NCBI GenBank assembly: GCA_030431695.1
Contig: JAUIIU010000005.1
Location: 1-64,000 of the forward strand
DNA: 64,000 nucleotides
Direction of reading: 5' to 3'
Source of the DNA: Bacteroidia bacterium
GTDB taxonomy: Bacteria > Bacteroidota > Bacteroidia > Flavobacteriales > Flavobacteriaceae
This document shows positions 1-64,000 of the stretch, one piece after another. A program made the position numbers and the translations under genes. Position 1 is the first letter of the stretch. Every line of letters starts with the position of its first letter. The notes under the pieces are model-generated. The model worked only from the letters and a program-made list of their open reading frames with translations, was not told where the DNA came from and searched no databases.

Positions 1-454
1 AGATCCCTATGTTCACAATAAGAAATTCGGAGGTTTTGCTGAGCGACCTGTAAAAATAGACCAGGCTGTAGATCACAATGGCTCCCTGCATCACACCGGC
101 ACCAACAGGGTTGTATTCAAAAAAGAGTCCGGGTTCGACAACAAACTGGTATGCGATCATGACCATAACAGGCAGAATGATCCACTTGATCCATCTTTCC
201 TTCAACAGTGCCGCATAGAACAGCGATAGCAGGACAAACTGGATTACGAAATAGAAATGAGACAGGAAGAGGTTACTCTGGTGAAGCACCTTGGCAACAT
301 ATAACGTAAGTACCTCAACTACACCGATTAATATCAGGTAGGTAGTGAAAAGTCGATATGTCAGGCTCTTCCTCCCAAGCCTCGAACTATATAAAATAGC
401 ATTCGCAACCAGCATGAATGTGCCCACGAATGCCAGAGAAAGAAAATTATCCAT
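1..454 (-). CDS. Polytopic membrane protein, 3' part missing (left edge)
   Basis: An open frame reads from an ATG at 454 to the window edge without a stop, giving at least 151 residues. It begins MDNFLSLAFVGTFML and shows about five hydrophobic segments with short charged loops (for example SRLGRKSLTYR and LKERWIKW), as in an integral inner-membrane protein. Its ATG lies three bases after the stop of the upstream 121-residue gene, so the two are probably cotranscribed. The visible part carries no motif that names a family. Such multi-pass segments precede signalling domains in some bacteroidete proteins, but nothing here shows that. The missing C-terminus would decide the function. Confidence 0.65.
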   Translation of the reverse strand, partial: MDNFLSLAFVGTFMLVANAILYSSRLGRKSLTYRLFTTYLILIGVVEVLTLYVAKVLHQSNLFLSHFYFVIQFVLLSLFYAALLKERWIKWIILPVMVMIAYQFVVEPGLFFEYNPVGAGVMQGAIVIYSLVYFYRSLSKTSEFLIVNIGI

Positions 455-457
455 TCA

Positions 458-823
458 TTAATTCAAATCACTCTCATCGTCGCACGATGGCGGGCAGGGC
501 GTACTGAAATCCCAGATGCTGTTTCCGTCGCCGATGGCGTTTTCATCAGTAGGCAAAAGGTCCCTGTAAACAGTATTCCCCTGCTTGTCCGTATCCTGTT
601 GAGTCCCGACAATGATCAGTTTCTCAGTATTTGTAGACGGGTCTATTCCCAGGTATGCACGGGCGCAGGGATTTCCACCTTGCCCACTGATCTCGGAGAT
701 CGCACCTTGGAGGTCCTTGAGCGGGATAAGAAATGCTCTGGCACTGGTTGAAGGGGTATTTCTCCAGTTTGCCGTCCATGATTTTGCCGTAGCCAGAGTG
801 ATTTTTTTGTCGGATTGACTCAT
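458..823 (-). CDS. Conserved-looking hypothetical protein, 121 aa
   Basis: This small soluble protein has no signal peptide or membrane segment. The N-terminal half carries KSWTANWRNTPSTSARAFLIP, a pattern of aromatic and small residues before a hydrophobic strand. The middle has LGIDPSTNTEKLIIVGTQ, which looks like a beta hairpin. The end is cysteine- and acid-rich (CPPSCDDESDLN) and might bind a metal. I do not recognise the family. It starts just after the terminator of the glycolytic operon and precedes the membrane protein at the left edge by three bases, so these two probably form a separate unit. Confidence 0.6.
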   Translation of the reverse strand: MSQSDKKITLATAKSWTANWRNTPSTSARAFLIPLKDLQGAISEISGQGGNPCARAYLGIDPSTNTEKLIIVGTQQDTDKQGNTVYRDLLPTDENAIGDGNSIWDFSTPCPPSCDDESDLN

Positions 824-864
824 AATTGGAAAGATTTAAAGGTTATACTTACTAAAAATAGTAA

Positions 865-888
865 AACCTTCACTGTAAAGCGAAGGTT
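865..888 (-). terminator. Rho-independent terminator after pgi
   Basis: AACCTTC and GAAGGTT form a perfect seven-base stem. On the minus strand it is followed by TTTTACTATTTTTAG. It lies 22 bases past the pgi stop codon and would end the pfkA-gapA-kinase-pgi transcript. Confidence 0.75.
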
Positions 889-909
889 TGAAAATAAATA
901 ATGTAAATC

Positions 910-2472
910 TTACAAAGTTTTATTGAGAAGCGACCTCGTTGACGAATTAGATGCCGATGCGGGATTCCCGGCTTCGATGGCACCCAGTGTGTTCTTAGCC
1001 AGTTTCTTACCGAGTTCCACCCCCCATTGATCATAGCTGAATATATTCCAGACAATACCCTGCACGAAAAGTTTATGCTCGTACATGGCGATAAGGCTGC
1101 CCAGGGATTTTGGGGTCAATCTCTCAATAAGTATGGTGTTGGTTGGTTTGTTCCCATCAAAGATCTTAAAGGAATTCTCAGCTTCGGAACCGTATGTCCC
1201 CTGAAGCAGGGCTTCGGTTTGTGCAAAACAATTCGCCAGTAATTTATTCTGATGGTCGGTCTTTCCATACAGTGATTCTGAAAAACAAATAAAATCTACG
1301 GGGATCAGTTTAGTCCCTTGGTGGATCAGCTGGAAAAAAGCATGCTGGGCATTGGTTCCGGTACTTCCCCACACGATAGTGCCGGTCTGGTAATCGATAC
1401 GATTTCCGTTTCGATCGGTACTTTTCCCGTTACTTTCCATGATACCCTGCTGAAGATAAGCCACCAGTTTGTTCAGGTATTGGGAATAGGGCACGATGCA
1501 TTCGCTTTCAGACTCGAAGAAATTGTTGTACCATACTGAAAGTAATGCGAGCAAAACGGGGATATTTTCGGAGAATGGTGTATGCTGAAAGTGCTTGTCC
1601 ATTCCATGGGCTCCTTTCAGCAGGCTTTCGAAATTATCGTAACCAACGGCACAGGCGACCGATAGCCCAACGGCGCTCCAAAGCGAGAACCTGCCGCCTA
1701 CCCAATCCCACATGGGAAAGATATTTTCCGAAGCAATCCCAAAGGAGGACACTGCTTCAAGATTTGTAGAGACCGCAACGAAATGACTCGCCACATCCTG
1801 TTCTTCACACGCTTCCAGGAACCACCGGCGTACGGTGTGTGCATTCGTCAGTGTTTCCTGGGTAGTGAATGTTTTGGATACGATTATGAAGAGCGTTGTT
1901 TCACGATCCAGCCCCTTTAGTGACTCCATCACGTGATCCCCATCCACATTGGAAATGAAATGTACATTCAGGTGATTTCGGTAGTATCTCAACGCCTCAC
2001 ATACCATATCTGGTCCGAGGTCACTGCCGCCAATACCAATATTAACTACATCGGTAATAGGCTTGCCAGTTGCGCCTTTCCATTCACCGGATTCAAGCCT
2101 GTTAGCAAAAGACCTGATCTTTTCAAGGCTTGCTGCCACTTCGGGCTTAATTGAATTGAAATCCCTGAGTGCCGTATGCAACACCGCCCTTTGCTCGGTC
2201 TCGTTAATGATCTCTCCTGAAAACTGGGCATTTATTGCCGTCTTCAGACCTACCTCTTCGGCCAGTTTTATAAGTAGATCCACGGTTTCGTCCGTGATCC
2301 TGTTCTTGGAGTAGTCCAGGTAGAATTCCTTCCAGTTCACCGACATTCGTTCGGCCCGGCCCGGGTCATTTCGGAACCAATCCTGCATCTTCTCATCTTT
2401 GATCGACTCGAAATGCCGCGACAGATCACTCCATGACCTGGTAGTAGTTGGATCGATTTTAGGCAGGCTCAT
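910..2472 (-). CDS. pgi: Glucose-6-phosphate isomerase
   Basis: This cytosolic glycolytic enzyme interconverts glucose-6-phosphate and fructose-6-phosphate. Both family signatures are present: [14 protein letters not shown] near residues 256-269 and [13 protein letters not shown] near the C-terminus. The sugar-phosphate loops GIGGSDLGP (146-154) and SKTFTTQET (199-207) are intact, and MESNGKS supplies the conserved glutamate region. At 520 residues it is close to the usual bacterial length. It is the last gene of a tight four-gene glycolytic unit, 10 bases after the BadF-type kinase, and is followed by a terminator. It would receive glucose-6-phosphate made from maltose by the neighbouring operon. 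Confidence 0.97.
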
Positions 2473-2482
2473 AGTATAATTT

Positions 2483-3355
2483 TTAGGAACTGGATTCGGC
2501 TACTTTCAGTACGTGATTCCTGTAATATTCCAGCAGACCGTCGATAGGCCTGCGAATAACGTTACCCAGATCCAGGTGGTAACGTTTCATACAATCACGG
2601 ATGATATCTATGGAGAAATGGGCAATAGAACCTATAAAATGAATAGGTACGGTTTGCGCTTCTTTATAACACATGATCCTGTAATCGATGAAGCGGATCA
2701 TCCCTTCACTGATCAGCTTGTAGAAATAACCATTAACCTCGTGACTGGTAAATATGAATTCCGCAAAGGACGCCAGGTAAGTATTCGGATTCGGTTCCTG
2801 ATAAAGGTTTTGTTTGATCACATCGGCGTCCAGGTCGAAACGAGCTTCGAACTCCTTAGCGAGTTGCTCGGGCATTCGTTTGTAATAGTAATCCCTGATA
2901 AGTCTTTTTCCGAAGTAATTCCCACTGGCCTCATCCATCAGGGTGAAACCTAGTGACGGTACCGGCGTATAGATCTTCTCACCGTCAAAATAACAGCTAT
3001 TGGAACCTGTTCCCAGAATGCATACGATCCCCGGTTCGGTAGTGGCTGCATACACGGCCGCCATCAGGTCTTCCTTTACTGATATCTTCGCCTTTGTAAA
3101 AAGCGTTTCAAGAACTTCGGTGAGGACCTCTCTAGGAGTGTCGGTTCCACAGCCTGCCCCGTAAAAATCCACGCGAGAGGCAACTTCAAAAAGGGTGGGT
3201 AATTCGCTGTTCTCCTTTATCCTGATGAACAACTCTTCCTGTGGGATCACAGCTGGGTTGAGTCCCCGGGTCCGGGTCTTCAGAACCTGTTCCCCCTTTT
3301 CATCCAGCAGGATCCAGTCACACTTGGTGGAACCACCATCGGCAATAATCGTCAT
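2483..3355 (-). CDS. BadF/BadG-family sugar kinase (N-acetylglucosamine kinase-like)
   Basis: The protein (290 aa) has the actin-fold ATPase layout of the BadF/BadG/BcrA family that includes N-acetylglucosamine kinases. The N-terminal phosphate-1 motif is [12 protein letters not shown], a second nucleotide loop is LGTGSNSCY around residue 115, and [15 protein letters not shown] lies in the sugar-side region. It sits three bases after gapA and ten before pgi, inside a glycolytic operon. That placement suggests a glucose or glucosamine kinase producing hexose-6-phosphate. No other glucokinase is visible in the window although maltose phosphorylase next door would release free glucose. The substrate is inferred from context only. 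Confidence 0.8.
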
Positions 3356-3358
3356 ACT

Positions 3359-5354
<1,996 letters not shown>

Positions 5355-5401
5355 TACCGTAAAACTATGGCAATAATTTCACAATACAAACCGCAAAAGA
5401 A

Positions 5402-5416
5402 ACTATAACGTTTTCG
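5402..5416 (-). promoter_or_regulatory. Putative LacI-family operator upstream of pfkA
   Basis: The 15-mer ACTATAACGTTTTCG (plus strand) lies 48 bases before the pfkA ATG. The identical 15-mer occurs at 14437-14451 before the lacI-type gene, in the same orientation relative to the downstream gene. Its AACGTT centre has dyad symmetry, as in many LacI-family operators. The regulator assignment is inference. Confidence 0.45.
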
Positions 5417-5477
5417 GTTGACATGTTTCTGAAAAAATGAACGAAAATTCCTCAAAATCACCGCCTAAATGCTAAAT

Positions 5478-5501
5478 ACCCGCTGGAAAACACCAACGGG
5501 T
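5478..5501 (-). terminator. Hairpin ending the amylase operon
   Basis: ACCCGCTGG and CCAACGGGT pair with one G-U to form a nine-base stem around AAAACA. It lies just beyond the stop of the last amylase gene and before the pfkA promoter region. The following T-run is poor (TATTTAGC on the minus strand), so termination may be partial. Confidence 0.5.
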
Positions 5502-5522
5502 TCACAATTGACTATAGTAAAT

Positions 5523-6959
5523 CTATTGAGGGCGAAGCACCAGGTATTGCCAGGGACCGAGATCCATTTTCGAATCCGACCTCAATTCCATATCCACTCC
5601 TGAAACCAGTTCCCTGTACTTTCCGCCCATTTCAAGACCAAAAGTTGTATTCCCGGGGGAAAGATTACCTATGTAGATCACCGTATTCCCATCTTTCTCA
5701 CGCTTAAAGGCAAACACCTTTTCCGAACCTGCATCAAGACGCACAAAGCTTCCCGGATTCTTAGCTCCCGATAGTGCCGCTTCGGATTGTTTTATAGCGC
5801 CCAGCTTTTCCATCAGCGGCCACATTTCCCCTTTCTCCTTCGGAATACTATCCTTCTCAAAGAATTTTAGCCTTCGGTCCAGGTCGTATTCCTGACCACT
5901 ATATATCAAAGGCATTCCCGGGATACAGTAGCTAAGAGCCAGCATTGCTTCCGAGGCCTCACCCATACGCTCACGCACAGTTCCCGCCCAGGAATTCTCA
6001 TCGTGGTTGGTGAGAAAGTTCATTAGGAATCCGCCGTTCTTCCACTTTTGCTCAAGGTGGTTCATGTGATTGTCCAGGTCCTGTACGTTCTTTTCCCCTT
6101 TGGCGATGGCATTAAGTAGGTGGTGAGTTTCCCAGGCGTAAGCCATTTCAAATAGGTTGTTTTGGGTAAGTTCCGGGTTTTCCCATTCGGCAAGCATGAA
6201 TATATCCTTCTGCGCTCTTAGTTCGGGTATGGCCTTTTCCCAAAAGGTTGTCGGCACCATTCCTGCCATATCACATCGAAATCCGTCTATCCCTTCTTGG
6301 GTCACCCAGTATTTCATGTCCGCGATCATCGTTCGCTGCAGCTCCTCGTTGGAGTAGTCCAGGTCTGCTACGTCGTTCCAGCCTACCGGACTCCCGTCCT
6401 CATTGAGCGGATCAGTGATCTCACCAGCTGCATTCCTGGTGTAGAATTCCGGGTGCTCGGTGATCCAAACATGATCCCAGCCGGTGTGATTCGGAACCCA
6501 GTCCAGGATCACGTACATATTGTTCTCATGGGCGGTCCGGAGCAGATCCCTGAAATCTTCCAGGGTTCCAAATTCGGGGTTGATCTCCCTGAAATTGGCG
6601 ACGGCGTAATAACTTCCGAGGTATTTCTTTCGCTCTTCGGGGTCCTGTATGTCTTCAACCATCAGCTCCTGGGTTGCTTTTCGTTTTACTTCAGATATAG
6701 GAAATACAGGCATCACCCATAGGATCTTAACTCCCAGTTCCTTTAGCTTCGGAATGTCCCTGGTAAAGGCTGCGAAGCTACCTTCAGGAGAATATTGACG
6801 AATATTGACTTCATAAATAATGGCCGATTCCAGGACGGAATCGGTAATTGGTGAGATATCGGTTGCTTGTTCTGTTTCCACAATATCGGTTTTAGTTTCT
6901 TCCTTGCATGAAATCAGGCAAAGAATACAGATGGTTACTATTTTGATCTTACTGAACAT
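5523..6959 (-). CDS. GH13 alpha-amylase family lipoprotein
   Basis: The chosen ATG at 6959 gives 478 residues and opens with a lipoprotein signal ending LISC (Cys18); a frame start 12 codons earlier would bury that signal in the upstream gene. The GH13 blocks are complete: DWVPNH (about 153-158), GFRCD with the nucleophile Asp230, AEWE with the acid Glu258, and TNHDE around 318-322. A C-terminal beta domain follows. It is a periplasm- or surface-anchored starch or maltodextrin hydrolase. It begins one base after the other amylase gene ends and closes the operon. Two amylases in a row suggest different product or substrate sizes. Confidence 0.9.
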   Translation of the reverse strand: MFSKIKIVTICILCLISCKEETKTDIVETEQATDISPITDSVLESAIIYEVNIRQYSPEGSFAAFTRDIPKLKELGVKILWVMPVFPISEVKRKATQELMVEDIQDPEERKKYLGSYYAVANFREINPEFGTLEDFRDLLRTAHENNMYVILDWVPNHTGWDHVWITEHPEFYTRNAAGEITDPLNEDGSPVGWNDVADLDYSNEELQRTMIADMKYWVTQEGIDGFRCDMAGMVPTTFWEKAIPELRAQKDIFMLAEWENPELTQNNLFEMAYAWETHHLLNAIAKGEKNVQDLDNHMNHLEQKWKNGGFLMNFLTNHDENSWAGTVRERMGEASEAMLALSYCIPGMPLIYSGQEYDLDRRLKFFEKDSIPKEKGEMWPLMEKLGAIKQSEAALSGAKNPGSFVRLDAGSEKVFAFKREKDGNTVIYIGNLSPGNTTFGLEMGGKYRELVSGVDMELRSDSKMDLGPWQYLVLRPQ

Positions 6960-6960
6960 A

Positions 6961-8652
6961 TCACTCTTCGGACTTTTCGAGTAATACAATATCATAGTCG
7001 GAATCTATCATTACCTGCCCGTTTTTTACTTCAGAACTGACACCGCTGTATGCATCGCGGATCATTGTTCCATCTGCAAAAGCATCGGCAACTTTGATCG
7101 TTTTAACACCGGCTTCCATTTCCAGGCCGATCACTATTATATCCTCAGGCAGGTCGTGATGTGTCCTTCTCATAAACGTATAAGGTGTATCCGAAAGCAT
7201 GGTATGATCTCCGGCACCCACCGCGATATGATCTCTTCGGAAACGGCCCAGTTTCTGCCAGTGCTCGAGTATTCTTCCGGTCTCAGCATTGCTGTCGATG
7301 TCTTCCCAGTTCATGAAAGAACGCAATGTGGCATCGCCATTAGTTCCTTCAACGATAAGTGTTCTCGCCAGTTCATCTCCATAATACACCTGTGAAGCTC
7401 CGGGCGCCAGTAAAAGACGGTTCGCGGTTTCATATGGCTTTATCCGCTCCTTGTCGAATGGGTTACCATCGTCATGGGAGCTCAGATAGTTCAGTGTACC
7501 GAAACCTTCCAGTTCATTGTGCAGGATCGCATCGTAGCTGCTGAAGATCTCTTCGTAACTTCTATCGGCCCCTGAACGAAGGTCGAAGTTAATTAGGGCG
7601 TCAAAGTTTTCATCAAAATAATCCACTTTCCTGTCGCCAAAGTCATATAACCTTCCGCTTTGAACATTGTAATAGTAGATCTCCCCAACCATATAAAATG
7701 ATGCATCGTCAAGCACTTTCTTCGGGTTGGTAGCCTTCCATTCAGAAAATGCTTGGTCACAGACCTTCCTGAGTTCCTGCCACACATATTCCTCGGTGTG
7801 CTTAACCGTATCCACACGATAACCGTCAATTCCGAAGTCGGTGATATAATCCGACAACCACTTCATGATATAGAACCTCGGTGCCCTGGGATGGCCGGTT
7901 TTCTCGAAAAAGGCATCCAATTCAGCCATTTCTTCGTCATAGCGTCCTTCTGCCTTCCATTTTTCCACAAGTTGAGGGGGAAGCTCAACGGCTTCATTAC
8001 TTTCCGTCCTGATGTCGGGAAGATTCTCTACCAACGTACAGGTGACCGTAGATTCGTAGTCCTTGAATTCACATTTCGGCGAGGTTCTAACCCACTCCTC
8101 CGGCCAAACGGTATCCATCCCGGTAACCGGCCCCGTATGGTTGATCACCGCATCCAGCAGTATCCGAATACCTTTAGAATGAGCCGCTTCCACAAGTTCC
8201 TCCAGGTCTGTTCGGGTACCGAAATTCGGATCCAGGGCCGTCCAGTCCTTCGTCCAGTAACCGTGATAGCCGTAAGTATAGCCGGTACCTTCATCGGTTC
8301 CGCCGTGGATCTGTTCCACAACCGGGGTCATCCAAATGGCATTGATCCCCAGGTCTGTGAAATATCCCTCGTTGATCTTTTGGGTCACTCCTTTCAGGTC
8401 ACCCCCTTTAAACCCCCTGAGAACAGCTGTCTCATTGGTCCGGTCGAAATTCACATCATTGGATGGATCGCCGTTATTGAACCTGTCTGTCAGTAAAAAA
8501 TAGATGTTGGCCGCCTTCCAACTGAACGGTTGAAGCTCCTCTCTAACAACTTCGGCTTCAGTTTTTATTTCTTTCTCCTTAGTATCGGTGCACTGTGAAA
8601 AAAGCAGGATGATACAGCAAGCACAAAGGATTTTAAATAGTTTCATGTTCAT
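6961..8652 (-). CDS. GH13 alpha-amylase lipoprotein
   Basis: The 563-residue protein starts with a lipoprotein signal peptide, with LLFSQC as the lipobox and Cys21 as the lipid site (ATG at 8652, or the second ATG at 8646). GH13 motifs are clear: LLDAVINH (165-172), GYRVD with nucleophile Asp281, GEIYYY with acid Glu324, and SSHDDGNP around 391-398. The insert at about 185-260 between the second and third strands contains two cysteines and may be a calcium- or substrate-binding loop. It should degrade maltodextrins outside the cytoplasm and feed maltose to the MFS permease encoded upstream. Confidence 0.92.
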   Translation of the reverse strand: MNMKLFKILCACCIILLFSQCTDTKEKEIKTEAEVVREELQPFSWKAANIYFLLTDRFNNGDPSNDVNFDRTNETAVLRGFKGGDLKGVTQKINEGYFTDLGINAIWMTPVVEQIHGGTDEGTGYTYGYHGYWTKDWTALDPNFGTRTDLEELVEAAHSKGIRILLDAVINHTGPVTGMDTVWPEEWVRTSPKCEFKDYESTVTCTLVENLPDIRTESNEAVELPPQLVEKWKAEGRYDEEMAELDAFFEKTGHPRAPRFYIMKWLSDYITDFGIDGYRVDTVKHTEEYVWQELRKVCDQAFSEWKATNPKKVLDDASFYMVGEIYYYNVQSGRLYDFGDRKVDYFDENFDALINFDLRSGADRSYEEIFSSYDAILHNELEGFGTLNYLSSHDDGNPFDKERIKPYETANRLLLAPGASQVYYGDELARTLIVEGTNGDATLRSFMNWEDIDSNAETGRILEHWQKLGRFRRDHIAVGAGDHTMLSDTPYTFMRRTHHDLPEDIIVIGLEMEAGVKTIKVADAFADGTMIRDAYSGVSSEVKNGQVMIDSDYDIVLLEKSEE

Positions 8653-8664
8653 AGTAAATTCGAT

Positions 8665-10959
8665 TTAATTCTGAGCCGAAACAACCTTTGTTTCACCATT
8701 CACAGCGATCTCCAGCGGATCTCCTTCTGAAAGCTCGAAACTGTTCCCTTCACGGCTCACCTTTACTTTCAGGGTTTGACCCCTGAAATTCACCTTGAAT
8801 GCATAGGCATCCCAGTGTTTCGGGATCCTTGGGTGGAATTCGAGTCGATCGTTTCGAACCCTCATTCCCCCGAAGCCTTCAACTATACTCAGCCAGGTTC
8901 CCGCCATACTGGTAATATGGCAGCCTTCCTCAACTTCTTTGTTGTAGTCATCAAGATCGAGACGCGAGGTTCTCAGGTAGAAGGTATAAGCCTGTTCCAT
9001 ACGTCCCAGCTTCGCGGCTTGTATACTGTGCACACAGGGCGAAAGTGATGATTCGTGTACGGTAAAGGGCTCGTAGAAATCGAAGTGACGTTCTAGCTCT
9101 TCTTCACTGAAGTGATCTTCGAAGAAATAAAACCCCTGTAAAGTATCGGCCTGTTTTATGTATGGGGACCGAAGTATGCGATCCCAGGACCAGTTCTGGT
9201 TGATCGGCCGCTGTGAACGATCCAGGTTGGCGACAGTGATGAGTTCCTTGTCCAGGAAACCGTCCTGCTGAAGAAAGACATTGTGCTCTTCAGAAAACGG
9301 GAAGTACATATTGTCGGCTACCTTTTTCCATTCGGCTACTTCCGATTCCGTAAGATTGGTCTTACTCATGATACGCTCGTACTCTCCAGAGTTGTTCACC
9401 CTGGCATCGGCGATCTCCGAAGCCGCATAATTGATACACCAGCGCGCCGAGAAATTGGTATACCAGTTGTTATTGACGTTGTTTTCGTATTCGTTCGGAC
9501 CAGTAACTCCAAGGATCACGTATTTATTCTTTTGAGTGCTGAAATTGGCCCGCTGGTGCCAGAACCGAGCGATCCCGATAAGCACTTCAAGCCCCTTTTC
9601 CGTAACGTAATCATGGTCCCCGGTATAGCGAACGTAGTTGTAAATCGCGAAGGCGATCGCACCATTTCGGTGGATCTCTTCGAAAGTGATCTCCCATTCA
9701 TTATGGCACTCCTCACCGTTCATGGTAACCATTGGGTATAAGGCGGCACCTTTTGTAAACCCAAGCTTTTTGGCGTTCTCAATGGCCTTTTGAAGATGGT
9801 TGTATCGGTAAACCAGCAGGTTCCTGGCCACTCCATGGTCCTTGGTGGACATATAGAAGGGCAGACAGTAGGCTTCGGTGTCCCAGTAGGTACTTCCGCC
9901 GTACTTCTCTCCCGTGAATCCCTTGGGCCCGATATTCAGCCTTGCATCCTTCCCCAAGTAGGTTTGGTTCAGTTGGAAAATATTAAACCTGATCCCCTGC
10001 TGTGCCTCCACGTCTCCTTCGATCACAATATCCGCCATATCCCAGATATCCGCCCAGGCCCTGGCCTGGCCCGACTTCAGTGCCTCGTAACCTTCAGAAA
10101 GACCATTCTCCAGTACTTTTTTTGCCGCTGCCACCAGATTCTCGGGTTTGTGATTGTGTGAAACCGTATAACCTGCATATTTTCGGATACAGGCTGTTTG
10201 TCCGGACGAGACGGCCACCCTATAATTAAGTTGAACGAATTGCTCCTGTACTTCGGCAACAGGGTTTGGACTTACCTTCTGTCCGTCGACCAGGAATTCC
10301 GACTCCATAAAGGTGCAAATATGGAATTCGGTCTTCATGGTCATTGACCGAATAAAGGCCTTACCGTTTTCTTCGGAAACACTAATGGTGTCCCAGAATT
10401 TGTCGTCCCAATTACTGTCTTCATTGGTGATCCCGCCGTCCAGGTAAGGACTGAAGACGATCTCAGCATCACTGCCAAGCGGGGTGATCTCGAAATTGAT
10501 CATCCCCAATTCATCATTGTCGAGATGAAGGATACGTGTACTCTTGATAGCTATATCCAAACCACTTGCCATGGTCACCTCGAACGATCTTTCGTAATAG
10601 CCCTCTTTCATATTCAGCTCTCTGCGATAGTTACGCACGTCCTTACATGTATTGAGGTCCAGGTTCTTCCCATTCACCGAAACTTTTATCCCGATCCAAT
10701 TCGGGGCGTTCAATACCTTTGCAAAATATTCGGGATAGCCATTCTTCCACCAGCCCACCCGGGTCTTGTCCGGGTAGTACACGCCTGCCACATAGCTTCC
10801 CTGGAACGTAGGTCCGGAATAATCTTCTTCGAAATTGGCTCGCTGTCCCATTGCACCGTTCCCGATGCTGAATAAACTTTCGGAAGATTTGACCGTCTCC
10901 GGGTTGAATCCTTCTTCTATGATGGACCATGGGTCCGCTTTGATATAGTCCTGGTTCAT
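8665..10959 (-). CDS. GH65 maltose phosphorylase
   Basis: This 764-residue cytosolic enzyme is a family 65 glycoside hydrolase or phosphorylase. It has the super-sandwich N-terminal domain, then the (alpha/alpha)6 barrel with YGGSTYWDTEAY around 353-364 and ITFEEIHRNGAI near 424-435. The motif TGPNEYENNVNN puts the expected general acid at about Glu490, close to its position in known maltose phosphorylases. There is no signal peptide. The stop codon of the beta-phosphoglucomutase gene and this ATG share one base. The pairing fits the reaction maltose plus phosphate giving glucose and beta-glucose-1-phosphate. Trehalose or kojibiose phosphorylase remain possible by family. Confidence 0.9.
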   Translation of the reverse strand: MNQDYIKADPWSIIEEGFNPETVKSSESLFSIGNGAMGQRANFEEDYSGPTFQGSYVAGVYYPDKTRVGWWKNGYPEYFAKVLNAPNWIGIKVSVNGKNLDLNTCKDVRNYRRELNMKEGYYERSFEVTMASGLDIAIKSTRILHLDNDELGMINFEITPLGSDAEIVFSPYLDGGITNEDSNWDDKFWDTISVSEENGKAFIRSMTMKTEFHICTFMESEFLVDGQKVSPNPVAEVQEQFVQLNYRVAVSSGQTACIRKYAGYTVSHNHKPENLVAAAKKVLENGLSEGYEALKSGQARAWADIWDMADIVIEGDVEAQQGIRFNIFQLNQTYLGKDARLNIGPKGFTGEKYGGSTYWDTEAYCLPFYMSTKDHGVARNLLVYRYNHLQKAIENAKKLGFTKGAALYPMVTMNGEECHNEWEITFEEIHRNGAIAFAIYNYVRYTGDHDYVTEKGLEVLIGIARFWHQRANFSTQKNKYVILGVTGPNEYENNVNNNWYTNFSARWCINYAASEIADARVNNSGEYERIMSKTNLTESEVAEWKKVADNMYFPFSEEHNVFLQQDGFLDKELITVANLDRSQRPINQNWSWDRILRSPYIKQADTLQGFYFFEDHFSEEELERHFDFYEPFTVHESSLSPCVHSIQAAKLGRMEQAYTFYLRTSRLDLDDYNKEVEEGCHITSMAGTWLSIVEGFGGMRVRNDRLEFHPRIPKHWDAYAFKVNFRGQTLKVKVSREGNSFELSEGDPLEIAVNGETKVVSAQN

Positions 10960-11615
10960 TATTCTGAAATTAGTTTAGAAAAAAATTCGGTTGGTATCTC
11001 TGTAAAATCCTTAAAAACGTACATGGCTTCCCGAAGGATGGTAGGGTTCCCGATTCCCACGCTGGTCATTCCAGCATTATTGGCAGCCTGAATTCCGGCC
11101 AGGGCATCTTCAAAAACAATACACTTTTCGGGGGCAACTCTAAGTTTCTCCGCGGCGATGAGAAAAACTTCCGGGTTTGGCTTTGCCTTGGTTACATTCG
11201 TACCATCCACGATCGCATCGAAAACGTTCAGTAATCCAACCTCTTCCAGGATAACCCGGGCATTCTTACTGGCTGAACCCAATGCTATAGGTTGCTCATT
11301 TTGCTTAAGATACGACAAAACCCTCGGAACATCGGGTAGTATTTCATCTTCGTTCATATCAGCGATATATCCCAGGTAATCCTGGTTCTTTCGTTCCAAT
11401 AGTTCATCGAAACGATCCCTGGTGAGATTTACATTACCCCAGCTCAATATCTTTTCGAGTGAACGAACACGGCTTACACCCTTAAGTTGTTCGTTGTCCT
11501 TCTCGTTAAAGGAGATTCCCAGAGTTTCGGCCAATTTACGCCAGGCAAGAAAATGGTAACGGGCGGTATCCACGATCACACCGTCCAGGTCGAAAATAAA
11601 TCCTTTCTTATTCAT
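10959..11615 (-). CDS. pgmB: Beta-phosphoglucomutase
   Basis: The HAD-superfamily enzyme turns beta-glucose-1-phosphate into glucose-6-phosphate. I start it at the ATG at 11615 (218 aa), because this gives the usual N-terminus MNKKGFIFDLDGV with nucleophile Asp9 and acid/base Asp11. A frame start eight codons earlier only adds a basic stretch that overlaps the permease gene. GSASKNA, KAKPNPEVF and VFEDALAGIQAA are the other HAD motifs. It overlaps the permease stop by eight bases and touches the GH65 gene, so translation of the three is probably coupled. Confidence 0.94.
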   Translation of the reverse strand: MNKKGFIFDLDGVIVDTARYHFLAWRKLAETLGISFNEKDNEQLKGVSRVRSLEKILSWGNVNLTRDRFDELLERKNQDYLGYIADMNEDEILPDVPRVLSYLKQNEQPIALGSASKNARVILEEVGLLNVFDAIVDGTNVTKAKPNPEVFLIAAEKLRVAPEKCIVFEDALAGIQAANNAGMTSVGIGNPTILREAMYVFKDFTEIPTEFFSKLISE

Positions 11616-13140
11616 TCGTTGTTTTATTCTGTTTATCATCGACGATCAGGGTAAGCAATCCTGCCAGGATCATCGAACCTCCTCCAACCAGTAAGGCGTA
11701 AACGGCCTGCCCTTCGAAGAATTGAGCGACGAGGAACCCCAATATGGAGGCCGCCACCAGCTGAGGGATCACGATAAAGAAATTAAATACTCCCATATAG
11801 TAACCCATCTTGGAGGCCGGCAATGCTCCTGATAGCATGGCGTAGGGTACCGAAAGTATGGATGCCCATGCAATGCCAACACCTATCATCGGCAACCATT
11901 CGATCATGAAGGTAGTAAGATTCGAAATGAAGTAAATTGACATCAGTCCAAATCCACCAAGGACCAGTGCCACGAAATGAGTGAACTTCCTGCTGGTCCT
12001 TTTTGCCAGCACCGGTAACAGGAAAGCCACCAGTGCGGCTACAAGATTATAATTAGCGAACATCTCACCAACTTGGTTGGCGCCGGTATTGTACAATTCG
12101 GAGGTGGTATCGGAGGTTCCGTAAATATGTGCAGTTACCGCACCAGTTGTATAGATCCACATTGAAAATAATGAGAACCATGAGAAAAACTGTACCCACG
12201 CCAGTTGCTTCATGACCTTTGGCATGGACTGGAAGTCGTTCACAATGGTCACAAATCCATTCTTATACGAATTGTTACGCTGCAATAAACCTGAGATCGA
12301 CAGGGCAAGGCCGCCCATGGTGATCAGTCCGAGGGTTAGTACATACAGATCTTTTTTCAGCTCGTAGTGATAAACTGCAAATGTAGCAGCGAGGCCAACG
12401 ATCAATACCAGTACTCCTCGCATCAATTGCGAACTGCCATTGCTCGCGTACCATTCACTGTCACGGGTCCCAACTGCGTATTCCTCCGATTCACTTTCTT
12501 CAAATGCCTTCATCTCTTCGGGTGAATATTCCTTTGATCGTATAACGGTCCACAGAACGGCAACGAGGAATGCAACACCGCCGATGTAGAACGAATATTT
12601 AACCGAATCCGGGATCACACCCTCAGGAGCAGTATTGGCAACTCCCATCCATGTGAGGATATTGGGAAGTTTGGAAGCCACGTAAGCACCTGCGCCAATA
12701 AAGAAACTTTGCATGGCAAACCCTTTGGTGCGCTGGTGATCGGGAAGGTTATCGCCCACAAAGGCCCGGAAAGGTTCCATGGAAACATTAATGGAGGCGT
12801 CCATGATCCATAACATCCCGGCGGCAAACCACAATACTGGGGAATTCGGCATTACAAAAAGCGAGATGGATGCTAGTATGGCTCCTACAAGGAAATACGG
12901 CCTTCGGCGTCCCAGTTTAGAGTGCCAGGTGCGATCGCTGAAGTAACCAATTACAGGTTGCACAATAAGACCGGTAAGCGGCGCTGCCACCCAAAGGATA
13001 GGAATATCCTCGATCTCTGCACCAAGTGTTTGAAAAATTCGGCTGACGTTTGCATTCTGAAGGGCAAAACCCATCTGGATTCCCAGAAAACCGAAACTCA
13101 TGTTCCAGATCTCCCAAAATCCTAAACTGCGCTTTTTCAT
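11608..13140 (-). CDS. MFS sugar permease (maltose type)
   Basis: The 510-residue protein has about 12 membrane segments. The loop GYFSDRTWHSKLGRRRPYF after the second helix is like the SDR...GRRRP loop of the sucrose/SLC45 and GPH-type sugar symporters. It lacks a signal peptide and would sit in the inner membrane, importing maltose or short maltodextrins with protons. It is the first gene of the operon with pgmB, GH65 and two amylases, and follows the regulator gene by 122 bases. No SusC/SusD pair accompanies it in this window. Substrate identity is inferred from the operon. Confidence 0.88.
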   Translation of the reverse strand: MKKRSLGFWEIWNMSFGFLGIQMGFALQNANVSRIFQTLGAEIEDIPILWVAAPLTGLIVQPVIGYFSDRTWHSKLGRRRPYFLVGAILASISLFVMPNSPVLWFAAGMLWIMDASINVSMEPFRAFVGDNLPDHQRTKGFAMQSFFIGAGAYVASKLPNILTWMGVANTAPEGVIPDSVKYSFYIGGVAFLVAVLWTVIRSKEYSPEEMKAFEESESEEYAVGTRDSEWYASNGSSQLMRGVLVLIVGLAATFAVYHYELKKDLYVLTLGLITMGGLALSISGLLQRNNSYKNGFVTIVNDFQSMPKVMKQLAWVQFFSWFSLFSMWIYTTGAVTAHIYGTSDTTSELYNTGANQVGEMFANYNLVAALVAFLLPVLAKRTSRKFTHFVALVLGGFGLMSIYFISNLTTFMIEWLPMIGVGIAWASILSVPYAMLSGALPASKMGYYMGVFNFFIVIPQLVAASILGFLVAQFFEGQAVYALLVGGGSMILAGLLTLIVDDKQNKTTNE

Positions 13141-13144
13141 ATAG

Positions 13145-13173
13145 TAAAATTAGAGTTATTACTATTTCGACAA
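13145..13173 (-). promoter_or_regulatory. Probable promoter of the maltose operon
   Basis: On the minus strand TTG (13173-13171) is followed after 18 bases by TAATTTTA (13152-13145), close to the Bacteroidota TTG ... TAnnTTTG pattern. It ends only a few bases before the permease ATG at 13140, so the leader would be very short or absent. Confidence 0.4.
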
Positions 13174-13262
13174 GCGATGAACTTATCAAAACCGATTGTA
13201 TAGGAAGTAAAAATCAGGTTTTGAAAGGCGCGGTTGTAAATATAGGTATTTTTTTGAACGGA

Positions 13263-14306
13263 TCAGTTGATCGAAGTGGATTCTCTTTCAACCAATCTGG
13301 TAGCAACCACAACCGTCTGGAAGGGCGGATCGAAATTGTTTTCTTCCAATCTCTTGATGAGCATTTGTGCTGCATTCTCACCTAATTGTATTCCGTGCTG
13401 ACTCACGGTGGATAAGCTCGGAGAGGCAAACTTGGAGAGGTCACCATCGGTGAATCCAATTACCTTCAGATCCGAGGGGATCTTCCTGCCAAGTGCCTGT
13501 GCTGCCTTCATAGCGGTAAGGGCGTATTTCTCGTTGACGGCAAATATACCGTCGACGCCGGGGTTGTTCCGAAGAAAAAGTTCGATCTCGGCCCTGAGTC
13601 GTTCCTCCTGTCCTTCATCATTGAACTCGTCTCTAAGTTTAACCACCAAATTCTCCCGGTAAGAAATACCCGATTCGTCCAGTGCTTCCCTGTACCCGGC
13701 TGTTCTCAGTTTACCAACATTCACATGATCCTCGGTTGTGAACAAGGCTATGTGTTCGCAACCCAAGGACACCAGTTTCTCAACAGCGTTACGCGCACCC
13801 TCCACGTCGTCCACTACTACTTTGTCGCATTCGAGCTGGGATACATTCCTGTCGAAAAGAACGATCGGCATCCCGTGGTCTATGGTTTCCGTGAGATGGT
13901 GATAGTCTTCTTTCAACTGGGTTTCACGAGAAACAGAAAGAATAAAACCATCGATACTACCATTGGCCAGTTTCTGCATATTGGTAACCTCTTTCTCGAA
14001 GGATTCGTTGCTCAAGCCAATGATCACAGTGTAGCCTTTTTCGTTGGCCACTTTTTCTATACCGCTTACAACGGTTGTGAAGAAGTGGTGTACGATCTCC
14101 GGGATGATAACACCCAGTGTTTTTGTTTTTCGGTTCTTCAGGCTCAGGGCTATGGTATTCGGCCTGTAATTGTATAGTTTCGCAAAAGCCCTGACCTTCT
14201 CTTTGGTATCCTGGGAGATCTCCGGGCTATCCTTCAGGGATTTGGAAACAGTAGAAATAGAAACGTCCAGTTCCCTCGCAATTTTCTTCAATGTTAGCTT
14301 TTGCAT
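13263..14306 (-). CDS. LacI-family transcription regulator of the maltose operon
   Basis: With the ATG at 14306 the protein has 347 residues and starts directly with the helix-turn-helix (KKIARELDVSISTVSKSL); the longer frame adds eight unlikely residues. The hinge region NYRPNTIALSLKNRKT is typical. The rest is a periplasmic-binding-like sugar sensor with LGVIIP, SIDGFILS and KVIGFTDGD. It probably responds to maltose or a sugar phosphate and controls the operon that starts 122 bases downstream, and perhaps glycolysis. A possible operator lies about 130 bases before its own ATG, so autoregulation is plausible. Confidence 0.93.
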   Translation of the reverse strand: MQKLTLKKIARELDVSISTVSKSLKDSPEISQDTKEKVRAFAKLYNYRPNTIALSLKNRKTKTLGVIIPEIVHHFFTTVVSGIEKVANEKGYTVIIGLSNESFEKEVTNMQKLANGSIDGFILSVSRETQLKEDYHHLTETIDHGMPIVLFDRNVSQLECDKVVVDDVEGARNAVEKLVSLGCEHIALFTTEDHVNVGKLRTAGYREALDESGISYRENLVVKLRDEFNDEGQEERLRAEIELFLRNNPGVDGIFAVNEKYALTAMKAAQALGRKIPSDLKVIGFTDGDLSKFASPSLSTVSQHGIQLGENAAQMLIKRLEENNFDPPFQTVVVATRLVERESTSIN

Positions 14307-14414
14307 ACTCCTTCGGAAATCAGGGTTCATTCCGGGACAAATTCAGAAATTGTTAAAACAATGCGTTTGAATTTGATAAAACAATAATTTCTGTCCCCGT
14401 TTTTGAATATATGT

Positions 14415-14451
14415 TAAAGTTATAAAACATATTAACACTATAACGTTTTCG
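14415..14451 (-). promoter_or_regulatory. Putative lacI promoter and operator
   Basis: On the minus strand TAACTTTA (14422-14415) resembles the TAnnTTTG box. Just upstream, at 14437-14451, lies the 15-mer ACTATAACGTTTTCG (plus strand), identical to the one before pfkA. The site would overlap the upstream promoter element. Confidence 0.4.
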
Positions 14452-14497
14452 TGGATAAATTTGAATCGACAGCACTGGCAGGCCGTGATTTTTCCTT

Positions 14498-14590
14498 TAC
14501 TTTTGATTAGGAAGTAAAAATTGGGTCACGAAATGTGAACTCATTATATACAAGCCACCCTTTAGCATTGGTTGTTTTTGGGTGGCTTTG
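14498..14590 (+). ncRNA. Candidate short transcript with terminator (first in the gap)
   Basis: The gap 14307-14836 holds no credible ORF. A box TACTTTTG (14498-14505) is followed by GGAAGTAAAAAT, a small hairpin TCAC/GTGA (14526-14538) and a nine-base stem AAGCCACCC (14552-14560) / GGGTGGCTT (14580-14588) followed by TGTTAATTTC. That is the layout of a promoter, a roughly 75-nt RNA and a terminator. No -33 element is obvious. Alternatively the stem is only a bidirectional terminator. Confidence 0.35.
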
Positions 14591-14642
14591 TTAATTTCAC
14601 TGACGGGTTTATCGCCTTCTGAAAATCATAAAATTATCAAAA

Positions 14643-14658
14643 TACGTGTATGCACGTA
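14643..14658. repeat. Perfect inverted repeat TACGTG / CACGTA
   Basis: TACGTG and CACGTA are separated by TATG. The site lies about 25 bases upstream of a TACCTTTG promoter-like box, so it could be a dimeric regulator site for the putative small RNA. No regulator can be named. Confidence 0.3.
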
Positions 14659-14681
14659 TGGTCTGATTTAAGTACGAACTT

Positions 14682-14838
14682 TACCTTTGAGTAGAATTAG
14701 TGAAAATTCTGCCAACATCAATTTTTTGTGGGGATAGAAAATTCATTTGGTAGAATATTTTAAAAGTACTTCTAAGACTTTTAGAATTTACTAAGTTAGG
14801 TTTGTTATAGCATCCCGTGAAGACGGGATGCTTTTTTT
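14682..14838 (+). ncRNA. Candidate small RNA with strong terminator
   Basis: TACCTTTG at 14682-14689 matches the Bacteroidota -7 consensus exactly. It is followed by about 145 bases without an ORF and containing hairpins AGAATT/AATTCT (14693-14710) and TAAAAGT/ACTTTTA (14761-14783). The end is an excellent rho-independent terminator: AGCATCCCGT (14809-14818), GAAG, ACGGGATGCT (14823-14832), then TTTTTTATT. No protein gene on this strand explains the terminator. The predicted 3' end touches the stop codon of the convergent esterase gene. Family not recognised. Confidence 0.45.
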
Positions 14839-16684
14839 ATTGCCTCAGAACCGTAAATTCAATGGACGAATCGTTGAAGACAGAATGCGTTTGTTTCTTG
14901 AAGTCCGCTTCTGCCGCTTTAAAAATATTGGGCACATAGGTCTGGGGATTCCTGTCGATTAGCGGAAACCACGTACTCTGAACCTGTACCTGTATCCTGT
15001 GTCCTTTTTTGAATGTGTGATGCACATCCTGAAGTTCTATACTCACTTCTGTCTTTTTTCCGGGTTCAAACGGCTCGGGTTTCGAGAAGCTGTTACGATA
15101 GCGTCCGCGCATTACTTCGCTGCGCACCATCATGTGGTAATTGCTCATTTTCAAATGATCCTGGGTCTCTTCGGTGTCTTCGGCATCGGCAGGAAATACG
15201 TCTATTACCTTTACGATCCAGTCGGCATCGGTTCCCGTGGTCGCAACCTGCAGCCGGGCCATGATATCACCGGCCATGGTAATATCCTCTTCCAGGATCG
15301 GGGTTTCGAAAACCAGCACATCGGGTCTGCGAGCCGCGAACCGCTGGTCATCTGTCATATACTTTCTGGGTGTGAACACCATTTTGATATCTTCGGAATA
15401 AGGAACGGGCCTGGCCGGATCACTCACAAAGGTTTCAAAGGTGTAACTCTTTTCCATAAAGGGATTGAGTCGCTGCCTGCTCTGCAGCCAGTAAGTCTTC
15501 TTCTCGGTGTTCTTTGGCGGCCATTCGGAATACGTACTCCATTCCCTGGCTCCGGAATCGAAGACATAAGCTTCGGGCAAACCCGTATTATCTGAACCGT
15601 CTCCTTTCAGAAAATGATAAAAGAATTTCGTTTCTATGTCTCTCTGGTAATTTTCAGAAATATCATCCCCGAAATACACATTCCCGATCGCCTGCCTCTT
15701 TTTAGTCCTGGCCCAATCACCATGACTCCATGGCCCGAATACCATCGTATTGTAGTTATCACTGTTCGCTTCAATCTTTTCATAGGTCTCGAAAGGACCG
15801 TAAAGATCTTCCGCATCGAACAACCCTCCAACCACCATCACGGCCGGCCTGATATCCTTTAAATGCTGAATGATCCCGCGCGAACGCCAGAATTCGTCGT
15901 AATCGGGATGTTCCTTCAGCTGCTGCCAGAAAACGTTATCCTCCTTATAATATTCGTCCAGGTTAGATAGAGGTCCCACATCCAGGAAGAACTGGTACTG
16001 GTCCTTGGAGCCTAATTTTGGAAAGGTATACCACGAGTTCTTGGTGGGTTCGGTTTTCATATAACCGAATACAGTGGTTGCACGCCAGTAACTTAACAAA
16101 TAGGCCCCGTTGTGGTGAAAATCGTCGAAATAGAAATCACCTATACACGCCTGTGGCGAAGAGGCCTTAAGCGCCGGATGGGCATCCAGTAATGAATAGG
16201 TTGCATAGAAACCGGGATACGAGATTCCCCAGGTCCCTACCCTGCCGTTATTGTTTGGAACATTATTGACAAGCCACTCGATACTATCGTAGGTATCACT
16301 GGCCTCATCGGTCTGCTTTCCTTTCTTATTGGGAATGTAGGCCCGCATATTTTCGTAAAGGCCTTCGCTCATCCACCTCCCGCGAACATCCTGGTAAACG
16401 ATAATGTAGCCATCTTTCATCAGGAATTCATTAGGTCCGATCTTCGACCGGTACATGTTCTCACCGTATGGACGACAGCTGTAAGGGGTTCTCTGGAAGA
16501 GGATGGGATAATTTTTCGAAGTATCCTTAGGTGAATATATGGTCGTGAACAATTTAACACCATCACGCATACTGATGTAAGTCTCGGTCTTATTGTAATG
16601 CTCTTTTACATAATTCTCTTCAGTCTGTCCATGCAGGTACAGGGAACATGTCAGAACCCAAAGGATGATGATTAATCGCTTCAT
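14837..16684 (-). CDS. Secreted CocE/NonD-family serine hydrolase (S15-like)
   Basis: The 615-residue protein has a signal peptide (MKRLIIILWVLTCSLYLHGQ) and the alpha/beta-hydrolase domain of the CocE/X-Pro dipeptidyl-peptidase family. The nucleophile elbow GISYPG gives Ser155. The likely triad partners are Asp290 in GLFDAEDLYG and His321 in GPWSHGDW. A C-terminal jelly-roll domain of about 220 residues follows, as in cocaine esterase and alpha-amino-acid ester hydrolases. It is exported, probably to the periplasm, and cleaves an acyl ester or amide that cannot be named. It ends a unit with tilS and dsbD, five bases after dsbD. Confidence 0.88.
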   Translation of the reverse strand: MKRLIIILWVLTCSLYLHGQTEENYVKEHYNKTETYISMRDGVKLFTTIYSPKDTSKNYPILFQRTPYSCRPYGENMYRSKIGPNEFLMKDGYIIVYQDVRGRWMSEGLYENMRAYIPNKKGKQTDEASDTYDSIEWLVNNVPNNNGRVGTWGISYPGFYATYSLLDAHPALKASSPQACIGDFYFDDFHHNGAYLLSYWRATTVFGYMKTEPTKNSWYTFPKLGSKDQYQFFLDVGPLSNLDEYYKEDNVFWQQLKEHPDYDEFWRSRGIIQHLKDIRPAVMVVGGLFDAEDLYGPFETYEKIEANSDNYNTMVFGPWSHGDWARTKKRQAIGNVYFGDDISENYQRDIETKFFYHFLKGDGSDNTGLPEAYVFDSGAREWSTYSEWPPKNTEKKTYWLQSRQRLNPFMEKSYTFETFVSDPARPVPYSEDIKMVFTPRKYMTDDQRFAARRPDVLVFETPILEEDITMAGDIMARLQVATTGTDADWIVKVIDVFPADAEDTEETQDHLKMSNYHMMVRSEVMRGRYRNSFSKPEPFEPGKKTEVSIELQDVHHTFKKGHRIQVQVQSTWFPLIDRNPQTYVPNIFKAAEADFKKQTHSVFNDSSIEFTVLRQ

Positions 16685-16689
16685 AGATT

Positions 16690-18666
16690 TTATTGTTTGT
16701 TGAATTCGGCAAGACCCTCACGAAGCCAAACCAGGTAATCGTCCTCATCCGGTGTGTAGCCGATCGGGATGTTGAGCAGGTTGTAGTCCGCATCCATAAG
16801 GGCGTAATGTGGCTGCGAATTATTCTTGAAATTCACGGTCTGGAAGGTCGCCCACTTGTCGCCTACTGTCCGGATACGTTTGGTTCCTCCTTTGGGTTTC
16901 AGGAAGTTGAACTGCTCCTCTTCCGGTATAGGCTTACGATCGTCCACATACAGGGAGATCAGGATGAATTCCTCGTTTATCACTTTGAAGACCTCCTCCA
17001 CACTCCAGACGTGTTCTTCCATTTTCCTGCAATTCACGCAGGCCCAGCCCGTGAAATCGAGCATAATGGGTTTCCCTGACTTCCGTGCGGCTTCAACGCC
17101 CTCATTAAAATCCTTATAAGCATTCAACCCTAGTGGGGCCGAAGTCCCTTTGTCGTACAAACTGTAGAACATCGGTGGTGCCAGTCCGCTCAACAATTTC
17201 AAATTGGCGTACTTGGTATTTGTAAGTCCCGGTATCAGGTAGATCGTGAAGGCTACAGCAAGGATCCCAACGATTATATTTCCCTTCGGAAGTTTACTGT
17301 TTTTCGGGCCATCATGCGGAAATCGTATTATTCCGAAGAGATACAAAGCCATTCCCACCGAACACAGTATCCATATGGCAATGAATACCTCTCTTTTCAG
17401 AATACCCCAGTGCATCACCAGGTCGGCATTGGACAGGAACTTGAAAGCAAGTGCAAGTTCGACAAAGCCGAGGACCACTTTTACCGTGTTCAGCCAGCCA
17501 CCACTGCTTGGAAGTGAGTTAAGCCAATTCGGGAACAAGGCGAAAAGTGCAAATGGCAAGGCAAGTGCAAGTCCGAATCCACCCATTCCAAAGCTCAATT
17601 GCATGGCTCCGGCGTCCTGACTCAAAGAACTGCCCAGCAATCCGCCTAAGATGGGCCCGGTACACGAGAATGATACTATGGCCAGTGTTAGGGCCATAAA
17701 GAAAATACCGAATATACCTCCCACCCGACTCGCTTTATCGTCCATTTTGGTACTCCAGGAACTTGGTAGTGTCAGTTCGAAATATCCGAAGAAAGAAAAG
17801 GCGAACACCAGGAAAACAAGGAAAAACAATATGTTCAGGTAGACATTTGTCGAGATGTTACTCAGCAAAGCTTCATCGACAGTGTCCAGCAAATGGAACG
17901 GCAGACTCAACAGCACGTAGATCAGGAATATAAAGAAGCCATAGAGGATGGCATTCCTTATTCCGCGGCTACGGTCTTTGGCTCCTTTGGTAAAATAAGA
18001 GACCGTTAATGGGATCATGGGAAAAACGCAGGGCGTGAGCAACGCCAGTAATCCTCCCAGGAACCCGAGAAAGAAAATTGTCAGGAAGCCTTTACTGTCA
18101 CCGGTATTGCCAAGGTCACCTTTAACAGGGATGGTGAGTGCTTCGGACTTCCTCAGGTCATCTTCAGTGATCTCTGCAGAGGCGAGTTCAGAACTACCGG
18201 ATGCAAGGTCAAGATCGAAGGTCTTTACCTCCGGTGCGAGGCACTGGGTATCGTTACAGGCACTGTACATTATTTCTACTGAAACCTTCAGCCCTGTGGG
18301 ATTGACAACTGTAATTGGCTGAACAAAAACCGCATTGCCATCGAAGGATTTCACATCGATCTCGAAAACCTGATCGTATACGGGCAGAACATCCGGTTCC
18401 CTCGTCATTCCATCCAGTTCGTAGGTTTCGGGGCTGTTATTATAGCTGAATTCGGTAGGAATGGGACCTTCGAATTCTTCACCAAACTGAATCTGACTGT
18501 AGATATGCCAACCATCATCTATGGTGGCCTCCATTACGATATCGTAGGTCTTATCCGACTTCTTTTCGGTAGTAACCTTCCATGAAACCGGATCGAGGAA
18601 TTCCTGCGACTGGACCGTGAAAATACCTGTGAATGTTAGTAGTACAGCTAAAATTAATTGCCTCAT
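16690..18666 (-). CDS. dsbD: Thiol:disulfide interchange protein DsbD
   Basis: DsbD moves reducing electrons from cytosolic thioredoxin to the periplasm. All three parts are visible in 658 residues. After the signal peptide comes an N-terminal immunoglobulin-like domain with the pair Cys137/Cys142 (ACNDTQC). The central membrane domain has about eight helices with SCTGPILGGLLG and LLTPCVFPMIPL. The C-terminal thioredoxin domain carries WACVNC (Cys543 and Cys546). The gene lies three bases after tilS. Reduced periplasmic thiols are needed for c-type cytochrome maturation, so it may serve the cytochrome genes at 50-58 kb, though it is not linked to them. Confidence 0.95.
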   Translation of the reverse strand: MRQLILAVLLTFTGIFTVQSQEFLDPVSWKVTTEKKSDKTYDIVMEATIDDGWHIYSQIQFGEEFEGPIPTEFSYNNSPETYELDGMTREPDVLPVYDQVFEIDVKSFDGNAVFVQPITVVNPTGLKVSVEIMYSACNDTQCLAPEVKTFDLDLASGSSELASAEITEDDLRKSEALTIPVKGDLGNTGDSKGFLTIFFLGFLGGLLALLTPCVFPMIPLTVSYFTKGAKDRSRGIRNAILYGFFIFLIYVLLSLPFHLLDTVDEALLSNISTNVYLNILFFLVFLVFAFSFFGYFELTLPSSWSTKMDDKASRVGGIFGIFFMALTLAIVSFSCTGPILGGLLGSSLSQDAGAMQLSFGMGGFGLALALPFALFALFPNWLNSLPSSGGWLNTVKVVLGFVELALAFKFLSNADLVMHWGILKREVFIAIWILCSVGMALYLFGIIRFPHDGPKNSKLPKGNIIVGILAVAFTIYLIPGLTNTKYANLKLLSGLAPPMFYSLYDKGTSAPLGLNAYKDFNEGVEAARKSGKPIMLDFTGWACVNCRKMEEHVWSVEEVFKVINEEFILISLYVDDRKPIPEEEQFNFLKPKGGTKRIRTVGDKWATFQTVNFKNNSQPHYALMDADYNLLNIPIGYTPDEDDYLVWLREGLAEFNKQ

Positions 18667-18669
18667 ATG

Positions 18670-19989
18670 TCAGCCTGTAGATTTGGAGGTGCGAATTCGG
18701 ATTATCTCTTTTGTGTCTCGGTCTACTTTGTACCGATCGTCGGCCCTGTACCCGATGACCCAGACGATGTCGTCACCACTGCACAGCAGCCATGTTTTTT
18801 CTTTAGCTACCAAAGATAACTTTTCATCTTTAAAAAATTTGCTCAATTTCTTTTTTCCTTTCATTCCGAAGGGATAAAAATAATCCCCATCTCTCCATTT
18901 CCGCACGCTAAGCGGGTAAGCGAGTTTCGACTTGTCCACATAGATCTCTGAGGTCGAACTGTTTTCCACCTTTTCTTCTGAACTAAATATCAACTCGATA
19001 GGATGATCTATCCGTTCGATCCTTTCCCCTATTTCAATAGTTTCTGTTTCGTTTTCTGAAGGGATCTCCGTGAGCAGCAATGATCCACGATCTTTTACAA
19101 GGCGATGTGTAGCAGACAAGACGGTCTTCCCGCTTTGGGCCAGCAACAGGTCCGAAATATCCTCCCAGGCCGTAAATCCGAAGGGATACAAAAGTTCGTA
19201 AAGCAGCGCTTTTGGATTTGGCAACTCGTTTAATTTTTTGATATCCAGGATATGTCCGTCGTCCGACTCTTTTAAAACCAGTTGACGGATCAGTACCATA
19301 TAGTCTTCCACGAGCGCCTGCGATTCCCTGAGATGGTTTTGAGTATTAGCAAACTGATTAATTAACCCTTTCAGGTGCTTTTTCATCGGGGGAACAACTT
19401 CTTGCCGAATCGCATTGCGCAAGTACTCCATCTTTGAATTGCTGCTGTCTTCGCGCCAGTGATAGCGCTGTTCCCGGGCGTGGTTGAACAGTTCCTCCCG
19501 ACCAAAAGGTAGTAACGGTCTCACAACAAAACCCGAAATCTCGGGAATACCGGATAATCCTCGCAGGCCGCTTCCCCTGGAAAGATTGATCAGGAAAGTT
19601 TCCAGCCTGTCATCTGCGTGATGGGCCGTGAGTATGTAATCGTATCCAAAATCCTTCCGGATCTCCTCGAACCAGGCATAACGCAGTTCCCTGGCTGCCA
19701 TTTGAATGGAGAGCTTCCTGCTTTTGGCGTATTCTTCCGTCTGAAAAAACTCTTCGTAGAAAGGCACGGAGAGCATTTCGGCCAGGTCTGCGACAAATTC
19801 GGCATCCGCATCACTTTCCTTGTCACGAAGGCCAAAATTACAGTGTGCCAGCCCGATCCTGAATTCCAGTTCGTGAAATGTTCTTGCAAGGAAAACGCTG
19901 TCCAGCCCGCCACTACAAGCGATAAGAAGCTGCTTACCCTTCAGCAGGCTCAGGTTTTGTTCGATATGTTTTCGCAGGATGTCTAACAT
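18670..19989 (-). CDS. tilS: tRNA(Ile)-lysidine synthase
   Basis: TilS makes lysidine at the wobble cytidine of the tRNA-Ile that reads AUA. The PP-loop ATP motif ACSGGLDSVFLA is at residues 24-35 of the frame, followed by TAHHADDRLETFLINLSRGSG, the conserved HxxxDxxET region. The C-terminal substrate-binding domain carries RKWRDGDYFYPFGMKGKKKLS. The ATG at 19989 is preferred over the GTG one codon upstream, giving 439 aa. It has its own promoter-like box and is followed by dsbD after three bases. Confidence 0.95.
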   Translation of the reverse strand: MLDILRKHIEQNLSLLKGKQLLIACSGGLDSVFLARTFHELEFRIGLAHCNFGLRDKESDADAEFVADLAEMLSVPFYEEFFQTEEYAKSRKLSIQMAARELRYAWFEEIRKDFGYDYILTAHHADDRLETFLINLSRGSGLRGLSGIPEISGFVVRPLLPFGREELFNHAREQRYHWREDSSNSKMEYLRNAIRQEVVPPMKKHLKGLINQFANTQNHLRESQALVEDYMVLIRQLVLKESDDGHILDIKKLNELPNPKALLYELLYPFGFTAWEDISDLLLAQSGKTVLSATHRLVKDRGSLLLTEIPSENETETIEIGERIERIDHPIELIFSSEEKVENSSTSEIYVDKSKLAYPLSVRKWRDGDYFYPFGMKGKKKLSKFFKDEKLSLVAKEKTWLLCSGDDIVWVIGYRADDRYKVDRDTKEIIRIRTSKSTG

Positions 19990-20006
19990 CACATTTTAGC
20001 CGATCA

Positions 20007-20014
20007 CAAAGATA
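20007..20014 (-). promoter_or_regulatory. Probable -7 box for tilS-dsbD-esterase
   Basis: TATCTTTG on the minus strand matches TAnnTTTG and sits 17 bases before the tilS ATG, in the 34-base gap after pabB. No clear TTG is found at the expected distance. Confidence 0.45.
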
Positions 20015-20023
20015 CTGATCGTA

Positions 20024-21328
20024 TTATTTATCTCGCTCCAGGGCCTCTCGCATCGCTTTGGCCTTCAGGAGACACTCCTCATATTCTTTCTCCGGAATGG
20101 ATTTGGCCGTTATGGCTCCACCAACCGAAAAACTCACATACTGTCTAGCCGAATTGTACAGTATACTTCGGATCACCACGTTGAAATCGAAATCGCCGTT
20201 TGGCGCAAAATAGCCTATGGCTCCGCTGTACAGACCCCTCCGTGCGTCCTCGAGCTCTTCGATGATCTTCATGGCCGAAACCTTCGGTGCGCCCGTCATA
20301 CTGCCCATCGGAAAGGTTTTCCTCAGTAATTCCACCGGCTGGATCGAATCAGAAACCTTACATCGAACTGTGGAGATGAGTTGGTGAACCTGTTCAAAAG
20401 TATATACCGCGCAGAGTTCTTCCACTTCTACACTACCCTTTTCGGCAAAACGGGAGAGGTCGTTCCGGACCAGGTCTGTGATCATAATATTCTCGCTGCG
20501 TTCTTTTGGATCGTTCTTCAGTATCTCGATCATCTCACTATCCAGGGTTTCATTCTGAAAACGCTTAGCGGTACCTTTTATAGGTTGCGATATCACTTCG
20601 GGACCACTTTTCCTGAGGTATCGTTCGGGAGAGGCCGACATTGCATGGAATGGCCCATTCTTCAGAAAGGTGGCAAAGGGCGGCCTCGAAATGGCGTTGA
20701 GATGCTCGAAAGTATTTACAGGATCGATCTCAACCCCTTCCGAATAGAATTCCTGGCAAAAATTAGCTTCATAAATATCCCCGCGTTCAATGTGCGCCAG
20801 CATGCGGTTTACTTCATCGAAATAGTTGTCTTTTGAGGTTCTCAGGCGAATACGTACCGGTGATGAGGGAGTTGCATCAGGAGGTAATAGTTCAAGACCG
20901 ACGATCTCCTTCCAGTCCGTTTCTATCTCGTCGGAGATCATGTTCAGGTACCTGATCTCCACGGTGGTGTCGTTAAACAGGAACAAGCGTTTGGGCTGGA
21001 AGAAGAATAGGTCCGGAAATCCCAGGCCATCGTGATTCTTAGAACTGAGCTCCTCTACATCGTTCTTCAGATCGTAGGTAAGATAACCGAACAGCCAGTC
21101 CTCAATTGACGATTGGTATTCATCCAGTTTACTGAACCCATCAAAATAGTCAGTTTGCAGTGAAGTGAACGCATCCGTTGCCAGGATCGCCTGGTAGCTG
21201 CTGTGTGCCTGAACGTAGCTGTTAGAATCGAGCCAGGCCACTTCATTGAAGCGTGTCGCCCAATGAAGTAATTTCCGTTTCAGCTCTTCATCCAGGCCAG
21301 TGGTATATGTTACAGCAGTACGTCGCAT
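20024..21328 (-). CDS. pabB: Aminodeoxychorismate/anthranilate synthase component I
   Basis: The chorismate-binding enzyme (434 aa from the ATG at 21328) forms 4-amino-4-deoxychorismate for folate, with a glutamine amidotransferase partner not seen here. The conserved C-terminal motifs are PIKGTAKRF, ENIMITDLVRNDLSR, GSMTGAPKVSAMKIIEELE and GLYSGAIGYF. The N-terminal domain is short and divergent, as in flavobacterial PabB. TrpE cannot be fully excluded, but the isolated location, away from trp genes, favours folate synthesis. The start overlaps the stop of the FMN-reductase gene (TGATG). Confidence 0.85.
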   Translation of the reverse strand: MRRTAVTYTTGLDEELKRKLLHWATRFNEVAWLDSNSYVQAHSSYQAILATDAFTSLQTDYFDGFSKLDEYQSSIEDWLFGYLTYDLKNDVEELSSKNHDGLGFPDLFFFQPKRLFLFNDTTVEIRYLNMISDEIETDWKEIVGLELLPPDATPSSPVRIRLRTSKDNYFDEVNRMLAHIERGDIYEANFCQEFYSEGVEIDPVNTFEHLNAISRPPFATFLKNGPFHAMSASPERYLRKSGPEVISQPIKGTAKRFQNETLDSEMIEILKNDPKERSENIMITDLVRNDLSRFAEKGSVEVEELCAVYTFEQVHQLISTVRCKVSDSIQPVELLRKTFPMGSMTGAPKVSAMKIIEELEDARRGLYSGAIGYFAPNGDFDFNVVIRSILYNSARQYVSFSVGGAITAKSIPEKEYEECLLKAKAMREALERDK

Positions 21329-21864
21329 CACAGGGACTGCAGGAAAGTTGTTAGCACATCATTTAGTTGGTTCTCCAATGATTCATCTACAATTTCTGAC
21401 TTCTCTTCGGAAAAATTCTCCTGAAGGACCGGAAACGGCATCGAAGCCACAACCTCACCCCCGTATCTTGGCAGAACGCCAACAGTGTATTCCAAAGATG
21501 ACAGGGCTCCCCGTTTGCCGGTTGAGGCACTCAGACACAGTACCTTCTTGCCAGCAAGAAACTTGTATTCGATCCGCGACAACCAGTCCAGGGTGTTCTT
21601 AAAAAAGGCCGAAGGACCACCGTTGTGTTCATTAACCGAAATGATAAGCCCGTCGTAAGCAGCTAACTTCTCATGCAAACGTTTCAATTCCTCCGGATAA
21701 CCGGATTCTTTTTCCAGGTCCTCACCGAATATCGGCAGGGGATAATCTGTAAGTTTTATAAGTGAAACCTCTTTTTCTTCAACAAGATCCACAACATATT
21801 CAAGTAATCTGTGATTGATGGAAGTGCTGCTGTTACTTCCGGCAAAAGCAATGATTTTTTTCAT
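21328..21864 (-). CDS. NAD(P)H-dependent FMN reductase
   Basis: This flavodoxin-like protein (178 aa from the ATG at 21864) has the FMN-phosphate loop FAGSNSSTSINHRLL at the N-terminus and ISVNEHNGGPSAFFKNTLDWL, the typical NADPH-dependent FMN reductase signature. A six-residue upstream extension in the frame would include promoter bases and is rejected. It likely reduces quinones, azo compounds or free FMN in the cytosol. Its stop overlaps the pabB start by one base, so the two are coupled. A TATCTTTG box ends only five bases before the ATG, which suggests a leaderless messenger. Confidence 0.87.
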   Translation of the reverse strand: MKKIIAFAGSNSSTSINHRLLEYVVDLVEEKEVSLIKLTDYPLPIFGEDLEKESGYPEELKRLHEKLAAYDGLIISVNEHNGGPSAFFKNTLDWLSRIEYKFLAGKKVLCLSASTGKRGALSSLEYTVGVLPRYGGEVVASMPFPVLQENFSEEKSEIVDESLENQLNDVLTTFLQSL

Positions 21865-21869
21865 AGCCT

Positions 21870-21895
21870 CAAAGATACCCATTTTGAGACGACAA
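21870..21895 (-). promoter_or_regulatory. Probable promoter of the FMN reductase-pabB pair
   Basis: On the minus strand TTG (21895-21893) and TATCTTTG (21877-21870) are 15 bases apart. The -7 box ends five bases before the ATG at 21864. Confidence 0.45.
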
Positions 21896-22064
21896 GTGGG
21901 TTAAAAAAAGGTGAATAGCTACGGAATTAATTAGTCAAAACATAGATAAAAATTGCACTTTATCGAAAGTATTTTACCTCTTGACGAATTATTAAAGAAT
22001 ATTCCTACAAATACTTTGATGAAATCGAAATGCGTATTATTATTGCACTGGATAACAACGAATT

Positions 22065-22245
22065 ATCCCGATCGGACATAAAATGTCTTCATAGTTAAAT
22101 ACGTATTAGGTTGTATAATATTGAAGCGCGATCGGGATTGAAAACTTTAGGCTGACGTAAATAAATAGGAAGTTCATTGGCTCACCCCCGCCTTTACGAG
22201 CCAATGAAGAAACAAACCATCCGGTGAACCGGATGGTTTTTCTTT
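22065..22245 (+). ncRNA. Candidate structured RNA with terminator
   Basis: The gap 21865-22318 has no credible ORF but is full of paired elements. ATCCCGATCG (22065-22074) pairs perfectly with CGATCGGGAT (22129-22138). TTCATTGGCTC (22173-22183) pairs perfectly with GAGCCAATGAA (22198-22208). AACCATCCGG (22215-22224) and CCGGATGGTT (22229-22238) around TGAA, followed by TTCTTTTT, make a strong plus-strand terminator. The structure ends about 80 bases before the TPR lipoprotein gene. It could be a small RNA or an attenuating leader. I recognise no Rfam family. Confidence 0.45.
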
Positions 22246-22318
22246 TTACTGCTGAACTATCCTCGCCTATAAATGTTATCTTTAAGGCTAACTATCTCCT
22301 AACCAAAGTTTTTCAATC

Positions 22319-24049
22319 ATGAAAAGATTACTTTCGATCGTGGCAATTCTCTCTTTGATAACTACCGGGTGCAAGGATAATACACCCGAGCCTCCAAAAC
22401 CGGAAATAGCCAGGATCACATCCAAGTATTCCTGTGCTCCCCAGGTGACCGATATGAGTTGGTACGGAACCAACAGCAAGGCACCACTATTCGATGGGTT
22501 TGAGGCACTGGACTATCCTATCACCACCAAGGATAAGCTTGTTCAGCGGTACTTCAACCAGGGGTTCCTGCTCGCCTATGGCTTTAATCATGCTGAAGCG
22601 GCCCGGTCTTTCTACTATGCCACTAAGCTCGACCCCGATTGTGCCATGTGCTACTGGGGATTTGCCTATGTACTCGGACCGAACTACAACGCGGGAATGG
22701 AAGATGATAATTACGAAAGGGCGTACGAGGCTATTCAGCAGGCGATCGCTTTATCTGCAAATGCAACCGACAAAGAACGAGACCTGATCCGTGCTACCGC
22801 AAAAAGATATTCGGAAATTCCTCCTGAAGACCGCTACGCGCTGGACGTAGCCTATTCGGAAGCAATGAAATCTGTACAGCAGAAATACCCGAACGATCCT
22901 CAGATCAAGACGTTGTATATAGAATCTATTATGAATTTGCACCCCTGGGACCTTCAGGATAAACAAGGAAATGACAAAGAATGGACACCGGAGATCATTT
23001 CCGGTCTCGAGGAAGTACTTGCAATGGACCCATTGAATCCGGGGGCGCATCACTTTTATATACATGCAGTAGAAGCTTCCAGTACCCCGGAACGCGCATT
23101 ACCTTCGGCCAGGGTATTTGACGAAGGATTGGTATCCGGCTCCGGCCATCTCTTACATATGCCATCTCATGTCTATATACGAACCGGGAACTACCATGCC
23201 GGGACAGAGTCCAATATCAGGGCAGTTGCGGCAGACAGCAGCTATGTTACCCTATGTCACGCGCAGGGTGCGTATCCACTTGCATATTACCCACACAATT
23301 ATCACTTCATGGCAGCAACGGCCACACTTGAAGGCAATAGGAAGTATGCCCTGGAAGGAGCCATAAAGGTTTCGGAACACGTTCATCCGGATATCATGAA
23401 GGAACCCGGATGGGGGACCCTTCAGCACTATTATCTTATCCCATATTACGTTCTGGTGAAGTTAGGCGATTGGGACGCGATCCATTCGCTTCAAATGGAC
23501 ACTCATGACCTGCCCTATCCTATGGCGATCCGCCTTTATGCCGAAGGAATGGCACATATGGGGCAGGGTGAAACCGATATGGCAAGAAAACAACTTTCTC
23601 AACTAATGGCCTATGAAAATGATCCATCCCTGGAGGAGGTAACGATCTGGGATATCAACACGGTTCAGCCCCTGGTGAAGATTGCCATTCGTGTACTGAA
23701 ATCACAAATACTGATCGATGAAAAGAATTATGCTGAAGCGGTTGAACTGCTGAAAGAAGCCGTAGTCTTTGAGGATCAGTTGAATTACGACGAACCACCG
23801 GATTGGTTCTTCTCTGTTCGCCATCAACTTGGTAATGCGCAAATTGCGGCCGGGATGTTCGAAGAGGCCATCGAAACGTACAATGAGGACCTGGCTCGCT
23901 TACCGAAGAACGGCTGGGCCTATCACGGGCTGTTAAAAGCTTATGAAAAATTAGGCAACGAAGATGGACAAAGAGAGATCGAACAACTGATCCAAAAGCA
24001 CTGGACCACCGCCGATATCAACTTGGACGGATCCGTTGTTAGTAATTAA
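22319..24049 (+). CDS. TPR-repeat lipoprotein
   Basis: The 576-residue protein starts with a lipoprotein signal (MKRLLSIVAILSLITTGC, lipid on Cys18). Near the N-terminus is a phrase typical of a TPR family: YFNQGFLLAYGFNHAEAARSF followed by DPDCAMCYWGFAYVLGPNYN. Several 34-residue helical pairs follow, with clear TPRs at about 455-560 (YAEAVELLKEAV, FEEAIETYNEDLARLP). It should be anchored in the periplasm and act as a binding scaffold; no catalytic site is seen. It is a single gene, convergent with lpd, whose 3' end overlaps by four bases. Confidence 0.85.
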   Translation: MKRLLSIVAILSLITTGCKDNTPEPPKPEIARITSKYSCAPQVTDMSWYGTNSKAPLFDGFEALDYPITTKDKLVQRYFNQGFLLAYGFNHAEAARSFYYATKLDPDCAMCYWGFAYVLGPNYNAGMEDDNYERAYEAIQQAIALSANATDKERDLIRATAKRYSEIPPEDRYALDVAYSEAMKSVQQKYPNDPQIKTLYIESIMNLHPWDLQDKQGNDKEWTPEIISGLEEVLAMDPLNPGAHHFYIHAVEASSTPERALPSARVFDEGLVSGSGHLLHMPSHVYIRTGNYHAGTESNIRAVAADSSYVTLCHAQGAYPLAYYPHNYHFMAATATLEGNRKYALEGAIKVSEHVHPDIMKEPGWGTLQHYYLIPYYVLVKLGDWDAIHSLQMDTHDLPYPMAIRLYAEGMAHMGQGETDMARKQLSQLMAYENDPSLEEVTIWDINTVQPLVKIAIRVLKSQILIDEKNYAEAVELLKEAVVFEDQLNYDEPPDWFFSVRHQLGNAQIAAGMFEEAIETYNEDLARLPKNGWAYHGLLKAYEKLGNEDGQREIEQLIQKHWTTADINLDGSVVSN

Positions 24050-25449
24050 ACGTGTAGCGACCTGTTGTCGGTCGCTGCCAATGCGGCTTCCTTAACTGCC
24101 TCTCCATAGGTTGGGTGGGCATGACTCATGCGTGCAATATCTTCGGCACTGGCCCTGAATTCCATGGCGGTAACCGCTTCAGTGATCAGGTCGGCCACAC
24201 GTGCTCCCACCATATGAACTCCTAAAACCTCGTCGGTGGTGGCATCGGAAAGGATCTTCACGAATCCGTCTGTATCACCACTTGCCCTGGCTCGCCCTAA
24301 GGCACGCATGGGGAATTGTCCGGATTTATACGCTACACCGGCTTCTTTGAGTTGTTCCTCTGTTTTCCCTACGGAAGCTACCTCGGGCCATGTGTAAACC
24401 ACACCCGGGATCAGGTTGTAATCGATATGGGGTTTCTGACCAGCAATTATTTCAGCAACCAATACACCTTCTTCCTCCGCTTTATGGGCCAGCATTGCAC
24501 CGCGTATCACGTCACCGATAGCGTAGATGTTCGAAACATTTGTCTGCAAATGATCGTTCACCTCGATCTGTCCGCGCTCGTTCACCTTGACACCGGCATT
24601 TTCGGCATTTAGCCCGTCGGTGTAGGGTCTGCGCCCTACAGAGACCAGGCAGTAATCACCTTTTAATACCACTTCCTGCTCCTTCTTGTCCGTTGCGGTA
24701 ACTGTAACTTCATTCTTCTTGCGATCGACGGCCGACACCTTATGCGACAGGTAAAATTTCACACCCTGTTTCTTCATCACTTTGGTGAGTTCCTTGCTTT
24801 GTGCCGAATCCATGGTAGGAATGATCCTGTCCATATACTCCACAACCGAAACTTCGGCTCCTAGGCGGCGATACACCTGACCAAGTTCCAGGCCGATCAC
24901 TCCTCCCCCGATAACGATCAGGTGTTTTGGAACTTCGGAAAGGCTGAGAGCCTCGGTGGAAGTGATCACCCGTTCTTTATCGATAGTGATAAAAGGCAGA
25001 CTGGACGGCTTACTTCCGGTGGCAATAATGATGTTTTTTGCATTTATCTCCTGTGTCTCTTTTTCCGAAGTGATCACAATATGAGTAGCGTCCTTGAAGG
25101 ATCCCATTCCCTGGTAGACATCCACTTTATTCTTGTTCATAAGAAAATCGATGCCCTTGGTGGTTTGGTCCACCACGGCCTGTTTCCTTTCGATCATCTT
25201 TTTAAAATTCAATTTGATCTCACCAGGAATATCTATACCGTGCTCTTCGAAGTGATTCATCGCATCCTCGTAGTGATGAGACGAATCCAGCAAGGCTTTA
25301 CTTGGGATGCACCCAACGTTGAGACAGGTGCCGCCAAGCGTACTGTATTTCTCGATAATCGCGGTTTTCATTCCCAACTGGGCGCAGCGGATCGCAGCAA
25401 CATAGCCACCCGGTCCGGAACCGATTATAGCAACATCATAAGTATTCAT
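24046..25449 (-). CDS. lpdA: Dihydrolipoyl dehydrogenase
   Basis: The E3 subunit reoxidises dihydrolipoamide in 2-oxoacid dehydrogenase and glycine-cleavage complexes. From the ATG at 25449 it has 467 aa and begins with the FAD motif IIGSGPGGYVAAIR. The redox-active disulfide is GGTCLNVGCIPSK. The NAD motif is VIGGGVIGLELGQVYRRLG, and the C-terminal HAHPTYGEA supplies the catalytic histidine. The frame could begin 12 codons earlier, but that lies on the promoter. It stands alone, with its own TTG/TACCTTTG promoter, and overlaps the end of the TPR gene on the other strand. Confidence 0.97.
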   Translation of the reverse strand: MNTYDVAIIGSGPGGYVAAIRCAQLGMKTAIIEKYSTLGGTCLNVGCIPSKALLDSSHHYEDAMNHFEEHGIDIPGEIKLNFKKMIERKQAVVDQTTKGIDFLMNKNKVDVYQGMGSFKDATHIVITSEKETQEINAKNIIIATGSKPSSLPFITIDKERVITSTEALSLSEVPKHLIVIGGGVIGLELGQVYRRLGAEVSVVEYMDRIIPTMDSAQSKELTKVMKKQGVKFYLSHKVSAVDRKKNEVTVTATDKKEQEVVLKGDYCLVSVGRRPYTDGLNAENAGVKVNERGQIEVNDHLQTNVSNIYAIGDVIRGAMLAHKAEEEGVLVAEIIAGQKPHIDYNLIPGVVYTWPEVASVGKTEEQLKEAGVAYKSGQFPMRALGRARASGDTDGFVKILSDATTDEVLGVHMVGARVADLITEAVTAMEFRASAEDIARMSHAHPTYGEAVKEAALAATDNRSLHV

Positions 25450-25474
25450 AGAGATCGTTTTGAATTTTGAAGTA

Positions 25475-25505
25475 CAAAGGTACAATACTCCTTTACAACC
25501 GCCAA
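25475..25505 (-). promoter_or_regulatory. Promoter of lpdA
   Basis: TTG (25505-25503) and TACCTTTG (25482-25475) on the minus strand are 20 bases apart and match the Bacteroidota consensus. The -7 box ends 25 bases before the ATG at 25449. Confidence 0.6.
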
Positions 25506-25518
25506 CGAATTCAGAATC

Positions 25519-25977
25519 CTAAAAAGACAGGGCTGTGGTGTTCTTCACTTCTGAGATCGTAAAGGAACTTTGGGTACTTCCGATATGATCAAGTGTAGTT
25601 AGTTTCTTCACCATGAACTTGCGGAAATGATCCATATCCTTCACCAATACTTTCAGCAGGTAATCATATTCACCACTCACGTGATAACACTCAAGCACTT
25701 CGCTGAGTTTAACGATCTCCCTTTCGAATTCCACCACCGATTTATGCACATGCTGAACCAACTTTATATGACAAAAGACCGTAAAACCAAGATCGACCTT
25801 AGCACGATCCAACAAGGCCACATACTTCCGGATTATACCGGCGCGCTCCAGCTTTTTAATGCGTTCGTAAATTGCTGTTACCGAAAGGTTCAATTTCAGC
25901 GAAAGCTGCTTATTCGTTTGCTTGGCATCCTCCTGGAGGTGCTTTAACAAGGCAATATCAATTTTGTCCAGTACCAT
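25519..25977 (-). CDS. Lrp/AsnC-family regulator
   Basis: The 152-residue protein has the AsnC-type helix-turn-helix at the N-terminus (IDIALLKHLQEDAKQTNKQL and LSVTAIYERIKKLERAGII) and the RAM ligand-binding domain (VLECYHVSGEYDYLLKVLVKD). It is divergent from the Cys/Met PLP enzyme gene with 159 bases between. Lrp-type regulators next to methionine gamma-lyase genes, such as MdeR, activate them with the amino-acid substrate. A similar role is likely here but is inferred from position. Confidence 0.93.
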   Translation of the reverse strand: MVLDKIDIALLKHLQEDAKQTNKQLSLKLNLSVTAIYERIKKLERAGIIRKYVALLDRAKVDLGFTVFCHIKLVQHVHKSVVEFEREIVKLSEVLECYHVSGEYDYLLKVLVKDMDHFRKFMVKKLTTLDHIGSTQSSFTISEVKNTTALSF

Positions 25978-26083
25978 AGCAGAATAATTTTCTTAAAGAT
26001 ACGATTTTAGGCTACCATTTTCAAACATATTTTCATTAAAATTAAAAAATTACTGTATTTATTTCTAATTATGACCTATATCA

Positions 26084-26114
26084 TTGATTAATATATTACT
26101 CAAATTTACATTTG
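26084..26114 (+). promoter_or_regulatory. Promoter of the Cys/Met PLP enzyme gene
   Basis: TTG (26084-26086) and TACATTTG (26107-26114), 20 bases apart, form a clean Bacteroidota promoter. It ends 22 bases before the ATG. The surrounding very A+T-rich stretch (26020-26130) would be the place for Lrp binding. Confidence 0.65.
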
Positions 26115-26136
26115 AATAAATAAAAACTATACAGAC

Positions 26137-27366
26137 ATGTCTTTCAAACCTGCAAACAAGATCCAGGACCTGCAATATTTTGGTGAATTCGGTGGTGTGA
26201 ATCCTTCTATTTCCGATTCGTCCACTTATACATTCCTTTCCGCGAAAACGATGTTCGACACCTTCGAAGGAAATGCAGAAGGTTGTTACCTCTACTCACG
26301 TCACAGCTCCCCGTCCAACCTCTACCTGGGTGAGGCCCTGGCGGCTCTTGAGGACACCGAAACAGCTAACGTAACCGCAACCGGGATGGGAGCCATAGTA
26401 CCCGCCATTATGCAGTTGTGCAATGCCGGAGATCATATCGTTGCCAGCAGGACCATTTACGGTGGCACCTATGCCTTTCTGAAGAATCTCGCTCCGAAAT
26501 TCGGTATAAAGACCACTTTTGTGAACATCACTAAACTGGAGGAAGTTGAGAACGCGATCACTCCTGAAACCAAAATCGTCTTCTGTGAATGTGTGAGCAA
26601 CCCATTGCTTGAGATCGCCGACATTCGCTCACTTTCAGAAATAACAAGAAAGAACCACTTGAAGCTGCTGGTGGACAACACATTTTCACCCATGACCATC
26701 TCTCCGGCCAAACTGGGTGCTGATGTAGTGCTGCACAGCCTCACAAAATTCATCAACGGTGCCAGTGACACCATGGGTGGGGCTATCTGCGGAACACAGG
26801 AGTTCATAGATGATCTTCGAAATGTCAACGACGGAACCTGTATGCTCATGGGGGCTTCCATGGACAGTATGCGTGCCGCTTCCATCCTGAAAAATCTGCG
26901 TACGCTGCATATTCGTATGAAGCAACACAGCGCTAATGCCATGTATCTTGCCGAAAAATTCGAGAATGACGGTTTCAGGACAGTTTATCCCGGACTTAAA
27001 TCCCACCCGGGTCATGAACTGATGACGTCCATGATGAATCCGGACTATGGTTACGGCGGTATGCTGACCATCGATGTGGGTAGCCTTGAAAAGGCAAATG
27101 AACTCATGGAACTCATGCAGGAACGCAACCTCGGATACCTGGCGGTAAGCCTAGGTTTCTACAAAACCCTGTTCAGTGCGCCGGGAACTTCAACTTCCAG
27201 CGAGATCCCCGAAGAGGAACAGCAGGAAATGGGACTATCCGACGGACTAATTCGATTCTCTATCGGACTGGATAACGACATCGAGCGTACGTACAGAAGC
27301 ATGCGCCAATGTATGTATCACGTTGGCATACTAAACCCGGAGACCAACAGATCCCTGGTTAGCTAG
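26137..27366 (+). CDS. Cys/Met-metabolism PLP enzyme (gamma-lyase or related)
   Basis: The 409-residue enzyme belongs to the cystathionine/methionine gamma-lyase fold. The phosphate-binding pair YSRHSSPS (53-60), the loop ATGMGAIVPA, VDNTFSPM with the ring-binding aspartate, and HSLTKFINGASD with PLP lysine Lys204 are all present. Methionine gamma-lyases carry a cysteine just after the conserved active-site tyrosine and glycine (YGCT); here the sequence is IYGGT, so the substrate may be another sulfur or hydroxy amino acid. It is divergent from an Lrp-type regulator that probably controls it. Exact reaction unknown. Confidence 0.85.
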   Translation: MSFKPANKIQDLQYFGEFGGVNPSISDSSTYTFLSAKTMFDTFEGNAEGCYLYSRHSSPSNLYLGEALAALEDTETANVTATGMGAIVPAIMQLCNAGDHIVASRTIYGGTYAFLKNLAPKFGIKTTFVNITKLEEVENAITPETKIVFCECVSNPLLEIADIRSLSEITRKNHLKLLVDNTFSPMTISPAKLGADVVLHSLTKFINGASDTMGGAICGTQEFIDDLRNVNDGTCMLMGASMDSMRAASILKNLRTLHIRMKQHSANAMYLAEKFENDGFRTVYPGLKSHPGHELMTSMMNPDYGYGGMLTIDVGSLEKANELMELMQERNLGYLAVSLGFYKTLFSAPGTSTSSEIPEEEQQEMGLSDGLIRFSIGLDNDIERTYRSMRQCMYHVGILNPETNRSLVS

Positions 27367-27368
27367 CC

Positions 27369-29702
27369 CTATCTGTTCTCGAGCAACGCCTTGATCTGAT
27401 CGATCTCCTTTCTGAGCGAATCGATCTCTTCCTGCTGCGTTTCTATAAGTTTCTGTTGCTCCTGCATTCCTTTAACAAGCGGCACGACAAAGGCAGCATA
27501 GCGCAATCCATAAAAGCCATTTGCGCTTGATGGTTTATCCACTCCGCTGAAATCGAATCCGGTTTTCCTGGCAGAAGCTTCTACTTCTTGTGCGATGAAC
27601 CCGGTATGAAGCATTTGTCTGCTTTCGGAAAGATCTAGGTTTTCACTTTCTTCGGAAGCAAATACCTTATCGTCCAGACGGTAGGTGACTGGCCTTAGGT
27701 CCATAATGAAATCCAGACCGGCCACGTTTTCACTGATATCCTTTTTCAGTCTTCGATCTGAAATATTCGTCCAGTTCGCATATCCACCTATTGATGTAAC
27801 GCCTCCGTTTCCAATTACGACACTATTTGATGCAGTAACTTGGGCTCCGTAACCAATTGCGGTTGCATTCGTATATGTACCGGCATTGGCATCGGACACT
27901 GCCCCTAAAAAGGTGTTGAAAGCCCCTGTAGTATTCGAATCCCCGGCAGCAGCACCGATGGCGGTGTTGTATCTTCCTTCAGTGGTCGCCGTTGGCTGAT
28001 TTGCAAACAGGGCATAATAACCCACTGCAGTATTATATCCATTATAAGCCGTACCTCCATTGGCAAACGATTGATTGTACATTGCCTGGTGGCCTACGGC
28101 TGTGTTTCCGGAACTTTCGGTATTGAATCTCAGGGTCCAGAATCCTACACCAATATTGCGCAATCCTACTGTGGTCTGCTCCATAGAACCGCCACCAACT
28201 GAAACATTATTTCCACCAGTCGTAATATCGTTTAATGCGTAGTGTCCTACCGCTGTATTCTGGTTCCCCGTGGTAACGTTTTCCATACTTCTGAACCCTA
28301 TCGCAGTGTTCCCATATGGCGTTGCCGTAGCAGCCACACCTCTCAGGGCCAAATGTCCTACAGCAACATTCTCTGCACCGGTAGTATTCTCACCCAGGGC
28401 GTAGTTACCCATACCCACATTATAACTCGGGCTGGTTTGCTGTTTCAATGCCTCGAATCCAATACCGATATTGTGACTTCCATCCAGATTCTGTTGCATT
28501 GCATCCACACCAATAGCAGTATTCAAGGCCCCCGTTGTATTTTCGGTAAGGGCAACTGAACCAACAACGGTATTCCTGTGCCCTGTTGTATTGGCATCCA
28601 GTGAATAGGAACCTATTGATGTATTATAGGAAGATGTTAAGGTGTTTCGCTGGGAGTTGTAGCCTATAGCCGTGTTATTGGAACCGGTGGTGTTCGCATA
28701 AAGAGCGACGGTACCTATGGCCGTGTTGATATAGCCCGTGGTGTTTGAGTACAAGGCCGCCCCTCCTACCGCAGTATTGTATATTCCGTTGTTAGCAGCA
28801 GTTGGGTTAGTGCTGTACATCGAATATGCACCAAGTGCCGTGTTGTACGAGGTCCAAGTGCTTCCGCTGTTGTCAAAGGACTGGGTATACAATGCTCTGA
28901 AACCAAGTGCCGTACTCGCGATTGAGTAGGAGTCATTAGCCATGGCATATCTACCTACTGCCACCCCGGCACGAGTACCTGCACCATATTCCATGGCACC
29001 TACACCAACCGCTACATTCTGATCCCCTATAGTATCGGCTCGCATCGCACGCCATCCTACCGCAACATTCATCGTGCCCGCACTACCGTTCTCCATGGCC
29101 TCGGTCCCAATTGCAGTATTGTGACCTCCCGGACCAAGATGATTTCTCATACTTCGGTATCCTATGGAAGTATTTCCACTGGCTGTTGTGACATTTTCCA
29201 AAGAATGGTACCCAAGTGCGGTATTCAATGTACCGGAACTAATTGCCGTAAGACCTTTATATCCAATTGATGTATTGGTATCGGTTGAATCTATGATCCC
29301 TGCTTTTTGATTATTCACCCTGAAATTCAACGGCTGGTTATCGATGGTTCCAAAGAAGTTTGCCGCAGTGGTCCCGGTATTACCTGTGAGGTTCCATTTT
29401 GGTTCTGCAGATGTTGTCATTTTTTCCCAAGTCGTTCCATTAAAGAAATAATATCCAATTCCCGATCCTCCTGTTACCGAAGCATTGGTATTGTAAATAA
29501 GCAACCCGGTGGCCGCGGTGTTCACACCGTCCAGCATGGTATCGGTCACGTCCGACAGAGAAATCTGGGGAATCAGGATCCCTTTGTCGGAAGCTGAGAT
29601 GTCCAGCACGGAAGAGGCATCGGGTGTGATTGTTCCTATACCAACCTGGGCATAGATTGACAAAGAGATGAGGAGCGTCGTGAGGTTAATTAAGTGTTTC
29701 AT
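27369..29702 (-). CDS. Secreted YadA-head-like repeat protein with S74 chaperone domain
   Basis: The 777-residue protein has a signal peptide (MKHLINLTTLLISLSIYAQ) and a short N-terminal domain. Residues about 130-640 are a long run of 13-16-residue repeats such as NTAIGYNSQRNT and NTAVGHYALNDI, the left-handed beta-roll pattern of trimeric adhesin heads. At about residue 648 begins SDRRLKKDI, the self-cleavage site of Peptidase_S74 intramolecular chaperones (expected cut before Ser648). A C-terminal coiled coil ends the protein (IETQQEEIDSLRKEID). It is probably a trimeric surface fibre, maturing by autocleavage. No phage genes are near. Confidence 0.85.
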   Translation of the reverse strand: MKHLINLTTLLISLSIYAQVGIGTITPDASSVLDISASDKGILIPQISLSDVTDTMLDGVNTAATGLLIYNTNASVTGGSGIGYYFFNGTTWEKMTTSAEPKWNLTGNTGTTAANFFGTIDNQPLNFRVNNQKAGIIDSTDTNTSIGYKGLTAISSGTLNTALGYHSLENVTTASGNTSIGYRSMRNHLGPGGHNTAIGTEAMENGSAGTMNVAVGWRAMRADTIGDQNVAVGVGAMEYGAGTRAGVAVGRYAMANDSYSIASTALGFRALYTQSFDNSGSTWTSYNTALGAYSMYSTNPTAANNGIYNTAVGGAALYSNTTGYINTAIGTVALYANTTGSNNTAIGYNSQRNTLTSSYNTSIGSYSLDANTTGHRNTVVGSVALTENTTGALNTAIGVDAMQQNLDGSHNIGIGFEALKQQTSPSYNVGMGNYALGENTTGAENVAVGHLALRGVAATATPYGNTAIGFRSMENVTTGNQNTAVGHYALNDITTGGNNVSVGGGSMEQTTVGLRNIGVGFWTLRFNTESSGNTAVGHQAMYNQSFANGGTAYNGYNTAVGYYALFANQPTATTEGRYNTAIGAAAGDSNTTGAFNTFLGAVSDANAGTYTNATAIGYGAQVTASNSVVIGNGGVTSIGGYANWTNISDRRLKKDISENVAGLDFIMDLRPVTYRLDDKVFASEESENLDLSESRQMLHTGFIAQEVEASARKTGFDFSGVDKPSSANGFYGLRYAAFVVPLVKGMQEQQKLIETQQEEIDSLRKEIDQIKALLENR

Positions 29703-30095
29703 AATTCATTGTTTTAGACGATCAAATTTCAACCATACGAATAGTTTCCGGATGGAAATATGTAACGGGATGTATGACATTTGTAACAAGGGTAATTCCC
29801 AGGTGACAGTCAGAAAAGATGAGGAGCAAGATTCTCCGCTACGGTACCGAAAGAAAGATCACCTTAACAGGCAACCCGAAAAGTCGTGTGGAATATAATC
29901 TGATAGGTTTGTTTCATACTATTTAGTTTGTATAAATAAGCTAAGTACTATGAAATGAGGTGCTTACGAATATAGCTAATCCGTTTGTTACGAACAACAG
30001 GAAAATTCCCCTTTAACACATAAAAATCCTAAAAATTCGACGATTTGCACAACCTGCCACAAAATCGTAACATTACAAGTCAAAAAATCAACCGT
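29703..30095. other. Gap with a small branched inverted-repeat structure
   Basis: No credible gene is seen in this stretch between the S74 gene and nhaC. At 29801-29864 AGGTGA (29801-29806) pairs with TCACCT (29859-29864) and encloses the hairpin GGAG/CTCC (29823-29837) and the palindrome CGGTACCG (29842-29849). This looks like a small multi-branched RNA or regulator site. It is about 230 bases before nhaC. The rest is A+T-rich and shows nothing else. Confidence 0.3.
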
Positions 30096-31589
30096 ATGGC
30101 CGACAAGGACAATATTTCCGAATTTAAGATCCAGGATCAGAAAATTGTAGAGAACATCGAACTGAACATCTGGGAAGCACTCTTACCTGTGATCGCCCTG
30201 GTCGCCATGCTGTTCTACAATGTCTACGTTTATGGAGATGATGCCCTTAGCGGCAGCAACCAGTTCATCCTTCTTATGGGAGCTGCTGTAGCTGCGATTG
30301 TAGGCTCATTCAACAAGGTTGGCTACAAACGCATGGTCGAGGAGGTCGCCGAAAACGTAAAATCAACCACCGGAGCACTGCTCATCCTGCTTATGGTTGG
30401 AGCCCTGGCGGGGACCTGGCTCATCAGTGGTGTGATCCCAACAATGATCTATTACGGACTTCAGATTTTGAGTCCGACAATTTTTTTAGCCTCATGCGTA
30501 GTGATCTGTGCCATCATATCAATCGCCACGGGAAGTAGCTGGACGACATCGGCAACTGTTGGTATTGCGCTTATAGGGATCGCAGATGCCCTGGGAATTT
30601 CACTGGGGATGACTGCGGGTGCTGTACTCTCCGGAGCATACTTTGGAGATAAGATGTCGCCGCTCAGCGATACGACCAACCTGGCTCCGGCCATGGCCGG
30701 AACCGACTTGTTCACCCATATTCGGTATATGGCCTTTACCACCGTGCCTACGATCGTCATAACTCTTATTATCTTTATCCTGATCGGTTTCGGACTCGAT
30801 CCTGAGGGAGCGGCCGATACCGCTGCCATACTCAGCTCCATCGATTCGGCATTCAACATCAGCCCCTGGTTGTTCATAGTACCGGTGTTGGTGATCGTGC
30901 TGATCATCAAAAAAACACCTCCCCTGATCGCCTTGCTGGCCGGAACCCTGCTTGGTGCAGTAGCGGCTTTGATCTTTCAACCCGATATCGTAACTACTAT
31001 TGGCGGTGGTGATACCCTTGATTTTACGACCGGCTATAAAGGGGTGATGAATTCCATCACGGTAGATACAGCCGTTGCTACGGATAACGAAGCATTGAAC
31101 GGGTTGTTCTCTTCCGGGGGAATGTCCGGCATGCTGGGAACCATCTGGCTGATCATCTGCGCCATGGTATTCGGAGGGGTTATGGACGCCATCGGAGCCT
31201 TGTCGCGAATCAGCAGGGCATTGCTGGCGTTATTTCACACTACCTTCGGCTTGTTCGCAAGCACTGTATTCAGTTGTTTGGCTTTGAATGTAACTGCCTC
31301 CGATCAGTATCTCGCTATTGTCGTACCGGGTAAGATGTACAGTAAAGCCTTTGCGGATAAAGGCCTCGCGCCCGAAAACCTCTCAAGGACACTGGAAGAT
31401 TCGGGTACGGTGACCTCGGTACTTATTCCATGGAATACTTGTGGAGCCTATCAGAGTGGAGTTTTGGGAGTGCCGGTTCTGGATTATTTCACCTTTGCGA
31501 TCTTCAACTGGCTGAGTCCGTTCATGACCCTGCTGTTTGCAGCATTCAGAATTAAGATCAGGCAACTTACCGACGCTGCTTCTGCATAA
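30096..31589 (+). CDS. nhaC: NhaC-family Na+/H+ antiporter
   Basis: The inner-membrane protein (497 aa from the ATG at 30096) has about 11-12 helices and exchanges sodium for protons. Conserved NhaC features include GSFNKVGYKRM, ATGSSWTTSATVGIALIGIA, SGAYFGDKMSPLSDTTNLAPAM and VSCLALNVTASDQYL-like text near the end (NVTASDQYLAIVVPGKMY, then SRTLEDSGTVTSVLIPWNTC). The frame upstream starts at a TTG, but the ATG starting MADKDNISEF gives the normal cytosolic N-terminus. It stands alone. A marine habitat fits its presence. Confidence 0.93.
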   Translation: MADKDNISEFKIQDQKIVENIELNIWEALLPVIALVAMLFYNVYVYGDDALSGSNQFILLMGAAVAAIVGSFNKVGYKRMVEEVAENVKSTTGALLILLMVGALAGTWLISGVIPTMIYYGLQILSPTIFLASCVVICAIISIATGSSWTTSATVGIALIGIADALGISLGMTAGAVLSGAYFGDKMSPLSDTTNLAPAMAGTDLFTHIRYMAFTTVPTIVITLIIFILIGFGLDPEGAADTAAILSSIDSAFNISPWLFIVPVLVIVLIIKKTPPLIALLAGTLLGAVAALIFQPDIVTTIGGGDTLDFTTGYKGVMNSITVDTAVATDNEALNGLFSSGGMSGMLGTIWLIICAMVFGGVMDAIGALSRISRALLALFHTTFGLFASTVFSCLALNVTASDQYLAIVVPGKMYSKAFADKGLAPENLSRTLEDSGTVTSVLIPWNTCGAYQSGVLGVPVLDYFTFAIFNWLSPFMTLLFAAFRIKIRQLTDAASA

Positions 31590-31675
31590 ATGACAAATTG
31601 ATGTTAACAATGCGTCAAAGGTCATGCTCCTTCCGATGAGCTTTGTTAATTTTACAATTCAAAACGTAAATAACT

Positions 31676-32173
31676 ATGGCAAAAATAACTTTAGGCGGTA
31701 ATCCCGCCGAAACCATTGGAGAACTTCCCGCAGTAGGGACCAAGGCTCCTGATTTCAAATTAACGGCAACAGATATGGGCACCAAGACCATGCAGGACTT
31801 TGCGGGTCATACCTTGCTGCTGAATATCTTCCCGAGTGTGAATACAGGAGTGTGCTCCGCCTCGGTGAGAAGGTTCAATGCCGAAGCGGCCAAAACCGAT
31901 AATGTAAAGGTGCTCTGCATTTCGAAGGACCTGCCTTTCGCCCAGCAGCAATTCTGCGCTGCCGAAGGTATTGAGGATGTGGTGATGCTTTCCGATTTCA
32001 AAAACGGGCAATTCGGGATCGACTACGGGGTTACCGCAGTTGGCAGTGCCTTCGACCAACTGCTGTCACGAGCAGTGGTGATCGTAGACCCCAGTGGAAA
32101 TGTCACCTACACCGAACAAGTTCCTGAAATTGGCCAGGAACCCGATTACGAAGCCGCCCTAGGCGCACTTTAA
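31676..32173 (+). CDS. tpx: Thiol peroxidase (Tpx, atypical 2-Cys peroxiredoxin)
   Basis: The 165-residue protein reduces hydroperoxides with thioredoxin as donor. PSVNTGVCSASVRRF places the peroxidatic cysteine at Cys60, and SKDLPFAQQQFC the resolving cysteine at Cys94, the spacing typical of Tpx. The N-terminal TLGGNPAETIGELPAVGTKAPDF is also typical. No signal peptide, so cytosolic. The next gene, for diacylglycerol kinase, begins one base after its stop, so the two share a transcript. Confidence 0.96.
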   Translation: MAKITLGGNPAETIGELPAVGTKAPDFKLTATDMGTKTMQDFAGHTLLLNIFPSVNTGVCSASVRRFNAEAAKTDNVKVLCISKDLPFAQQQFCAAEGIEDVVMLSDFKNGQFGIDYGVTAVGSAFDQLLSRAVVIVDPSGNVTYTEQVPEIGQEPDYEAALGAL

Positions 32174-32174
32174 C

Positions 32175-32534
32175 ATGTGGAACACCTATCTTGGAAAACG
32201 CCTGTTAGGCTTTAAATACGCAACCAGGGGAGCCTGGATGCTGCTCAGGAATGAGGCCAGCATCCAGGTTCAGGCGGTTGTGGCCGTAGGTATTACCATT
32301 GCCGGATTCTGTTTCAATATTTCTTCTACTGAATGGATCGCGCAAACCCTCGCCATCGGACTGGTAATGAGCATTGAAGGACTCAATACTGCCGCCGAGG
32401 AGATAGCCAATTTTGTTCATCCCGACTTCCATGACAAGATCGGCTACATCAAGGATGTGGCCGCCGGTGCTGTATTCTTTGCGGCAGGAGTTGCGATCAT
32501 CGTAGCCTGCATCATCTACATCCCGAAATTCTAA
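32175..32534 (+). CDS. dgkA: Diacylglycerol/undecaprenol kinase (DgkA type)
   Basis: This small membrane kinase (119 aa) has the DgkA fold: an amphipathic start (FKYATRGAWMLLRNEASIQVQ) and three membrane helices. The catalytic region SIEGLNTAAEEIANFV and HDKIGYIKDVAAGAVF contains the conserved ExxNTAxE and KDxAAGAV residues. In Gram-positive bacteria relatives phosphorylate undecaprenol; in proteobacteria diacylglycerol. Which substrate is used here cannot be told. It lies directly behind tpx. Confidence 0.92.
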   Translation: MWNTYLGKRLLGFKYATRGAWMLLRNEASIQVQAVVAVGITIAGFCFNISSTEWIAQTLAIGLVMSIEGLNTAAEEIANFVHPDFHDKIGYIKDVAAGAVFFAAGVAIIVACIIYIPKF

Positions 32535-32652
32535 AATCACCCGAATGGGGGATTGACATAGAAATAATTCCAGAGTAAGTTTATTCACACATATTCGCGG
32601 GGAGAAATTGTATAACTTTATACCAACTCTCCTCCTAAAACAATCTGTTAAA

Positions 32653-34047
32653 ATGAAAAAACTGATCATTCTCTTTGGGGCACTTTTTATGATCCTGAAC
32701 ACAAGTGCGCAAACCGATTCAAACAATCCTTCACCCTTGATCATCATCTACGACGCCAGTGGTTCCATGTGGGGCCAGATGGATGGAAAGACCAAGATGG
32801 AGATCGCCTCGGGTGTGCTGAACAATACACTTACCAACCTGGACAGCGCCCAGGAAGTTGGCCTGGTAGCCTACGGGCACAGAAAAAAGGGAGACTGCAA
32901 AGACGTGGAATTCCTGGTGGATTTTTCCGGTGGAAAGGCTTCTGAAGTTAACGAAGCAGTAGGTGCAATAAAACCCCTGGGGAAAACACCCCTGGCATAT
33001 TCCGCTTCCCTGGTGATCGATAAACTTAGATCATCTAAGACCAAAGCAACCATAATCCTTATTACCGATGGGATCGAATCATGCAATGGTAATATATGTG
33101 ATGTGGTGAAAGCTGCGAAGGCCGAAGGCATCGATTTCAAATTACACATCATCGGTTTCGGACTCAAAGAGGGTGAAACCGAACAACTCAAATGTGCTGC
33201 GGGAGCTGGTGAAGGAAATTATTACGATGCTGCGGATGCAGAAGGACTGGCCTCTGTAATGGATGAGGCAGTAGAACAGAACGTAGATAAGCCTGCCGGT
33301 AATTTCGGGGTCTATGCCGTGAAGAACGGGGAACCAATCGATACATATGTAAAAGCCTACAAGGCCGGGACCGATGAGGAAATGGGCACGTTGAGAACCT
33401 ATGGTGAGACCCGCTATATGTATTTGCCAACGGGAACCTACGACCTGGTCGCAAAACCCCTGGCAAGTGATGTGAAAAGCATCAAGGTAAAAAACGTTAA
33501 GAACGTTGAAGAGGAAATGACCGTGGAGAATATCAGTTTCGACGGAGGAAAATTCAAGGTTACCGGTTTTAATAATGCCGAAGGATGGGACTGTATGGTA
33601 AAAGTGAAAGATGCCGATGGAAACCAGGTTGCCGGCACACGAACTTATGGCCGTTCAAAGGAGATTGAAGTGAACCCGGGTGAGTATATGCTTACCTTCC
33701 AGGCACTGGTGATCAAAGGCCTGGAGACCTATACTGAAACCAAAATGCTTACGGTCGAAGCAGGCAAAGTAACCGAAGTTGAACATATATTCGAAACAGG
33801 GGTGTTGCAGGTATATCCTAAGGTTGGAGGCGAGATCATAGATTGCGTTGTTAAAGTTAATGAGGTCAATTCGGGAACGAATGTCGTAGGTAGCCGCAGC
33901 TACACCAAGGGAAATGAATTCATTATTAATCCCGGTAGCTATTCGATTAAGGTCACCCCGTTGGGAGTTCACAAAGACAGGGCTTCTCAAACGATCAATG
34001 TGGTGGTGAAAAAAGGTGAGACAGTCTCCAAAACGCTTAACTTCTAG
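32653..34047 (+). CDS. Secreted VWA-domain protein with three repeat domains
   Basis: From the ATG at 32653 the protein has 464 aa and a signal peptide MKKLIILFGALFMILNTSAQ. Residues about 28-215 are a von Willebrand A domain with an intact MIDAS motif (IYDASGSMWG, then GKTPLAYS and ITDGIESC). Three beta-sandwich repeats follow, each with an alternation of TYG or SYT and NPGxYxL: TLRTYGETRYMYLPTGTYDL, TRTYGRSKEIEVNPGEYML and GSRSYTKGNEFIINPGSYSI. It should bind a metal ion and a partner or substrate in the periplasm or on the surface. The membrane protein gene begins two bases later. Confidence 0.87.
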   Translation: MKKLIILFGALFMILNTSAQTDSNNPSPLIIIYDASGSMWGQMDGKTKMEIASGVLNNTLTNLDSAQEVGLVAYGHRKKGDCKDVEFLVDFSGGKASEVNEAVGAIKPLGKTPLAYSASLVIDKLRSSKTKATIILITDGIESCNGNICDVVKAAKAEGIDFKLHIIGFGLKEGETEQLKCAAGAGEGNYYDAADAEGLASVMDEAVEQNVDKPAGNFGVYAVKNGEPIDTYVKAYKAGTDEEMGTLRTYGETRYMYLPTGTYDLVAKPLASDVKSIKVKNVKNVEEEMTVENISFDGGKFKVTGFNNAEGWDCMVKVKDADGNQVAGTRTYGRSKEIEVNPGEYMLTFQALVIKGLETYTETKMLTVEAGKVTEVEHIFETGVLQVYPKVGGEIIDCVVKVNEVNSGTNVVGSRSYTKGNEFIINPGSYSIKVTPLGVHKDRASQTINVVVKKGETVSKTLNF

Positions 34048-34049
34048 CT

Positions 34050-35042
34050 ATGAAGAAATTACTCAAACCAGCTTGCATTGGTTTATACCTGCTGATGTTG
34101 CTATTCTTCTTCGTTGTGGGTCTGTATTATGCTGATATAACCGATGCGGGCAAAAACCAGGGACTCGCAGGCGGTGCGATCGTACTGGGATACGGAGTGA
34201 TGTTCGCCGGACTGGGGTTCGTGGCTTCCTTTTTTATGGCCTATTTTATGAATCTGAAATACATCAAGATCCTCAACTGGGTGCTGTTGATCGCCATCCT
34301 TTCAACCTGGGCGTATAAGTTCTACCAGTTTCAGCAAAGAGATAAGGACAAGCCTGATATTGAAGAAGAGTTAAAACCGAAGCCCGTTTCGGCCGAAGCC
34401 GAAGCCGTACCCGTATCAGCCACAATGCGCATAGGTAAAAGGCCAAGTGCTAAGGCTACTCAACCGGTTGGGGTTTTCGAAAACGGGGGCATGGGGTTTT
34501 TCACCCCGAATTTCTATGAGAATAATACCCTCTATTTTTACGGCAACCTCAACCTGGAAAAGTCCCTCATGGACCATTCACCATACGACAGTATAACATT
34601 CAAGCGAAACCAGTACAACCAGTTCGAGATAGCAACTGCCCCACCCTGGCTGGTTCCCGATCACCTGAAGCTGGACTACGATATGTTGTATTTCAGGGTG
34701 ATGAGTGTGACCGAGGAGTTTGTTGAAGTTCTGGTGAATACGACCAACGGACAGACTTCCTGGGTATCCAAAAGAGCAGGCAAGATAGCGCTCTGGCCGG
34801 ATTTCCTGCTAGGGGTTCATTCGGTTGAATTCCCACCGGGTTCAGCGGGCAAGGTAAAATCCAAGGGAATGGAACAGGCCGGGGAAGTAAATACCCCTTA
34901 CCAGTTCATGAAACCGATACGGATCAAGTCGGACTGGATGGAGGTTCTCCTTATCGACGGTGATTACAAGAAGGTAGGCAAAGGATGGATTCGCTGGAAA
35001 AAGGATGGCGAACTGCTCGTTATGTACAATTTATTGAGCTAG
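34050..35042 (+). CDS. Membrane protein with a periplasmic SH3-like tail
   Basis: The 330-residue protein has three N-terminal membrane helices (residues about 5-25, 37-62 and 74-92), then a proline- and acid-rich linker (KPDIEEELKPKPVSAEAEAVP) and a beta-rich domain. The last 40 residues, IRIKSDWMEVLLIDGDYKKVG and GWIRWKKDGELLVMY, look like a bacterial SH3 repeat. I do not recognise the family. Two bases separate it from the VWA gene, so the two products probably act together at the inner membrane. Confidence 0.7.
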   Translation: MKKLLKPACIGLYLLMLLFFFVVGLYYADITDAGKNQGLAGGAIVLGYGVMFAGLGFVASFFMAYFMNLKYIKILNWVLLIAILSTWAYKFYQFQQRDKDKPDIEEELKPKPVSAEAEAVPVSATMRIGKRPSAKATQPVGVFENGGMGFFTPNFYENNTLYFYGNLNLEKSLMDHSPYDSITFKRNQYNQFEIATAPPWLVPDHLKLDYDMLYFRVMSVTEEFVEVLVNTTNGQTSWVSKRAGKIALWPDFLLGVHSVEFPPGSAGKVKSKGMEQAGEVNTPYQFMKPIRIKSDWMEVLLIDGDYKKVGKGWIRWKKDGELLVMYNLLS

Positions 35043-35084
35043 TATATTATTCGGCTAAAAAATTTTAATTAGTTTGGGACGTTG

Positions 35085-35092
35085 TATATTTG
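35085..35092 (+). promoter_or_regulatory. -7 box for ftsK operon
   Basis: TATATTTG matches TAnnTTTG and lies 22 bases before the ftsK ATG. No TTG stands at the ideal distance, although TTTTAATTAG precedes it. Confidence 0.45.
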
Positions 35093-35114
35093 CTGAACGA
35101 CAACCCAAAGCTTC

Positions 35115-37517
35115 ATGGCGAAGAGAAAAGCGTCTACATCTAAAAAAAAGAAAACCTCCCGAAAAAAAGTATCCCTTGCACTCTCCAAGCAGCAAAAGAT
35201 ATTACTAGGTAGCTTTCTCTTCTTTCTCGGCCTGGCCCTGATCTTCTCATTTGTCTCCTATTTCTTTTCCTGGCAGGCAGATCAGAGTATGGTGGGTGAA
35301 CTGGGTGAAAGAGAATTACAAGCCGAAAACTGGCTGAACAAATTCGGGAATAACGTCGCTCACTTCTTTGTCTACAACGGTTTCGGGATCGGTGCTTTTA
35401 TCATCGCCTTCCTGGTAACCCTAACCGGTATCTATTATTTCTTCGATTACGCGAAAAAACAACTCCTGCGATTCTGGTTCTGGGGCCTGTTGGTAATGGT
35501 ATGGCTTTCTGTTTTCTTCGGATTCTTCGACAAGACCCGCAATCTGTTCAGCGGGGTGATGGGATACGAGATCAATGATTTTCTGCAGGATTACCTCGGA
35601 CTTATCGGAACCATATTAATAATGGCTTTCCTGGCTATCGTTTACCTGGTTGTCCGACTGAAGATGACACCCGAGAAGGTTGGAGATGCCTTAAAACGAA
35701 CCAAAGAAGATATAGCTGCCGATTTTGTTTCCGAATCAGATTCGGAATCAGAACAGGTAGAACAGACCGATTATGAGAAGACCGTGATCGATGAAGTGGT
35801 GGAAAGCCCTGAAGAATCTGTTGTGGATCTCAGTTCTCAACTCGAAGAGGAAGAAGAAGTGGCAGAACCCTTCCTCAAAGCGAATGACTCGGACGATTCA
35901 GCCGGGAAACCTGAAGTTGAGGTAGCGATGGAAGTGGCCAGGGCTGAGGAAGAGGAGATCCTGGACGAGAATCTCAGTAAAAAGCTGGTGGAGGATTTTG
36001 GTGAATTCGACCCCACCCTGGAGCTGAGCAACTATAAGTTCCCTACCATAGAACTACTAAAGGATTACACCGGCGGACAAGGGATCACCATCAACCAGGA
36101 GGAACTGGAGGAGAACAAGAATCGTATCGTCAACACACTGAGCAATTACAAGATCGGGATCGCAAATATCAAGGCCACCGTGGGGCCTACGGTTACCTTG
36201 TACGAGATCGTACCGGAGGCCGGCATCAGGATCTCCAAGATCAAGAACCTTGAAGACGATATCGCATTATCGCTTTCGGCACTGGGAATCCGAATTATCG
36301 CACCCATACCCGGTCGGGGGACCATCGGGATCGAGGTTCCGAATAAAAAACCGAGAATTGTTTCCATGCGATCGGTGATCGCCTCCCCGAAGTTTCAGAA
36401 CGCAGAGATGGAACTACCACTTTCATTGGGTAAAACGATCTCCAACGAGACCTTTGTGGTCGACCTCGCCAAAATGCCGCACCTACTGATGGCCGGAGCA
36501 ACCGGACAGGGTAAATCGGTCGGACTAAACGCCATCCTCGCCTCCCTGCTCTACAAAAAACATCCCGCGGAAGTGAAATTCGTGCTGGTTGATCCGAAGA
36601 AAGTTGAACTCACACTTTTCAACAAGATAGAAAGACACTACCTGGCCAAATTACCAGACACGGAAGAAGCTATAATCACCGACACCAACAAGGTGATCAA
36701 TACCCTGAACTCGCTCTGTATTGAGATGGACGAGCGTTATGACCTGCTGAAAGATGCCATGTGCAGGAATATAAAGGAATACAATGCCAAGTTCAAGAAG
36801 CGTAAGCTTAACCCTAACGACGGACACCGCTACTTGCCTTATATTGTGCTTGTGATCGATGAATTTGCCGATCTCATCATGACGGCCGGTAAAGAAGTGG
36901 AAACACCCATTGCCAGACTGGCACAACTCGCCAGGGCGATCGGGATCCACCTTATAATCGCCACACAGCGGCCGTCGGTAAATGTGATCACCGGTTTAAT
37001 AAAAGCAAACTTTCCTGCGCGTATTGCGTTCCGGGTAACAAGTAAGATCGATTCCAGGACCATCCTGGACAGCGCGGGGGCCGATCAGCTTATCGGACGA
37101 GGTGACATGCTATATACCCAGGGGAATGATCTAACAAGACTTCAGTGTGCCTTTGTGGACACACCGGAGGTTGCTGAAATTGTTGACTATATTGGTTCCC
37201 AGAAAGCCTATGCCAGCGCCCATATGTTACCTGAGTATGTAGGCGAAGAGGGTGGCACAAATCTTGATATAAGTGTAGAGGAACGAGATCAGTTGTTCCG
37301 GGAAGCCGCCGAGGTGCTGGTGATAGCCCAGCAGGGATCGGCATCCCTGCTTCAGCGTAAACTGAAACTGGGATATAACCGAGCCGGCCGTATCATCGAC
37401 CAGCTTGAGGCTGCCGGTGTGGTAGGGCCTTTTGAAGGCAGTAAGGCACGCCAGGTCCTGGTCCCGTCCATCGACGCATTGAATCAATTACTGGATAATG
37501 AAAGTAACGACCTATAA
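35115..37517 (+). CDS. ftsK: DNA translocase FtsK/SpoIIIE
   Basis: FtsK pumps the chromosome through the division septum and activates dimer resolution. The 800-residue protein has a very basic N-terminus, four membrane helices to about residue 185, an acidic linker (about 195-300) and the motor domain. Walker A is MAGATGQGKSVGLNAIL, and the Walker B region is YIVLVIDEFADLIM. The C-terminal winged-helix gamma domain (LLQRKLKLGYNRAGRIIDQLE) reads KOPS sites. The lolA ATG lies one base after its stop, tying division to envelope biogenesis genes. Confidence 0.97.
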   Translation: MAKRKASTSKKKKTSRKKVSLALSKQQKILLGSFLFFLGLALIFSFVSYFFSWQADQSMVGELGERELQAENWLNKFGNNVAHFFVYNGFGIGAFIIAFLVTLTGIYYFFDYAKKQLLRFWFWGLLVMVWLSVFFGFFDKTRNLFSGVMGYEINDFLQDYLGLIGTILIMAFLAIVYLVVRLKMTPEKVGDALKRTKEDIAADFVSESDSESEQVEQTDYEKTVIDEVVESPEESVVDLSSQLEEEEEVAEPFLKANDSDDSAGKPEVEVAMEVARAEEEEILDENLSKKLVEDFGEFDPTLELSNYKFPTIELLKDYTGGQGITINQEELEENKNRIVNTLSNYKIGIANIKATVGPTVTLYEIVPEAGIRISKIKNLEDDIALSLSALGIRIIAPIPGRGTIGIEVPNKKPRIVSMRSVIASPKFQNAEMELPLSLGKTISNETFVVDLAKMPHLLMAGATGQGKSVGLNAILASLLYKKHPAEVKFVLVDPKKVELTLFNKIERHYLAKLPDTEEAIITDTNKVINTLNSLCIEMDERYDLLKDAMCRNIKEYNAKFKKRKLNPNDGHRYLPYIVLVIDEFADLIMTAGKEVETPIARLAQLARAIGIHLIIATQRPSVNVITGLIKANFPARIAFRVTSKIDSRTILDSAGADQLIGRGDMLYTQGNDLTRLQCAFVDTPEVAEIVDYIGSQKAYASAHMLPEYVGEEGGTNLDISVEERDQLFREAAEVLVIAQQGSASLLQRKLKLGYNRAGRIIDQLEAAGVVGPFEGSKARQVLVPSIDALNQLLDNESNDL

Positions 37518-37518
37518 T

Positions 37519-38160
37519 ATGAAAAGGCTAGCCATAATTCTAATCGCATTTCTCAGCATTACTGCGATGAACGCACAGGATGCCAAGAGCTTGCTTAACG
37601 AAGTTTCTTCCAAAGTAAAGAGCTACGACAATATCACCATTGATTTCAAATACAACCTGAACAATTCAACGGTCAAGGTAAACCAGGACACCCGTGGCGA
37701 TGTAACCATCATGGGCAATAAGTATATACTCAACATGATGGGTACCACTCGTATGTTCGACGGCAGCAAGACCTACAATATCGTTCCGGAAGACGAAGAA
37801 GTAACCATTTCGTCCTACGATCCCAACGATGATAAAGAGATCACCCCTTCAAGGATGTTGACCTTCTACGAGAAGGGTTATACCTACAAAATGGATATTA
37901 CCCAAAATGTGAAAGGCAGGAAAATACAATTTGTGCGGTTGATACCGATCGATTCGAAAGCAGAGATCAAGAATGTTTTACTCGGAATAGACGTTCAGAC
38001 TAAACATATTTACAAATTGATCCAGAAAGATGCCAAAGGCACCGAGTATACCATCACTGTTAATTCTTTTAAAACCAATCAGCCGTTGTCCAAAACTCTT
38101 TTTACCTTTGATGAAGCAAAGTACAAAAGGGACGGCTACTACATCAATAAGTTGGATTAA
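37519..38160 (+). CDS. lolA: Outer-membrane lipoprotein carrier LolA
   Basis: LolA shuttles lipoproteins across the periplasm. The ATG at 37519 gives 213 residues with signal peptide MKRLAIILIAFLSITAMNAQ; seven extra codons in the frame overlap ftsK and are rejected. DAKSLLNEVSSKVKSYDNI begins the mature protein, and the half-barrel strands FKYNLNN, GDVTIMGNKYILNMMG and TRMFDGSKTYNIVPE are typical of the bacteroidete LolA type. The context, ftsK before and an LptF/G permease after, also fits. Confidence 0.92.
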   Translation: MKRLAIILIAFLSITAMNAQDAKSLLNEVSSKVKSYDNITIDFKYNLNNSTVKVNQDTRGDVTIMGNKYILNMMGTTRMFDGSKTYNIVPEDEEVTISSYDPNDDKEITPSRMLTFYEKGYTYKMDITQNVKGRKIQFVRLIPIDSKAEIKNVLLGIDVQTKHIYKLIQKDAKGTEYTITVNSFKTNQPLSKTLFTFDEAKYKRDGYYINKLD

Positions 38161-38166
38161 CAACGT

Positions 38167-40149
38167 TTGAAAATACTGGATCGCTACATATTGATCTCCT
38201 TCCTGAAGACGTTTTTTAGCGTCTTCATTATTTTAATGTTCATTTTTGTGTTGCAGACCATCTGGCTGTACATCTCCGAACTGGCCGGAAAGGACCTCGA
38301 TGTCTGGGTGGTACTGAAGTTCCTTTGGTACGTTTCGCCAAGGCTGATCCCGTTGGTGTTACCACTCACCATACTGGTTACCTCACTTATGGTATTCGGT
38401 AATTTTTCTGAAAAGTACGAGTTCGCTGCGATGAAATCCACAGGAATTTCCCTGCAAAGAGCCATGCGCAGTCTCACGATCTTCATTTTGCTTCTGGCTG
38501 TTACAGCCTTCTTCTTCGCGAATAACGTGATCCCCTATTCGGAGTATAAGTGGCAGAATTTACGCAGGAATATCGCTCAGGTAAGCCCTTCAATGGTTAT
38601 TGCTGAAGGTCAGTTCAGTCAGATCGGTGACGATTACAGTATAAAAGTTGCCGAAAAGAGCGGTGACCGCGACCAGTATCTTCACAATGTGATCATTCAT
38701 AAAAAAACACCTTCCAGGCCGAACGGGAACTACACGGTCATGATAGCCGATAACGGCGAATTAGCCAGCGCCCTGAACTCCAACACCCTGTCCCTGATCC
38801 TGAACGACGGCTATTACTACGAAGAGATTCAATCCACAAGCCCGGAGAAACAGCGGACAGAACCCTTTGTCAAAAGCTATTTCGAACAGTTCACCATCAA
38901 TATTGATCTCACCGAATTCAATAATACCGACGTCGATAAGGAAAACGAACTAAGCAATCATAATATGTACAAGATGAGCGAGCTTTTTGTTGAGATCGAT
39001 TCCTTGTCCATGAGCTACAGCAGCGATATAAATACCTTTGCTGATAATATGTATTACCGAAGTGGGATCTCGAATTTCGGTGATGAGAATGTTCGATACG
39101 AAGAAGGTGTAGACACCCTGAAACATATCGTGGATGTCTACCAGCCACAATTGCAGATGAATATCGTGAACATGGCCCTGAACAATGTTCGCGGAACCAT
39201 ACAGTCCACCCGATCCAAAAAAACCGAATTTCACGTGAAGACCAAGCGACTCAACAAACACGAGATCGCCCTGCACGAGAAATACGTACTGGCCTTTGCC
39301 TGTATTATCCTCTTCTTTGTAGGGGCTCCCCTGGGAGCCATCATCCGGAAAGGCGGTATGGGCCTTCCCATGGTGGTCGCCATCTTGCTCTTCCTCACAT
39401 ATCACTTCATCGGGATATTTGCCAAGAACAGTGCTGAAGATGGTACCATGCACCCTTTCATCGCGTCCTGGATCAGTACCGCCATTATGCTGCCGCTGGG
39501 GATCTGGCTCACCTACAGGGCCACAACAGACCAGGGAATCTTCGATATTGATTCCTTCCTGCAGCGATTCAGGAAAACACCGGCTTCTTCCACAGAAATC
39601 ATCTATGAGAACCTGAACCAGGAGATCTCCATAACGGATAAGGAAAAGGCGGATATTGAGCGCCTCTCAATTCAGCAATTGAAGGATGGAGTCAAGAATC
39701 ACCGTCAGTATGAATATTCACACGATTTCAGAATCGCAATGCTGCGAAAGCTGGAAGAGCACGGTATCCGACAGGAACACCTGCATGTCTCAGGAGATCT
39801 TTTCAACAAAAACTATCTCAAGGCTGAAAAACTGGTGACACGGATCCAAAAACTTTCTCTCTATACGTTGCTGATCTATGGCATCATCTTTATACTTCCG
39901 GTTTTCATACTCTTTGTAGATATGAATGATGAGACCATAACGGTTATACTTTCAGTGGTTGGAATACTGGCGCTTGTGATCTTCTATATATTACTTTTCC
40001 GAACCCAGAAAGCCACCAAAGAGCTCACAAAGCTAACCGGGGACTCTACCCTCAACGATGCCTTACTTCTTGCGGGGATCCCTTTTTACGTCTTTATATA
40101 TTTCCATTACCGCAAACATATCCGGCGCAGCTTGAAAAATGTTTTTTAA
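38167..40149 (+). CDS. LptF/LptG-family LPS-export permease, long form
   Basis: The protein (660 aa, TTG start six bases after lolA) begins LDRYILISFLKTFF, the usual YjgP/YjgQ opening. The first three helices, a periplasmic jelly-roll region (about 125-330) and a second helix group with FVGAPLGAIIRKGGMGLP and HFIGIFAKNSA follow. This is an inner-membrane subunit of the machine that extracts LPS for transport to the outer membrane. Beyond about residue 460 there is an extension of some 200 residues with two further helices (LYTLLIYGIIFILPVFILF), not part of the basic LptF/G fold. Which of F or G it is cannot be decided. Confidence 0.9.
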   Translation: MKILDRYILISFLKTFFSVFIILMFIFVLQTIWLYISELAGKDLDVWVVLKFLWYVSPRLIPLVLPLTILVTSLMVFGNFSEKYEFAAMKSTGISLQRAMRSLTIFILLLAVTAFFFANNVIPYSEYKWQNLRRNIAQVSPSMVIAEGQFSQIGDDYSIKVAEKSGDRDQYLHNVIIHKKTPSRPNGNYTVMIADNGELASALNSNTLSLILNDGYYYEEIQSTSPEKQRTEPFVKSYFEQFTINIDLTEFNNTDVDKENELSNHNMYKMSELFVEIDSLSMSYSSDINTFADNMYYRSGISNFGDENVRYEEGVDTLKHIVDVYQPQLQMNIVNMALNNVRGTIQSTRSKKTEFHVKTKRLNKHEIALHEKYVLAFACIILFFVGAPLGAIIRKGGMGLPMVVAILLFLTYHFIGIFAKNSAEDGTMHPFIASWISTAIMLPLGIWLTYRATTDQGIFDIDSFLQRFRKTPASSTEIIYENLNQEISITDKEKADIERLSIQQLKDGVKNHRQYEYSHDFRIAMLRKLEEHGIRQEHLHVSGDLFNKNYLKAEKLVTRIQKLSLYTLLIYGIIFILPVFILFVDMNDETITVILSVVGILALVIFYILLFRTQKATKELTKLTGDSTLNDALLLAGIPFYVFIYFHYRKHIRRSLKNVF

Positions 40150-40204
40150 TTGCTGCATAAGAAAGTCTGATATATACTTCACATATCGTTAACATCCCAT
40201 TCTG

Positions 40205-40212
40205 TATCTTTG
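40205..40212 (+). promoter_or_regulatory. -7 box for ribB
   Basis: TATCTTTG matches TAnnTTTG and lies 18 bases before the ATG at 40231. The 81-base gap is too short for an FMN riboswitch and contains none of its conserved elements. Confidence 0.55.
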
Positions 40213-40230
40213 TAGCGAAAATTTTTACTT

Positions 40231-41379
40231 ATGATCACTTCGGAAAAAACCGCGCATATTCAACTGAATACCATCGAGGAAGCTATTGAGGATATCAGGA
40301 AAGGTAAGATCATCATCGTGGTGGATGATGAGAACCGTGAGAATGAAGGTGATTTCATCGCTGCCGCGGAAATGGTAACCCCCGAAATGATCAATTTTAT
40401 GGCCAGGCATGGTCGCGGACTCATCTGCGCCCCGCTTACCGAAGAGCGCTGCGAAGAGCTTGAACTACACATGATGGTGGAGAATAACACCGTATTGCAC
40501 CATACACAATTCACGGTCTCCGTGGATCTGCTGGGTCATGGCTGTACCACGGGTATTTCGGTGCACGACAGGGCGAAGACCATGAAAGCGCTTGTAGATA
40601 GTGATACAAAACCCAGCGACCTGGGCCGTCCGGGACACATCTTCCCACTTCGTGCTAAAACCGGCGGAGTGCTCAGAAGAACTGGTCATACGGAAGCCGC
40701 AATCGACTTTGCACGACTGGCTGGATTAAAACCGGCCGGGATACTTGTTGAGATTCTGAATGAAGACGGCACCATGGCGAGGTTGCCTCAATTGGCCGAA
40801 GTTGCTAAAAAGTTCAACTTGAAACTGGTTTCCATCGAAGATCTCGTTGCTTACCGTATGGAGCACGACTCGCTGATAGAAAAAATGGAGGACTTCCCCG
40901 TCAATACCAAATTCGGGCATTTCCGGTTGAGAGCGTACAAACAAACCACCAACGACCAGGTTCATATCACGCTTACAAGAGGCGAATGGGAAAAGGACGA
41001 ACCTGTATTGGTTCGGGTTAATTCCACCCTGGTGAATAACGATATCCTGGGAACGCTTACCAATGATGCCGACAAAAAATTGGACGAAATGTTCCGGGTG
41101 ATCAATGAAGATGGTAAAGGCGCAATGGTCTTTATCAATCAGCAGGCCCAGTCACTCAACCTACTGAAACGGCTTTCGGAGCTTCGGAACTTGCAGAAAG
41201 ATGACGAAGTAGCCAAAGCACCGGGAATACAAATGGACAACAGGGATTTCGGTATAGGTGCACAAATACTGCACGATCTAGGCATCACGAAGATCAGGCT
41301 GATCTCCAACAGCGAGCGAACAAAACGTGTGGGAATGATCGGTTACGGACTCGAGATCACCGATTACGTCGGGTATTAA
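40231..41379 (+). CDS. ribB: 3,4-dihydroxy-2-butanone-4-phosphate synthase with degenerate GCHII domain (RibBX-like)
   Basis: The N-terminal half (about 1-205) is RibB, making the four-carbon precursor of riboflavin from ribulose-5-phosphate. It keeps [18 protein letters not shown] (30-47) and [19 protein letters not shown]. The C-terminal half has the length and fold signals of GTP cyclohydrolase II, but the zinc site is gone. Where RibA has HSECLTGD and RCDCG, this protein reads [10 protein letters not shown] and TNDADKK, without any of the three cysteines. It is therefore probably a RibBX-type hybrid without GCHII activity, despite likely annotation as RibBA. It is convergent with the DegT gene, overlapping it by four bases. 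Confidence 0.9.
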
Positions 41380-42566
41380 CGACCGGAAAGGGCTTCTTTC
41401 ATTTTCTCAGCCCTCGCTCTCACCTCTTCTTCAGTCCAGCCGATCTTAACAAGGCAGGAGATCGTCCTGCTCATCCAATGATCACTTTGTGAGAAGTCGG
41501 TATCGTTCAGGTCCTGGATCTGCTCGGTGATCTCCGAAGGTAATGTCCCTAAAGATTTCAGATCCCGCAGGTGTTCCCAGCCATTGATATAATGCCAGTT
41601 ATTCGTGTACCAGTAAAAACAACCGTCTATCCCTGCTTCAGTGAGTGCACTATGTGCGATCTGTGCCGTCGCCTCATCGGGCATGAAGAAATTCAGGAAG
41701 GAATAGTTCTCCTCCCCTGTTTCGGGTACTCTCCTGAAAGTAACCCCGGTTACACCATCCAGGGCTTCACGCATTATATCGTAGTGTTTTTTCTGAATAG
41801 CAAGTATGTCGTCCAGTTTTGATAATTGGGCCAGTCCAACCGCCGCATTCAGCTCCGAGATCCTGAAATTATAACCCAGGTGGGGATGAGTCTCCGCTCC
41901 CCTGTCGTTACCCACATGATCATGTCCGTGATCCTGGTACTGATCTGCATTGGTGATATAATGATCGAAGTTACTGATCACCGCCCCACCTTCACCACAG
42001 GTGATCGTCTTCACAAAGTCGAAAGAAAAACAACCCATATCTCCATAGCTACCCAGTGGTTTTCCCTCGTAAGTACCACCAAGCGCCTGGCAGGCATCCT
42101 CCAGCAGCAACAGGTTGTACTTGCTGCAAATTTCCTTCAGGGCTCCCAGGTCGGCCATAGACCCACACATATGAACCGGCATGATGCAGCGGGTACGAGG
42201 AGTGATGGCAGCCTCCACGGCTTTGGGATCCATTGTCAAGGTATCATCGATATCCACTAAAACGGGCACGGCACCCAGCATCATGATGGATTCAAAGCTC
42301 GCCACAAAAGTAAACGTAGGCATGATCACCTCATCACCGGCTCCGATCCCGGCCGATGCCAGGGCAACGGTTAGCGCAGAGGTTCCACTGGAAACCAGCT
42401 GACAATGATTGGACTGCATACGTTCGGCAAAGGCGGTTTCAAACTCCCTGGCCTTCCAATGGCCGTTTCGCATTCCGTCGAAACCGTATCGCATGAGGAT
42501 ACCAGATTCCAACACATCATTCACCTGTTTGCGTTCTTCGTCGCCAAATACTTCAAATCCGGGCAT
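41376..42566 (-). CDS. DegT/DnrJ/EryC1-family PLP aminotransferase
   Basis: The 396-residue enzyme carries the DegT fold: SSGTSALTVALASAG (59-73), PTFTFVASFESIM, LLLLEDACQALGGTYEGKPLG, and CFSFDFVKTITCGEGGAVIS with the PLP lysine at about Lys186. Such enzymes make amino sugars for polysaccharides. The active-site phrase FDFVKT differs from the common FSxxKxx pattern, and no sugar-nucleotide genes are adjacent, so the substrate is open. It is a single gene with its own promoter, divergent from the SDR gene. Confidence 0.88.
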   Translation of the reverse strand: MPGFEVFGDEERKQVNDVLESGILMRYGFDGMRNGHWKAREFETAFAERMQSNHCQLVSSGTSALTVALASAGIGAGDEVIMPTFTFVASFESIMMLGAVPVLVDIDDTLTMDPKAVEAAITPRTRCIMPVHMCGSMADLGALKEICSKYNLLLLEDACQALGGTYEGKPLGSYGDMGCFSFDFVKTITCGEGGAVISNFDHYITNADQYQDHGHDHVGNDRGAETHPHLGYNFRISELNAAVGLAQLSKLDDILAIQKKHYDIMREALDGVTGVTFRRVPETGEENYSFLNFFMPDEATAQIAHSALTEAGIDGCFYWYTNNWHYINGWEHLRDLKSLGTLPSEITEQIQDLNDTDFSQSDHWMSRTISCLVKIGWTEEEVRARAEKMKEALSGR

Positions 42567-42600
42567 AGTTTAAGTTTTATTTCAATGTTAAGATGGATGG

Positions 42601-42608
42601 CAAAGGTA
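42601..42608 (-). promoter_or_regulatory. -7 box for the DegT aminotransferase gene
   Basis: TACCTTTG on the minus strand matches the consensus exactly. It ends 34 bases before the ATG at 42566. Confidence 0.5.
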
Positions 42609-42712
42609 AGGGTTGCGCTCTTAATCTGAAACACTCTCATTTATTAACCTATGTTAATGTGTAGCAGGCACAAAGGCCTCAAATTTGTTTCATAATTGAT
42701 AAACCGACGATC

Positions 42713-43441
42713 ATGAATTTAAAAAAGAACACCGTGCTCATCACCGGAGGAACTTCCGGTATAGGCCTTGAGTTGGGCAAAGAACTCCTGAAACGGGATA
42801 ACACGGTCATACTGCTTGGAAGGGATAAAAGTAAACTGGATTCACTAAAAAAGGACGGTTTCGAAACTATCCGTTGCGACCTGGATAAACAGGAAGACAT
42901 CGAAGAAACCGCCCTGCTGGTACAGAATCGCTATCCCGATCTGAACATGCTCTTCAACAATGCGGGCGTTCAGTACAATTATTCATTTACCGATGCTGTT
43001 ATTCCGCTGGAAAAGATCGGACGCGAGATCGCGATCAACCTGACCGGGCAGATCATCCTGACTCAAATGCTGATCCCTATACTTAGTAATAAGGGTGCCT
43101 CTTTTATTATCAACACCACTTCGGGACTGGGCGCCTTTCCAAAATCGGATGCCTTGGTGTACAGTGCCTCGAAAGCGGCAATGCGCAATTTTACCAGGGG
43201 TTTACGCTTCAGCCTGAGACCATCGCGGATCAAAGTACTGGAATTCATACCCCCGGTCACAGCCACGGAAATGACCGCCAAACGCAGTGAAACCAAAATG
43301 CCTGCCGAACGACTGATAGCTCTTATTCTTCCGAAGTTGAAAAAAGAAAAGAAGCTGCTAACCATCCCGAAAATGAAACTATTTTTAATCATCGCCGCTC
43401 TTTTACCGGGGCTGGCCCATCGCATACTCGAAAAGAAGTAA
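42713..43441 (+). CDS. Short-chain dehydrogenase/reductase
   Basis: The 242-residue protein is a classical SDR. It has the cofactor motif TGGTSGIGLELG (residues about 11-22), the NNAGVQ strand, the catalytic serine in NTTSGLGA and YSASK with the catalytic Tyr and Lys. The arginine after the second strand (GRDKSKL) suggests NADP. Similarity in pattern to DltE-like reductases is visible, but the substrate is unknown. The C-terminus (LFLIIAALLPGLAHRILEKK) is hydrophobic and may touch the membrane. The lipoprotein gene begins 24 bases later. Confidence 0.88.
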   Translation: MNLKKNTVLITGGTSGIGLELGKELLKRDNTVILLGRDKSKLDSLKKDGFETIRCDLDKQEDIEETALLVQNRYPDLNMLFNNAGVQYNYSFTDAVIPLEKIGREIAINLTGQIILTQMLIPILSNKGASFIINTTSGLGAFPKSDALVYSASKAAMRNFTRGLRFSLRPSRIKVLEFIPPVTATEMTAKRSETKMPAERLIALILPKLKKEKKLLTIPKMKLFLIIAALLPGLAHRILEKK

Positions 43442-43465
43442 TTTAACATACCAAAACAAATCAAT

Positions 43466-43954
43466 ATGAAACTCTTCAAAAACTCAATCAACCTTATAAT
43501 GGTAGCAATCTTGGCCTTTCAGGCATGTGATACACCAAAAGAAGACAGCGTATTGCTTTCCGAAGCAGATAAAAAGGAAATAGAAACCCTGGCCCGTGAT
43601 ATCCCACTCATATTAAGCAACCAGGGCTGGGATGCCTACGAGGAAAAATTTGCCGATGGCTACCAGAACTGGTCCATGACGGGCGATAATGTCCGTTCCC
43701 GGGAAGCCTACCTGGGGTTGGTAAAGGACTGGTACGATGCCGGGAACCGCGCCACCGGTAGTGAGATCGAGACCATTGGTTTTGTACCTATCTCGAAAGA
43801 TTTGACATTCTACCTGAACGCGCAGAAAGAAGTTTTCAGGAATCCGGAGGATACAACTACCACGCTTACCCGCGATATTAGGTTTGTTTCCGTCTATAAA
43901 AAGGAAGGTGGAGAATGGAAGAATTATTTTACGGCCTTTATGGATAAACCATAA
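43466..43954 (+). CDS. Small lipoprotein with SnoaL/NTF2-like domain
   Basis: The 162-residue protein begins with a lipoprotein signal, lipobox AFQAC (Cys21). The rest resembles an NTF2-like cone: an N-terminal helix pair (KEIETLARDIPLILSNQGWDAYEEKFA), YQNWSMTG, a VKDWYDAGNR helix and strands ending TRDIRFVSVYKKEGGEWKNYFTAFMD. That pattern is common in SnoaL-like or DUF4440 proteins. No catalytic assignment is possible. It follows the SDR gene by 24 bases and is convergent with the nitroreductase gene. Confidence 0.7.
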   Translation: MKLFKNSINLIMVAILAFQACDTPKEDSVLLSEADKKEIETLARDIPLILSNQGWDAYEEKFADGYQNWSMTGDNVRSREAYLGLVKDWYDAGNRATGSEIETIGFVPISKDLTFYLNAQKEVFRNPEDTTTTLTRDIRFVSVYKKEGGEWKNYFTAFMDKP

Positions 43955-43961
43955 GCATGCC

Positions 43962-44600
43962 TTAATCGAGATCGATCACAACATCCCCGATCCCACGCCG
44001 AACCTTCTTCATGGAGGCGAACATATCGTCTTCCGCACGGAAGCCAACAGGCATGACCAGTACGGAGCGCAGCCCCAGATCCTTCAATTGGAGCAGTTCA
44101 TCGTATTTATCGGGCTCGAAACCTTCCATGGGGCAGGAATCAATGCCTTCGGCGGCACATACGGTAAGTAGGTTACCCATTGCCAGGTAGGCCTGTTTGG
44201 TAATCCAGTCCCTGATCTCAGCCTCGTTCTTGTTCGAAAAATAATCGAGCAGGTAATCCTCGTAGTCATCCAGTATCTTCCTGTCGGTATTTCGGATCTC
44301 TTCCACCCTGTTGAAATGATCCCGAACGAACTGTTGTGAAATGGTTTCCTCCACACAAAAGACCAGCACATGCGAAGCATCCCTCACCTGAAGTTGTTTC
44401 ATGGTTATGGGCGGCAGCTGCTCTTTGATCTTATCGTCGCTTATCACCAGCATCCGAAGCGGTTGCAGTCCATAGGAGGTTGCCGTAAGATTAAAGGCGG
44501 CCTTTAAGACAGTCACCTGGTCATCAGAAAGTTTTTTATTCGGGTCGAATTTCTTGGTGGCATAGCGCCATTGGAGGTTCTTGATTATTTCTGAAGGCAT
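43962..44600 (-). CDS. NAD(P)H-dependent nitroreductase-family flavoprotein
   Basis: The 212-residue protein has the FMN-binding start of the nitroreductase family (WRYATKKFDPNKKL) and the later motifs NLTATSYGLQPLRMLVI, QAYLAMGNLLTVCAAEGIDSCPMEGF and DLGLRSVLVMPVGFRAEDD. It reduces nitro compounds, quinones or similar acceptors in the cytosol. Proteins of this NfsB-like type often accompany oxidative-stress functions. It is a single gene with a TACCTTTG box 13 bases upstream. Confidence 0.9.
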   Translation of the reverse strand: MPSEIIKNLQWRYATKKFDPNKKLSDDQVTVLKAAFNLTATSYGLQPLRMLVISDDKIKEQLPPITMKQLQVRDASHVLVFCVEETISQQFVRDHFNRVEEIRNTDRKILDDYEDYLLDYFSNKNEAEIRDWITKQAYLAMGNLLTVCAAEGIDSCPMEGFEPDKYDELLQLKDLGLRSVLVMPVGFRAEDDMFASMKKVRRGIGDVVIDLD

Positions 44601-44613
44601 AAGCTATTTTTTG

Positions 44614-44621
44614 CAAAGGTA
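44614..44621 (-). promoter_or_regulatory. -7 box for the nitroreductase gene
   Basis: TACCTTTG on the minus strand matches the consensus exactly and ends 13 bases before the ATG at 44600. Confidence 0.5.
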
Positions 44622-44685
44622 GAGATACCCAACGAACTTATAAATTACAAAGTATTAGATTATTTGAAGTTAAAATAGGAGAATC

Positions 44686-46077
44686 TTATTCAGTTTTCGG
44701 TTCAAATGTATCAGGAACTAACAAACTACCAACAACCATGGCCAGACAACTCACCGGTGTACCGATAAGAGTAGGGTCCACAGGTGTATCGAGCAAATAA
44801 CAGATAAACCAACAAAGCCCACCTCCGATTATAGCCGCCCAGGCACCGAACACTGACGACCTTTTCCAGAACAGTCCGAAGGTAAGCGGTGCAAAGACAC
44901 AAACCATAATAAGGCTCAAAGAGGCGATTACCAGCGCCACGATATCGGCATCGCTCATTGCGAAATAACAGGATACTCCAGCCACTAAAACCACGCTCAT
45001 CCGTATCCAGAGCAATAACCTGGCATCCGTTAAGTTAGGGAAATATGGTCGTATCAGGTTCTCTCCGACCACGGTGGCCGGGGCGAGCATGGCCCCGCTG
45101 GAGGTGCTGAGGATGGCTGAAATCAATGCGCCATAAAAGATTATTTGTATAGGAGTACTCGAAATTTGTTTTACCATATAAGGGATGAGATTCTGCCCAT
45201 CACCTTCGGCCAGCAAATGCGGGTACAGATGATCGGCTCCCAATCCGAGCAGTAATGGTATCAAAGGGATCATCAACAAAAGTAAGCCGGCAAAAAAGAT
45301 CCCCTGAACAGCAGATCGGGTAGACTTGGCCGAAAACACCCTCTGGTAGATCTCCTGTACCGGGATCGCACCTATGGTAAAGGCGGCAAATGCGGCTAAG
45401 TACACATTCCAACTTTCCCAACCTCCTGTAGGAATTAAAGAATAGAAGGAATCCGGCTTGTCGTTAAAAAGTGGCGCAATACCACCGGTTTCCCGGAACA
45501 TACTGAAGAGCAGGATGATCAGACCTACAATAATAATGATGCCCTGTAACATATCCGTATAGCTTACTGCCCACATTCCACCGACATAGGTATAGATAAT
45601 AACTATCCCAGCACCGAGCAGTATACCGTAATTCAGAGGTATCCCCAGTATAGACTCGAACAGAGTCGCAAGTGCCACGAATTGCGCTGCGATCCAATGC
45701 GGATAAGAGAACACCATGATGACAGAAACCACAAGGTCCATTTTCTTCCCAAAACGCCTCTGGAAGAAATCCCCTATGGTCACGATATTCATCTCATAGA
45801 GTTTCTTTGCGTAGAGCGAGCCTACTATGACCAGGCAAATGAAGCTTGTTAAGGTGAGTGTTACAAAGGAAGTTAATCCTTCTTCGGCAACATAGCCCGG
45901 ATTTCCCATGATAGAACTTGATCCGAACCAGGTTGCAAACAGGGTAAACCCGACAAGGAATGTACCTAAGCCGCGTCCAGCCAGCGTAAAATCGGCGGAG
46001 GTCTTGATACGTCGGGAAACCCAAAATCCAATGACCAGGGTAAGAGCGAGATAGCCCAGGATAAAAATTGCGAGCAT
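44686..46077 (-). CDS. Sodium:solute symporter (SSS family)
   Basis: The 463-residue inner-membrane protein has about 13 helices. Its start (LVIGFWVSRRIKTSADFTLAGRGLG) and TLFATWFGSSSIMGNPGYVAEEGL are typical of the SSS fold, with the sodium-site region in the helix around ISAILSTSSGAMLAPATVVG. The substrate class (amino acid, sugar or organic acid) cannot be told. It is a single gene. A TATCTTTA box lies about 35 bases before its start. Confidence 0.9.
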   Translation of the reverse strand: MLAIFILGYLALTLVIGFWVSRRIKTSADFTLAGRGLGTFLVGFTLFATWFGSSSIMGNPGYVAEEGLTSFVTLTLTSFICLVIVGSLYAKKLYEMNIVTIGDFFQRRFGKKMDLVVSVIMVFSYPHWIAAQFVALATLFESILGIPLNYGILLGAGIVIIYTYVGGMWAVSYTDMLQGIIIIVGLIILLFSMFRETGGIAPLFNDKPDSFYSLIPTGGWESWNVYLAAFAAFTIGAIPVQEIYQRVFSAKSTRSAVQGIFFAGLLLLMIPLIPLLLGLGADHLYPHLLAEGDGQNLIPYMVKQISSTPIQIIFYGALISAILSTSSGAMLAPATVVGENLIRPYFPNLTDARLLLWIRMSVVLVAGVSCYFAMSDADIVALVIASLSLIMVCVFAPLTFGLFWKRSSVFGAWAAIIGGGLCWFICYLLDTPVDPTLIGTPVSCLAMVVGSLLVPDTFEPKTE

Positions 46078-46124
46078 ACGCTCTGTATGGTTAGTTAGTT
46101 AAAGAACTTAAAGATAGAAAATAA

Positions 46125-46143
46125 ACCGGGCCTAGAAACCGGT
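46125..46143 (-). terminator. Weak terminator after the DUF2188 gene
   Basis: ACCGG and CCGGT form a five-base stem. On the minus strand it is followed by TTTATTTTC. It lies between the DUF2188 stop and the symporter start. Confidence 0.35.
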
Positions 46144-46156
46144 CATGCGGGATTTC

Positions 46157-46453
46157 TTATTTTTCATAGCTGATCCTGTCTCGAATAGTACCGTCCTCCC
46201 TGTGAATGATCACATCAGCCTTGCGCTTCCTGGCAATACTCTTCGCCTTCCTGATCGCTGTGTCCTGTCTCCTGTGTTTCGAAGTAATGCGTTTATTTCC
46301 TTCACGCCTTACGGCCCAACCATCTTCGTGAGGCACCACATGCTGATGCCAGGTCCTTGGGCGAGAGCTTTTACGCGAGCTTTCGAAGATCGCCTTTACA
46401 ATTTCGAGCAGGGATCGCAATATAGATTTGACGTTTGACATATTCGATATCAA
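46157..46453 (-). CDS. DUF2188 protein
   Basis: The 98-residue protein has an N-terminal helix and the DUF2188 block HVVPHEDGWAVRREGNKR, followed by HRRQDTAIRKAKSIAR and ADVIIHREDGTIRDRISY. This small, strongly basic domain occurs in many bacteria. Its role is unknown, and DNA or RNA binding is conceivable from the charge. It lies directly downstream of the hairpin-rich region. Confidence 0.8.
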   Translation of the reverse strand: MISNMSNVKSILRSLLEIVKAIFESSRKSSRPRTWHQHVVPHEDGWAVRREGNKRITSKHRRQDTAIRKAKSIARKRKADVIIHREDGTIRDRISYEK

Positions 46454-46482
46454 AGAATGAAGATATGATTTTTTTGGGCGCC

Positions 46483-46581
46483 TACCGTAGCGTGCTTCGC
46501 TCTGCTACGGTAACGCGCTCTTCGTTATATCCCTGTAGTAGAGCAAAGCTCAGTACAGGGGATGCCACTGCGATCGCTGGC
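46483..46581. repeat. Three consecutive hairpins
   Basis: Hairpin one: TACCGTAGC (46483-46491) with GCTACGGTA (46504-46512). Hairpin two: CCCTGTA (46531-46537) with TACAGGG (46554-46560), enclosing GAGC AAA GCTC. Hairpin three: GCCA (46564-46567) with TGGC (46578-46581) around a GCGATCGC palindrome. None encloses a gene. They continue into the 105-bp array. Confidence 0.7.
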
Positions 46582-46608
46582 GCATGAGATAAGTGATTCC
46601 GAAGAAAA

Positions 46609-46952
46609 CATAAAAACCCACAGAAGCTGCGCCTTTTGTCACCCTGAACTCGATTCAGGGTCTAAAGGATTACAGTAAACTGTGATCCCATTCTGGGTAT
46701 CCCAGGCAAGCATAAAAACCCACAGAAGCTGCGCTTCCTGTGTTATGAATCAAATCGTATTTCGGAAGTCAGGATTACAGTGAACTGTGATCCCATTCAG
46801 GTAATCCCGGGCAAGCATAAAAACCCACAGAAGCTGCGCTTCCTGTGTTATGTATCAAATCGTATTTCGGAAGTCAGGATTACAGTGAACTGTGATCCCA
46901 TTTTAGATATCCCGGGCAAGCATAAAAACCCACAGAAGCTGCGCTTCCTGTG
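46609..46952. repeat. Tandem array of a 105-bp hairpin-bearing unit
   Basis: Units begin with CATAAAAACCCACAGAAGCT at 46609, 46711, 46816 and 46921 (spacings 102, 105, 105). Units two to four carry a stem CACAGAAGC/GCTTCCTGTG (46721-46742, 46826-46847, 46931-46952) with one bulge. On the minus strand it is followed by GGTTTTTATG, like a terminator. Three units carry a 22-bp near-palindrome with half GGATTACAGT (46667, 46772, 46877). Unit one instead contains ACCCTGAA/TTCAGGGT (46641-46661). The fourth unit is partial. Confidence 0.85.
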
Positions 46953-47010
46953 TTTATTATTTCCATCCGCTCGTTGAAGCAAGCTTCATGAGCTACTGGA
47001 AATAATAAAC
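46952..47010. repeat. Long near-perfect hairpin of 59 bases
   Basis: GTTTATTATTTCCA (46952-46965) pairs perfectly with TGGAAATAATAAAC (46997-47010). Inside, GCTC pairs with GAGC and TGAAGC (46975-46980) with GCTTCA (46983-46988). Its right arm merges with the tRNA-Ser terminator. Confidence 0.75.
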
Positions 47011-47031
47011 CCGCAACTTTCGTTGCGGGTT
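47008..47031 (-). terminator. Terminator of tRNA-Ser
   Basis: AACCCGCAAC (47008-47017) and GTTGCGGGTT (47022-47031) form a perfect ten-base stem with a four-base loop. On the minus strand it follows the tRNA by eight bases and continues TATTATTTCC. T-runs flank both sides, so it could work in both directions. Confidence 0.8.
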
Positions 47032-47039
47032 TTCTTTTG

Positions 47040-47124
47040 CGGAGGAAGAGGGATTCGAACCCCCGGAGGTGTTACCCTCAACAGTTTTCAAGACTGCCGC
47101 AATCGACCACTCTGCCATTCCTCC
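47040..47124 (-). tRNA. tRNA-Ser (anticodon UGA)
   Basis: The 85-nt RNA starts GGAGGAATGG and ends with the pairing TTCCTCC plus discriminator G; CCA is not encoded. The anticodon loop CTTGAAA gives anticodon UGA (plus-strand TCA at 47088-47090). A long variable arm (GTTGAGGGTAACACCTC) and the T-loop GGTTCGAATCC are those of a class II serine tRNA. Confidence 0.95.
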
Positions 47125-47180
47125 TGGCCATTTTTCAGCGGGCTTGCCCACCGAAGCAACAATGGTTGCTCAGGCGGGTG

Positions 47181-47188
47181 CAAATATA
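47181..47188 (-). promoter_or_regulatory. -7 box of the tRNA-Ser gene
   Basis: TATATTTG on the minus strand matches TAnnTTTG and lies 56 bases before the tRNA 5' end. A clear -33 element is not seen. The remaining gap to 47450 is A+T-rich and shows no gene. Confidence 0.45.
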
Positions 47189-47450
47189 ATGTGCTTTTAT
47201 CTATTAGGAAAAGGATTTTACTAATTTTTAGTATACCCAAAATTCGCATGGGGCATATTGCCAAATTAACACTCCTCAATGCACAGTAGGGTATATCTGA
47301 TTGAAACTGTTATATGATTAATGGATTCCATTATTTCAGTAATTAATGAATTAAAATGTAATTTTAATGCTATATGATTCCCTGTATTCAAGCGTTCTAT
47401 TATTAGGAAAACACAACTGTGGTGAATTATTTTAAATTAAATCCAGCGAA

Positions 47451-48278
47451 TTGAACAAAACAACCCATAAGATCTACCTGGCTACGATGGCATCTGTTGT
47501 CGTGGTCGTGACCATTTACCTGGCCTATACCGGCTACTCGTATTACCAAACACCCCTCGAAGAACGCTTCTATCACCCCAGGCACGATTGGTTCAAACCC
47601 AGTGGAGCATTTGGTCATGGGTTGGGAATCATTGGGACTTTACTCATACTAATCGGTGTGAGTCTCTACATAGCTAGAAAGCGATATAATTTCCTGGGTA
47701 AATTAATCCGACTAAAATATTTATTGGAATTCCATATTTTTCTATGTACCCTGGGCCCCATTATGGTACTTTTTCACACAGCCTTTAAATTTGGCGGAAT
47801 CGTTTCCGTAGCTTTCTGGAGTATGGTTGCTGTTGTCTTGAGCGGTGTAATCGGTCGGTTCATCTATATACAGATCCCACGAACTATCGAAGGTCGGCAA
47901 CTAAGTCTTCAGGAAGTAAAAGGCATGAAAACAGACCTCTCCTCTACCTTGTACGATCAATATCAACTTGACGACGACACTATCGAGATCTTTGTGCAGT
48001 TCACGCAATTTGAAGAACAGGGAACGCAAAAGATATCATCTTCGAGATTAAAACAAGCGTTGAAGAAAAGTAATATCCCAATCGACAAAAGAAAGGATGT
48101 CCTTAAACTGTTGAAGAATGAACGTACACTGAGCAGGCGAATCGCCCGCCTGCAGACCATGCAAAAACTCTTCAAATACTGGCATGTAGCCAATTTACCC
48201 TTTGCCCTAATCATGCTCGTTATCGTACTTATTCATATCGGAGTTACTCTGGCTTTCGGATATAAATGGATCTTTTGA
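47451..48278 (+). CDS. Membrane protein with five buried histidines, probable b-type cytochrome
   Basis: The 275-residue protein (TTG start) has about five to six membrane helices: residues 9-29, 52-74, 92-112, 117-140 and 246-270. Histidines lie in or beside them: His56, His95, His109, His245 and His262. Pairs on facing helices would suit two hemes b. A hydrophilic segment of about 100 residues (142-243) is cytosolic and charged. I do not recognise an exact family; ferric-reductase-like or cytochrome b561-like proteins come to mind. It overlaps the Fe-S flavoprotein gene by 13 bases, so the two probably form an inner-membrane complex between NAD(P)H or quinone and the periplasmic cytochromes. 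Confidence 0.65.
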   Translation: MNKTTHKIYLATMASVVVVVTIYLAYTGYSYYQTPLEERFYHPRHDWFKPSGAFGHGLGIIGTLLILIGVSLYIARKRYNFLGKLIRLKYLLEFHIFLCTLGPIMVLFHTAFKFGGIVSVAFWSMVAVVLSGVIGRFIYIQIPRTIEGRQLSLQEVKGMKTDLSSTLYDQYQLDDDTIEIFVQFTQFEEQGTQKISSSRLKQALKKSNIPIDKRKDVLKLLKNERTLSRRIARLQTMQKLFKYWHVANLPFALIMLVIVLIHIGVTLAFGYKWIF

Positions 48279-49615
48279 TGGAAGTGATCATTGAACAAAT
48301 CGTCGTCTATGGGCTTGTTTTTATATTTTGTGGGATCGTACTGCTGATCTATCTTCGGAAACACAAAAAGAAGACCAGGGAAACAGAGAAAAAGGTAGCA
48401 ATTGCTAAGGAAGAAGGCCTTTTCGAACCTGTTTCACTGCATCCGTACATCGACCTGAACGTGTGTATAGGAAGTGCCGCCTGTGTATCGGCCTGTCCGG
48501 AGAAAGATATTATCGGGATCGCCGATGGCAAAGCCACCCTTATAAATTCGTCAAACTGCGTAGGACACGGAGCCTGTTTTCACTCTTGCCCCGTTGAAGC
48601 CATCTCCCTTAGGATGGGAACAGAAAAACGGGGGGTAGACCTGCCACATGTCAACCAGAACTTCGAGACAAACGTGCGCGGAATATACATTGCAGGTGAA
48701 CTTGGTGGAATGGGACTCATTCGAAATAGTGTGGAGCAGGGCCAACAGGCCATAGACAGTATTGTAAAAAGCAAAAAGCCAAATAATCAAGGTGTCCTTG
48801 ATGTTATTATAATTGGGGCCGGACCGGCCGGAATCTCGGCCACGCTAGCCTGTAAGAAGCATAAACTCAAAAGCGTGACTCTTGAGCAGGATTCTCTTGG
48901 CGGTACGGTCTACACTTTCCCAAGGAGTAAAATTGTTATGACATCGCCTATGAACCTTCCGTTATTTGGAAAGGTCAAACTGTACGATACAAGTAAGGAC
49001 GAATTACTTCAACTATGGACAAGAGTCATCCATGATCACGAAATTGAAATCAAGGAACAGCACAAAGTCGAAAATATAGTACCTCAGAGTGATGATACCT
49101 TCAAAGTAGTTGCTGCAAATGGCGAGGAATTCATAGGAAATAACGTCCTGATTGCCATCGGAAGGAGAGGTAGCCCGAGAAAGTTGAATATTCCGGGTGA
49201 GGAATCTACCAAGGTTGCATATCGCCTGCTGGAACCGGAACGTATTTCGGGTAAGGAGGTTGTCGTTGTTGGCGGTGGTGATTCAGCAATAGAAGCAGCA
49301 CTTATGCTAATGGAGTTGAATAACGTTAGGCAGGTTGTGAGAACGGACACACTTACGCGCTGCAAACCAAAAAATCGAGAGAAAATATCCAAAGCTGCAG
49401 ACGAGGGAAAAGTAACTATGATGTTTTCAAGTAATCTTATATCTATCAGTGAAACGCACTGCCTTATCAAAACCGAGGGTGAAGATGAGGCACTGGAGGT
49501 AAGGAATGACCTGGTGTATATTTTCGCAGGTGGTATCATGCCAACCGCCTTCCTTGAAAAACCAGGTATAAAAATCACCAAGCGATTTGGTTACATTATG
49601 AAAAAACATGATTAA
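48266..49615 (+). CDS. Membrane-anchored FAD/NAD(P) oxidoreductase with two ferredoxin motifs
   Basis: The 449-residue protein has one N-terminal membrane helix (about 11-30), a two-cluster ferredoxin domain (60-115) and a thioredoxin-reductase-like flavin domain. The FAD motif is IIGAGPAGISA (182-192) and the NAD(P) motif VVVGGGDSAIEAA (333-345). The ferredoxin motifs are CIGSAACVSACP (Cys67, 73, 77) and CVGHGACFHSCP (Cys98, 104, 108), with Ser or His where the second cluster cysteine is normal. No CxxC redox disulfide is seen in the flavin part. It probably passes electrons between NAD(P)H and the b-type partner encoded just upstream. Confidence 0.85.
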   Translation: MDLLMEVIIEQIVVYGLVFIFCGIVLLIYLRKHKKKTRETEKKVAIAKEEGLFEPVSLHPYIDLNVCIGSAACVSACPEKDIIGIADGKATLINSSNCVGHGACFHSCPVEAISLRMGTEKRGVDLPHVNQNFETNVRGIYIAGELGGMGLIRNSVEQGQQAIDSIVKSKKPNNQGVLDVIIIGAGPAGISATLACKKHKLKSVTLEQDSLGGTVYTFPRSKIVMTSPMNLPLFGKVKLYDTSKDELLQLWTRVIHDHEIEIKEQHKVENIVPQSDDTFKVVAANGEEFIGNNVLIAIGRRGSPRKLNIPGEESTKVAYRLLEPERISGKEVVVVGGGDSAIEAALMLMELNNVRQVVRTDTLTRCKPKNREKISKAADEGKVTMMFSSNLISISETHCLIKTEGEDEALEVRNDLVYIFAGGIMPTAFLEKPGIKITKRFGYIMKKHD

Positions 49616-49711
49616 ATTGGGTAGGGTAATTCCGGATTTACCTGTTATACAAACGTAAGCGGATAGCATGAATCGCAAAGTTTGTTAGGATAAATCGGTA
49701 AAACGTATGAT

Positions 49712-51547
49712 TTGACGCACCGATTCTGTTATATGGCGATCCTAATGATTCTGTCCACCATGAGTGGTTACGGACAGATATCACCTGGTGATCTTTCCGC
49801 TGCACACGCCAACCTTGAAGGAATGAGTAATTGCACACAATGTCATGATATAGGAAAGAAGGTATCCAATACCAAATGCCTGGATTGTCATACGGAGATA
49901 CGAACTCTAATTGGTAATAACCAGGGTTACCATGCAAACTCAAGCGTTAGGAGTAAGGATTGTTTTGAATGTCACAGTGATCACCACGGACGCAAATTCG
50001 ACATGGTGAGATTTAACCACGATACTTTTAATCATGCACTAACAGGTTATGACCTGGAAGGTAAACACCGACAGGTGGATTGTCGCGAATGCCATAAGGC
50101 AGATAATATTGCCGATAATGAGATTCGCAGACGGACCGGGACCTTCCTCGGACTGGACAATGCCTGTCTCTCCTGTCATGACGATTTTCACCAGGGAACA
50201 CTTTCGAACGATTGCCTGAGTTGCCATACCATGAATGGATTTACACCTGTCAGTAACTTCGATCATGATAATACCAATTACCCCCTCAGGGGAGAACACC
50301 GAAACCTCGAATGTGCCGAATGCCATAAGGAAACCACTCGAAACGGCAGGGAATTCAAACAATTTACTGGCATGGCATTCAACGACTGTAAAGCCTGTCA
50401 CAGTGATCCTCATAACGGACAGCTGCCCGGGCAATGTAATCAGTGTCATTCAGAAAGTTCATTTTCAAATTTTTCAGGAAGGGGAAGATTCAATCATAAC
50501 ACAACAGAGTTCTCTTTGAACGGGGCCCATCGGTCCATAGATTGTTTTTCCTGCCACGACCGTAGTTCAAACCCGCTGAATGTATTCCAGGACAATTTAG
50601 CCATGGAAGAAAATAACTGCATTGCCTGCCATGAAGATCAGCATGAAGGTAAATACGGTACGGACTGTGCGAAATGTCACCAGGAAACCAGCTTCCTGGC
50701 TTTGAAGGATATGGATTTCTTCGATCATTCCATTACAGATTATCCGCTTACCGGACAGCATATGGAAGTTAATTGTACCGAATGTCATGTGGACCGCTTT
50801 TCCACTCCAATTGATTTTTCCCGCTGTAGCAACTGTCATGATGATTATCACAGGGGCGATTTTACGGAGAATGGGGTATCACCGGACTGCGTGGAATGTC
50901 ATTCTCTGCAAGAGGGTTTTGGCTACAGTATGTTTACTCTGGAGCAACATCAGCTATCAAACTTTCCCCTTGAAGGTGCTCACACCGCAACTCCGTGTTT
51001 CTCATGCCACGTGAGTGAAGAGGACGACAGATGGAATTTCAGAAATATTGGAAACAACTGTGTAGATTGTCATAATGATCTGCACCAGGGATATATCAGT
51101 GCTGAATTCTATCCTGAACAGGATTGTGCTGCCTGCCACAATAATGATTCCTGGGCAGTGGTTAATTTTGATCATAATCGTACCGACTGGCCATTGGATG
51201 GACGACATAGTGAAGTTGCATGTTCTGCCTGTCATTTTGAATATGGCGAAAACGAGCAACTTATTTTGCAGAAATTCACTAACTTAGATACGAACTGTAC
51301 TGCATGTCATGAGAATGTCCATGGTGAGTCGTTTGCCATAGAAGGTGTAACCGACTGCAAACGATGCCATGTAACCACAAGTTGGATGCCGGAATTATTC
51401 GACCACAGTACAACTGCCTTCCCTCTGGAAGGTAAACATGCCGAGGTGGCATGTGCAGCTTGTCATGAGATCATTGATAATAACGGTGAGAGTACCGTAC
51501 TATATAAATTGAACAAACTGGAATGTATCGATTGCCACTTACAATAG
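49712..51547 (+). CDS. Secreted multiheme c-type cytochrome, 23 CxxCH motifs
   Basis: The 611-residue protein (TTG start; an ATG seven codons on at 49733 is possible) has a signal peptide ending SGYGQ and 23 CxxCH heme-binding motifs spread over the whole chain. Many occur in triplets with FDH or FNH about 15 residues before the next cysteine and HxEVxCxxCH-type phrases (KHAEVACAACH, RHSEVACSACH, QHMEVNCTECH), as in cytochrome c3/c7-like repeats. Without a lipobox it should be periplasmic or secreted. It begins 96 bases after the flavoprotein gene and its end overlaps the next cytochrome gene by 25 bases. It probably acts as an electron wire. Confidence 0.92.
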   Translation: MTHRFCYMAILMILSTMSGYGQISPGDLSAAHANLEGMSNCTQCHDIGKKVSNTKCLDCHTEIRTLIGNNQGYHANSSVRSKDCFECHSDHHGRKFDMVRFNHDTFNHALTGYDLEGKHRQVDCRECHKADNIADNEIRRRTGTFLGLDNACLSCHDDFHQGTLSNDCLSCHTMNGFTPVSNFDHDNTNYPLRGEHRNLECAECHKETTRNGREFKQFTGMAFNDCKACHSDPHNGQLPGQCNQCHSESSFSNFSGRGRFNHNTTEFSLNGAHRSIDCFSCHDRSSNPLNVFQDNLAMEENNCIACHEDQHEGKYGTDCAKCHQETSFLALKDMDFFDHSITDYPLTGQHMEVNCTECHVDRFSTPIDFSRCSNCHDDYHRGDFTENGVSPDCVECHSLQEGFGYSMFTLEQHQLSNFPLEGAHTATPCFSCHVSEEDDRWNFRNIGNNCVDCHNDLHQGYISAEFYPEQDCAACHNNDSWAVVNFDHNRTDWPLDGRHSEVACSACHFEYGENEQLILQKFTNLDTNCTACHENVHGESFAIEGVTDCKRCHVTTSWMPELFDHSTTAFPLEGKHAEVACAACHEIIDNNGESTVLYKLNKLECIDCHLQ

Positions 51548-52962
51548 TGCTCATTCTTTCTTTCGGAATGATGTTAGGGCAGTCCCCCCATGGGGAGGAC
51601 CTGAAGATCGATTGTGCCCAGTGCCATAACCCCAATGGCTGGTCAATTGAATACGAGACCCTAAAGTTCGATCACAGTACAACAGACTTCGCCCTCGAAG
51701 GTAGCCATGCAACAACGGATTGTACCTCCTGCCATTCGGACCTGACCTTTAATAACGCCCAGACCGATTGTATATCCTGCCACCTGGATGTTCACAACCA
51801 AACAGTAGGTAATGATTGTGTGCGATGCCATAACTCCGACAGCTGGCTGGTATTCAATATTCCGGAACTTCATGAGCAAAATGGATTTCCATTGATCGGT
51901 GCCCATAACAACCTAGGATGTGTAGAATGTCATAACAGTAGTGCCACTACCCTATCATTTGTCCCCATGGGAAACGAATGTATACAGTGCCACAGGGATG
52001 ACTATATGGCTACAACAAATCCAAATCATGCACTTTCCGGATTCTCAACAGATTGCCTGGAGTGTCATAACCCACTGGGCTTCGATTGGGATTCACAGGC
52101 GATAAACCATGATTTCTTCCCGCTTACGGGAGGTCACGATATACAGGATTGCAGTGCTTGTCATGATGTGAGTAATTTCTCTAATATTTCGGCCGATTGT
52201 TTCGCATGTCATTCTGATGATTATATGGCCACCACAGATCCAAACCATACGGCTGCAGGTTTTCCTACCGATTGTGCAGCCTGTCACTCAACCAATCCCG
52301 GATGGATGCCGGCTGTTGTGAATCACGACTTCTTCCCACTTACTCTTGGTCATAATATTCAGGATTGCACGGCTTGTCATATAAATGGAAATTTCAGTAA
52401 TACTCCAACCGATTGCTTTGCCTGTCACGACGATGATTATTCGGCTACAACAAACCCCAACCACCAGGCTGCAAATTTTCCGACAGATTGTGTAGTTTGT
52501 CATACCACCAACCCAGGATGGGTGCCAGCAGTGCTCAATCACGACTTCTTCCCACTTACGCTTGGACACGACATTCAGGATTGTACGCAATGTCATATCA
52601 ACAATAATTATACGACAACACCGACTGATTGCGTGGAATGCCACCTGAACGATTTCAATGCGACCACGAATCCAAATCATTCGGCGGCGCAGTTCCCAAC
52701 AGACTGTGTTGTTTGTCACACAACCAATCCGGGATGGATACCTGCCACATTTAACCACGACGGAATGTATTTCCCGATTTACAGCGGAAAACATGAAGGC
52801 GAGTGGAATCAATGTATCGATTGTCATATTAATGCTAACAACTATTCGATTTTTACCTGTGTTACCTGCCATGAGAAGAACGATATGAACGACGAACACG
52901 ATGAGGTTCCAGGCTACATTTATGAAAGTAACGCATGTTTCGCATGCCACCCTAACCCTTAA
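51523..52962 (+). CDS. Secreted multiheme c-type cytochrome, 19 CxxCH motifs
   Basis: The 479-residue protein begins inside the 3' end of the previous gene (ATG at 51523) with a signal peptide (LPLTIVLILSFGMMLGQ) and has 19 CxxCH motifs. Residues about 165-410 are tandem modules of 72-73 residues with three hemes each, built on NPNHxAAxFPTDC, NHDFFPLTLGH and IQDCTACH. The modular build suggests recent internal duplication, which would lengthen the heme wire. The barrel gene starts 20 bases later. It probably works with the 23-heme protein. Confidence 0.92.
   Translation: MYRLPLTIVLILSFGMMLGQSPHGEDLKIDCAQCHNPNGWSIEYETLKFDHSTTDFALEGSHATTDCTSCHSDLTFNNAQTDCISCHLDVHNQTVGNDCVRCHNSDSWLVFNIPELHEQNGFPLIGAHNNLGCVECHNSSATTLSFVPMGNECIQCHRDDYMATTNPNHALSGFSTDCLECHNPLGFDWDSQAINHDFFPLTGGHDIQDCSACHDVSNFSNISADCFACHSDDYMATTDPNHTAAGFPTDCAACHSTNPGWMPAVVNHDFFPLTLGHNIQDCTACHINGNFSNTPTDCFACHDDDYSATTNPNHQAANFPTDCVVCHTTNPGWVPAVLNHDFFPLTLGHDIQDCTQCHINNNYTTTPTDCVECHLNDFNATTNPNHSAAQFPTDCVVCHTTNPGWIPATFNHDGMYFPIYSGKHEGEWNQCIDCHINANNYSIFTCVTCHEKNDMNDEHDEVPGYIYESNACFACHPNP
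52021..52740 (+). repeat. Coding tandem repeat, 216-219 bp unit
   Basis: The proline codon of the NPNH or DPNH phrase recurs at 52021, 52240, 52456 and 52672, giving spacings of 219, 216 and 216 bases. Each full unit encodes three CxxCH motifs. The repeat stays in frame and diverges mainly at third codon positions. Confidence 0.85.
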
Positions 52963-52982
52963 CGAAAATTATTAACAACCCG

Positions 52983-54575
52983 ATGAGTCTAAAACGTGCT
53001 ACAATAGTATTGGCAGTGTTGCTGCATTCCGTGATCTTTGCACAGGATCGTGTACTAGAAGGTACGGTTTCATTTGTAACATCTTCGAATGTCTATGTGA
53101 AATTCGAAAACACCGAAGATATTAAGTTGGGAGAAGTGTTAAGATTTAAGGGTGCTGATTGTTTAAAAGTATCGGACAAATCGTCTACTTCTGTGGTTTG
53201 TACAATTTTGGAAGGATGTGAAATAAAGAACGGAGACACTGTGTCATACATAGTGGCCGCCGGGAATGAAACTACACAACCCACATCCATTACCGAACCG
53301 GAGGATGAAGGATTACCGCCTGAGACCAATGTCCCTTCGGAAGCATCCAAGAGTTCCTCAATATATCAGGAGAATATCCGTGGGCGGGTTTCATTAGCCA
53401 GTTACAATACCTTTTCCGACGTAAGAGATGATAGAAGTATCTTCAGGACAAGGTTCTCCCTTGACGCGAACCACATCGGAGATTCCAAGGTATCCGTACA
53501 GTCCTATCTGGTTTACAGGAATTTCAATACGTCCTCCAGTGATTATGATGGAAGGACAAGTATATTCAATGTTTATAATCTGAATGTGCGCTATGATGCC
53601 ACGCCGGATTTCTCTATTACTGCGGGCAGGAAGATCAACCCAAAAGCAAGCAGTATAGGTGCTGTGGACGGATTACAGCTTGAAAAATACTTTGGGAATT
53701 TTTTCGCAGGGTTAATGGGAGGATTCAGACCTGATTTTGAGAACTTCGGATTCAATGCCGATCTGCTTCAATACGGAGGCTACGTTGGAATTGCTACGGA
53801 TTCAAAGGATTTTTTCAGCGAGACCACCCTTGGAGCCATGGAGCAAACAAATTCAGGATCAACCGATAGAAGATATATTTTCTTCCAGCACATGAGCACC
53901 ATAGCTTCAGATCTTACTCTGTTCAGTAGTGCCGAGCTTGATATCTTCGGAAATACAGGAAATGAAACAAGGCTCACCAACCTGTATCTTTCGGCTCGTT
54001 ACCGTTTCAGCAGGGCCGTGAACGCAATGATCTCCTATGATTCGAGAAAGGCGATCATTTATTACGAAACATTTCAGACAGATATTGAAAGGCTACTGGA
54101 TGAAGATCTCGCAAGACAGGGTCTTAGGTTCAGGTTCAATGTAAGACCGGCGAAACAGCTCTGGATGGGATTCAGTTACAGCAAACGTTTTCAGAATGAC
54201 AGCGAAAACAAGTCGGACAACGTTTACGGTTACGCAACCTTATCTAAAATTCCGGGTATCGGCGGGCGATTCAATGTTTCATACAATATGAACTCTTCCA
54301 ATTACCTGAGCAGTAACATTTATTCGGCGCGTTACAGCAGGGAATTCTTCGAGAACAAACTCAATACGGATGTCTATTACAGAAGAGCCAACTACGAGTA
54401 TGAGAATAATTTCAGTGACCTCTCGTTGAATTTTTACGGGGCCACGCTGTCATACCGGATCTCAAGAACCTGGATGCTCAGTGTTTCCGGGGAGTATTCG
54501 CAAAGTGATCCTGAAAACAGTTTCAGGTTTTACACCAGGTTGACAAAAAGATTTTATAGTAAGAAGAAAAAATAA
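52983..54575 (+). CDS. Outer-membrane beta-barrel-like protein with N-terminal periplasmic domain
   Basis: The 530-residue protein has a signal peptide (SLKRATIVLAVLLHSVIFAQ), a small beta domain of about 80 residues with three cysteines, a proline- and glutamate-rich linker and then about 400 residues of alternating strands. Examples are FNVYNLNVRYDATPDFSITAGRK and LYLSARYRFSRAVNAMISYD, ending in FRFYTRLTKRFYSKKKK. That is the pattern of an outer-membrane barrel. Its place between two multiheme cytochromes and an OB-fold lipoprotein suggests a porin sheath such as MtrB in other phyla, although sequence similarity to MtrB is not evident. Confidence 0.75.
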   Translation: MSLKRATIVLAVLLHSVIFAQDRVLEGTVSFVTSSNVYVKFENTEDIKLGEVLRFKGADCLKVSDKSSTSVVCTILEGCEIKNGDTVSYIVAAGNETTQPTSITEPEDEGLPPETNVPSEASKSSSIYQENIRGRVSLASYNTFSDVRDDRSIFRTRFSLDANHIGDSKVSVQSYLVYRNFNTSSSDYDGRTSIFNVYNLNVRYDATPDFSITAGRKINPKASSIGAVDGLQLEKYFGNFFAGLMGGFRPDFENFGFNADLLQYGGYVGIATDSKDFFSETTLGAMEQTNSGSTDRRYIFFQHMSTIASDLTLFSSAELDIFGNTGNETRLTNLYLSARYRFSRAVNAMISYDSRKAIIYYETFQTDIERLLDEDLARQGLRFRFNVRPAKQLWMGFSYSKRFQNDSENKSDNVYGYATLSKIPGIGGRFNVSYNMNSSNYLSSNIYSARYSREFFENKLNTDVYYRRANYEYENNFSDLSLNFYGATLSYRISRTWMLSVSGEYSQSDPENSFRFYTRLTKRFYSKKKK

Positions 54576-54577
54576 TT

Positions 54578-55384
54578 ATGAAGAAGATTATCGTTTTTAT
54601 AAATATAACAGCTCTCCTGCTGGTATCTTGTAATAATGGTCCAAAGGTGATCACTGCACAAAGCTCGAATGATGGCGGGAGTCCTGCGCCCAGTGGGATC
54701 TTTTCGGATGTAAGTAATGAACCTGATCCCGAATTTCAGCAGAATACCGGATCGTTTACAGATGACCTTCACAAAGTGATGATCAAAGAAATACTTCCGG
54801 CAACCAAGTATTCTTACCTCAAAGTAACTGAGGGTGGTGAAGATTATTGGATCGCGGTCAGGAAACAGGATATTGAAATGGGCGGTACATATTTTTACCG
54901 AAATGGATTGTTGAAGACAAATTTCGAAAGTAAGGAGTACAACCGCACCTTCGAACGTATTTTCCTTGTGTCAAGCCTGGTTCCTGAAAATCATGGAAAC
55001 AATTCCGGATCACTGAAGGCAGATTTTTCAACCCAACCCGAAAACACATCCGTGAAACAAGACATTCCTACACATACCGAGGAAGTTGTACAGCACAAGG
55101 GATCGGTCAAGATCTCCGAAATCGTGGCCAATCCAAAAGCTTATGAAGGCAAGACAGTGCAGCTTACCGGGAAATGTGTTAAGATAAACCCGAACATCAT
55201 GCAACGTAACTGGATCCATTTACAGGATGGAAGTAAGGATGATTTTGATCTGGTAGTGACATCAAACACCTTCGTTCCGGAAGGGCAAGTGATTACTATA
55301 AAAGCTAAAGTAGTCTTGAATAAAGATTTCGGTGCAGGCTATCGATACGACCTGATTCTTGAAGAAGGCGTTGTTTTGGAATAA
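54578..55384 (+). CDS. Lipoprotein with C-terminal OB-fold domain
   Basis: The 268-residue protein has a lipobox LLVSC (Cys18). An N-terminal region (about 60-130) with YSYLKVTEGGEDYWIAVRKQDI forms one beta domain. After a linker, residues about 180-268 are an OB-like domain with YEGKTVQLTGKCVKINPNIMQ, NWIHLQDGSKDDFDLVVTS and GQVITIKAKVVLNKDFGAGY. This domain is common in small secreted proteins encoded beside multiheme cytochromes. It follows the barrel gene by two bases and is probably an accessory of the cytochrome complex. Its ligand is unknown. Confidence 0.75.
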   Translation: MKKIIVFINITALLLVSCNNGPKVITAQSSNDGGSPAPSGIFSDVSNEPDPEFQQNTGSFTDDLHKVMIKEILPATKYSYLKVTEGGEDYWIAVRKQDIEMGGTYFYRNGLLKTNFESKEYNRTFERIFLVSSLVPENHGNNSGSLKADFSTQPENTSVKQDIPTHTEEVVQHKGSVKISEIVANPKAYEGKTVQLTGKCVKINPNIMQRNWIHLQDGSKDDFDLVVTSNTFVPEGQVITIKAKVVLNKDFGAGYRYDLILEEGVVLE

Positions 55385-55390
55385 TTCCTA

Positions 55391-58300
55391 TCAAGAGATC
55401 ATTTTGAATTTCCTCTTCCGAAGATAGGCAATCACACTTATCACGATCACACAACTCACCACGATATAAACCCAATTCGGGATTGGAACCGGATCACCCG
55501 TTGCATAGGAGTGCAATCCGGATAAGTAATAATTAACCCCATAGTAGGTCATGATCACAGATGCCAGTCCGAATATGGTTGCGAGGTTGTATGCATATAC
55601 CCCACGCAGCTTTGGGATTAGCCTCATATGCAGAATGAAGGCATAGACTAGGATAGTTACAAGCGCCCAGGTTTCCTTGGCATCCCAACCCCAGTATCTT
55701 CCCCAGGATTCGTTAGCCCAAACGCCACCGAGGTATGTTCCTACACTCATCATGAATAGCCCTCCTATCAATGTTAACTCACTGATGTAGGACATCTCCG
55801 TTACAATGCGTTTTACGCGCTGCTTATTCCGTTCAGTCAGGAAGATCATCAGGATGAGATTTATCAGTCCGATGATTGCACCCAACATCAGGAAGCCGTA
55901 GCTACCTGCTTCCAGGGATACATGTATGGTCAGCCAGTAAGAGCGCAAAACCGGAACCAGGGGAGTTATTTCAGGATCTAGAAAGCTGAGGGTGGAAACA
56001 AAAAGAATGGTTCCCGCCAGTACCATGGTAGCCGCCAAGCCGCCAAAGGATTTACGTGTAAAGAGGAGTCCTGCCAGCGTTGATGTCCACGCGATGTAGA
56101 TCATGGATTCGTAACCATTACTCCAGGGGGCACGGCCGGAAATATACCATCGCATACCTAGTCCGACGGTATGTAAGGTAAAACCAAGAAGTATAATAAA
56201 GAATAGTATCCAATATACACGTTTGAGGTTGAGATTCGGTTTGAATACCGACAAGAACAGGAAGAATAGCAACACCACCCCCAGCAGCATATAAATTCCT
56301 GCCAGGCGGTTGAAGATGTTCATATTATTTAGCCGAATCTCGGTATTGATCTTCGCTTCTGAAGGGATAACCGTAGCGCCTCGTTGTTGCTGAAAGTTTT
56401 TAAGCTCATCGAGCAGGTGTCCCGCATGCTGAAAGTTTCCCGTATTTGTAGCCTGTTTGAGCGCCGTACCGTAGGCGTTGAAAAACCTGTCGGCCACCGT
56501 ATTGTGATTATGTCCATCGTCCGCTGAGTGGTTATGACTCCCAAAGGCCTGCCAGGTATTGTTCGGATCGTTGGGAATAGGTACGATCTTCAGTAGACTA
56601 CCCGAAAATAGCATACTTACGATATTCAAGCGCTCGTCAATCTTTATGAGTTCTTTGGCATAGACCCCACGGTCCACAGGATCCAGACCATACACACGCC
56701 TTACCTCATCCTTTAGCTTGTATTCACCGGTCTCGTGAAAGAAATCCTTGTACGACGCATACGAATCCTGTACGCCGATCAAAGCAAGAACATCCTTATG
56801 CTTCCCGAGTTTAATGATCTTAACGTCATACCAATCCTGCTTATTCACGAACATTCCAAGTACCACCTGGTCTGCGGAAAGTCCTTCCCAGCTTTCTTTC
56901 CTGGCTATCTTTCGCATTACTTCCCTTGAAAGGGTGTGCATGGGTTTCATTCGGCCTTTGAAATCCTGGACAACTAGTTTGCTGAATATCTCGGCATGCT
57001 CTTCAGAAACCGCTTTTTGCTTGTAATTCTGTCCATAACCAATAGCACCACAAAGCATAAAGAACAACAGTACGAAAGTTCCACTCCTGGATCTTAATTT
57101 CTTTATTTTCTGAATAAGTGAATTGAATCGTGTGTTTTTGCTGAAAAAGGTCAGGATCATGCCCAGGGTCAGCAGCGCATATCCAATATAGGAAATCAAC
57201 GTACCCCAGAAATCGTGATTCACACTTAAATAGGTTCCCTTTTCATCACGGTCGAAGGAAGACTGGAAGAATCGATATCCCCTGTAATTCAGGATATTGT
57301 TCATAAAGATTCTGTAGTCCTTATTCACATTCTCGGATGGATCGAGCAGAGTCACCTCGCTGGCATATGAAGAAGCACTGTTCGTTCCCGGGTATCGTTC
57401 CATGATGAAATCGTTCAATCGTATGCTAAAAGGCACTTGCTTCGGCTTGGAGCCATACGATATCTGCAGGTCAAGCTCATCAAATCGTAGAAAAGCCGGG
57501 GTTCCCGGACGACCTTTATTCCCGTAAACATAAGTAGACTTGGTCTTATCACCCACCGTAACTTCCAATTGCAGGGCTGAAATACTTTCATTCCTGACCT
57601 TTGGGTCATCACTTGAGATCGCTATTGATGCATTCGGGTTGAATTCAGAAAAAACAAAATTATTTCTGCCATCAGAATAGAGCGACCGCAGAAGCAGTGG
57701 TTTAAAATCATTATTAAACTGAAGTGTATCCCTGGTCTGGGTCGCCATAACCGTCTGAGTGAGGGAACGATGGTAGTTCAGGCTTAGTTCCTCACCAAGG
57801 TACCTGAGGTTAACTGCCCCAGCTATAGGTTCTTCCTTGAAATTGAAGATCAGTGCTCCAATCCTCCTCGAGCTTCCCTTCTCAATTAAATACTCTTCTC
57901 TTCCCGCCGCTCCACCTATCACTACTTTTACAATAGCGTTGCCATTTATCGGTTGAGGTATTATTTGCTGTTTGGGATTCGGAATGAAATCCTTCAAACG
58001 GATCTCGAGCAAGGACTCGTCTATTAGATACGATTCATCAAACCGGTTCGTACCGATGCTAGCAAAACGTACCGGTTCATCAAAAGAATATTCTGTTCCG
58101 TCTTTTTGTACATCAAAAATAAGATAGGGTTCGAACGAAAGGAATTCGGAGGTTTGATCTTGTTCACGTATATGCATCACTCCCTCAAATCCATAATACC
58201 TTGTTATTGCTGCACCCAAAAGGATCACGACAATGGCCGCATGAAACATCAACAGCGCCCATTTACGCATTTGGACCATACGATATTTGATGATATTGTA

Positions 58301-58513
58301 TATTACTGTAATTGAGAACATAAGTAATAATAGCTCAAACCACCACGTCTTGTATATGAGCTTTTGTGCCGCACTGGTCCCAAAGTCATTCTCAATGAAG
58401 GTGGCAATTCCAATTGAAGCCGCAAACAAAATGAAATATAGGCCCGCCGCCCGGGTATTGACAAGATATGTCAAAGTCTTCTGTATCTTGGGAAGAAAGT
58501 CTTTCATCGTCAT
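55391..58513 (-). CDS. ccsBA: CcsB-CcsA fusion, cytochrome c maturation (system II)
   Basis: The 1040-residue membrane protein joins a ResB/CcsB-like N-terminal half (four helices with a large periplasmic domain, about 1-470) to a CcsA half (about 715-1040). The heme-handling WWD segment WGRYWGWDAKETWAL starts at residue 937. Flanking histidines are seen in YWLTIHVSLEAGSYG, GFTLHTVGLG and GLHSYATG (about His1001). It exports heme and attaches it to CxxCH motifs of c-type cytochromes. The gene is convergent with the cytochrome cluster, six bases from the OB-lipoprotein stop, which fits a dedicated or main maturation role. Confidence 0.95.
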   Translation of the reverse strand: MTMKDFLPKIQKTLTYLVNTRAAGLYFILFAASIGIATFIENDFGTSAAQKLIYKTWWFELLLLMFSITVIYNIIKYRMVQMRKWALLMFHAAIVVILLGAAITRYYGFEGVMHIREQDQTSEFLSFEPYLIFDVQKDGTEYSFDEPVRFASIGTNRFDESYLIDESLLEIRLKDFIPNPKQQIIPQPINGNAIVKVVIGGAAGREEYLIEKGSSRRIGALIFNFKEEPIAGAVNLRYLGEELSLNYHRSLTQTVMATQTRDTLQFNNDFKPLLLRSLYSDGRNNFVFSEFNPNASIAISSDDPKVRNESISALQLEVTVGDKTKSTYVYGNKGRPGTPAFLRFDELDLQISYGSKPKQVPFSIRLNDFIMERYPGTNSASSYASEVTLLDPSENVNKDYRIFMNNILNYRGYRFFQSSFDRDEKGTYLSVNHDFWGTLISYIGYALLTLGMILTFFSKNTRFNSLIQKIKKLRSRSGTFVLLFFMLCGAIGYGQNYKQKAVSEEHAEIFSKLVVQDFKGRMKPMHTLSREVMRKIARKESWEGLSADQVVLGMFVNKQDWYDVKIIKLGKHKDVLALIGVQDSYASYKDFFHETGEYKLKDEVRRVYGLDPVDRGVYAKELIKIDERLNIVSMLFSGSLLKIVPIPNDPNNTWQAFGSHNHSADDGHNHNTVADRFFNAYGTALKQATNTGNFQHAGHLLDELKNFQQQRGATVIPSEAKINTEIRLNNMNIFNRLAGIYMLLGVVLLFFLFLSVFKPNLNLKRVYWILFFIILLGFTLHTVGLGMRWYISGRAPWSNGYESMIYIAWTSTLAGLLFTRKSFGGLAATMVLAGTILFVSTLSFLDPEITPLVPVLRSYWLTIHVSLEAGSYGFLMLGAIIGLINLILMIFLTERNKQRVKRIVTEMSYISELTLIGGLFMMSVGTYLGGVWANESWGRYWGWDAKETWALVTILVYAFILHMRLIPKLRGVYAYNLATIFGLASVIMTYYGVNYYLSGLHSYATGDPVPIPNWVYIVVSCVIVISVIAYLRKRKFKMIS

Positions 58514-58725
58514 AGCGAATTAATCAAAAATAACTGAAATAATCTTGGCATCCCAAAATGATAAGTGTGTTTCGGATGATGAAGTAATATTATACATATG
58601 AAACATGTAACGAGCAATAAACCCTACCTGGCTCCATGAAATCATAGAATTTTACAGGCTACTCGAAATCCGAGATGCATTTTCCAGACTACCGTACTAC
58701 CTTCAACTTATTAAAACCGAACAAC

Positions 58726-59145
58726 ATGAAAAAATTAGTTCTTCTCGTATTTATCGCTGGTTTATCACTTAACGCCACAGCACAAAACAATAAATTACTT
58801 ATAAAAGGTCTGATGGCTGCAAATCAGACGGCCAATTTAAACCTGGAAAGCGTTTCTCATAAAGCACAACTGATCAATCAAAATGGGAATACATCGCCAA
58901 ACAATACCCGGTACACTTACTACGTGAAACGACGTATGGACAACCGATCAGATAAAATAGCAGCCGGAGCTAAAAACGGCAGGAATTTCAACAATATGGA
59001 AGTCTGGACAAAGGACGCCGGTGGCCGGGTGGTGAAATACAGATTGAATAACGCCCTGATCTATTTATATTCGGAACATTACGAGAACGGGAAACCACCT
59101 GTCGAGACATTCCTAATCACCTACCAGAACAGGACAAAGATCTAA
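58726..59145 (+). CDS. Small secreted protein of unknown function
   Basis: From the ATG at 58726 the protein has 139 aa and a clear signal peptide (MKKLVLLVFIAGLSLNATAQ). The mature part is basic, with RYTYYVKRRMDNRSDKIA and KYRLNNALIYLYSEHYENG, and contains no cysteines or metal motifs. It should be exported to the periplasm. I do not recognise a family. It is convergent with the DUF4397 gene, three bases from its end, and has no operon partners. Confidence 0.65.
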   Translation: MKKLVLLVFIAGLSLNATAQNNKLLIKGLMAANQTANLNLESVSHKAQLINQNGNTSPNNTRYTYYVKRRMDNRSDKIAAGAKNGRNFNNMEVWTKDAGGRVVKYRLNNALIYLYSEHYENGKPPVETFLITYQNRTKI

Positions 59146-59148
59146 CGA

Positions 59149-60150
59149 TCACTGTTTCACAAATCGCCTGGAAGCTACTACTTGTCCGCCGTTAATCAGG
59201 CTTAGCACATAAGTGCCGGAAGCGAGTTGTCCGATCATTACTTCGGAAGCCCCCACTTCATAAAGATCATCGGAAAGACGCCTTCCAAGCATATTTGTGA
59301 TCTGAACCCGGTAATCACTCAACTGAACCCCACCCAGCCGGATCACCTCCGATGCCGGATTGGGATAGATACTGAAGCCTTCCAATTCCTCATTATCAAC
59401 CGACAAAGGCGCCGGTGGCAACGGGATCATGGCTCCCCCAAGTGGTGAAACAGCATACAAACCAAATGCAGGCCCGTTCGAATTTTGCGATGGATCAAAG
59501 AATCCCGAAGCTATTATAGTGACAGCCACACCTTGTGCTCCAAGTGATTCCAGCGCGGCGATATAGGCGGCGATTCCCTGGGTTCCATCCGCACTCCTCA
59601 GTTGAATGGTATAGTTATCTACCGGGTATTCGAAGTAACCTTCGTATTCGGTATAGGAGAGATCGTCGATCACCTGCCCGAGGCCTACCTCTGTTTCGTA
59701 TACATCAACGGTCGGCGCATCGGTGGAACCGTGGTGCACCAGCACATCCACCATGGTCGGACTACTGGCCGCTTCCCTGCCCATATCGAAGATGTGAAGA
59801 TCGAAAGGAGGCGCAGGATTATAACCTGTTGCACTTTCAATCCCGTCTGCAATTATAACATAAGTCTCACCATCTTCCAGGGTAAAGGTTTCGGTATAGA
59901 ACGCGTCAAGTGCACTGGCACTGTTTTCTTCGGCTATACCTACAATAAGAGGGACATCTGCGGGAAGATCGGTAAACGGGGATGCGGTTCGGAAACTGAC
60001 ATCATCCAGCGTAAGGCTGCCGTTGATATAGACATCCACCATATCGGCAATGGCGTCTGCACTGTTATGCACTACCTGAACACGGGCAGTCTGCGCGCTT
60101 GCTTGTAGAATGAGACATCCTAATATTACAGAGAAGTAAAGTTTTTTCAT
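59149..60150 (-). CDS. DUF4397-domain secreted protein with T9SS sorting tail
   Basis: The ATG at 60150 gives 333 residues and the signal peptide MKKLYFSVILGCLILQASAQ; 25 codons before it in the frame are not used. RVQVVHNSADAIADMVDVYI and PTMVDVLVHHGSTDAPTVDVY are two halves of a DUF4397 beta domain (about 20-230). The last 75 residues (FSIYPNPASEVIRL to TYVLSLINGGQVVASRRFVK) form a type A C-terminal domain that directs export by the type IX secretion system and surface attachment. Function is unknown; an extracellular binding role is likely. Confidence 0.87.
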   Translation of the reverse strand: MKKLYFSVILGCLILQASAQTARVQVVHNSADAIADMVDVYINGSLTLDDVSFRTASPFTDLPADVPLIVGIAEENSASALDAFYTETFTLEDGETYVIIADGIESATGYNPAPPFDLHIFDMGREAASSPTMVDVLVHHGSTDAPTVDVYETEVGLGQVIDDLSYTEYEGYFEYPVDNYTIQLRSADGTQGIAAYIAALESLGAQGVAVTIIASGFFDPSQNSNGPAFGLYAVSPLGGAMIPLPPAPLSVDNEELEGFSIYPNPASEVIRLGGVQLSDYRVQITNMLGRRLSDDLYEVGASEVMIGQLASGTYVLSLINGGQVVASRRFVKQ

Positions 60151-60215
60151 AGCTTTTTGTTTTTCTGAAGTAACTGATTTCAGTAAAGTTATGGAATTCA
60201 GCATAAAACAAAAAA

Positions 60216-60234
60216 ACCCGGGCATTGCCCGGGT
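60216..60234 (-). terminator. Terminator after carbonic anhydrase
   Basis: ACCCGGGC (60216-60223) and GCCCGGGT (60227-60234) form a perfect eight-base G+C-rich stem. On the minus strand it is followed by TTTTTTTG. It ends the SulP-carbonic anhydrase transcript. Confidence 0.85.
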
Positions 60235-60254
60235 ACAACTTAACTTAATTGGGA

Positions 60255-60884
60255 CTATTCGTAAAATGAAACCGATCCGTCGCTGATGTCATACATCCCA
60301 CCGACTATCTTGATCTCACCGTCGTTCTCCATATCGTGAAGGATCACACTTTGGTTCCGGATATTCTCGATGGCCATCTTTACATTTTCCTTCGATACCT
60401 CATCGACGAATTCAAGATTTGAGGAATTCCGAAGAGAGGCGTCCTCAGGTTCTTTCACGGCAAAGACCGCAGGTTCGATCTTGTTGATCAATGCAGTAAG
60501 GTTACCCAGACGTGCGTGATCACAGGCACCCTTAACGGCTCCACAACTGGTATGACCTAGAACCAAAAGTAGTTTGGTTCCTGCGAGTTTACAGGCAAAC
60601 TCCATGCTTCCCAAAATGTCCTGGTTAACAAAGTTACCCGCAATCCTAATGCTGAATATATCCCCTAACCCCTGGTCGAAGATCAGTTCTGCCGATACCC
60701 TGGAGTCTATACAACTGAGGATGGTGGCAAAAGGGAATTGCCCGTCGGCAGTTTCGTTCACCTGTTGCAGGAGGTTCCGATTGGCCTTTAGGTTCTGCTG
60801 AAACCGCAGGTTACCTTCTTTTAAAAATTCTAACGCCTTATCAGGAGTCATCGTCGCTTGTGTTTCTTTTGTATGTGCTTTCAT
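60255..60884 (-). CDS. can: Beta-class carbonic anhydrase
   Basis: The 209-residue cytosolic zinc enzyme interconverts carbon dioxide and bicarbonate. Zinc ligands are Cys58 and Asp60 in CIDSRVSAE and His111 and Cys114 in GHTSCGAVKGA. The flanking IRIAGNFVNQDILGSMEFA is conserved. It lies eight bases after the SulP transporter gene in one transcript ended by a strong terminator. The pair should import bicarbonate and convert it to carbon dioxide, or keep a bicarbonate pool for carboxylases. Confidence 0.95.
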   Translation of the reverse strand: MKAHTKETQATMTPDKALEFLKEGNLRFQQNLKANRNLLQQVNETADGQFPFATILSCIDSRVSAELIFDQGLGDIFSIRIAGNFVNQDILGSMEFACKLAGTKLLLVLGHTSCGAVKGACDHARLGNLTALINKIEPAVFAVKEPEDASLRNSSNLEFVDEVSKENVKMAIENIRNQSVILHDMENDGEIKIVGGMYDISDGSVSFYE

Positions 60885-60892
60885 AATTTCTG

Positions 60893-62470
60893 TTATGCGG
60901 TTTTTGGTCTTAGTTTAAAAAAGTCTATATAGCTGGGTGGATTCTCCACTTCGCCTCGTTCAGATATGATCCTGATAGTAATATTTCGGTTTCTGGCCTT
61001 TTCGGAAAAGTCCTCGAGTATCTCAACAATATCATTATCAAGGTATCGCGTTTTCCGAACATCGAGTTCAAGATAGGTATCCTCTGCCAGATTATCAAGT
61101 TCCTTTAAAATGGCTCCCTTGTTGAAAAAAGTAACTTCTTCGGCTAATGTCATCCTCACCTTTGGCACCCCATTACTGCGATCCTCCATATGAAGAAAAT
61201 GCGAGTTTTGGTAACTCTTCAGAAGAATGACGATCACACCTACTCCCAGTCCAAGTCCGATGCCAACCAGAAGATCGGTAAAGATGATACCACCTACTGT
61301 GACGGTGAACGGAACGAATTGCTTCCAACCCATATGGTACATTTTCCTGAATAGTGACGGCTTTGCGAGCTTATAACCTACTACTAGCAGGATTGCTGCC
61401 AGAACCGACAAGGGTATCCTGTTCAGCAGGGTAGGGATCAGAATGACCGAACTCAGCAGGAAAAAACCATGAATAATAGCCGAAGCCTTGGTTTTTCCAC
61501 CGGACTGTACATTGGCCGAACTTCTCACGATCACCTGGGTTATAGGTAATCCCCCGATCAGTCCTGAAATGATATTCCCCGTTCCCTGGGCCAGCAGCTC
61601 ACGATTTGTTGGGGTAACTCGCTTTTCAGGATCCAGTTTATCGGTCGCTTCCACACAGAGCAAAGTTTCCAGGCTGGCTACCAACGCAATGGTAAAAGCC
61701 GTTAACCAAATCTGCGGATTGGTGATCTGGGCGAAATTCGGGAAGGTAAACTGCGCCAGGAAGGAACTCGCGTCTTCCGGGGCAGGTACGTTCACCATGT
61801 TTTCCGAAGCGATCGCCATACTGCTTCCACCTGTTAAGCTGAAGAAAACGATTCCGAAGATAACGGCTACCAGGGGTCCCTGGATCAATTTAAAGATCCT
61901 GGAACGCTTCGCCAGGACCTTTTCCCACAGGATAAGGATTCCAAGACCTACAACGGCCACGATTGTGGATCCCAGGCTGATATGGTTAACCGTATTGATT
62001 ATTTCTGAAAAAGTAGTCTCTCCGTCTACCTGGAAAAAGGCAAAATCACCTTCGGGATCTGCATCATATCCGAAGAAATGCGGAATTTGCTTAAGGATGA
62101 TGATGATCCCGATACCGGTTAGCATCCCTTTGATCACCGAGGATGGGAAATAATACCCGATAACACCTGCTTTCAGGATGCCGAAAACGATCTGTATGAT
62201 CCCTCCCAGCACAACGGCCAACAGGAAATTCTCAAAACCACCTAAAGTGGCAATAGCGGTGAGGACAATGGCTGCCAAACCTGCAGCCGGGCCACTGACA
62301 CCTATGGAAGAACCACTGATGAATCCAACAACGATCCCTCCAACAATACCAGCTATGAGCCCACTGAAAAGAGGCGCTCCACTGGCAAGGGCAATACCTA
62401 AACACAAAGGCAACGCCACAAAGAATACGACAATACTCGCGGGTAAGTCGCTTTTTAAATATTTGAACAT
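60893..62470 (-). CDS. SulP-family anion transporter with STAS domain, probable bicarbonate uptake
   Basis: The 525-residue protein has about 10-14 helices. Its start (LKSDLPASIVVFFVALPLCLGIALASGAP) and GPAAGLAAIVLTAIATLGG are typical of SulP, as is the mid-protein FTIALVASLETLLCVEATDKLDPEKR. A C-terminal STAS domain (about 440-520) follows with LELDVRKTRYLDNDIVEILE. SulP carriers move sulfate, bicarbonate or other anions. Linkage to a carbonic anhydrase gene eight bases downstream points to bicarbonate, as in cyanobacterial BicA. A hairpin (62486-62503) precedes the gene. Confidence 0.92.
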   Translation of the reverse strand: MFKYLKSDLPASIVVFFVALPLCLGIALASGAPLFSGLIAGIVGGIVVGFISGSSIGVSGPAAGLAAIVLTAIATLGGFENFLLAVVLGGIIQIVFGILKAGVIGYYFPSSVIKGMLTGIGIIIILKQIPHFFGYDADPEGDFAFFQVDGETTFSEIINTVNHISLGSTIVAVVGLGILILWEKVLAKRSRIFKLIQGPLVAVIFGIVFFSLTGGSSMAIASENMVNVPAPEDASSFLAQFTFPNFAQITNPQIWLTAFTIALVASLETLLCVEATDKLDPEKRVTPTNRELLAQGTGNIISGLIGGLPITQVIVRSSANVQSGGKTKASAIIHGFFLLSSVILIPTLLNRIPLSVLAAILLVVGYKLAKPSLFRKMYHMGWKQFVPFTVTVGGIIFTDLLVGIGLGLGVGVIVILLKSYQNSHFLHMEDRSNGVPKVRMTLAEEVTFFNKGAILKELDNLAEDTYLELDVRKTRYLDNDIVEILEDFSEKARNRNITIRIISERGEVENPPSYIDFFKLRPKTA

Positions 62471-62485
62471 AGTAAATAGGTTTTC

Positions 62486-62503
62486 TCCCGGTTGCGGCCG
62501 GGA
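62486..62503. other. Hairpin between two genes
   Basis: TCCCGG (62486-62491) and CCGGGA (62498-62503) form a six-base G+C stem between the 103-residue gene and the SulP gene. No T-run follows on the minus strand, so attenuation or processing is as likely as termination. Confidence 0.35.
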
Positions 62504-62532
62504 AAGATTAATTTCAGTTTATACGGAATTAA

Positions 62533-62844
62533 TCAACTATGTTCGGGAGGCGGTAAGAATATCTCGGGGTGAAACTGGTTGGAACCATCCAGGTAATGAG
62601 ATGCCCTGGCCATCTGGATTCCAAGCAGAATATTTTCTTGAGTATCAAGGTCTTCGAAGTAAACCTTCTTCTCTTCCAGTTCGGAATTGTTCTGCTGCTT
62701 CTTATTCTCCTTGTTCTCTTCCTCGTTGATCTCTATAATAGCTATCTGGCTGATGTCGTCCACCACCAAAGGGATTATGGCAGGTGCAAACAACGATGAG
62801 ATCACCAAAGTAAGGAGAAAGGTATGTGTGATTTTTTTCAGCAT
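62533..62844 (-). CDS. Small exported protein of unknown function, 103 aa
   Basis: The protein begins with a signal-peptide-like stretch (KKITHTFLLTLVISSLFAPAI). A very acidic, coiled-coil-like segment EINEEENKENKKQQNNSELEEKK lies at about residues 38-60. The end has YLDGSNQFHPEIFLPPPEHS. No family is recognised. A TATCTTTG box lies 11 bases before the ATG. It precedes the SulP gene by 62 bases and may share its transcript, so a role near the transporter is possible. Confidence 0.6.
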   Translation of the reverse strand: MLKKITHTFLLTLVISSLFAPAIIPLVVDDISQIAIIEINEEENKENKKQQNNSELEEKKVYFEDLDTQENILLGIQMARASHYLDGSNQFHPEIFLPPPEHS

Positions 62845-62855
62845 AGCAACGTCTG

Positions 62856-62863
62856 CAAAGATA
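62856..62863 (-). promoter_or_regulatory. -7 box for the 103-residue gene
   Basis: TATCTTTG on the minus strand matches the consensus and ends 11 bases before the ATG at 62844. Confidence 0.5.
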
Positions 62864-62919
62864 AAATTGTTACGAAAATATTTCGGTCGTTTAACAATTT
62901 TTTATAAAAGCTGAACAAT

Positions 62920-64000
62920 TTACTGAGGATCAGCGGAATTGACATTCACCGACTGGAACGGGTGGTTGATACCCCATTTTATTCCGAAGAGAGACACCAG
63001 ATCATCACTGTCTTCAAAATTATTCCCGAAACTGCCTGTTAAATAGACGTCCTGCCACAACTGGTATCGAATGGTCCCCACAGAGCGATAGCCTTCCATA
63101 TCCCCGGATCGGTTCAGGTATTCGTAACCCACAGATAACTTCTTGAACTCCAGTTCACCCTTTACCCCCAGGTCGAAAGCGTCGAACCTATCGGAGGTTG
63201 AATTCAGTGTTACACCGGACGTAGCAGCATCCTCCAGGTAGCGAAAAAAGGCGTAGAGATTGAAATAGTTCGGACTATCAGGGTCCTTATCCAGGAATGT
63301 TGAAGCGGCCACAGTACTCCAAACCCCGAATCGTCCTGCCTGGTTATTATCGAAGGTATTGCCATAAAATCTTTGGTTGTAAGCAACAGCGAGGTCAACC
63401 GCAAGGATGGGTTTCCTGTTGATGATCTGGTTAAATTTCTTAGCCTCGGCCTCGTACTCCTTCATATAACCATCATCTTCCTTTCGCTTGTCTACATAGC
63501 TGTTTAATGCGCGGTTGTATTCGGCCTTGTCCTTTTCATATTGCGGGTCTCCGGCAGGGTAATCGAATGGATCCGGCTCGTAAACTACTTTGCCGTATTT
63601 CAGTTCAAAACGCATTCTTTCGTCCTTCCACGCACTCAACGCCGTATTGTAATCCTCTTCAGTATTGAAATCCTCCCTGTCCGGCTCCCCCTCCAGGTTC
63701 ATGTACTCATCGATAAAATCGGCCTTTCGTTTCAACAGATCCTGCGTCCTGAAAACAGAAGCTTTGAAATCTGCCAGGTCCTTTTCCCGCTTTAATTCAA
63801 AAATTGTGGCTCTTGCTCCTATACTGATGTTTACTACCGAATCCTTCGATTTCACATAGGCCGCCGAGATCGACGCCTGTCGAAGTTTGGCAAATGGGTT
63901 CTGGTTGTTGCTCTTTTCACCTTCAAGCGATCTGAGACCGTAGAGTCGCGCCGGACTCAGGTTAGTATGTTTGATCATCCACAAGGGTGTGACCTCAATA
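62920..64000 (-). CDS. Outer-membrane barrel-like protein, 5' part missing (right edge)
   Basis: The frame is open to the window end, so the start lies outside; the visible part has 360 residues. The first 55 residues show beta strands (ISAAYVKSKDSVVNISIGARATIF). A charged helical insert follows (about 60-195) with repeats like NLEGEPDREDFNTEEDYNTALSAWKD. Then come amphipathic strands such as NYFNLYAFFRYLED and LSVGYEYLNRS, and it ends IKWGINHPFQSVNVNSADPQ. The strand pattern suggests an outer-membrane protein. No family is recognised. Confidence 0.6.
   Translation of the reverse strand, partial: IEVTPLWMIKHTNLSPARLYGLRSLEGEKSNNQNPFAKLRQASISAAYVKSKDSVVNISIGARATIFELKREKDLADFKASVFRTQDLLKRKADFIDEYMNLEGEPDREDFNTEEDYNTALSAWKDERMRFELKYGKVVYEPDPFDYPAGDPQYEKDKAEYNRALNSYVDKRKEDDGYMKEYEAEAKKFNQIINRKPILAVDLAVAYNQRFYGNTFDNNQAGRFGVWSTVAASTFLDKDPDSPNYFNLYAFFRYLEDAATSGVTLNSTSDRFDAFDLGVKGELEFKKLSVGYEYLNRSGDMEGYRSVGTIRYQLWQDVYLTGSFGNNFEDSDDLVSLFGIKWGINHPFQSVNVNSADPQ

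Follow-up and report, generated by a model that had tools for sequence, protein, structure and literature searches.

Described systems and the present locus

The closest described systems are the Mtr system of Shewanella (MtrCAB) and the Pcc systems of Geobacter, which draw on the quinone pool and in which a barrel, built of 26 strands in MtrB, is co-clustered with secreted multiheme cytochromes to form a presumed wire across the outer membrane. In oceans, sediments and sewage works, Bacteroidota rank with the chief degraders of organic matter, and the ability to exchange electrons directly with the environment is seldom attributed to them. The main text of the 2014 survey of pcc clusters contains neither the word ‘Bacteroid’ nor the word ‘Flavobacter’.

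Barrel and secreted multiheme cytochromes also occur side by side in the window, the whole stretch of 64,000 nucleotides of a flavobacterial genome analysed here. There are differences from Mtr and Pcc: the flavobacterial barrel is unmatched by the MtrB_PioB model and is modelled with 22 strands, the cytochromes of the module carry 20 or 23 hemes and 10 to 73 hemes, and the operon itself encodes a dehydrogenase of the NAD(P)H type together with a b cytochrome. The system most likely functions like porin-cytochrome systems but is made from non-homologous parts. The sequence-only reading had not recognised the gene set as a described system in Flavobacteriaceae, and no account of it was found in the open-licence PMC papers searched.

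Other comparisons are with single parts. PMC5877670 describes the Geobacter cluster extHIJKLMNOPQS, in which a porin-like protein, several multiheme cytochromes, a b cytochrome and a Rieske Fe-S protein are grouped. CytA matches the ExtN (4e-13, 48.9 bits) and ExtO (5e-13, 48.6 bits) models far below the NCBI cut-offs of 200 bits, and ExtJ reaches 13.7 of 52.5 bits; matches to ExtN/ExtO, as to DmsE and HmcA, were given no weight because CxxCH-rich proteins cross-match easily. Neither a rhodanese nor a Rieske protein nor a selenoprotein was noticed among the six genes here. Membrane proteins of the DUF4405, MsrQ and PepSY group share four conserved central His with the likely membrane cytochrome Tmb; one DUF4405 protein binds heme b, and DUF4405 is described with six transmembrane helices (PMC11334425), whereas Tmb appears to have about five, a long insert and multiheme cytochromes as neighbours. 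Finally, PMC11495043 reports proteins with very many heme motifs, mostly from Saprospiraceae; it counts motifs, and its section 10 names no operon, barrel or b cytochrome. Long CytB occur in the same family (for example, 67 hemes in L091), and the heme-rich proteins of that paper probably include CytB.

Gene content of the locus

Six co-directional genes (tmb, fad, cytA, cytB, barrel and lipoprotein) occupy 47451–55384 and are followed by a gene for CcsBA (Table 1). The sequence-only reading had grouped the electron-transfer genes of 47451–58513 together, and all of them are present at the coordinates it gave.

Table 1. Positions of the module and of the neighbouring maturation gene in the window
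Feature	Position	Strand	Remarks
Tmb, likely inner-membrane di-heme b cytochrome	47451..48278	+	~5 TM helices
Tmb codon 248, AAT (Asn)	48192..48194	+	His in 58/59 aligned rows
FeS/FAD/NAD(P) oxidoreductase, N-terminal membrane anchor	48266..49615	+	overlaps Tmb
CytA, secreted 23-heme cytochrome	49712..51547	+	start codon uncertain
CytB, secreted 19-heme cytochrome	51523..52962	+	7 N-terminal hemes, then four triheme units
Outer-membrane beta-barrel	52983..54575	+	signal peptide, 6-strand domain, linker, 22 strands
Lipoprotein	54578..55384	+	lipobox ...LLLVSC, conserved C-terminal end, weak GW match
CcsBA, cytochrome c maturation	55391..58513	-	ResB + Cytochrom_C_asm; convergent to six genes

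The two multiheme cytochromes recognised earlier hold their CxxCH counts of 23 and 19. These numbers are not due to chance, since, when all six frames of the entire window are scanned from stop to stop, no other frame contains more than one CxxCH. The convergent CcsBA gene likewise proved to encode both of its domains in one chain, which scores 172.1 bits against the NCBI CcsB model, below the cut-off of 187.6; in some relatives, ccsBA is co-oriented with the module. The last of the six genes had been called an OB-fold lipoprotein: the lipobox Cys is visible, while the OB-fold label finds no confirmation in Pfam, which gives only a sub-cut-off GW match (E 0.024).

Conservation and distribution

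A search for the same gene order in other Bacteroidota found tmb-fad-cytA-cytB-barrel-lipo complete in 37 of 80 named loci; among the other 43, four differ, and 39 break off no more than 212 bases from the last gene recognised, too soon for a judgement. Tmb occurs in 44 of the 392 Bacteroidota genomes sampled (three matches are weak), and the Emticicia plasmid pEMTOL02 carries this same six-gene set behind ccsBA. At 20 further places chosen from 44 genomes with matches, the FAD gene is kept in 17 and a barrel in 16, close to tmb and the cytochromes. Only one of the 20 has a recognisable lipoprotein, away from tmb, and CcsBA was recognised in none; in distant members, neither of the two adjoins the module. 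The module is patchy: of 53 members of the family that belong to other genera, two have it. Within the class, the barrel occurs in 2 of 197 genomes, that of the window and one more, each time inside the module.

The earlier proposal of an electron conduit in Flavobacteriaceae is thus borne out in part: the genes stay together as a conserved unit and the barrel protein is modelled as an outer-membrane barrel, while restriction to the family does not hold, the module occurring across Bacteroidota. Neither genes scattered and linked to an ordinary periplasmic reductase nor a non-porin barrel, the two findings that had been named as refuting the conduit, were encountered in the material examined.

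The probable inner-membrane step

Tmb had been described as a five-His membrane protein, a count that was too low: its sequence has eight His, six of which are invariant among ten near relatives. The likely heme-ligand positions are 95, 109, 248 and 262, which form two pairs spaced by 14 residues within each pair. In the alignment, presumed ligands 95, 109 and 262 are His in all 59 rows and 248 in 58, the window's own Tmb having Asn at this position. Tmb is therefore likely a di-heme b-type inner-membrane cytochrome, with heme binding suggested by this pattern. Hydropathy and a model of medium quality (pTM 0.61) indicate the helices and insert mentioned above. Searches by sequence and by fold gave no useful solved structure, and no NCBIfam model matched Tmb at E ≤ 0.1. 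The DUF4405 profile (PF14358) matches 40 of 59 Tmb members at E ≤ 0.1 (best 5.2e-6) and is listed for 7 of 9 members scanned singly, over about 22 residues and always under the 26.7-bit cut-off (best 25.4); it is absent from the Pfam scan listing of the window's Tmb. The likeness to DUF4405 concerns the last helix of many Tmb, in a match that is short and mostly sub-cut-off. Ferric_reduct (PF01794) gives matches in only 4 of 60 genomes searched.

The assignment of the second gene to an Fe-S/FAD/NAD(P) oxidoreductase was confirmed by Pfam matches to Pyr_redox_3 (2.8e-40) and Fer4 models, together with the motifs CxxSxxCxxxCP and CxxHxxCxxxCP; the frame overlaps tmb, and the TGATG at 48278 offers a likely start.

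Distant relatives of Tmb were found on proteobacterial plasmids in 11 records, of which three were read (Alteromonas, Methylophaga and Acetobacter). In these three, the Tmb relative, 22–24% identical, is flanked by the gene of a 2Fe-2S protein on one side and a gene with 7 CxxCH on the other; the Alteromonas 2Fe-2S protein, the sole copy scanned, is a reductase of the FAD/NAD(P)H type. This context of reductase, Tmb and heptaheme cytochrome suggests an inner-membrane step linked to NAD(P)H. The start of the proteobacterial heptaheme cytochromes is related to that of CytA, whose N-terminal part aligns with it. The proteobacterial modules differ from the flavobacterial one in their FAD/2Fe-2S reductase (Alteromonas copy), in their 7 CxxCH and in having no adjoining barrel annotated.

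Multiheme cytochromes

The CytA and CytB of relatives have hydrophobic N-terminal signal sequences, as judged by eye. The number of CxxCH in CytA is nearly constant, at 20 or 23; six of 77 complete frames deviate (12, 12, 3, 9, 2 and 11) and are taken for fragments or split frames, although one, from L051, may be a separate gene with 12 hemes. NrfA-type chains were the only solved structures matched by CytA (E 0.004 to 0.006), which was read as shared CxxCH spacing and not as kinship.

CytB, on the other hand, grows by triheme units. In the window's copy, the seven N-terminal hemes have conserved spacing and the triheme units measure about 72 residues each. Across 59 genes, a count that excludes a fragment from the broken operon of L020, CytB carries 13 to 73 hemes, and 58 genes fit 7+3n. 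Three genomes enter the CytB, Fe-S and CytA counts twice, through two collections (L018/L084, L021/L069 and L024/L027). The rule also holds for 18 of 22 further multiheme genes beside CytA in L138–L155, with exceptions of 38, 9, 9 and 8 motifs, the last of which runs into the end of its contig; in L156 and L157, genes with 14 and 12 motifs accompany a short Tmb and were excluded. Tandem Repeats Finder detected no DNA repeats in the operon, so the triheme units of the window's CytB have diverged at the DNA level.

A type IX secretion tail (Por_Secre_tail) is found neither on CytA nor on CytB, nor on three long CytB of relatives, so that their exposure outside the cell can only be presumed. The organism uses this tail for many surface proteins: 64 matches occur genome-wide, the sole one in the contig stretch of the window at 59152–59370.

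The outer-membrane barrel

The barrel-like protein of the sequence-only reading was modelled with AlphaFold2 as a single chain (pLDDT 81, pTM 0.62). A signal peptide is followed by a 6-strand domain (residues 23–91), a linker and 22 strands (residues 131–527), and the structure matches are outer-membrane barrels, with Z up to 19.9 to TonB-dependent receptors among the matches listed; solved MtrB is not among the best 50, although it may rank lower. No solved relative was found by sequence search, and porin models are unmatched by nearly all barrel members. The MtrB_PioB profile (PF11854) matches none of 48 barrels at E ≤ 0.01. It also has no match in the genome, a result with a weak control, as the 14 control genomes yielded a single sub-cut-off match.

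Proposed mechanism and alternative explanations

On balance, we lean towards the six-gene module being a trans-envelope electron conduit. Cytosolic NAD(P)H would reduce the membrane-anchored FAD/Fe-S protein, and the two b hemes of Tmb would carry the electrons over the inner membrane, with ligands 95/248 on the cytosolic side and 109/262 on the periplasmic side. The N-terminal hemes of CytA would dock on Tmb, its fixed chain of 20 or 23 hemes spanning the periplasm, and CytB, which may occupy the 22-strand barrel, would together with it complete the electrons' passage through the outer membrane. For the lipoprotein, an accessory envelope role is possible, and the hemes would be attached by CcsBA. 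In the preferred direction, electrons would leave to an extracellular oxidant (metal oxide, humics or another cell) and the module would act as a redox valve. Several observations speak against the conduit: the absence of type IX tails, the lack of MtrB or porin matches for nearly all barrels, the medium-quality Tmb model with its short DUF4405 matches and no solved counterpart, the Asn248 of the window's Tmb, the scarcely recognised lipoprotein and unrecognised CcsBA at the 20 further places, and the patchy distribution; in addition, NAD(P)H oxidation through the module would probably conserve no energy by itself. A broader version, in which the module constitutes a separate, phylum-wide conduit class with an NAD(P)H-fed di-heme step, a constant CytA and a 7+3n CytB threaded through the barrel, its reach adjusted by gain or loss of complete triheme units while both ends stay fixed, the 73-heme version being long enough to serve as a single-chain wire outside the cell, is a tentative proposal and rather doubtful.

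The neighbourhood of metal genes brought a copper-linked role into consideration, which is retained only as a rival: CytA and CytB, supplied with electrons by NAD(P)H, may reduce a soluble oxidant (an oxyanion, Cu(II), Fe(III) or peroxide) entering via the barrel pore, for periplasmic detoxification or metal handling, with nothing leaving the cell. The absence of a secretion tail on the cytochromes fits such a role, as do copper- or heavy-metal-resistance genes within 12 kb in the three proteobacterial records read (11 found), joined in Alteromonas by Met-rich proteins. Of the 86 loci that had further genes for clustering, nine contain RND-type efflux genes (identified by eye) and six contain P-type ATPase genes, one of the six Pfam-confirmed. 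In Geobacter, according to PMC5877670, the ext cluster affects the reduction of selenite and tellurite, not of Fe(III) citrate. However, metal genes lie near only a minority of loci, inspection by eye of the 17 kb upstream in the window showed none, and a 10- to 73-heme CytB would seem excessive for a periplasmic carrier, and we regard this explanation as unlikely.

The flow may also be inward, from an outside or periplasmic donor (a partner cell, H2 via a periplasmic hydrogenase, or reduced humics) through Tmb to NAD(P)+; charge movement would favour this direction and aid the membrane potential. In Alteromonas, NiFe hydrogenase genes follow the Tmb module at a distance of one gene, and the window's genome has a NiFe hydrogenase of its own on another contig, C36 (PF00374 over cut-off). 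The latter, however, adjoins genes that by eye are NuoF/HoxU-like and hyp-type, and resembles a cytosolic NAD-linked enzyme, which would have no need of a conduit route. No hydrogenase is listed within 12 kb in the other two proteobacterial records, and oxic marine habitats offer few donors below about −0.3 V. Inward transfer is considered distinctly improbable. The free variation in heme number would suit long cytochromes acting mainly as a capacitor that buffers oxic/anoxic swings, and PMC11495043 suggests electron storage for its heme-rich proteins; a storage function would leave the conserved barrel and the constant CytA unexplained and is very improbable.

If a conduit is carried by about a tenth of sampled Bacteroidota (44/392), the picture of carbon and metal turnover under anoxic conditions would have to be revised. 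Tmb and the barrel provide marker genes that make the conduit idea testable, and the CytB proteins would offer triheme wires of naturally graded length on which to study conduction against heme number.

Other redox genes

ApbE-like genes (one Pfam-confirmed) lie 0.6 to 1.7 kb from tmb at five loci, which represent four organisms. Six loci have DUF3570-like genes, one of which was likewise confirmed. Flavinylation was dropped as part of the system given so few loci. The sequence-only reading had seen no NrfA-type reductase, in agreement with the whole genome, where PF02335 gives a single sub-cut-off match. This match was rejected as NrfA: it falls on a cytochrome gene of contig C103 adjoining the gene of a 1029-aa Fe-S protein, and the two genes are presumably part of alternative complex III, judging from operons of that kind.

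Organization and recurrence of the operon

Six co-oriented genes at 47451-55384 either overlap or lie 2 to 20 bases apart, with the exception of a 96-base gap before the first cytochrome, CytA. The adjoining electron-transfer genes noticed in the sequence-only reading are confirmed: six genes, two of them for cytochromes with 23 and 19 CxxCH motifs, and a cytochrome maturase, CcsBA, which is convergent at a distance of six bases. Apart from the two cytochromes, no frame in the 64 kb contains more than one CxxCH. The genome has 2.98 Mb in 126 contigs; the named relatives of its Tmb include that of Aureitalea sp. L0-47 (77% identity).

Features of the operon and its surroundings in the window
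Feature	Position	Strand	Length	Remarks
Direct repeat	46804-46955		~45 bases	two copies ~105 bases apart, near tRNA-Ser gene and hairpin
Terminator-like hairpin	47007-47032			near tRNA-Ser gene
tRNA-Ser gene	47039-47124
Tmb, likely inner-membrane b cytochrome	47451-48278	+	275 aa	first of six genes; no family model searched matched above cut-off
FeS/FAD/NAD(P) oxidoreductase	48266-49615	+	449 aa	matches Pyr_redox_3 and Fer4 models
CytA	49712-51547	+	611 aa	23 CxxCH; c7/c3 model matches
CytB	51523-52962	+	479 aa	19 CxxCH; c7/c3 model matches
Barrel protein	52983-54575	+	530 aa	no family model searched matched above cut-off
Lipoprotein	54578-55384	+	268 aa	no family model searched matched above cut-off
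CcsBA	55391-58513	-	1040 aa	both domains found
Carbonic anhydrase-like gene adjoining SulP-type transporter gene	60255-62470			named by eye from translations

The same gene order, for which a search in other Bacteroidota had been proposed, recurs widely. A scan of named genomes gave 130 Tmb relatives, and the best 80 were kept. Profiles made from the window proteins, with intervening genes allowed, show the complete six-gene order in 37 of these 80 loci. Of the remaining 43, 39 are cut short by the end of the contig or of the fetched stretch, no more than 212 bases past the last gene recognised. Order or content is unlike that of the window in L040, L064, L087 and L093, the gap between the FAD gene and CytA reaches ~2.4 and 4.6 kb in L061 and L102, and an Emticicia plasmid carries ccsBA ahead of the same genes. 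Since the module recurs across genomes, chance adjacency in a single genome is excluded.

Of 99 genomes examined (98 relatives plus that of the window), 11 have Tmb: 7/7 of the genus, 2/53 of the rest of the family and 2/39 of the rest of the order, one of these last being interrupted by a stop. Across 392 Bacteroidota genomes it is found in 44, the window's own counted; three of the 44 matches are weak (E 4e-9, 6e-7 and 2e-11), and one of the 44 has internal stops. Twenty places taken from these 44 were examined, and 18 combine Tmb, a 20- or 23-heme CytA and another multiheme gene; at the two weak-hit places there is no more than a short Tmb with a gene of 12 or 14 motifs. The FAD gene is present in 17 places, adjoining tmb as in the window in four and behind the cytochromes in 13, and the barrel in 16, two of them scoring low (21 and 34 bits). 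One of the 20 places matched the lipoprotein profile, away from tmb, and none matched CcsBA. A separate search for the barrel in 197 genomes of the class found it in 2, that of the window and another in which it again lies inside the module. The core of the module is Tmb, the FAD protein, CytA, CytB and the barrel.

Proposed inner-membrane step and link to NAD(P)H

The Tmb alignment has 59 rows, 56 from Bacteroidota and 3 from Proteobacteria; His 95, 109 and 262 are invariant in it and His 248 is present in 58. In both pairs, 95/109 and 248/262, the two His lie on hydrophobic helices at a distance of 14 residues, which is the pattern of a di-heme b cytochrome; positively charged loop residues would place 95 and 248 at the cytosolic side. 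Only the window's copy departs at 248, where it has Asn (codon 48192-48194), through either mutation or assembly error; if the base is correct, the nearby His 245, conserved in 56/59, could replace the presumed ligand. DUF4405 matches at E <= 0.1 in 40 of the 59 members (best 5.2e-6) and a cytochrome b561 model in four; in nine members checked singly, DUF4405 reaches at most 25.4 bits (cut-off 26.7) over ~22 residues. Modelled with AlphaFold2 (pLDDT 81, pTM 0.61), Tmb had no useful match among solved structures. In vitro, one DUF4405 protein binds heme b, and modelling likens its family to MsrQ and PepSY cytochromes (PMC11334425).

A plasmid search for Tmb returned 12 records; Emticicia matched in full, and the other 11, all proteobacterial, at 22-24% identity. 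In the three of these 11 examined for neighbours, the Tmb relative is flanked by genes for a 2Fe-2S protein and a 7-CxxCH protein. The start of these heptaheme cytochromes aligns to that of CytA, non-heme residues included (PG-L--AH); searching three sequences gave domain E values of 4e-15 and 2e-13. In Alteromonas, the 2Fe-2S protein belongs to the glycine betaine monooxygenase reductase/NqrF kind, whereas the window's FAD protein is of another type, TrxR/YpdA-like, with a different fold. Two different reductase types are thus paired with one membrane protein and one kind of cytochrome start. We take this pattern as the best evidence that Tmb would link NAD(P)H to CytA.

All three records have copper- or heavy-metal-resistance genes within 12 kb, and the Alteromonas record has hydrogenase genes one gene further downstream. 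A NiFe hydrogenase large subunit is also encoded in the window's genome, on another contig, C36, in a stretch (L168, 4733-9728) with NuoF/HoxU-like and hyp-type genes, named by eye; the enzyme is probably cytosolic and NAD-linked.

In the second cluster motif of the FAD protein, the second Cys is replaced by His in 85/85 readable rows (of 87) and in 17/17 further rows; CxxHxxC motifs are known from [3Fe-4S] ferredoxins. The second Cys position of the first motif holds Ser in 82/85, and Cys (11), Ser (5) or Ala (1) in the further rows.

Heme arrays of CytA and CytB

The CytB set comprises 59 genes, the window's and 58 complete ones, one broken copy being left out. Heme counts are 13, 16, 19, 22, 25, 28, 31, 34, 37, 40, 42, 43, 46, 61, 64, 67 and 73, that is, 1 modulo 3 in 58/59; the exception (L070, 42) has a single 55-residue gap at the site of the absent motif. 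Motif spacings recur at lag 3, where 65% agree within one residue, against 0 to 4% at lags 1, 2 and 4. Hemes 2 to 7 are spaced 16 or 17, 16, 34, 19 or 20 and 25 residues in 58/58 relatives' genes, followed after heme 7 by units of about 32-16-25. Length rises by 24.8 residues per heme (r 0.9997), and every counted CytB has at least one additional His per heme, the number that bis-His ligation needs. The periodicity indicates that CytB grows by triheme units. Within the genus alone, counts of 16 (L021), 19 (window, L024) and 22 (L022) occur. Second cytochromes in further places fit the rule in 18 of 22 cases (range 10 to 64), the others having 38, 9, 9 and, in a cut frame, 8.

CytA has 23 (62) or 20 (9) hemes in 71 of 77 complete frames, and in 18 further places 20 (17) or 23 (1). 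Constant CytA and elastic CytB fit, in our reading rather than as a result, a CytA that would be a fixed span across the periplasm and a CytB that would provide variable reach.

Predicted outer-membrane barrel and export

Judged by its strand list, the barrel model (48-row alignment, pLDDT 81, pTM 0.62) begins with a signal helix and a small 6-strand domain, followed by a linker predicted at low confidence; 22 strands, which would form the barrel, occupy residues 131-527, with one low-confidence stretch (357-377) among them. The best 50 Foldseek matches include ushers, porins and AlgE (lowest E 2.9e-11, TM about 0.4), and the VIA-align matches listed include the siderophore receptor PirA (Z 19.9, 337 residues, rmsd 4.6), with BT1762-1763 and OccK7 at similar values; no MtrB profile matched. 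The predicted 22-strand pore could hold a cytochrome, and the small domain might sit in it.

By eye, CytA, CytB and the barrel have plain signal-like N-terminal sequences. The genome's 64 type IX tail matches include neither CytA nor CytB, and none was found on three long CytB; exposure outside would therefore need the barrel or another route.

Comparison with known conduits

The proposed transmembrane electron conduit is, on balance, moderately favoured: the conserved core and the barrel model point to a module that would work like porin-cytochrome systems. The likeness would be one of function; it differs from them in its barrel, in its cytochromes and in an inner-membrane entry that would be linked to NAD(P)H.

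A 2014 survey placed pcc clusters in six phyla besides Geobacter, its main text lacking the words Bacteroid- and Flavobacter- (PMC4245776). A bioanode study describes such complexes in Ignavibacteria and others, but its search relied on barrel models of Mtr, Omb and Ext (PMC7399161). Saprospiraceae are reported as the main holders of the proteins with most heme motifs, proposed to serve electron transfer or storage, with no gene cluster given for them in section 10 of that source (PMC11495043). The pertinent part of another names Flavobacteriaceae just for a siderophore (PMC8446621). No description of the six-gene set was found in searches of open-licence papers.

Variation around the module

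In L020 (genome G083, 1436-11795) the operon copy is broken, several frames being interrupted, which shows that a lineage can let the module decay. L029 has a second barrel copy (11620-13227) convergent to that of the operon. Upstream of the main operon in L051 (7401-9019), a second, shorter b-cytochrome-like gene precedes a 12-heme gene, and L156 and L157 hold similar short pairs.

Other members of the window's genus have, upstream of tmb, RND-type efflux genes together with a small MHYCGD-type gene (L022, L024-L027) and, in L025-L027, P-type ATPase genes as well; in the window, a reading by eye of the 17 kb upstream showed none of these. ApbE-like flavin transferase genes lie 0.6 to 1.7 kb upstream of tmb in L018, L039, L058, L083 and L084, with DUF3570-like genes nearby and also in L065, a possible link to covalent-flavin electron transfer.
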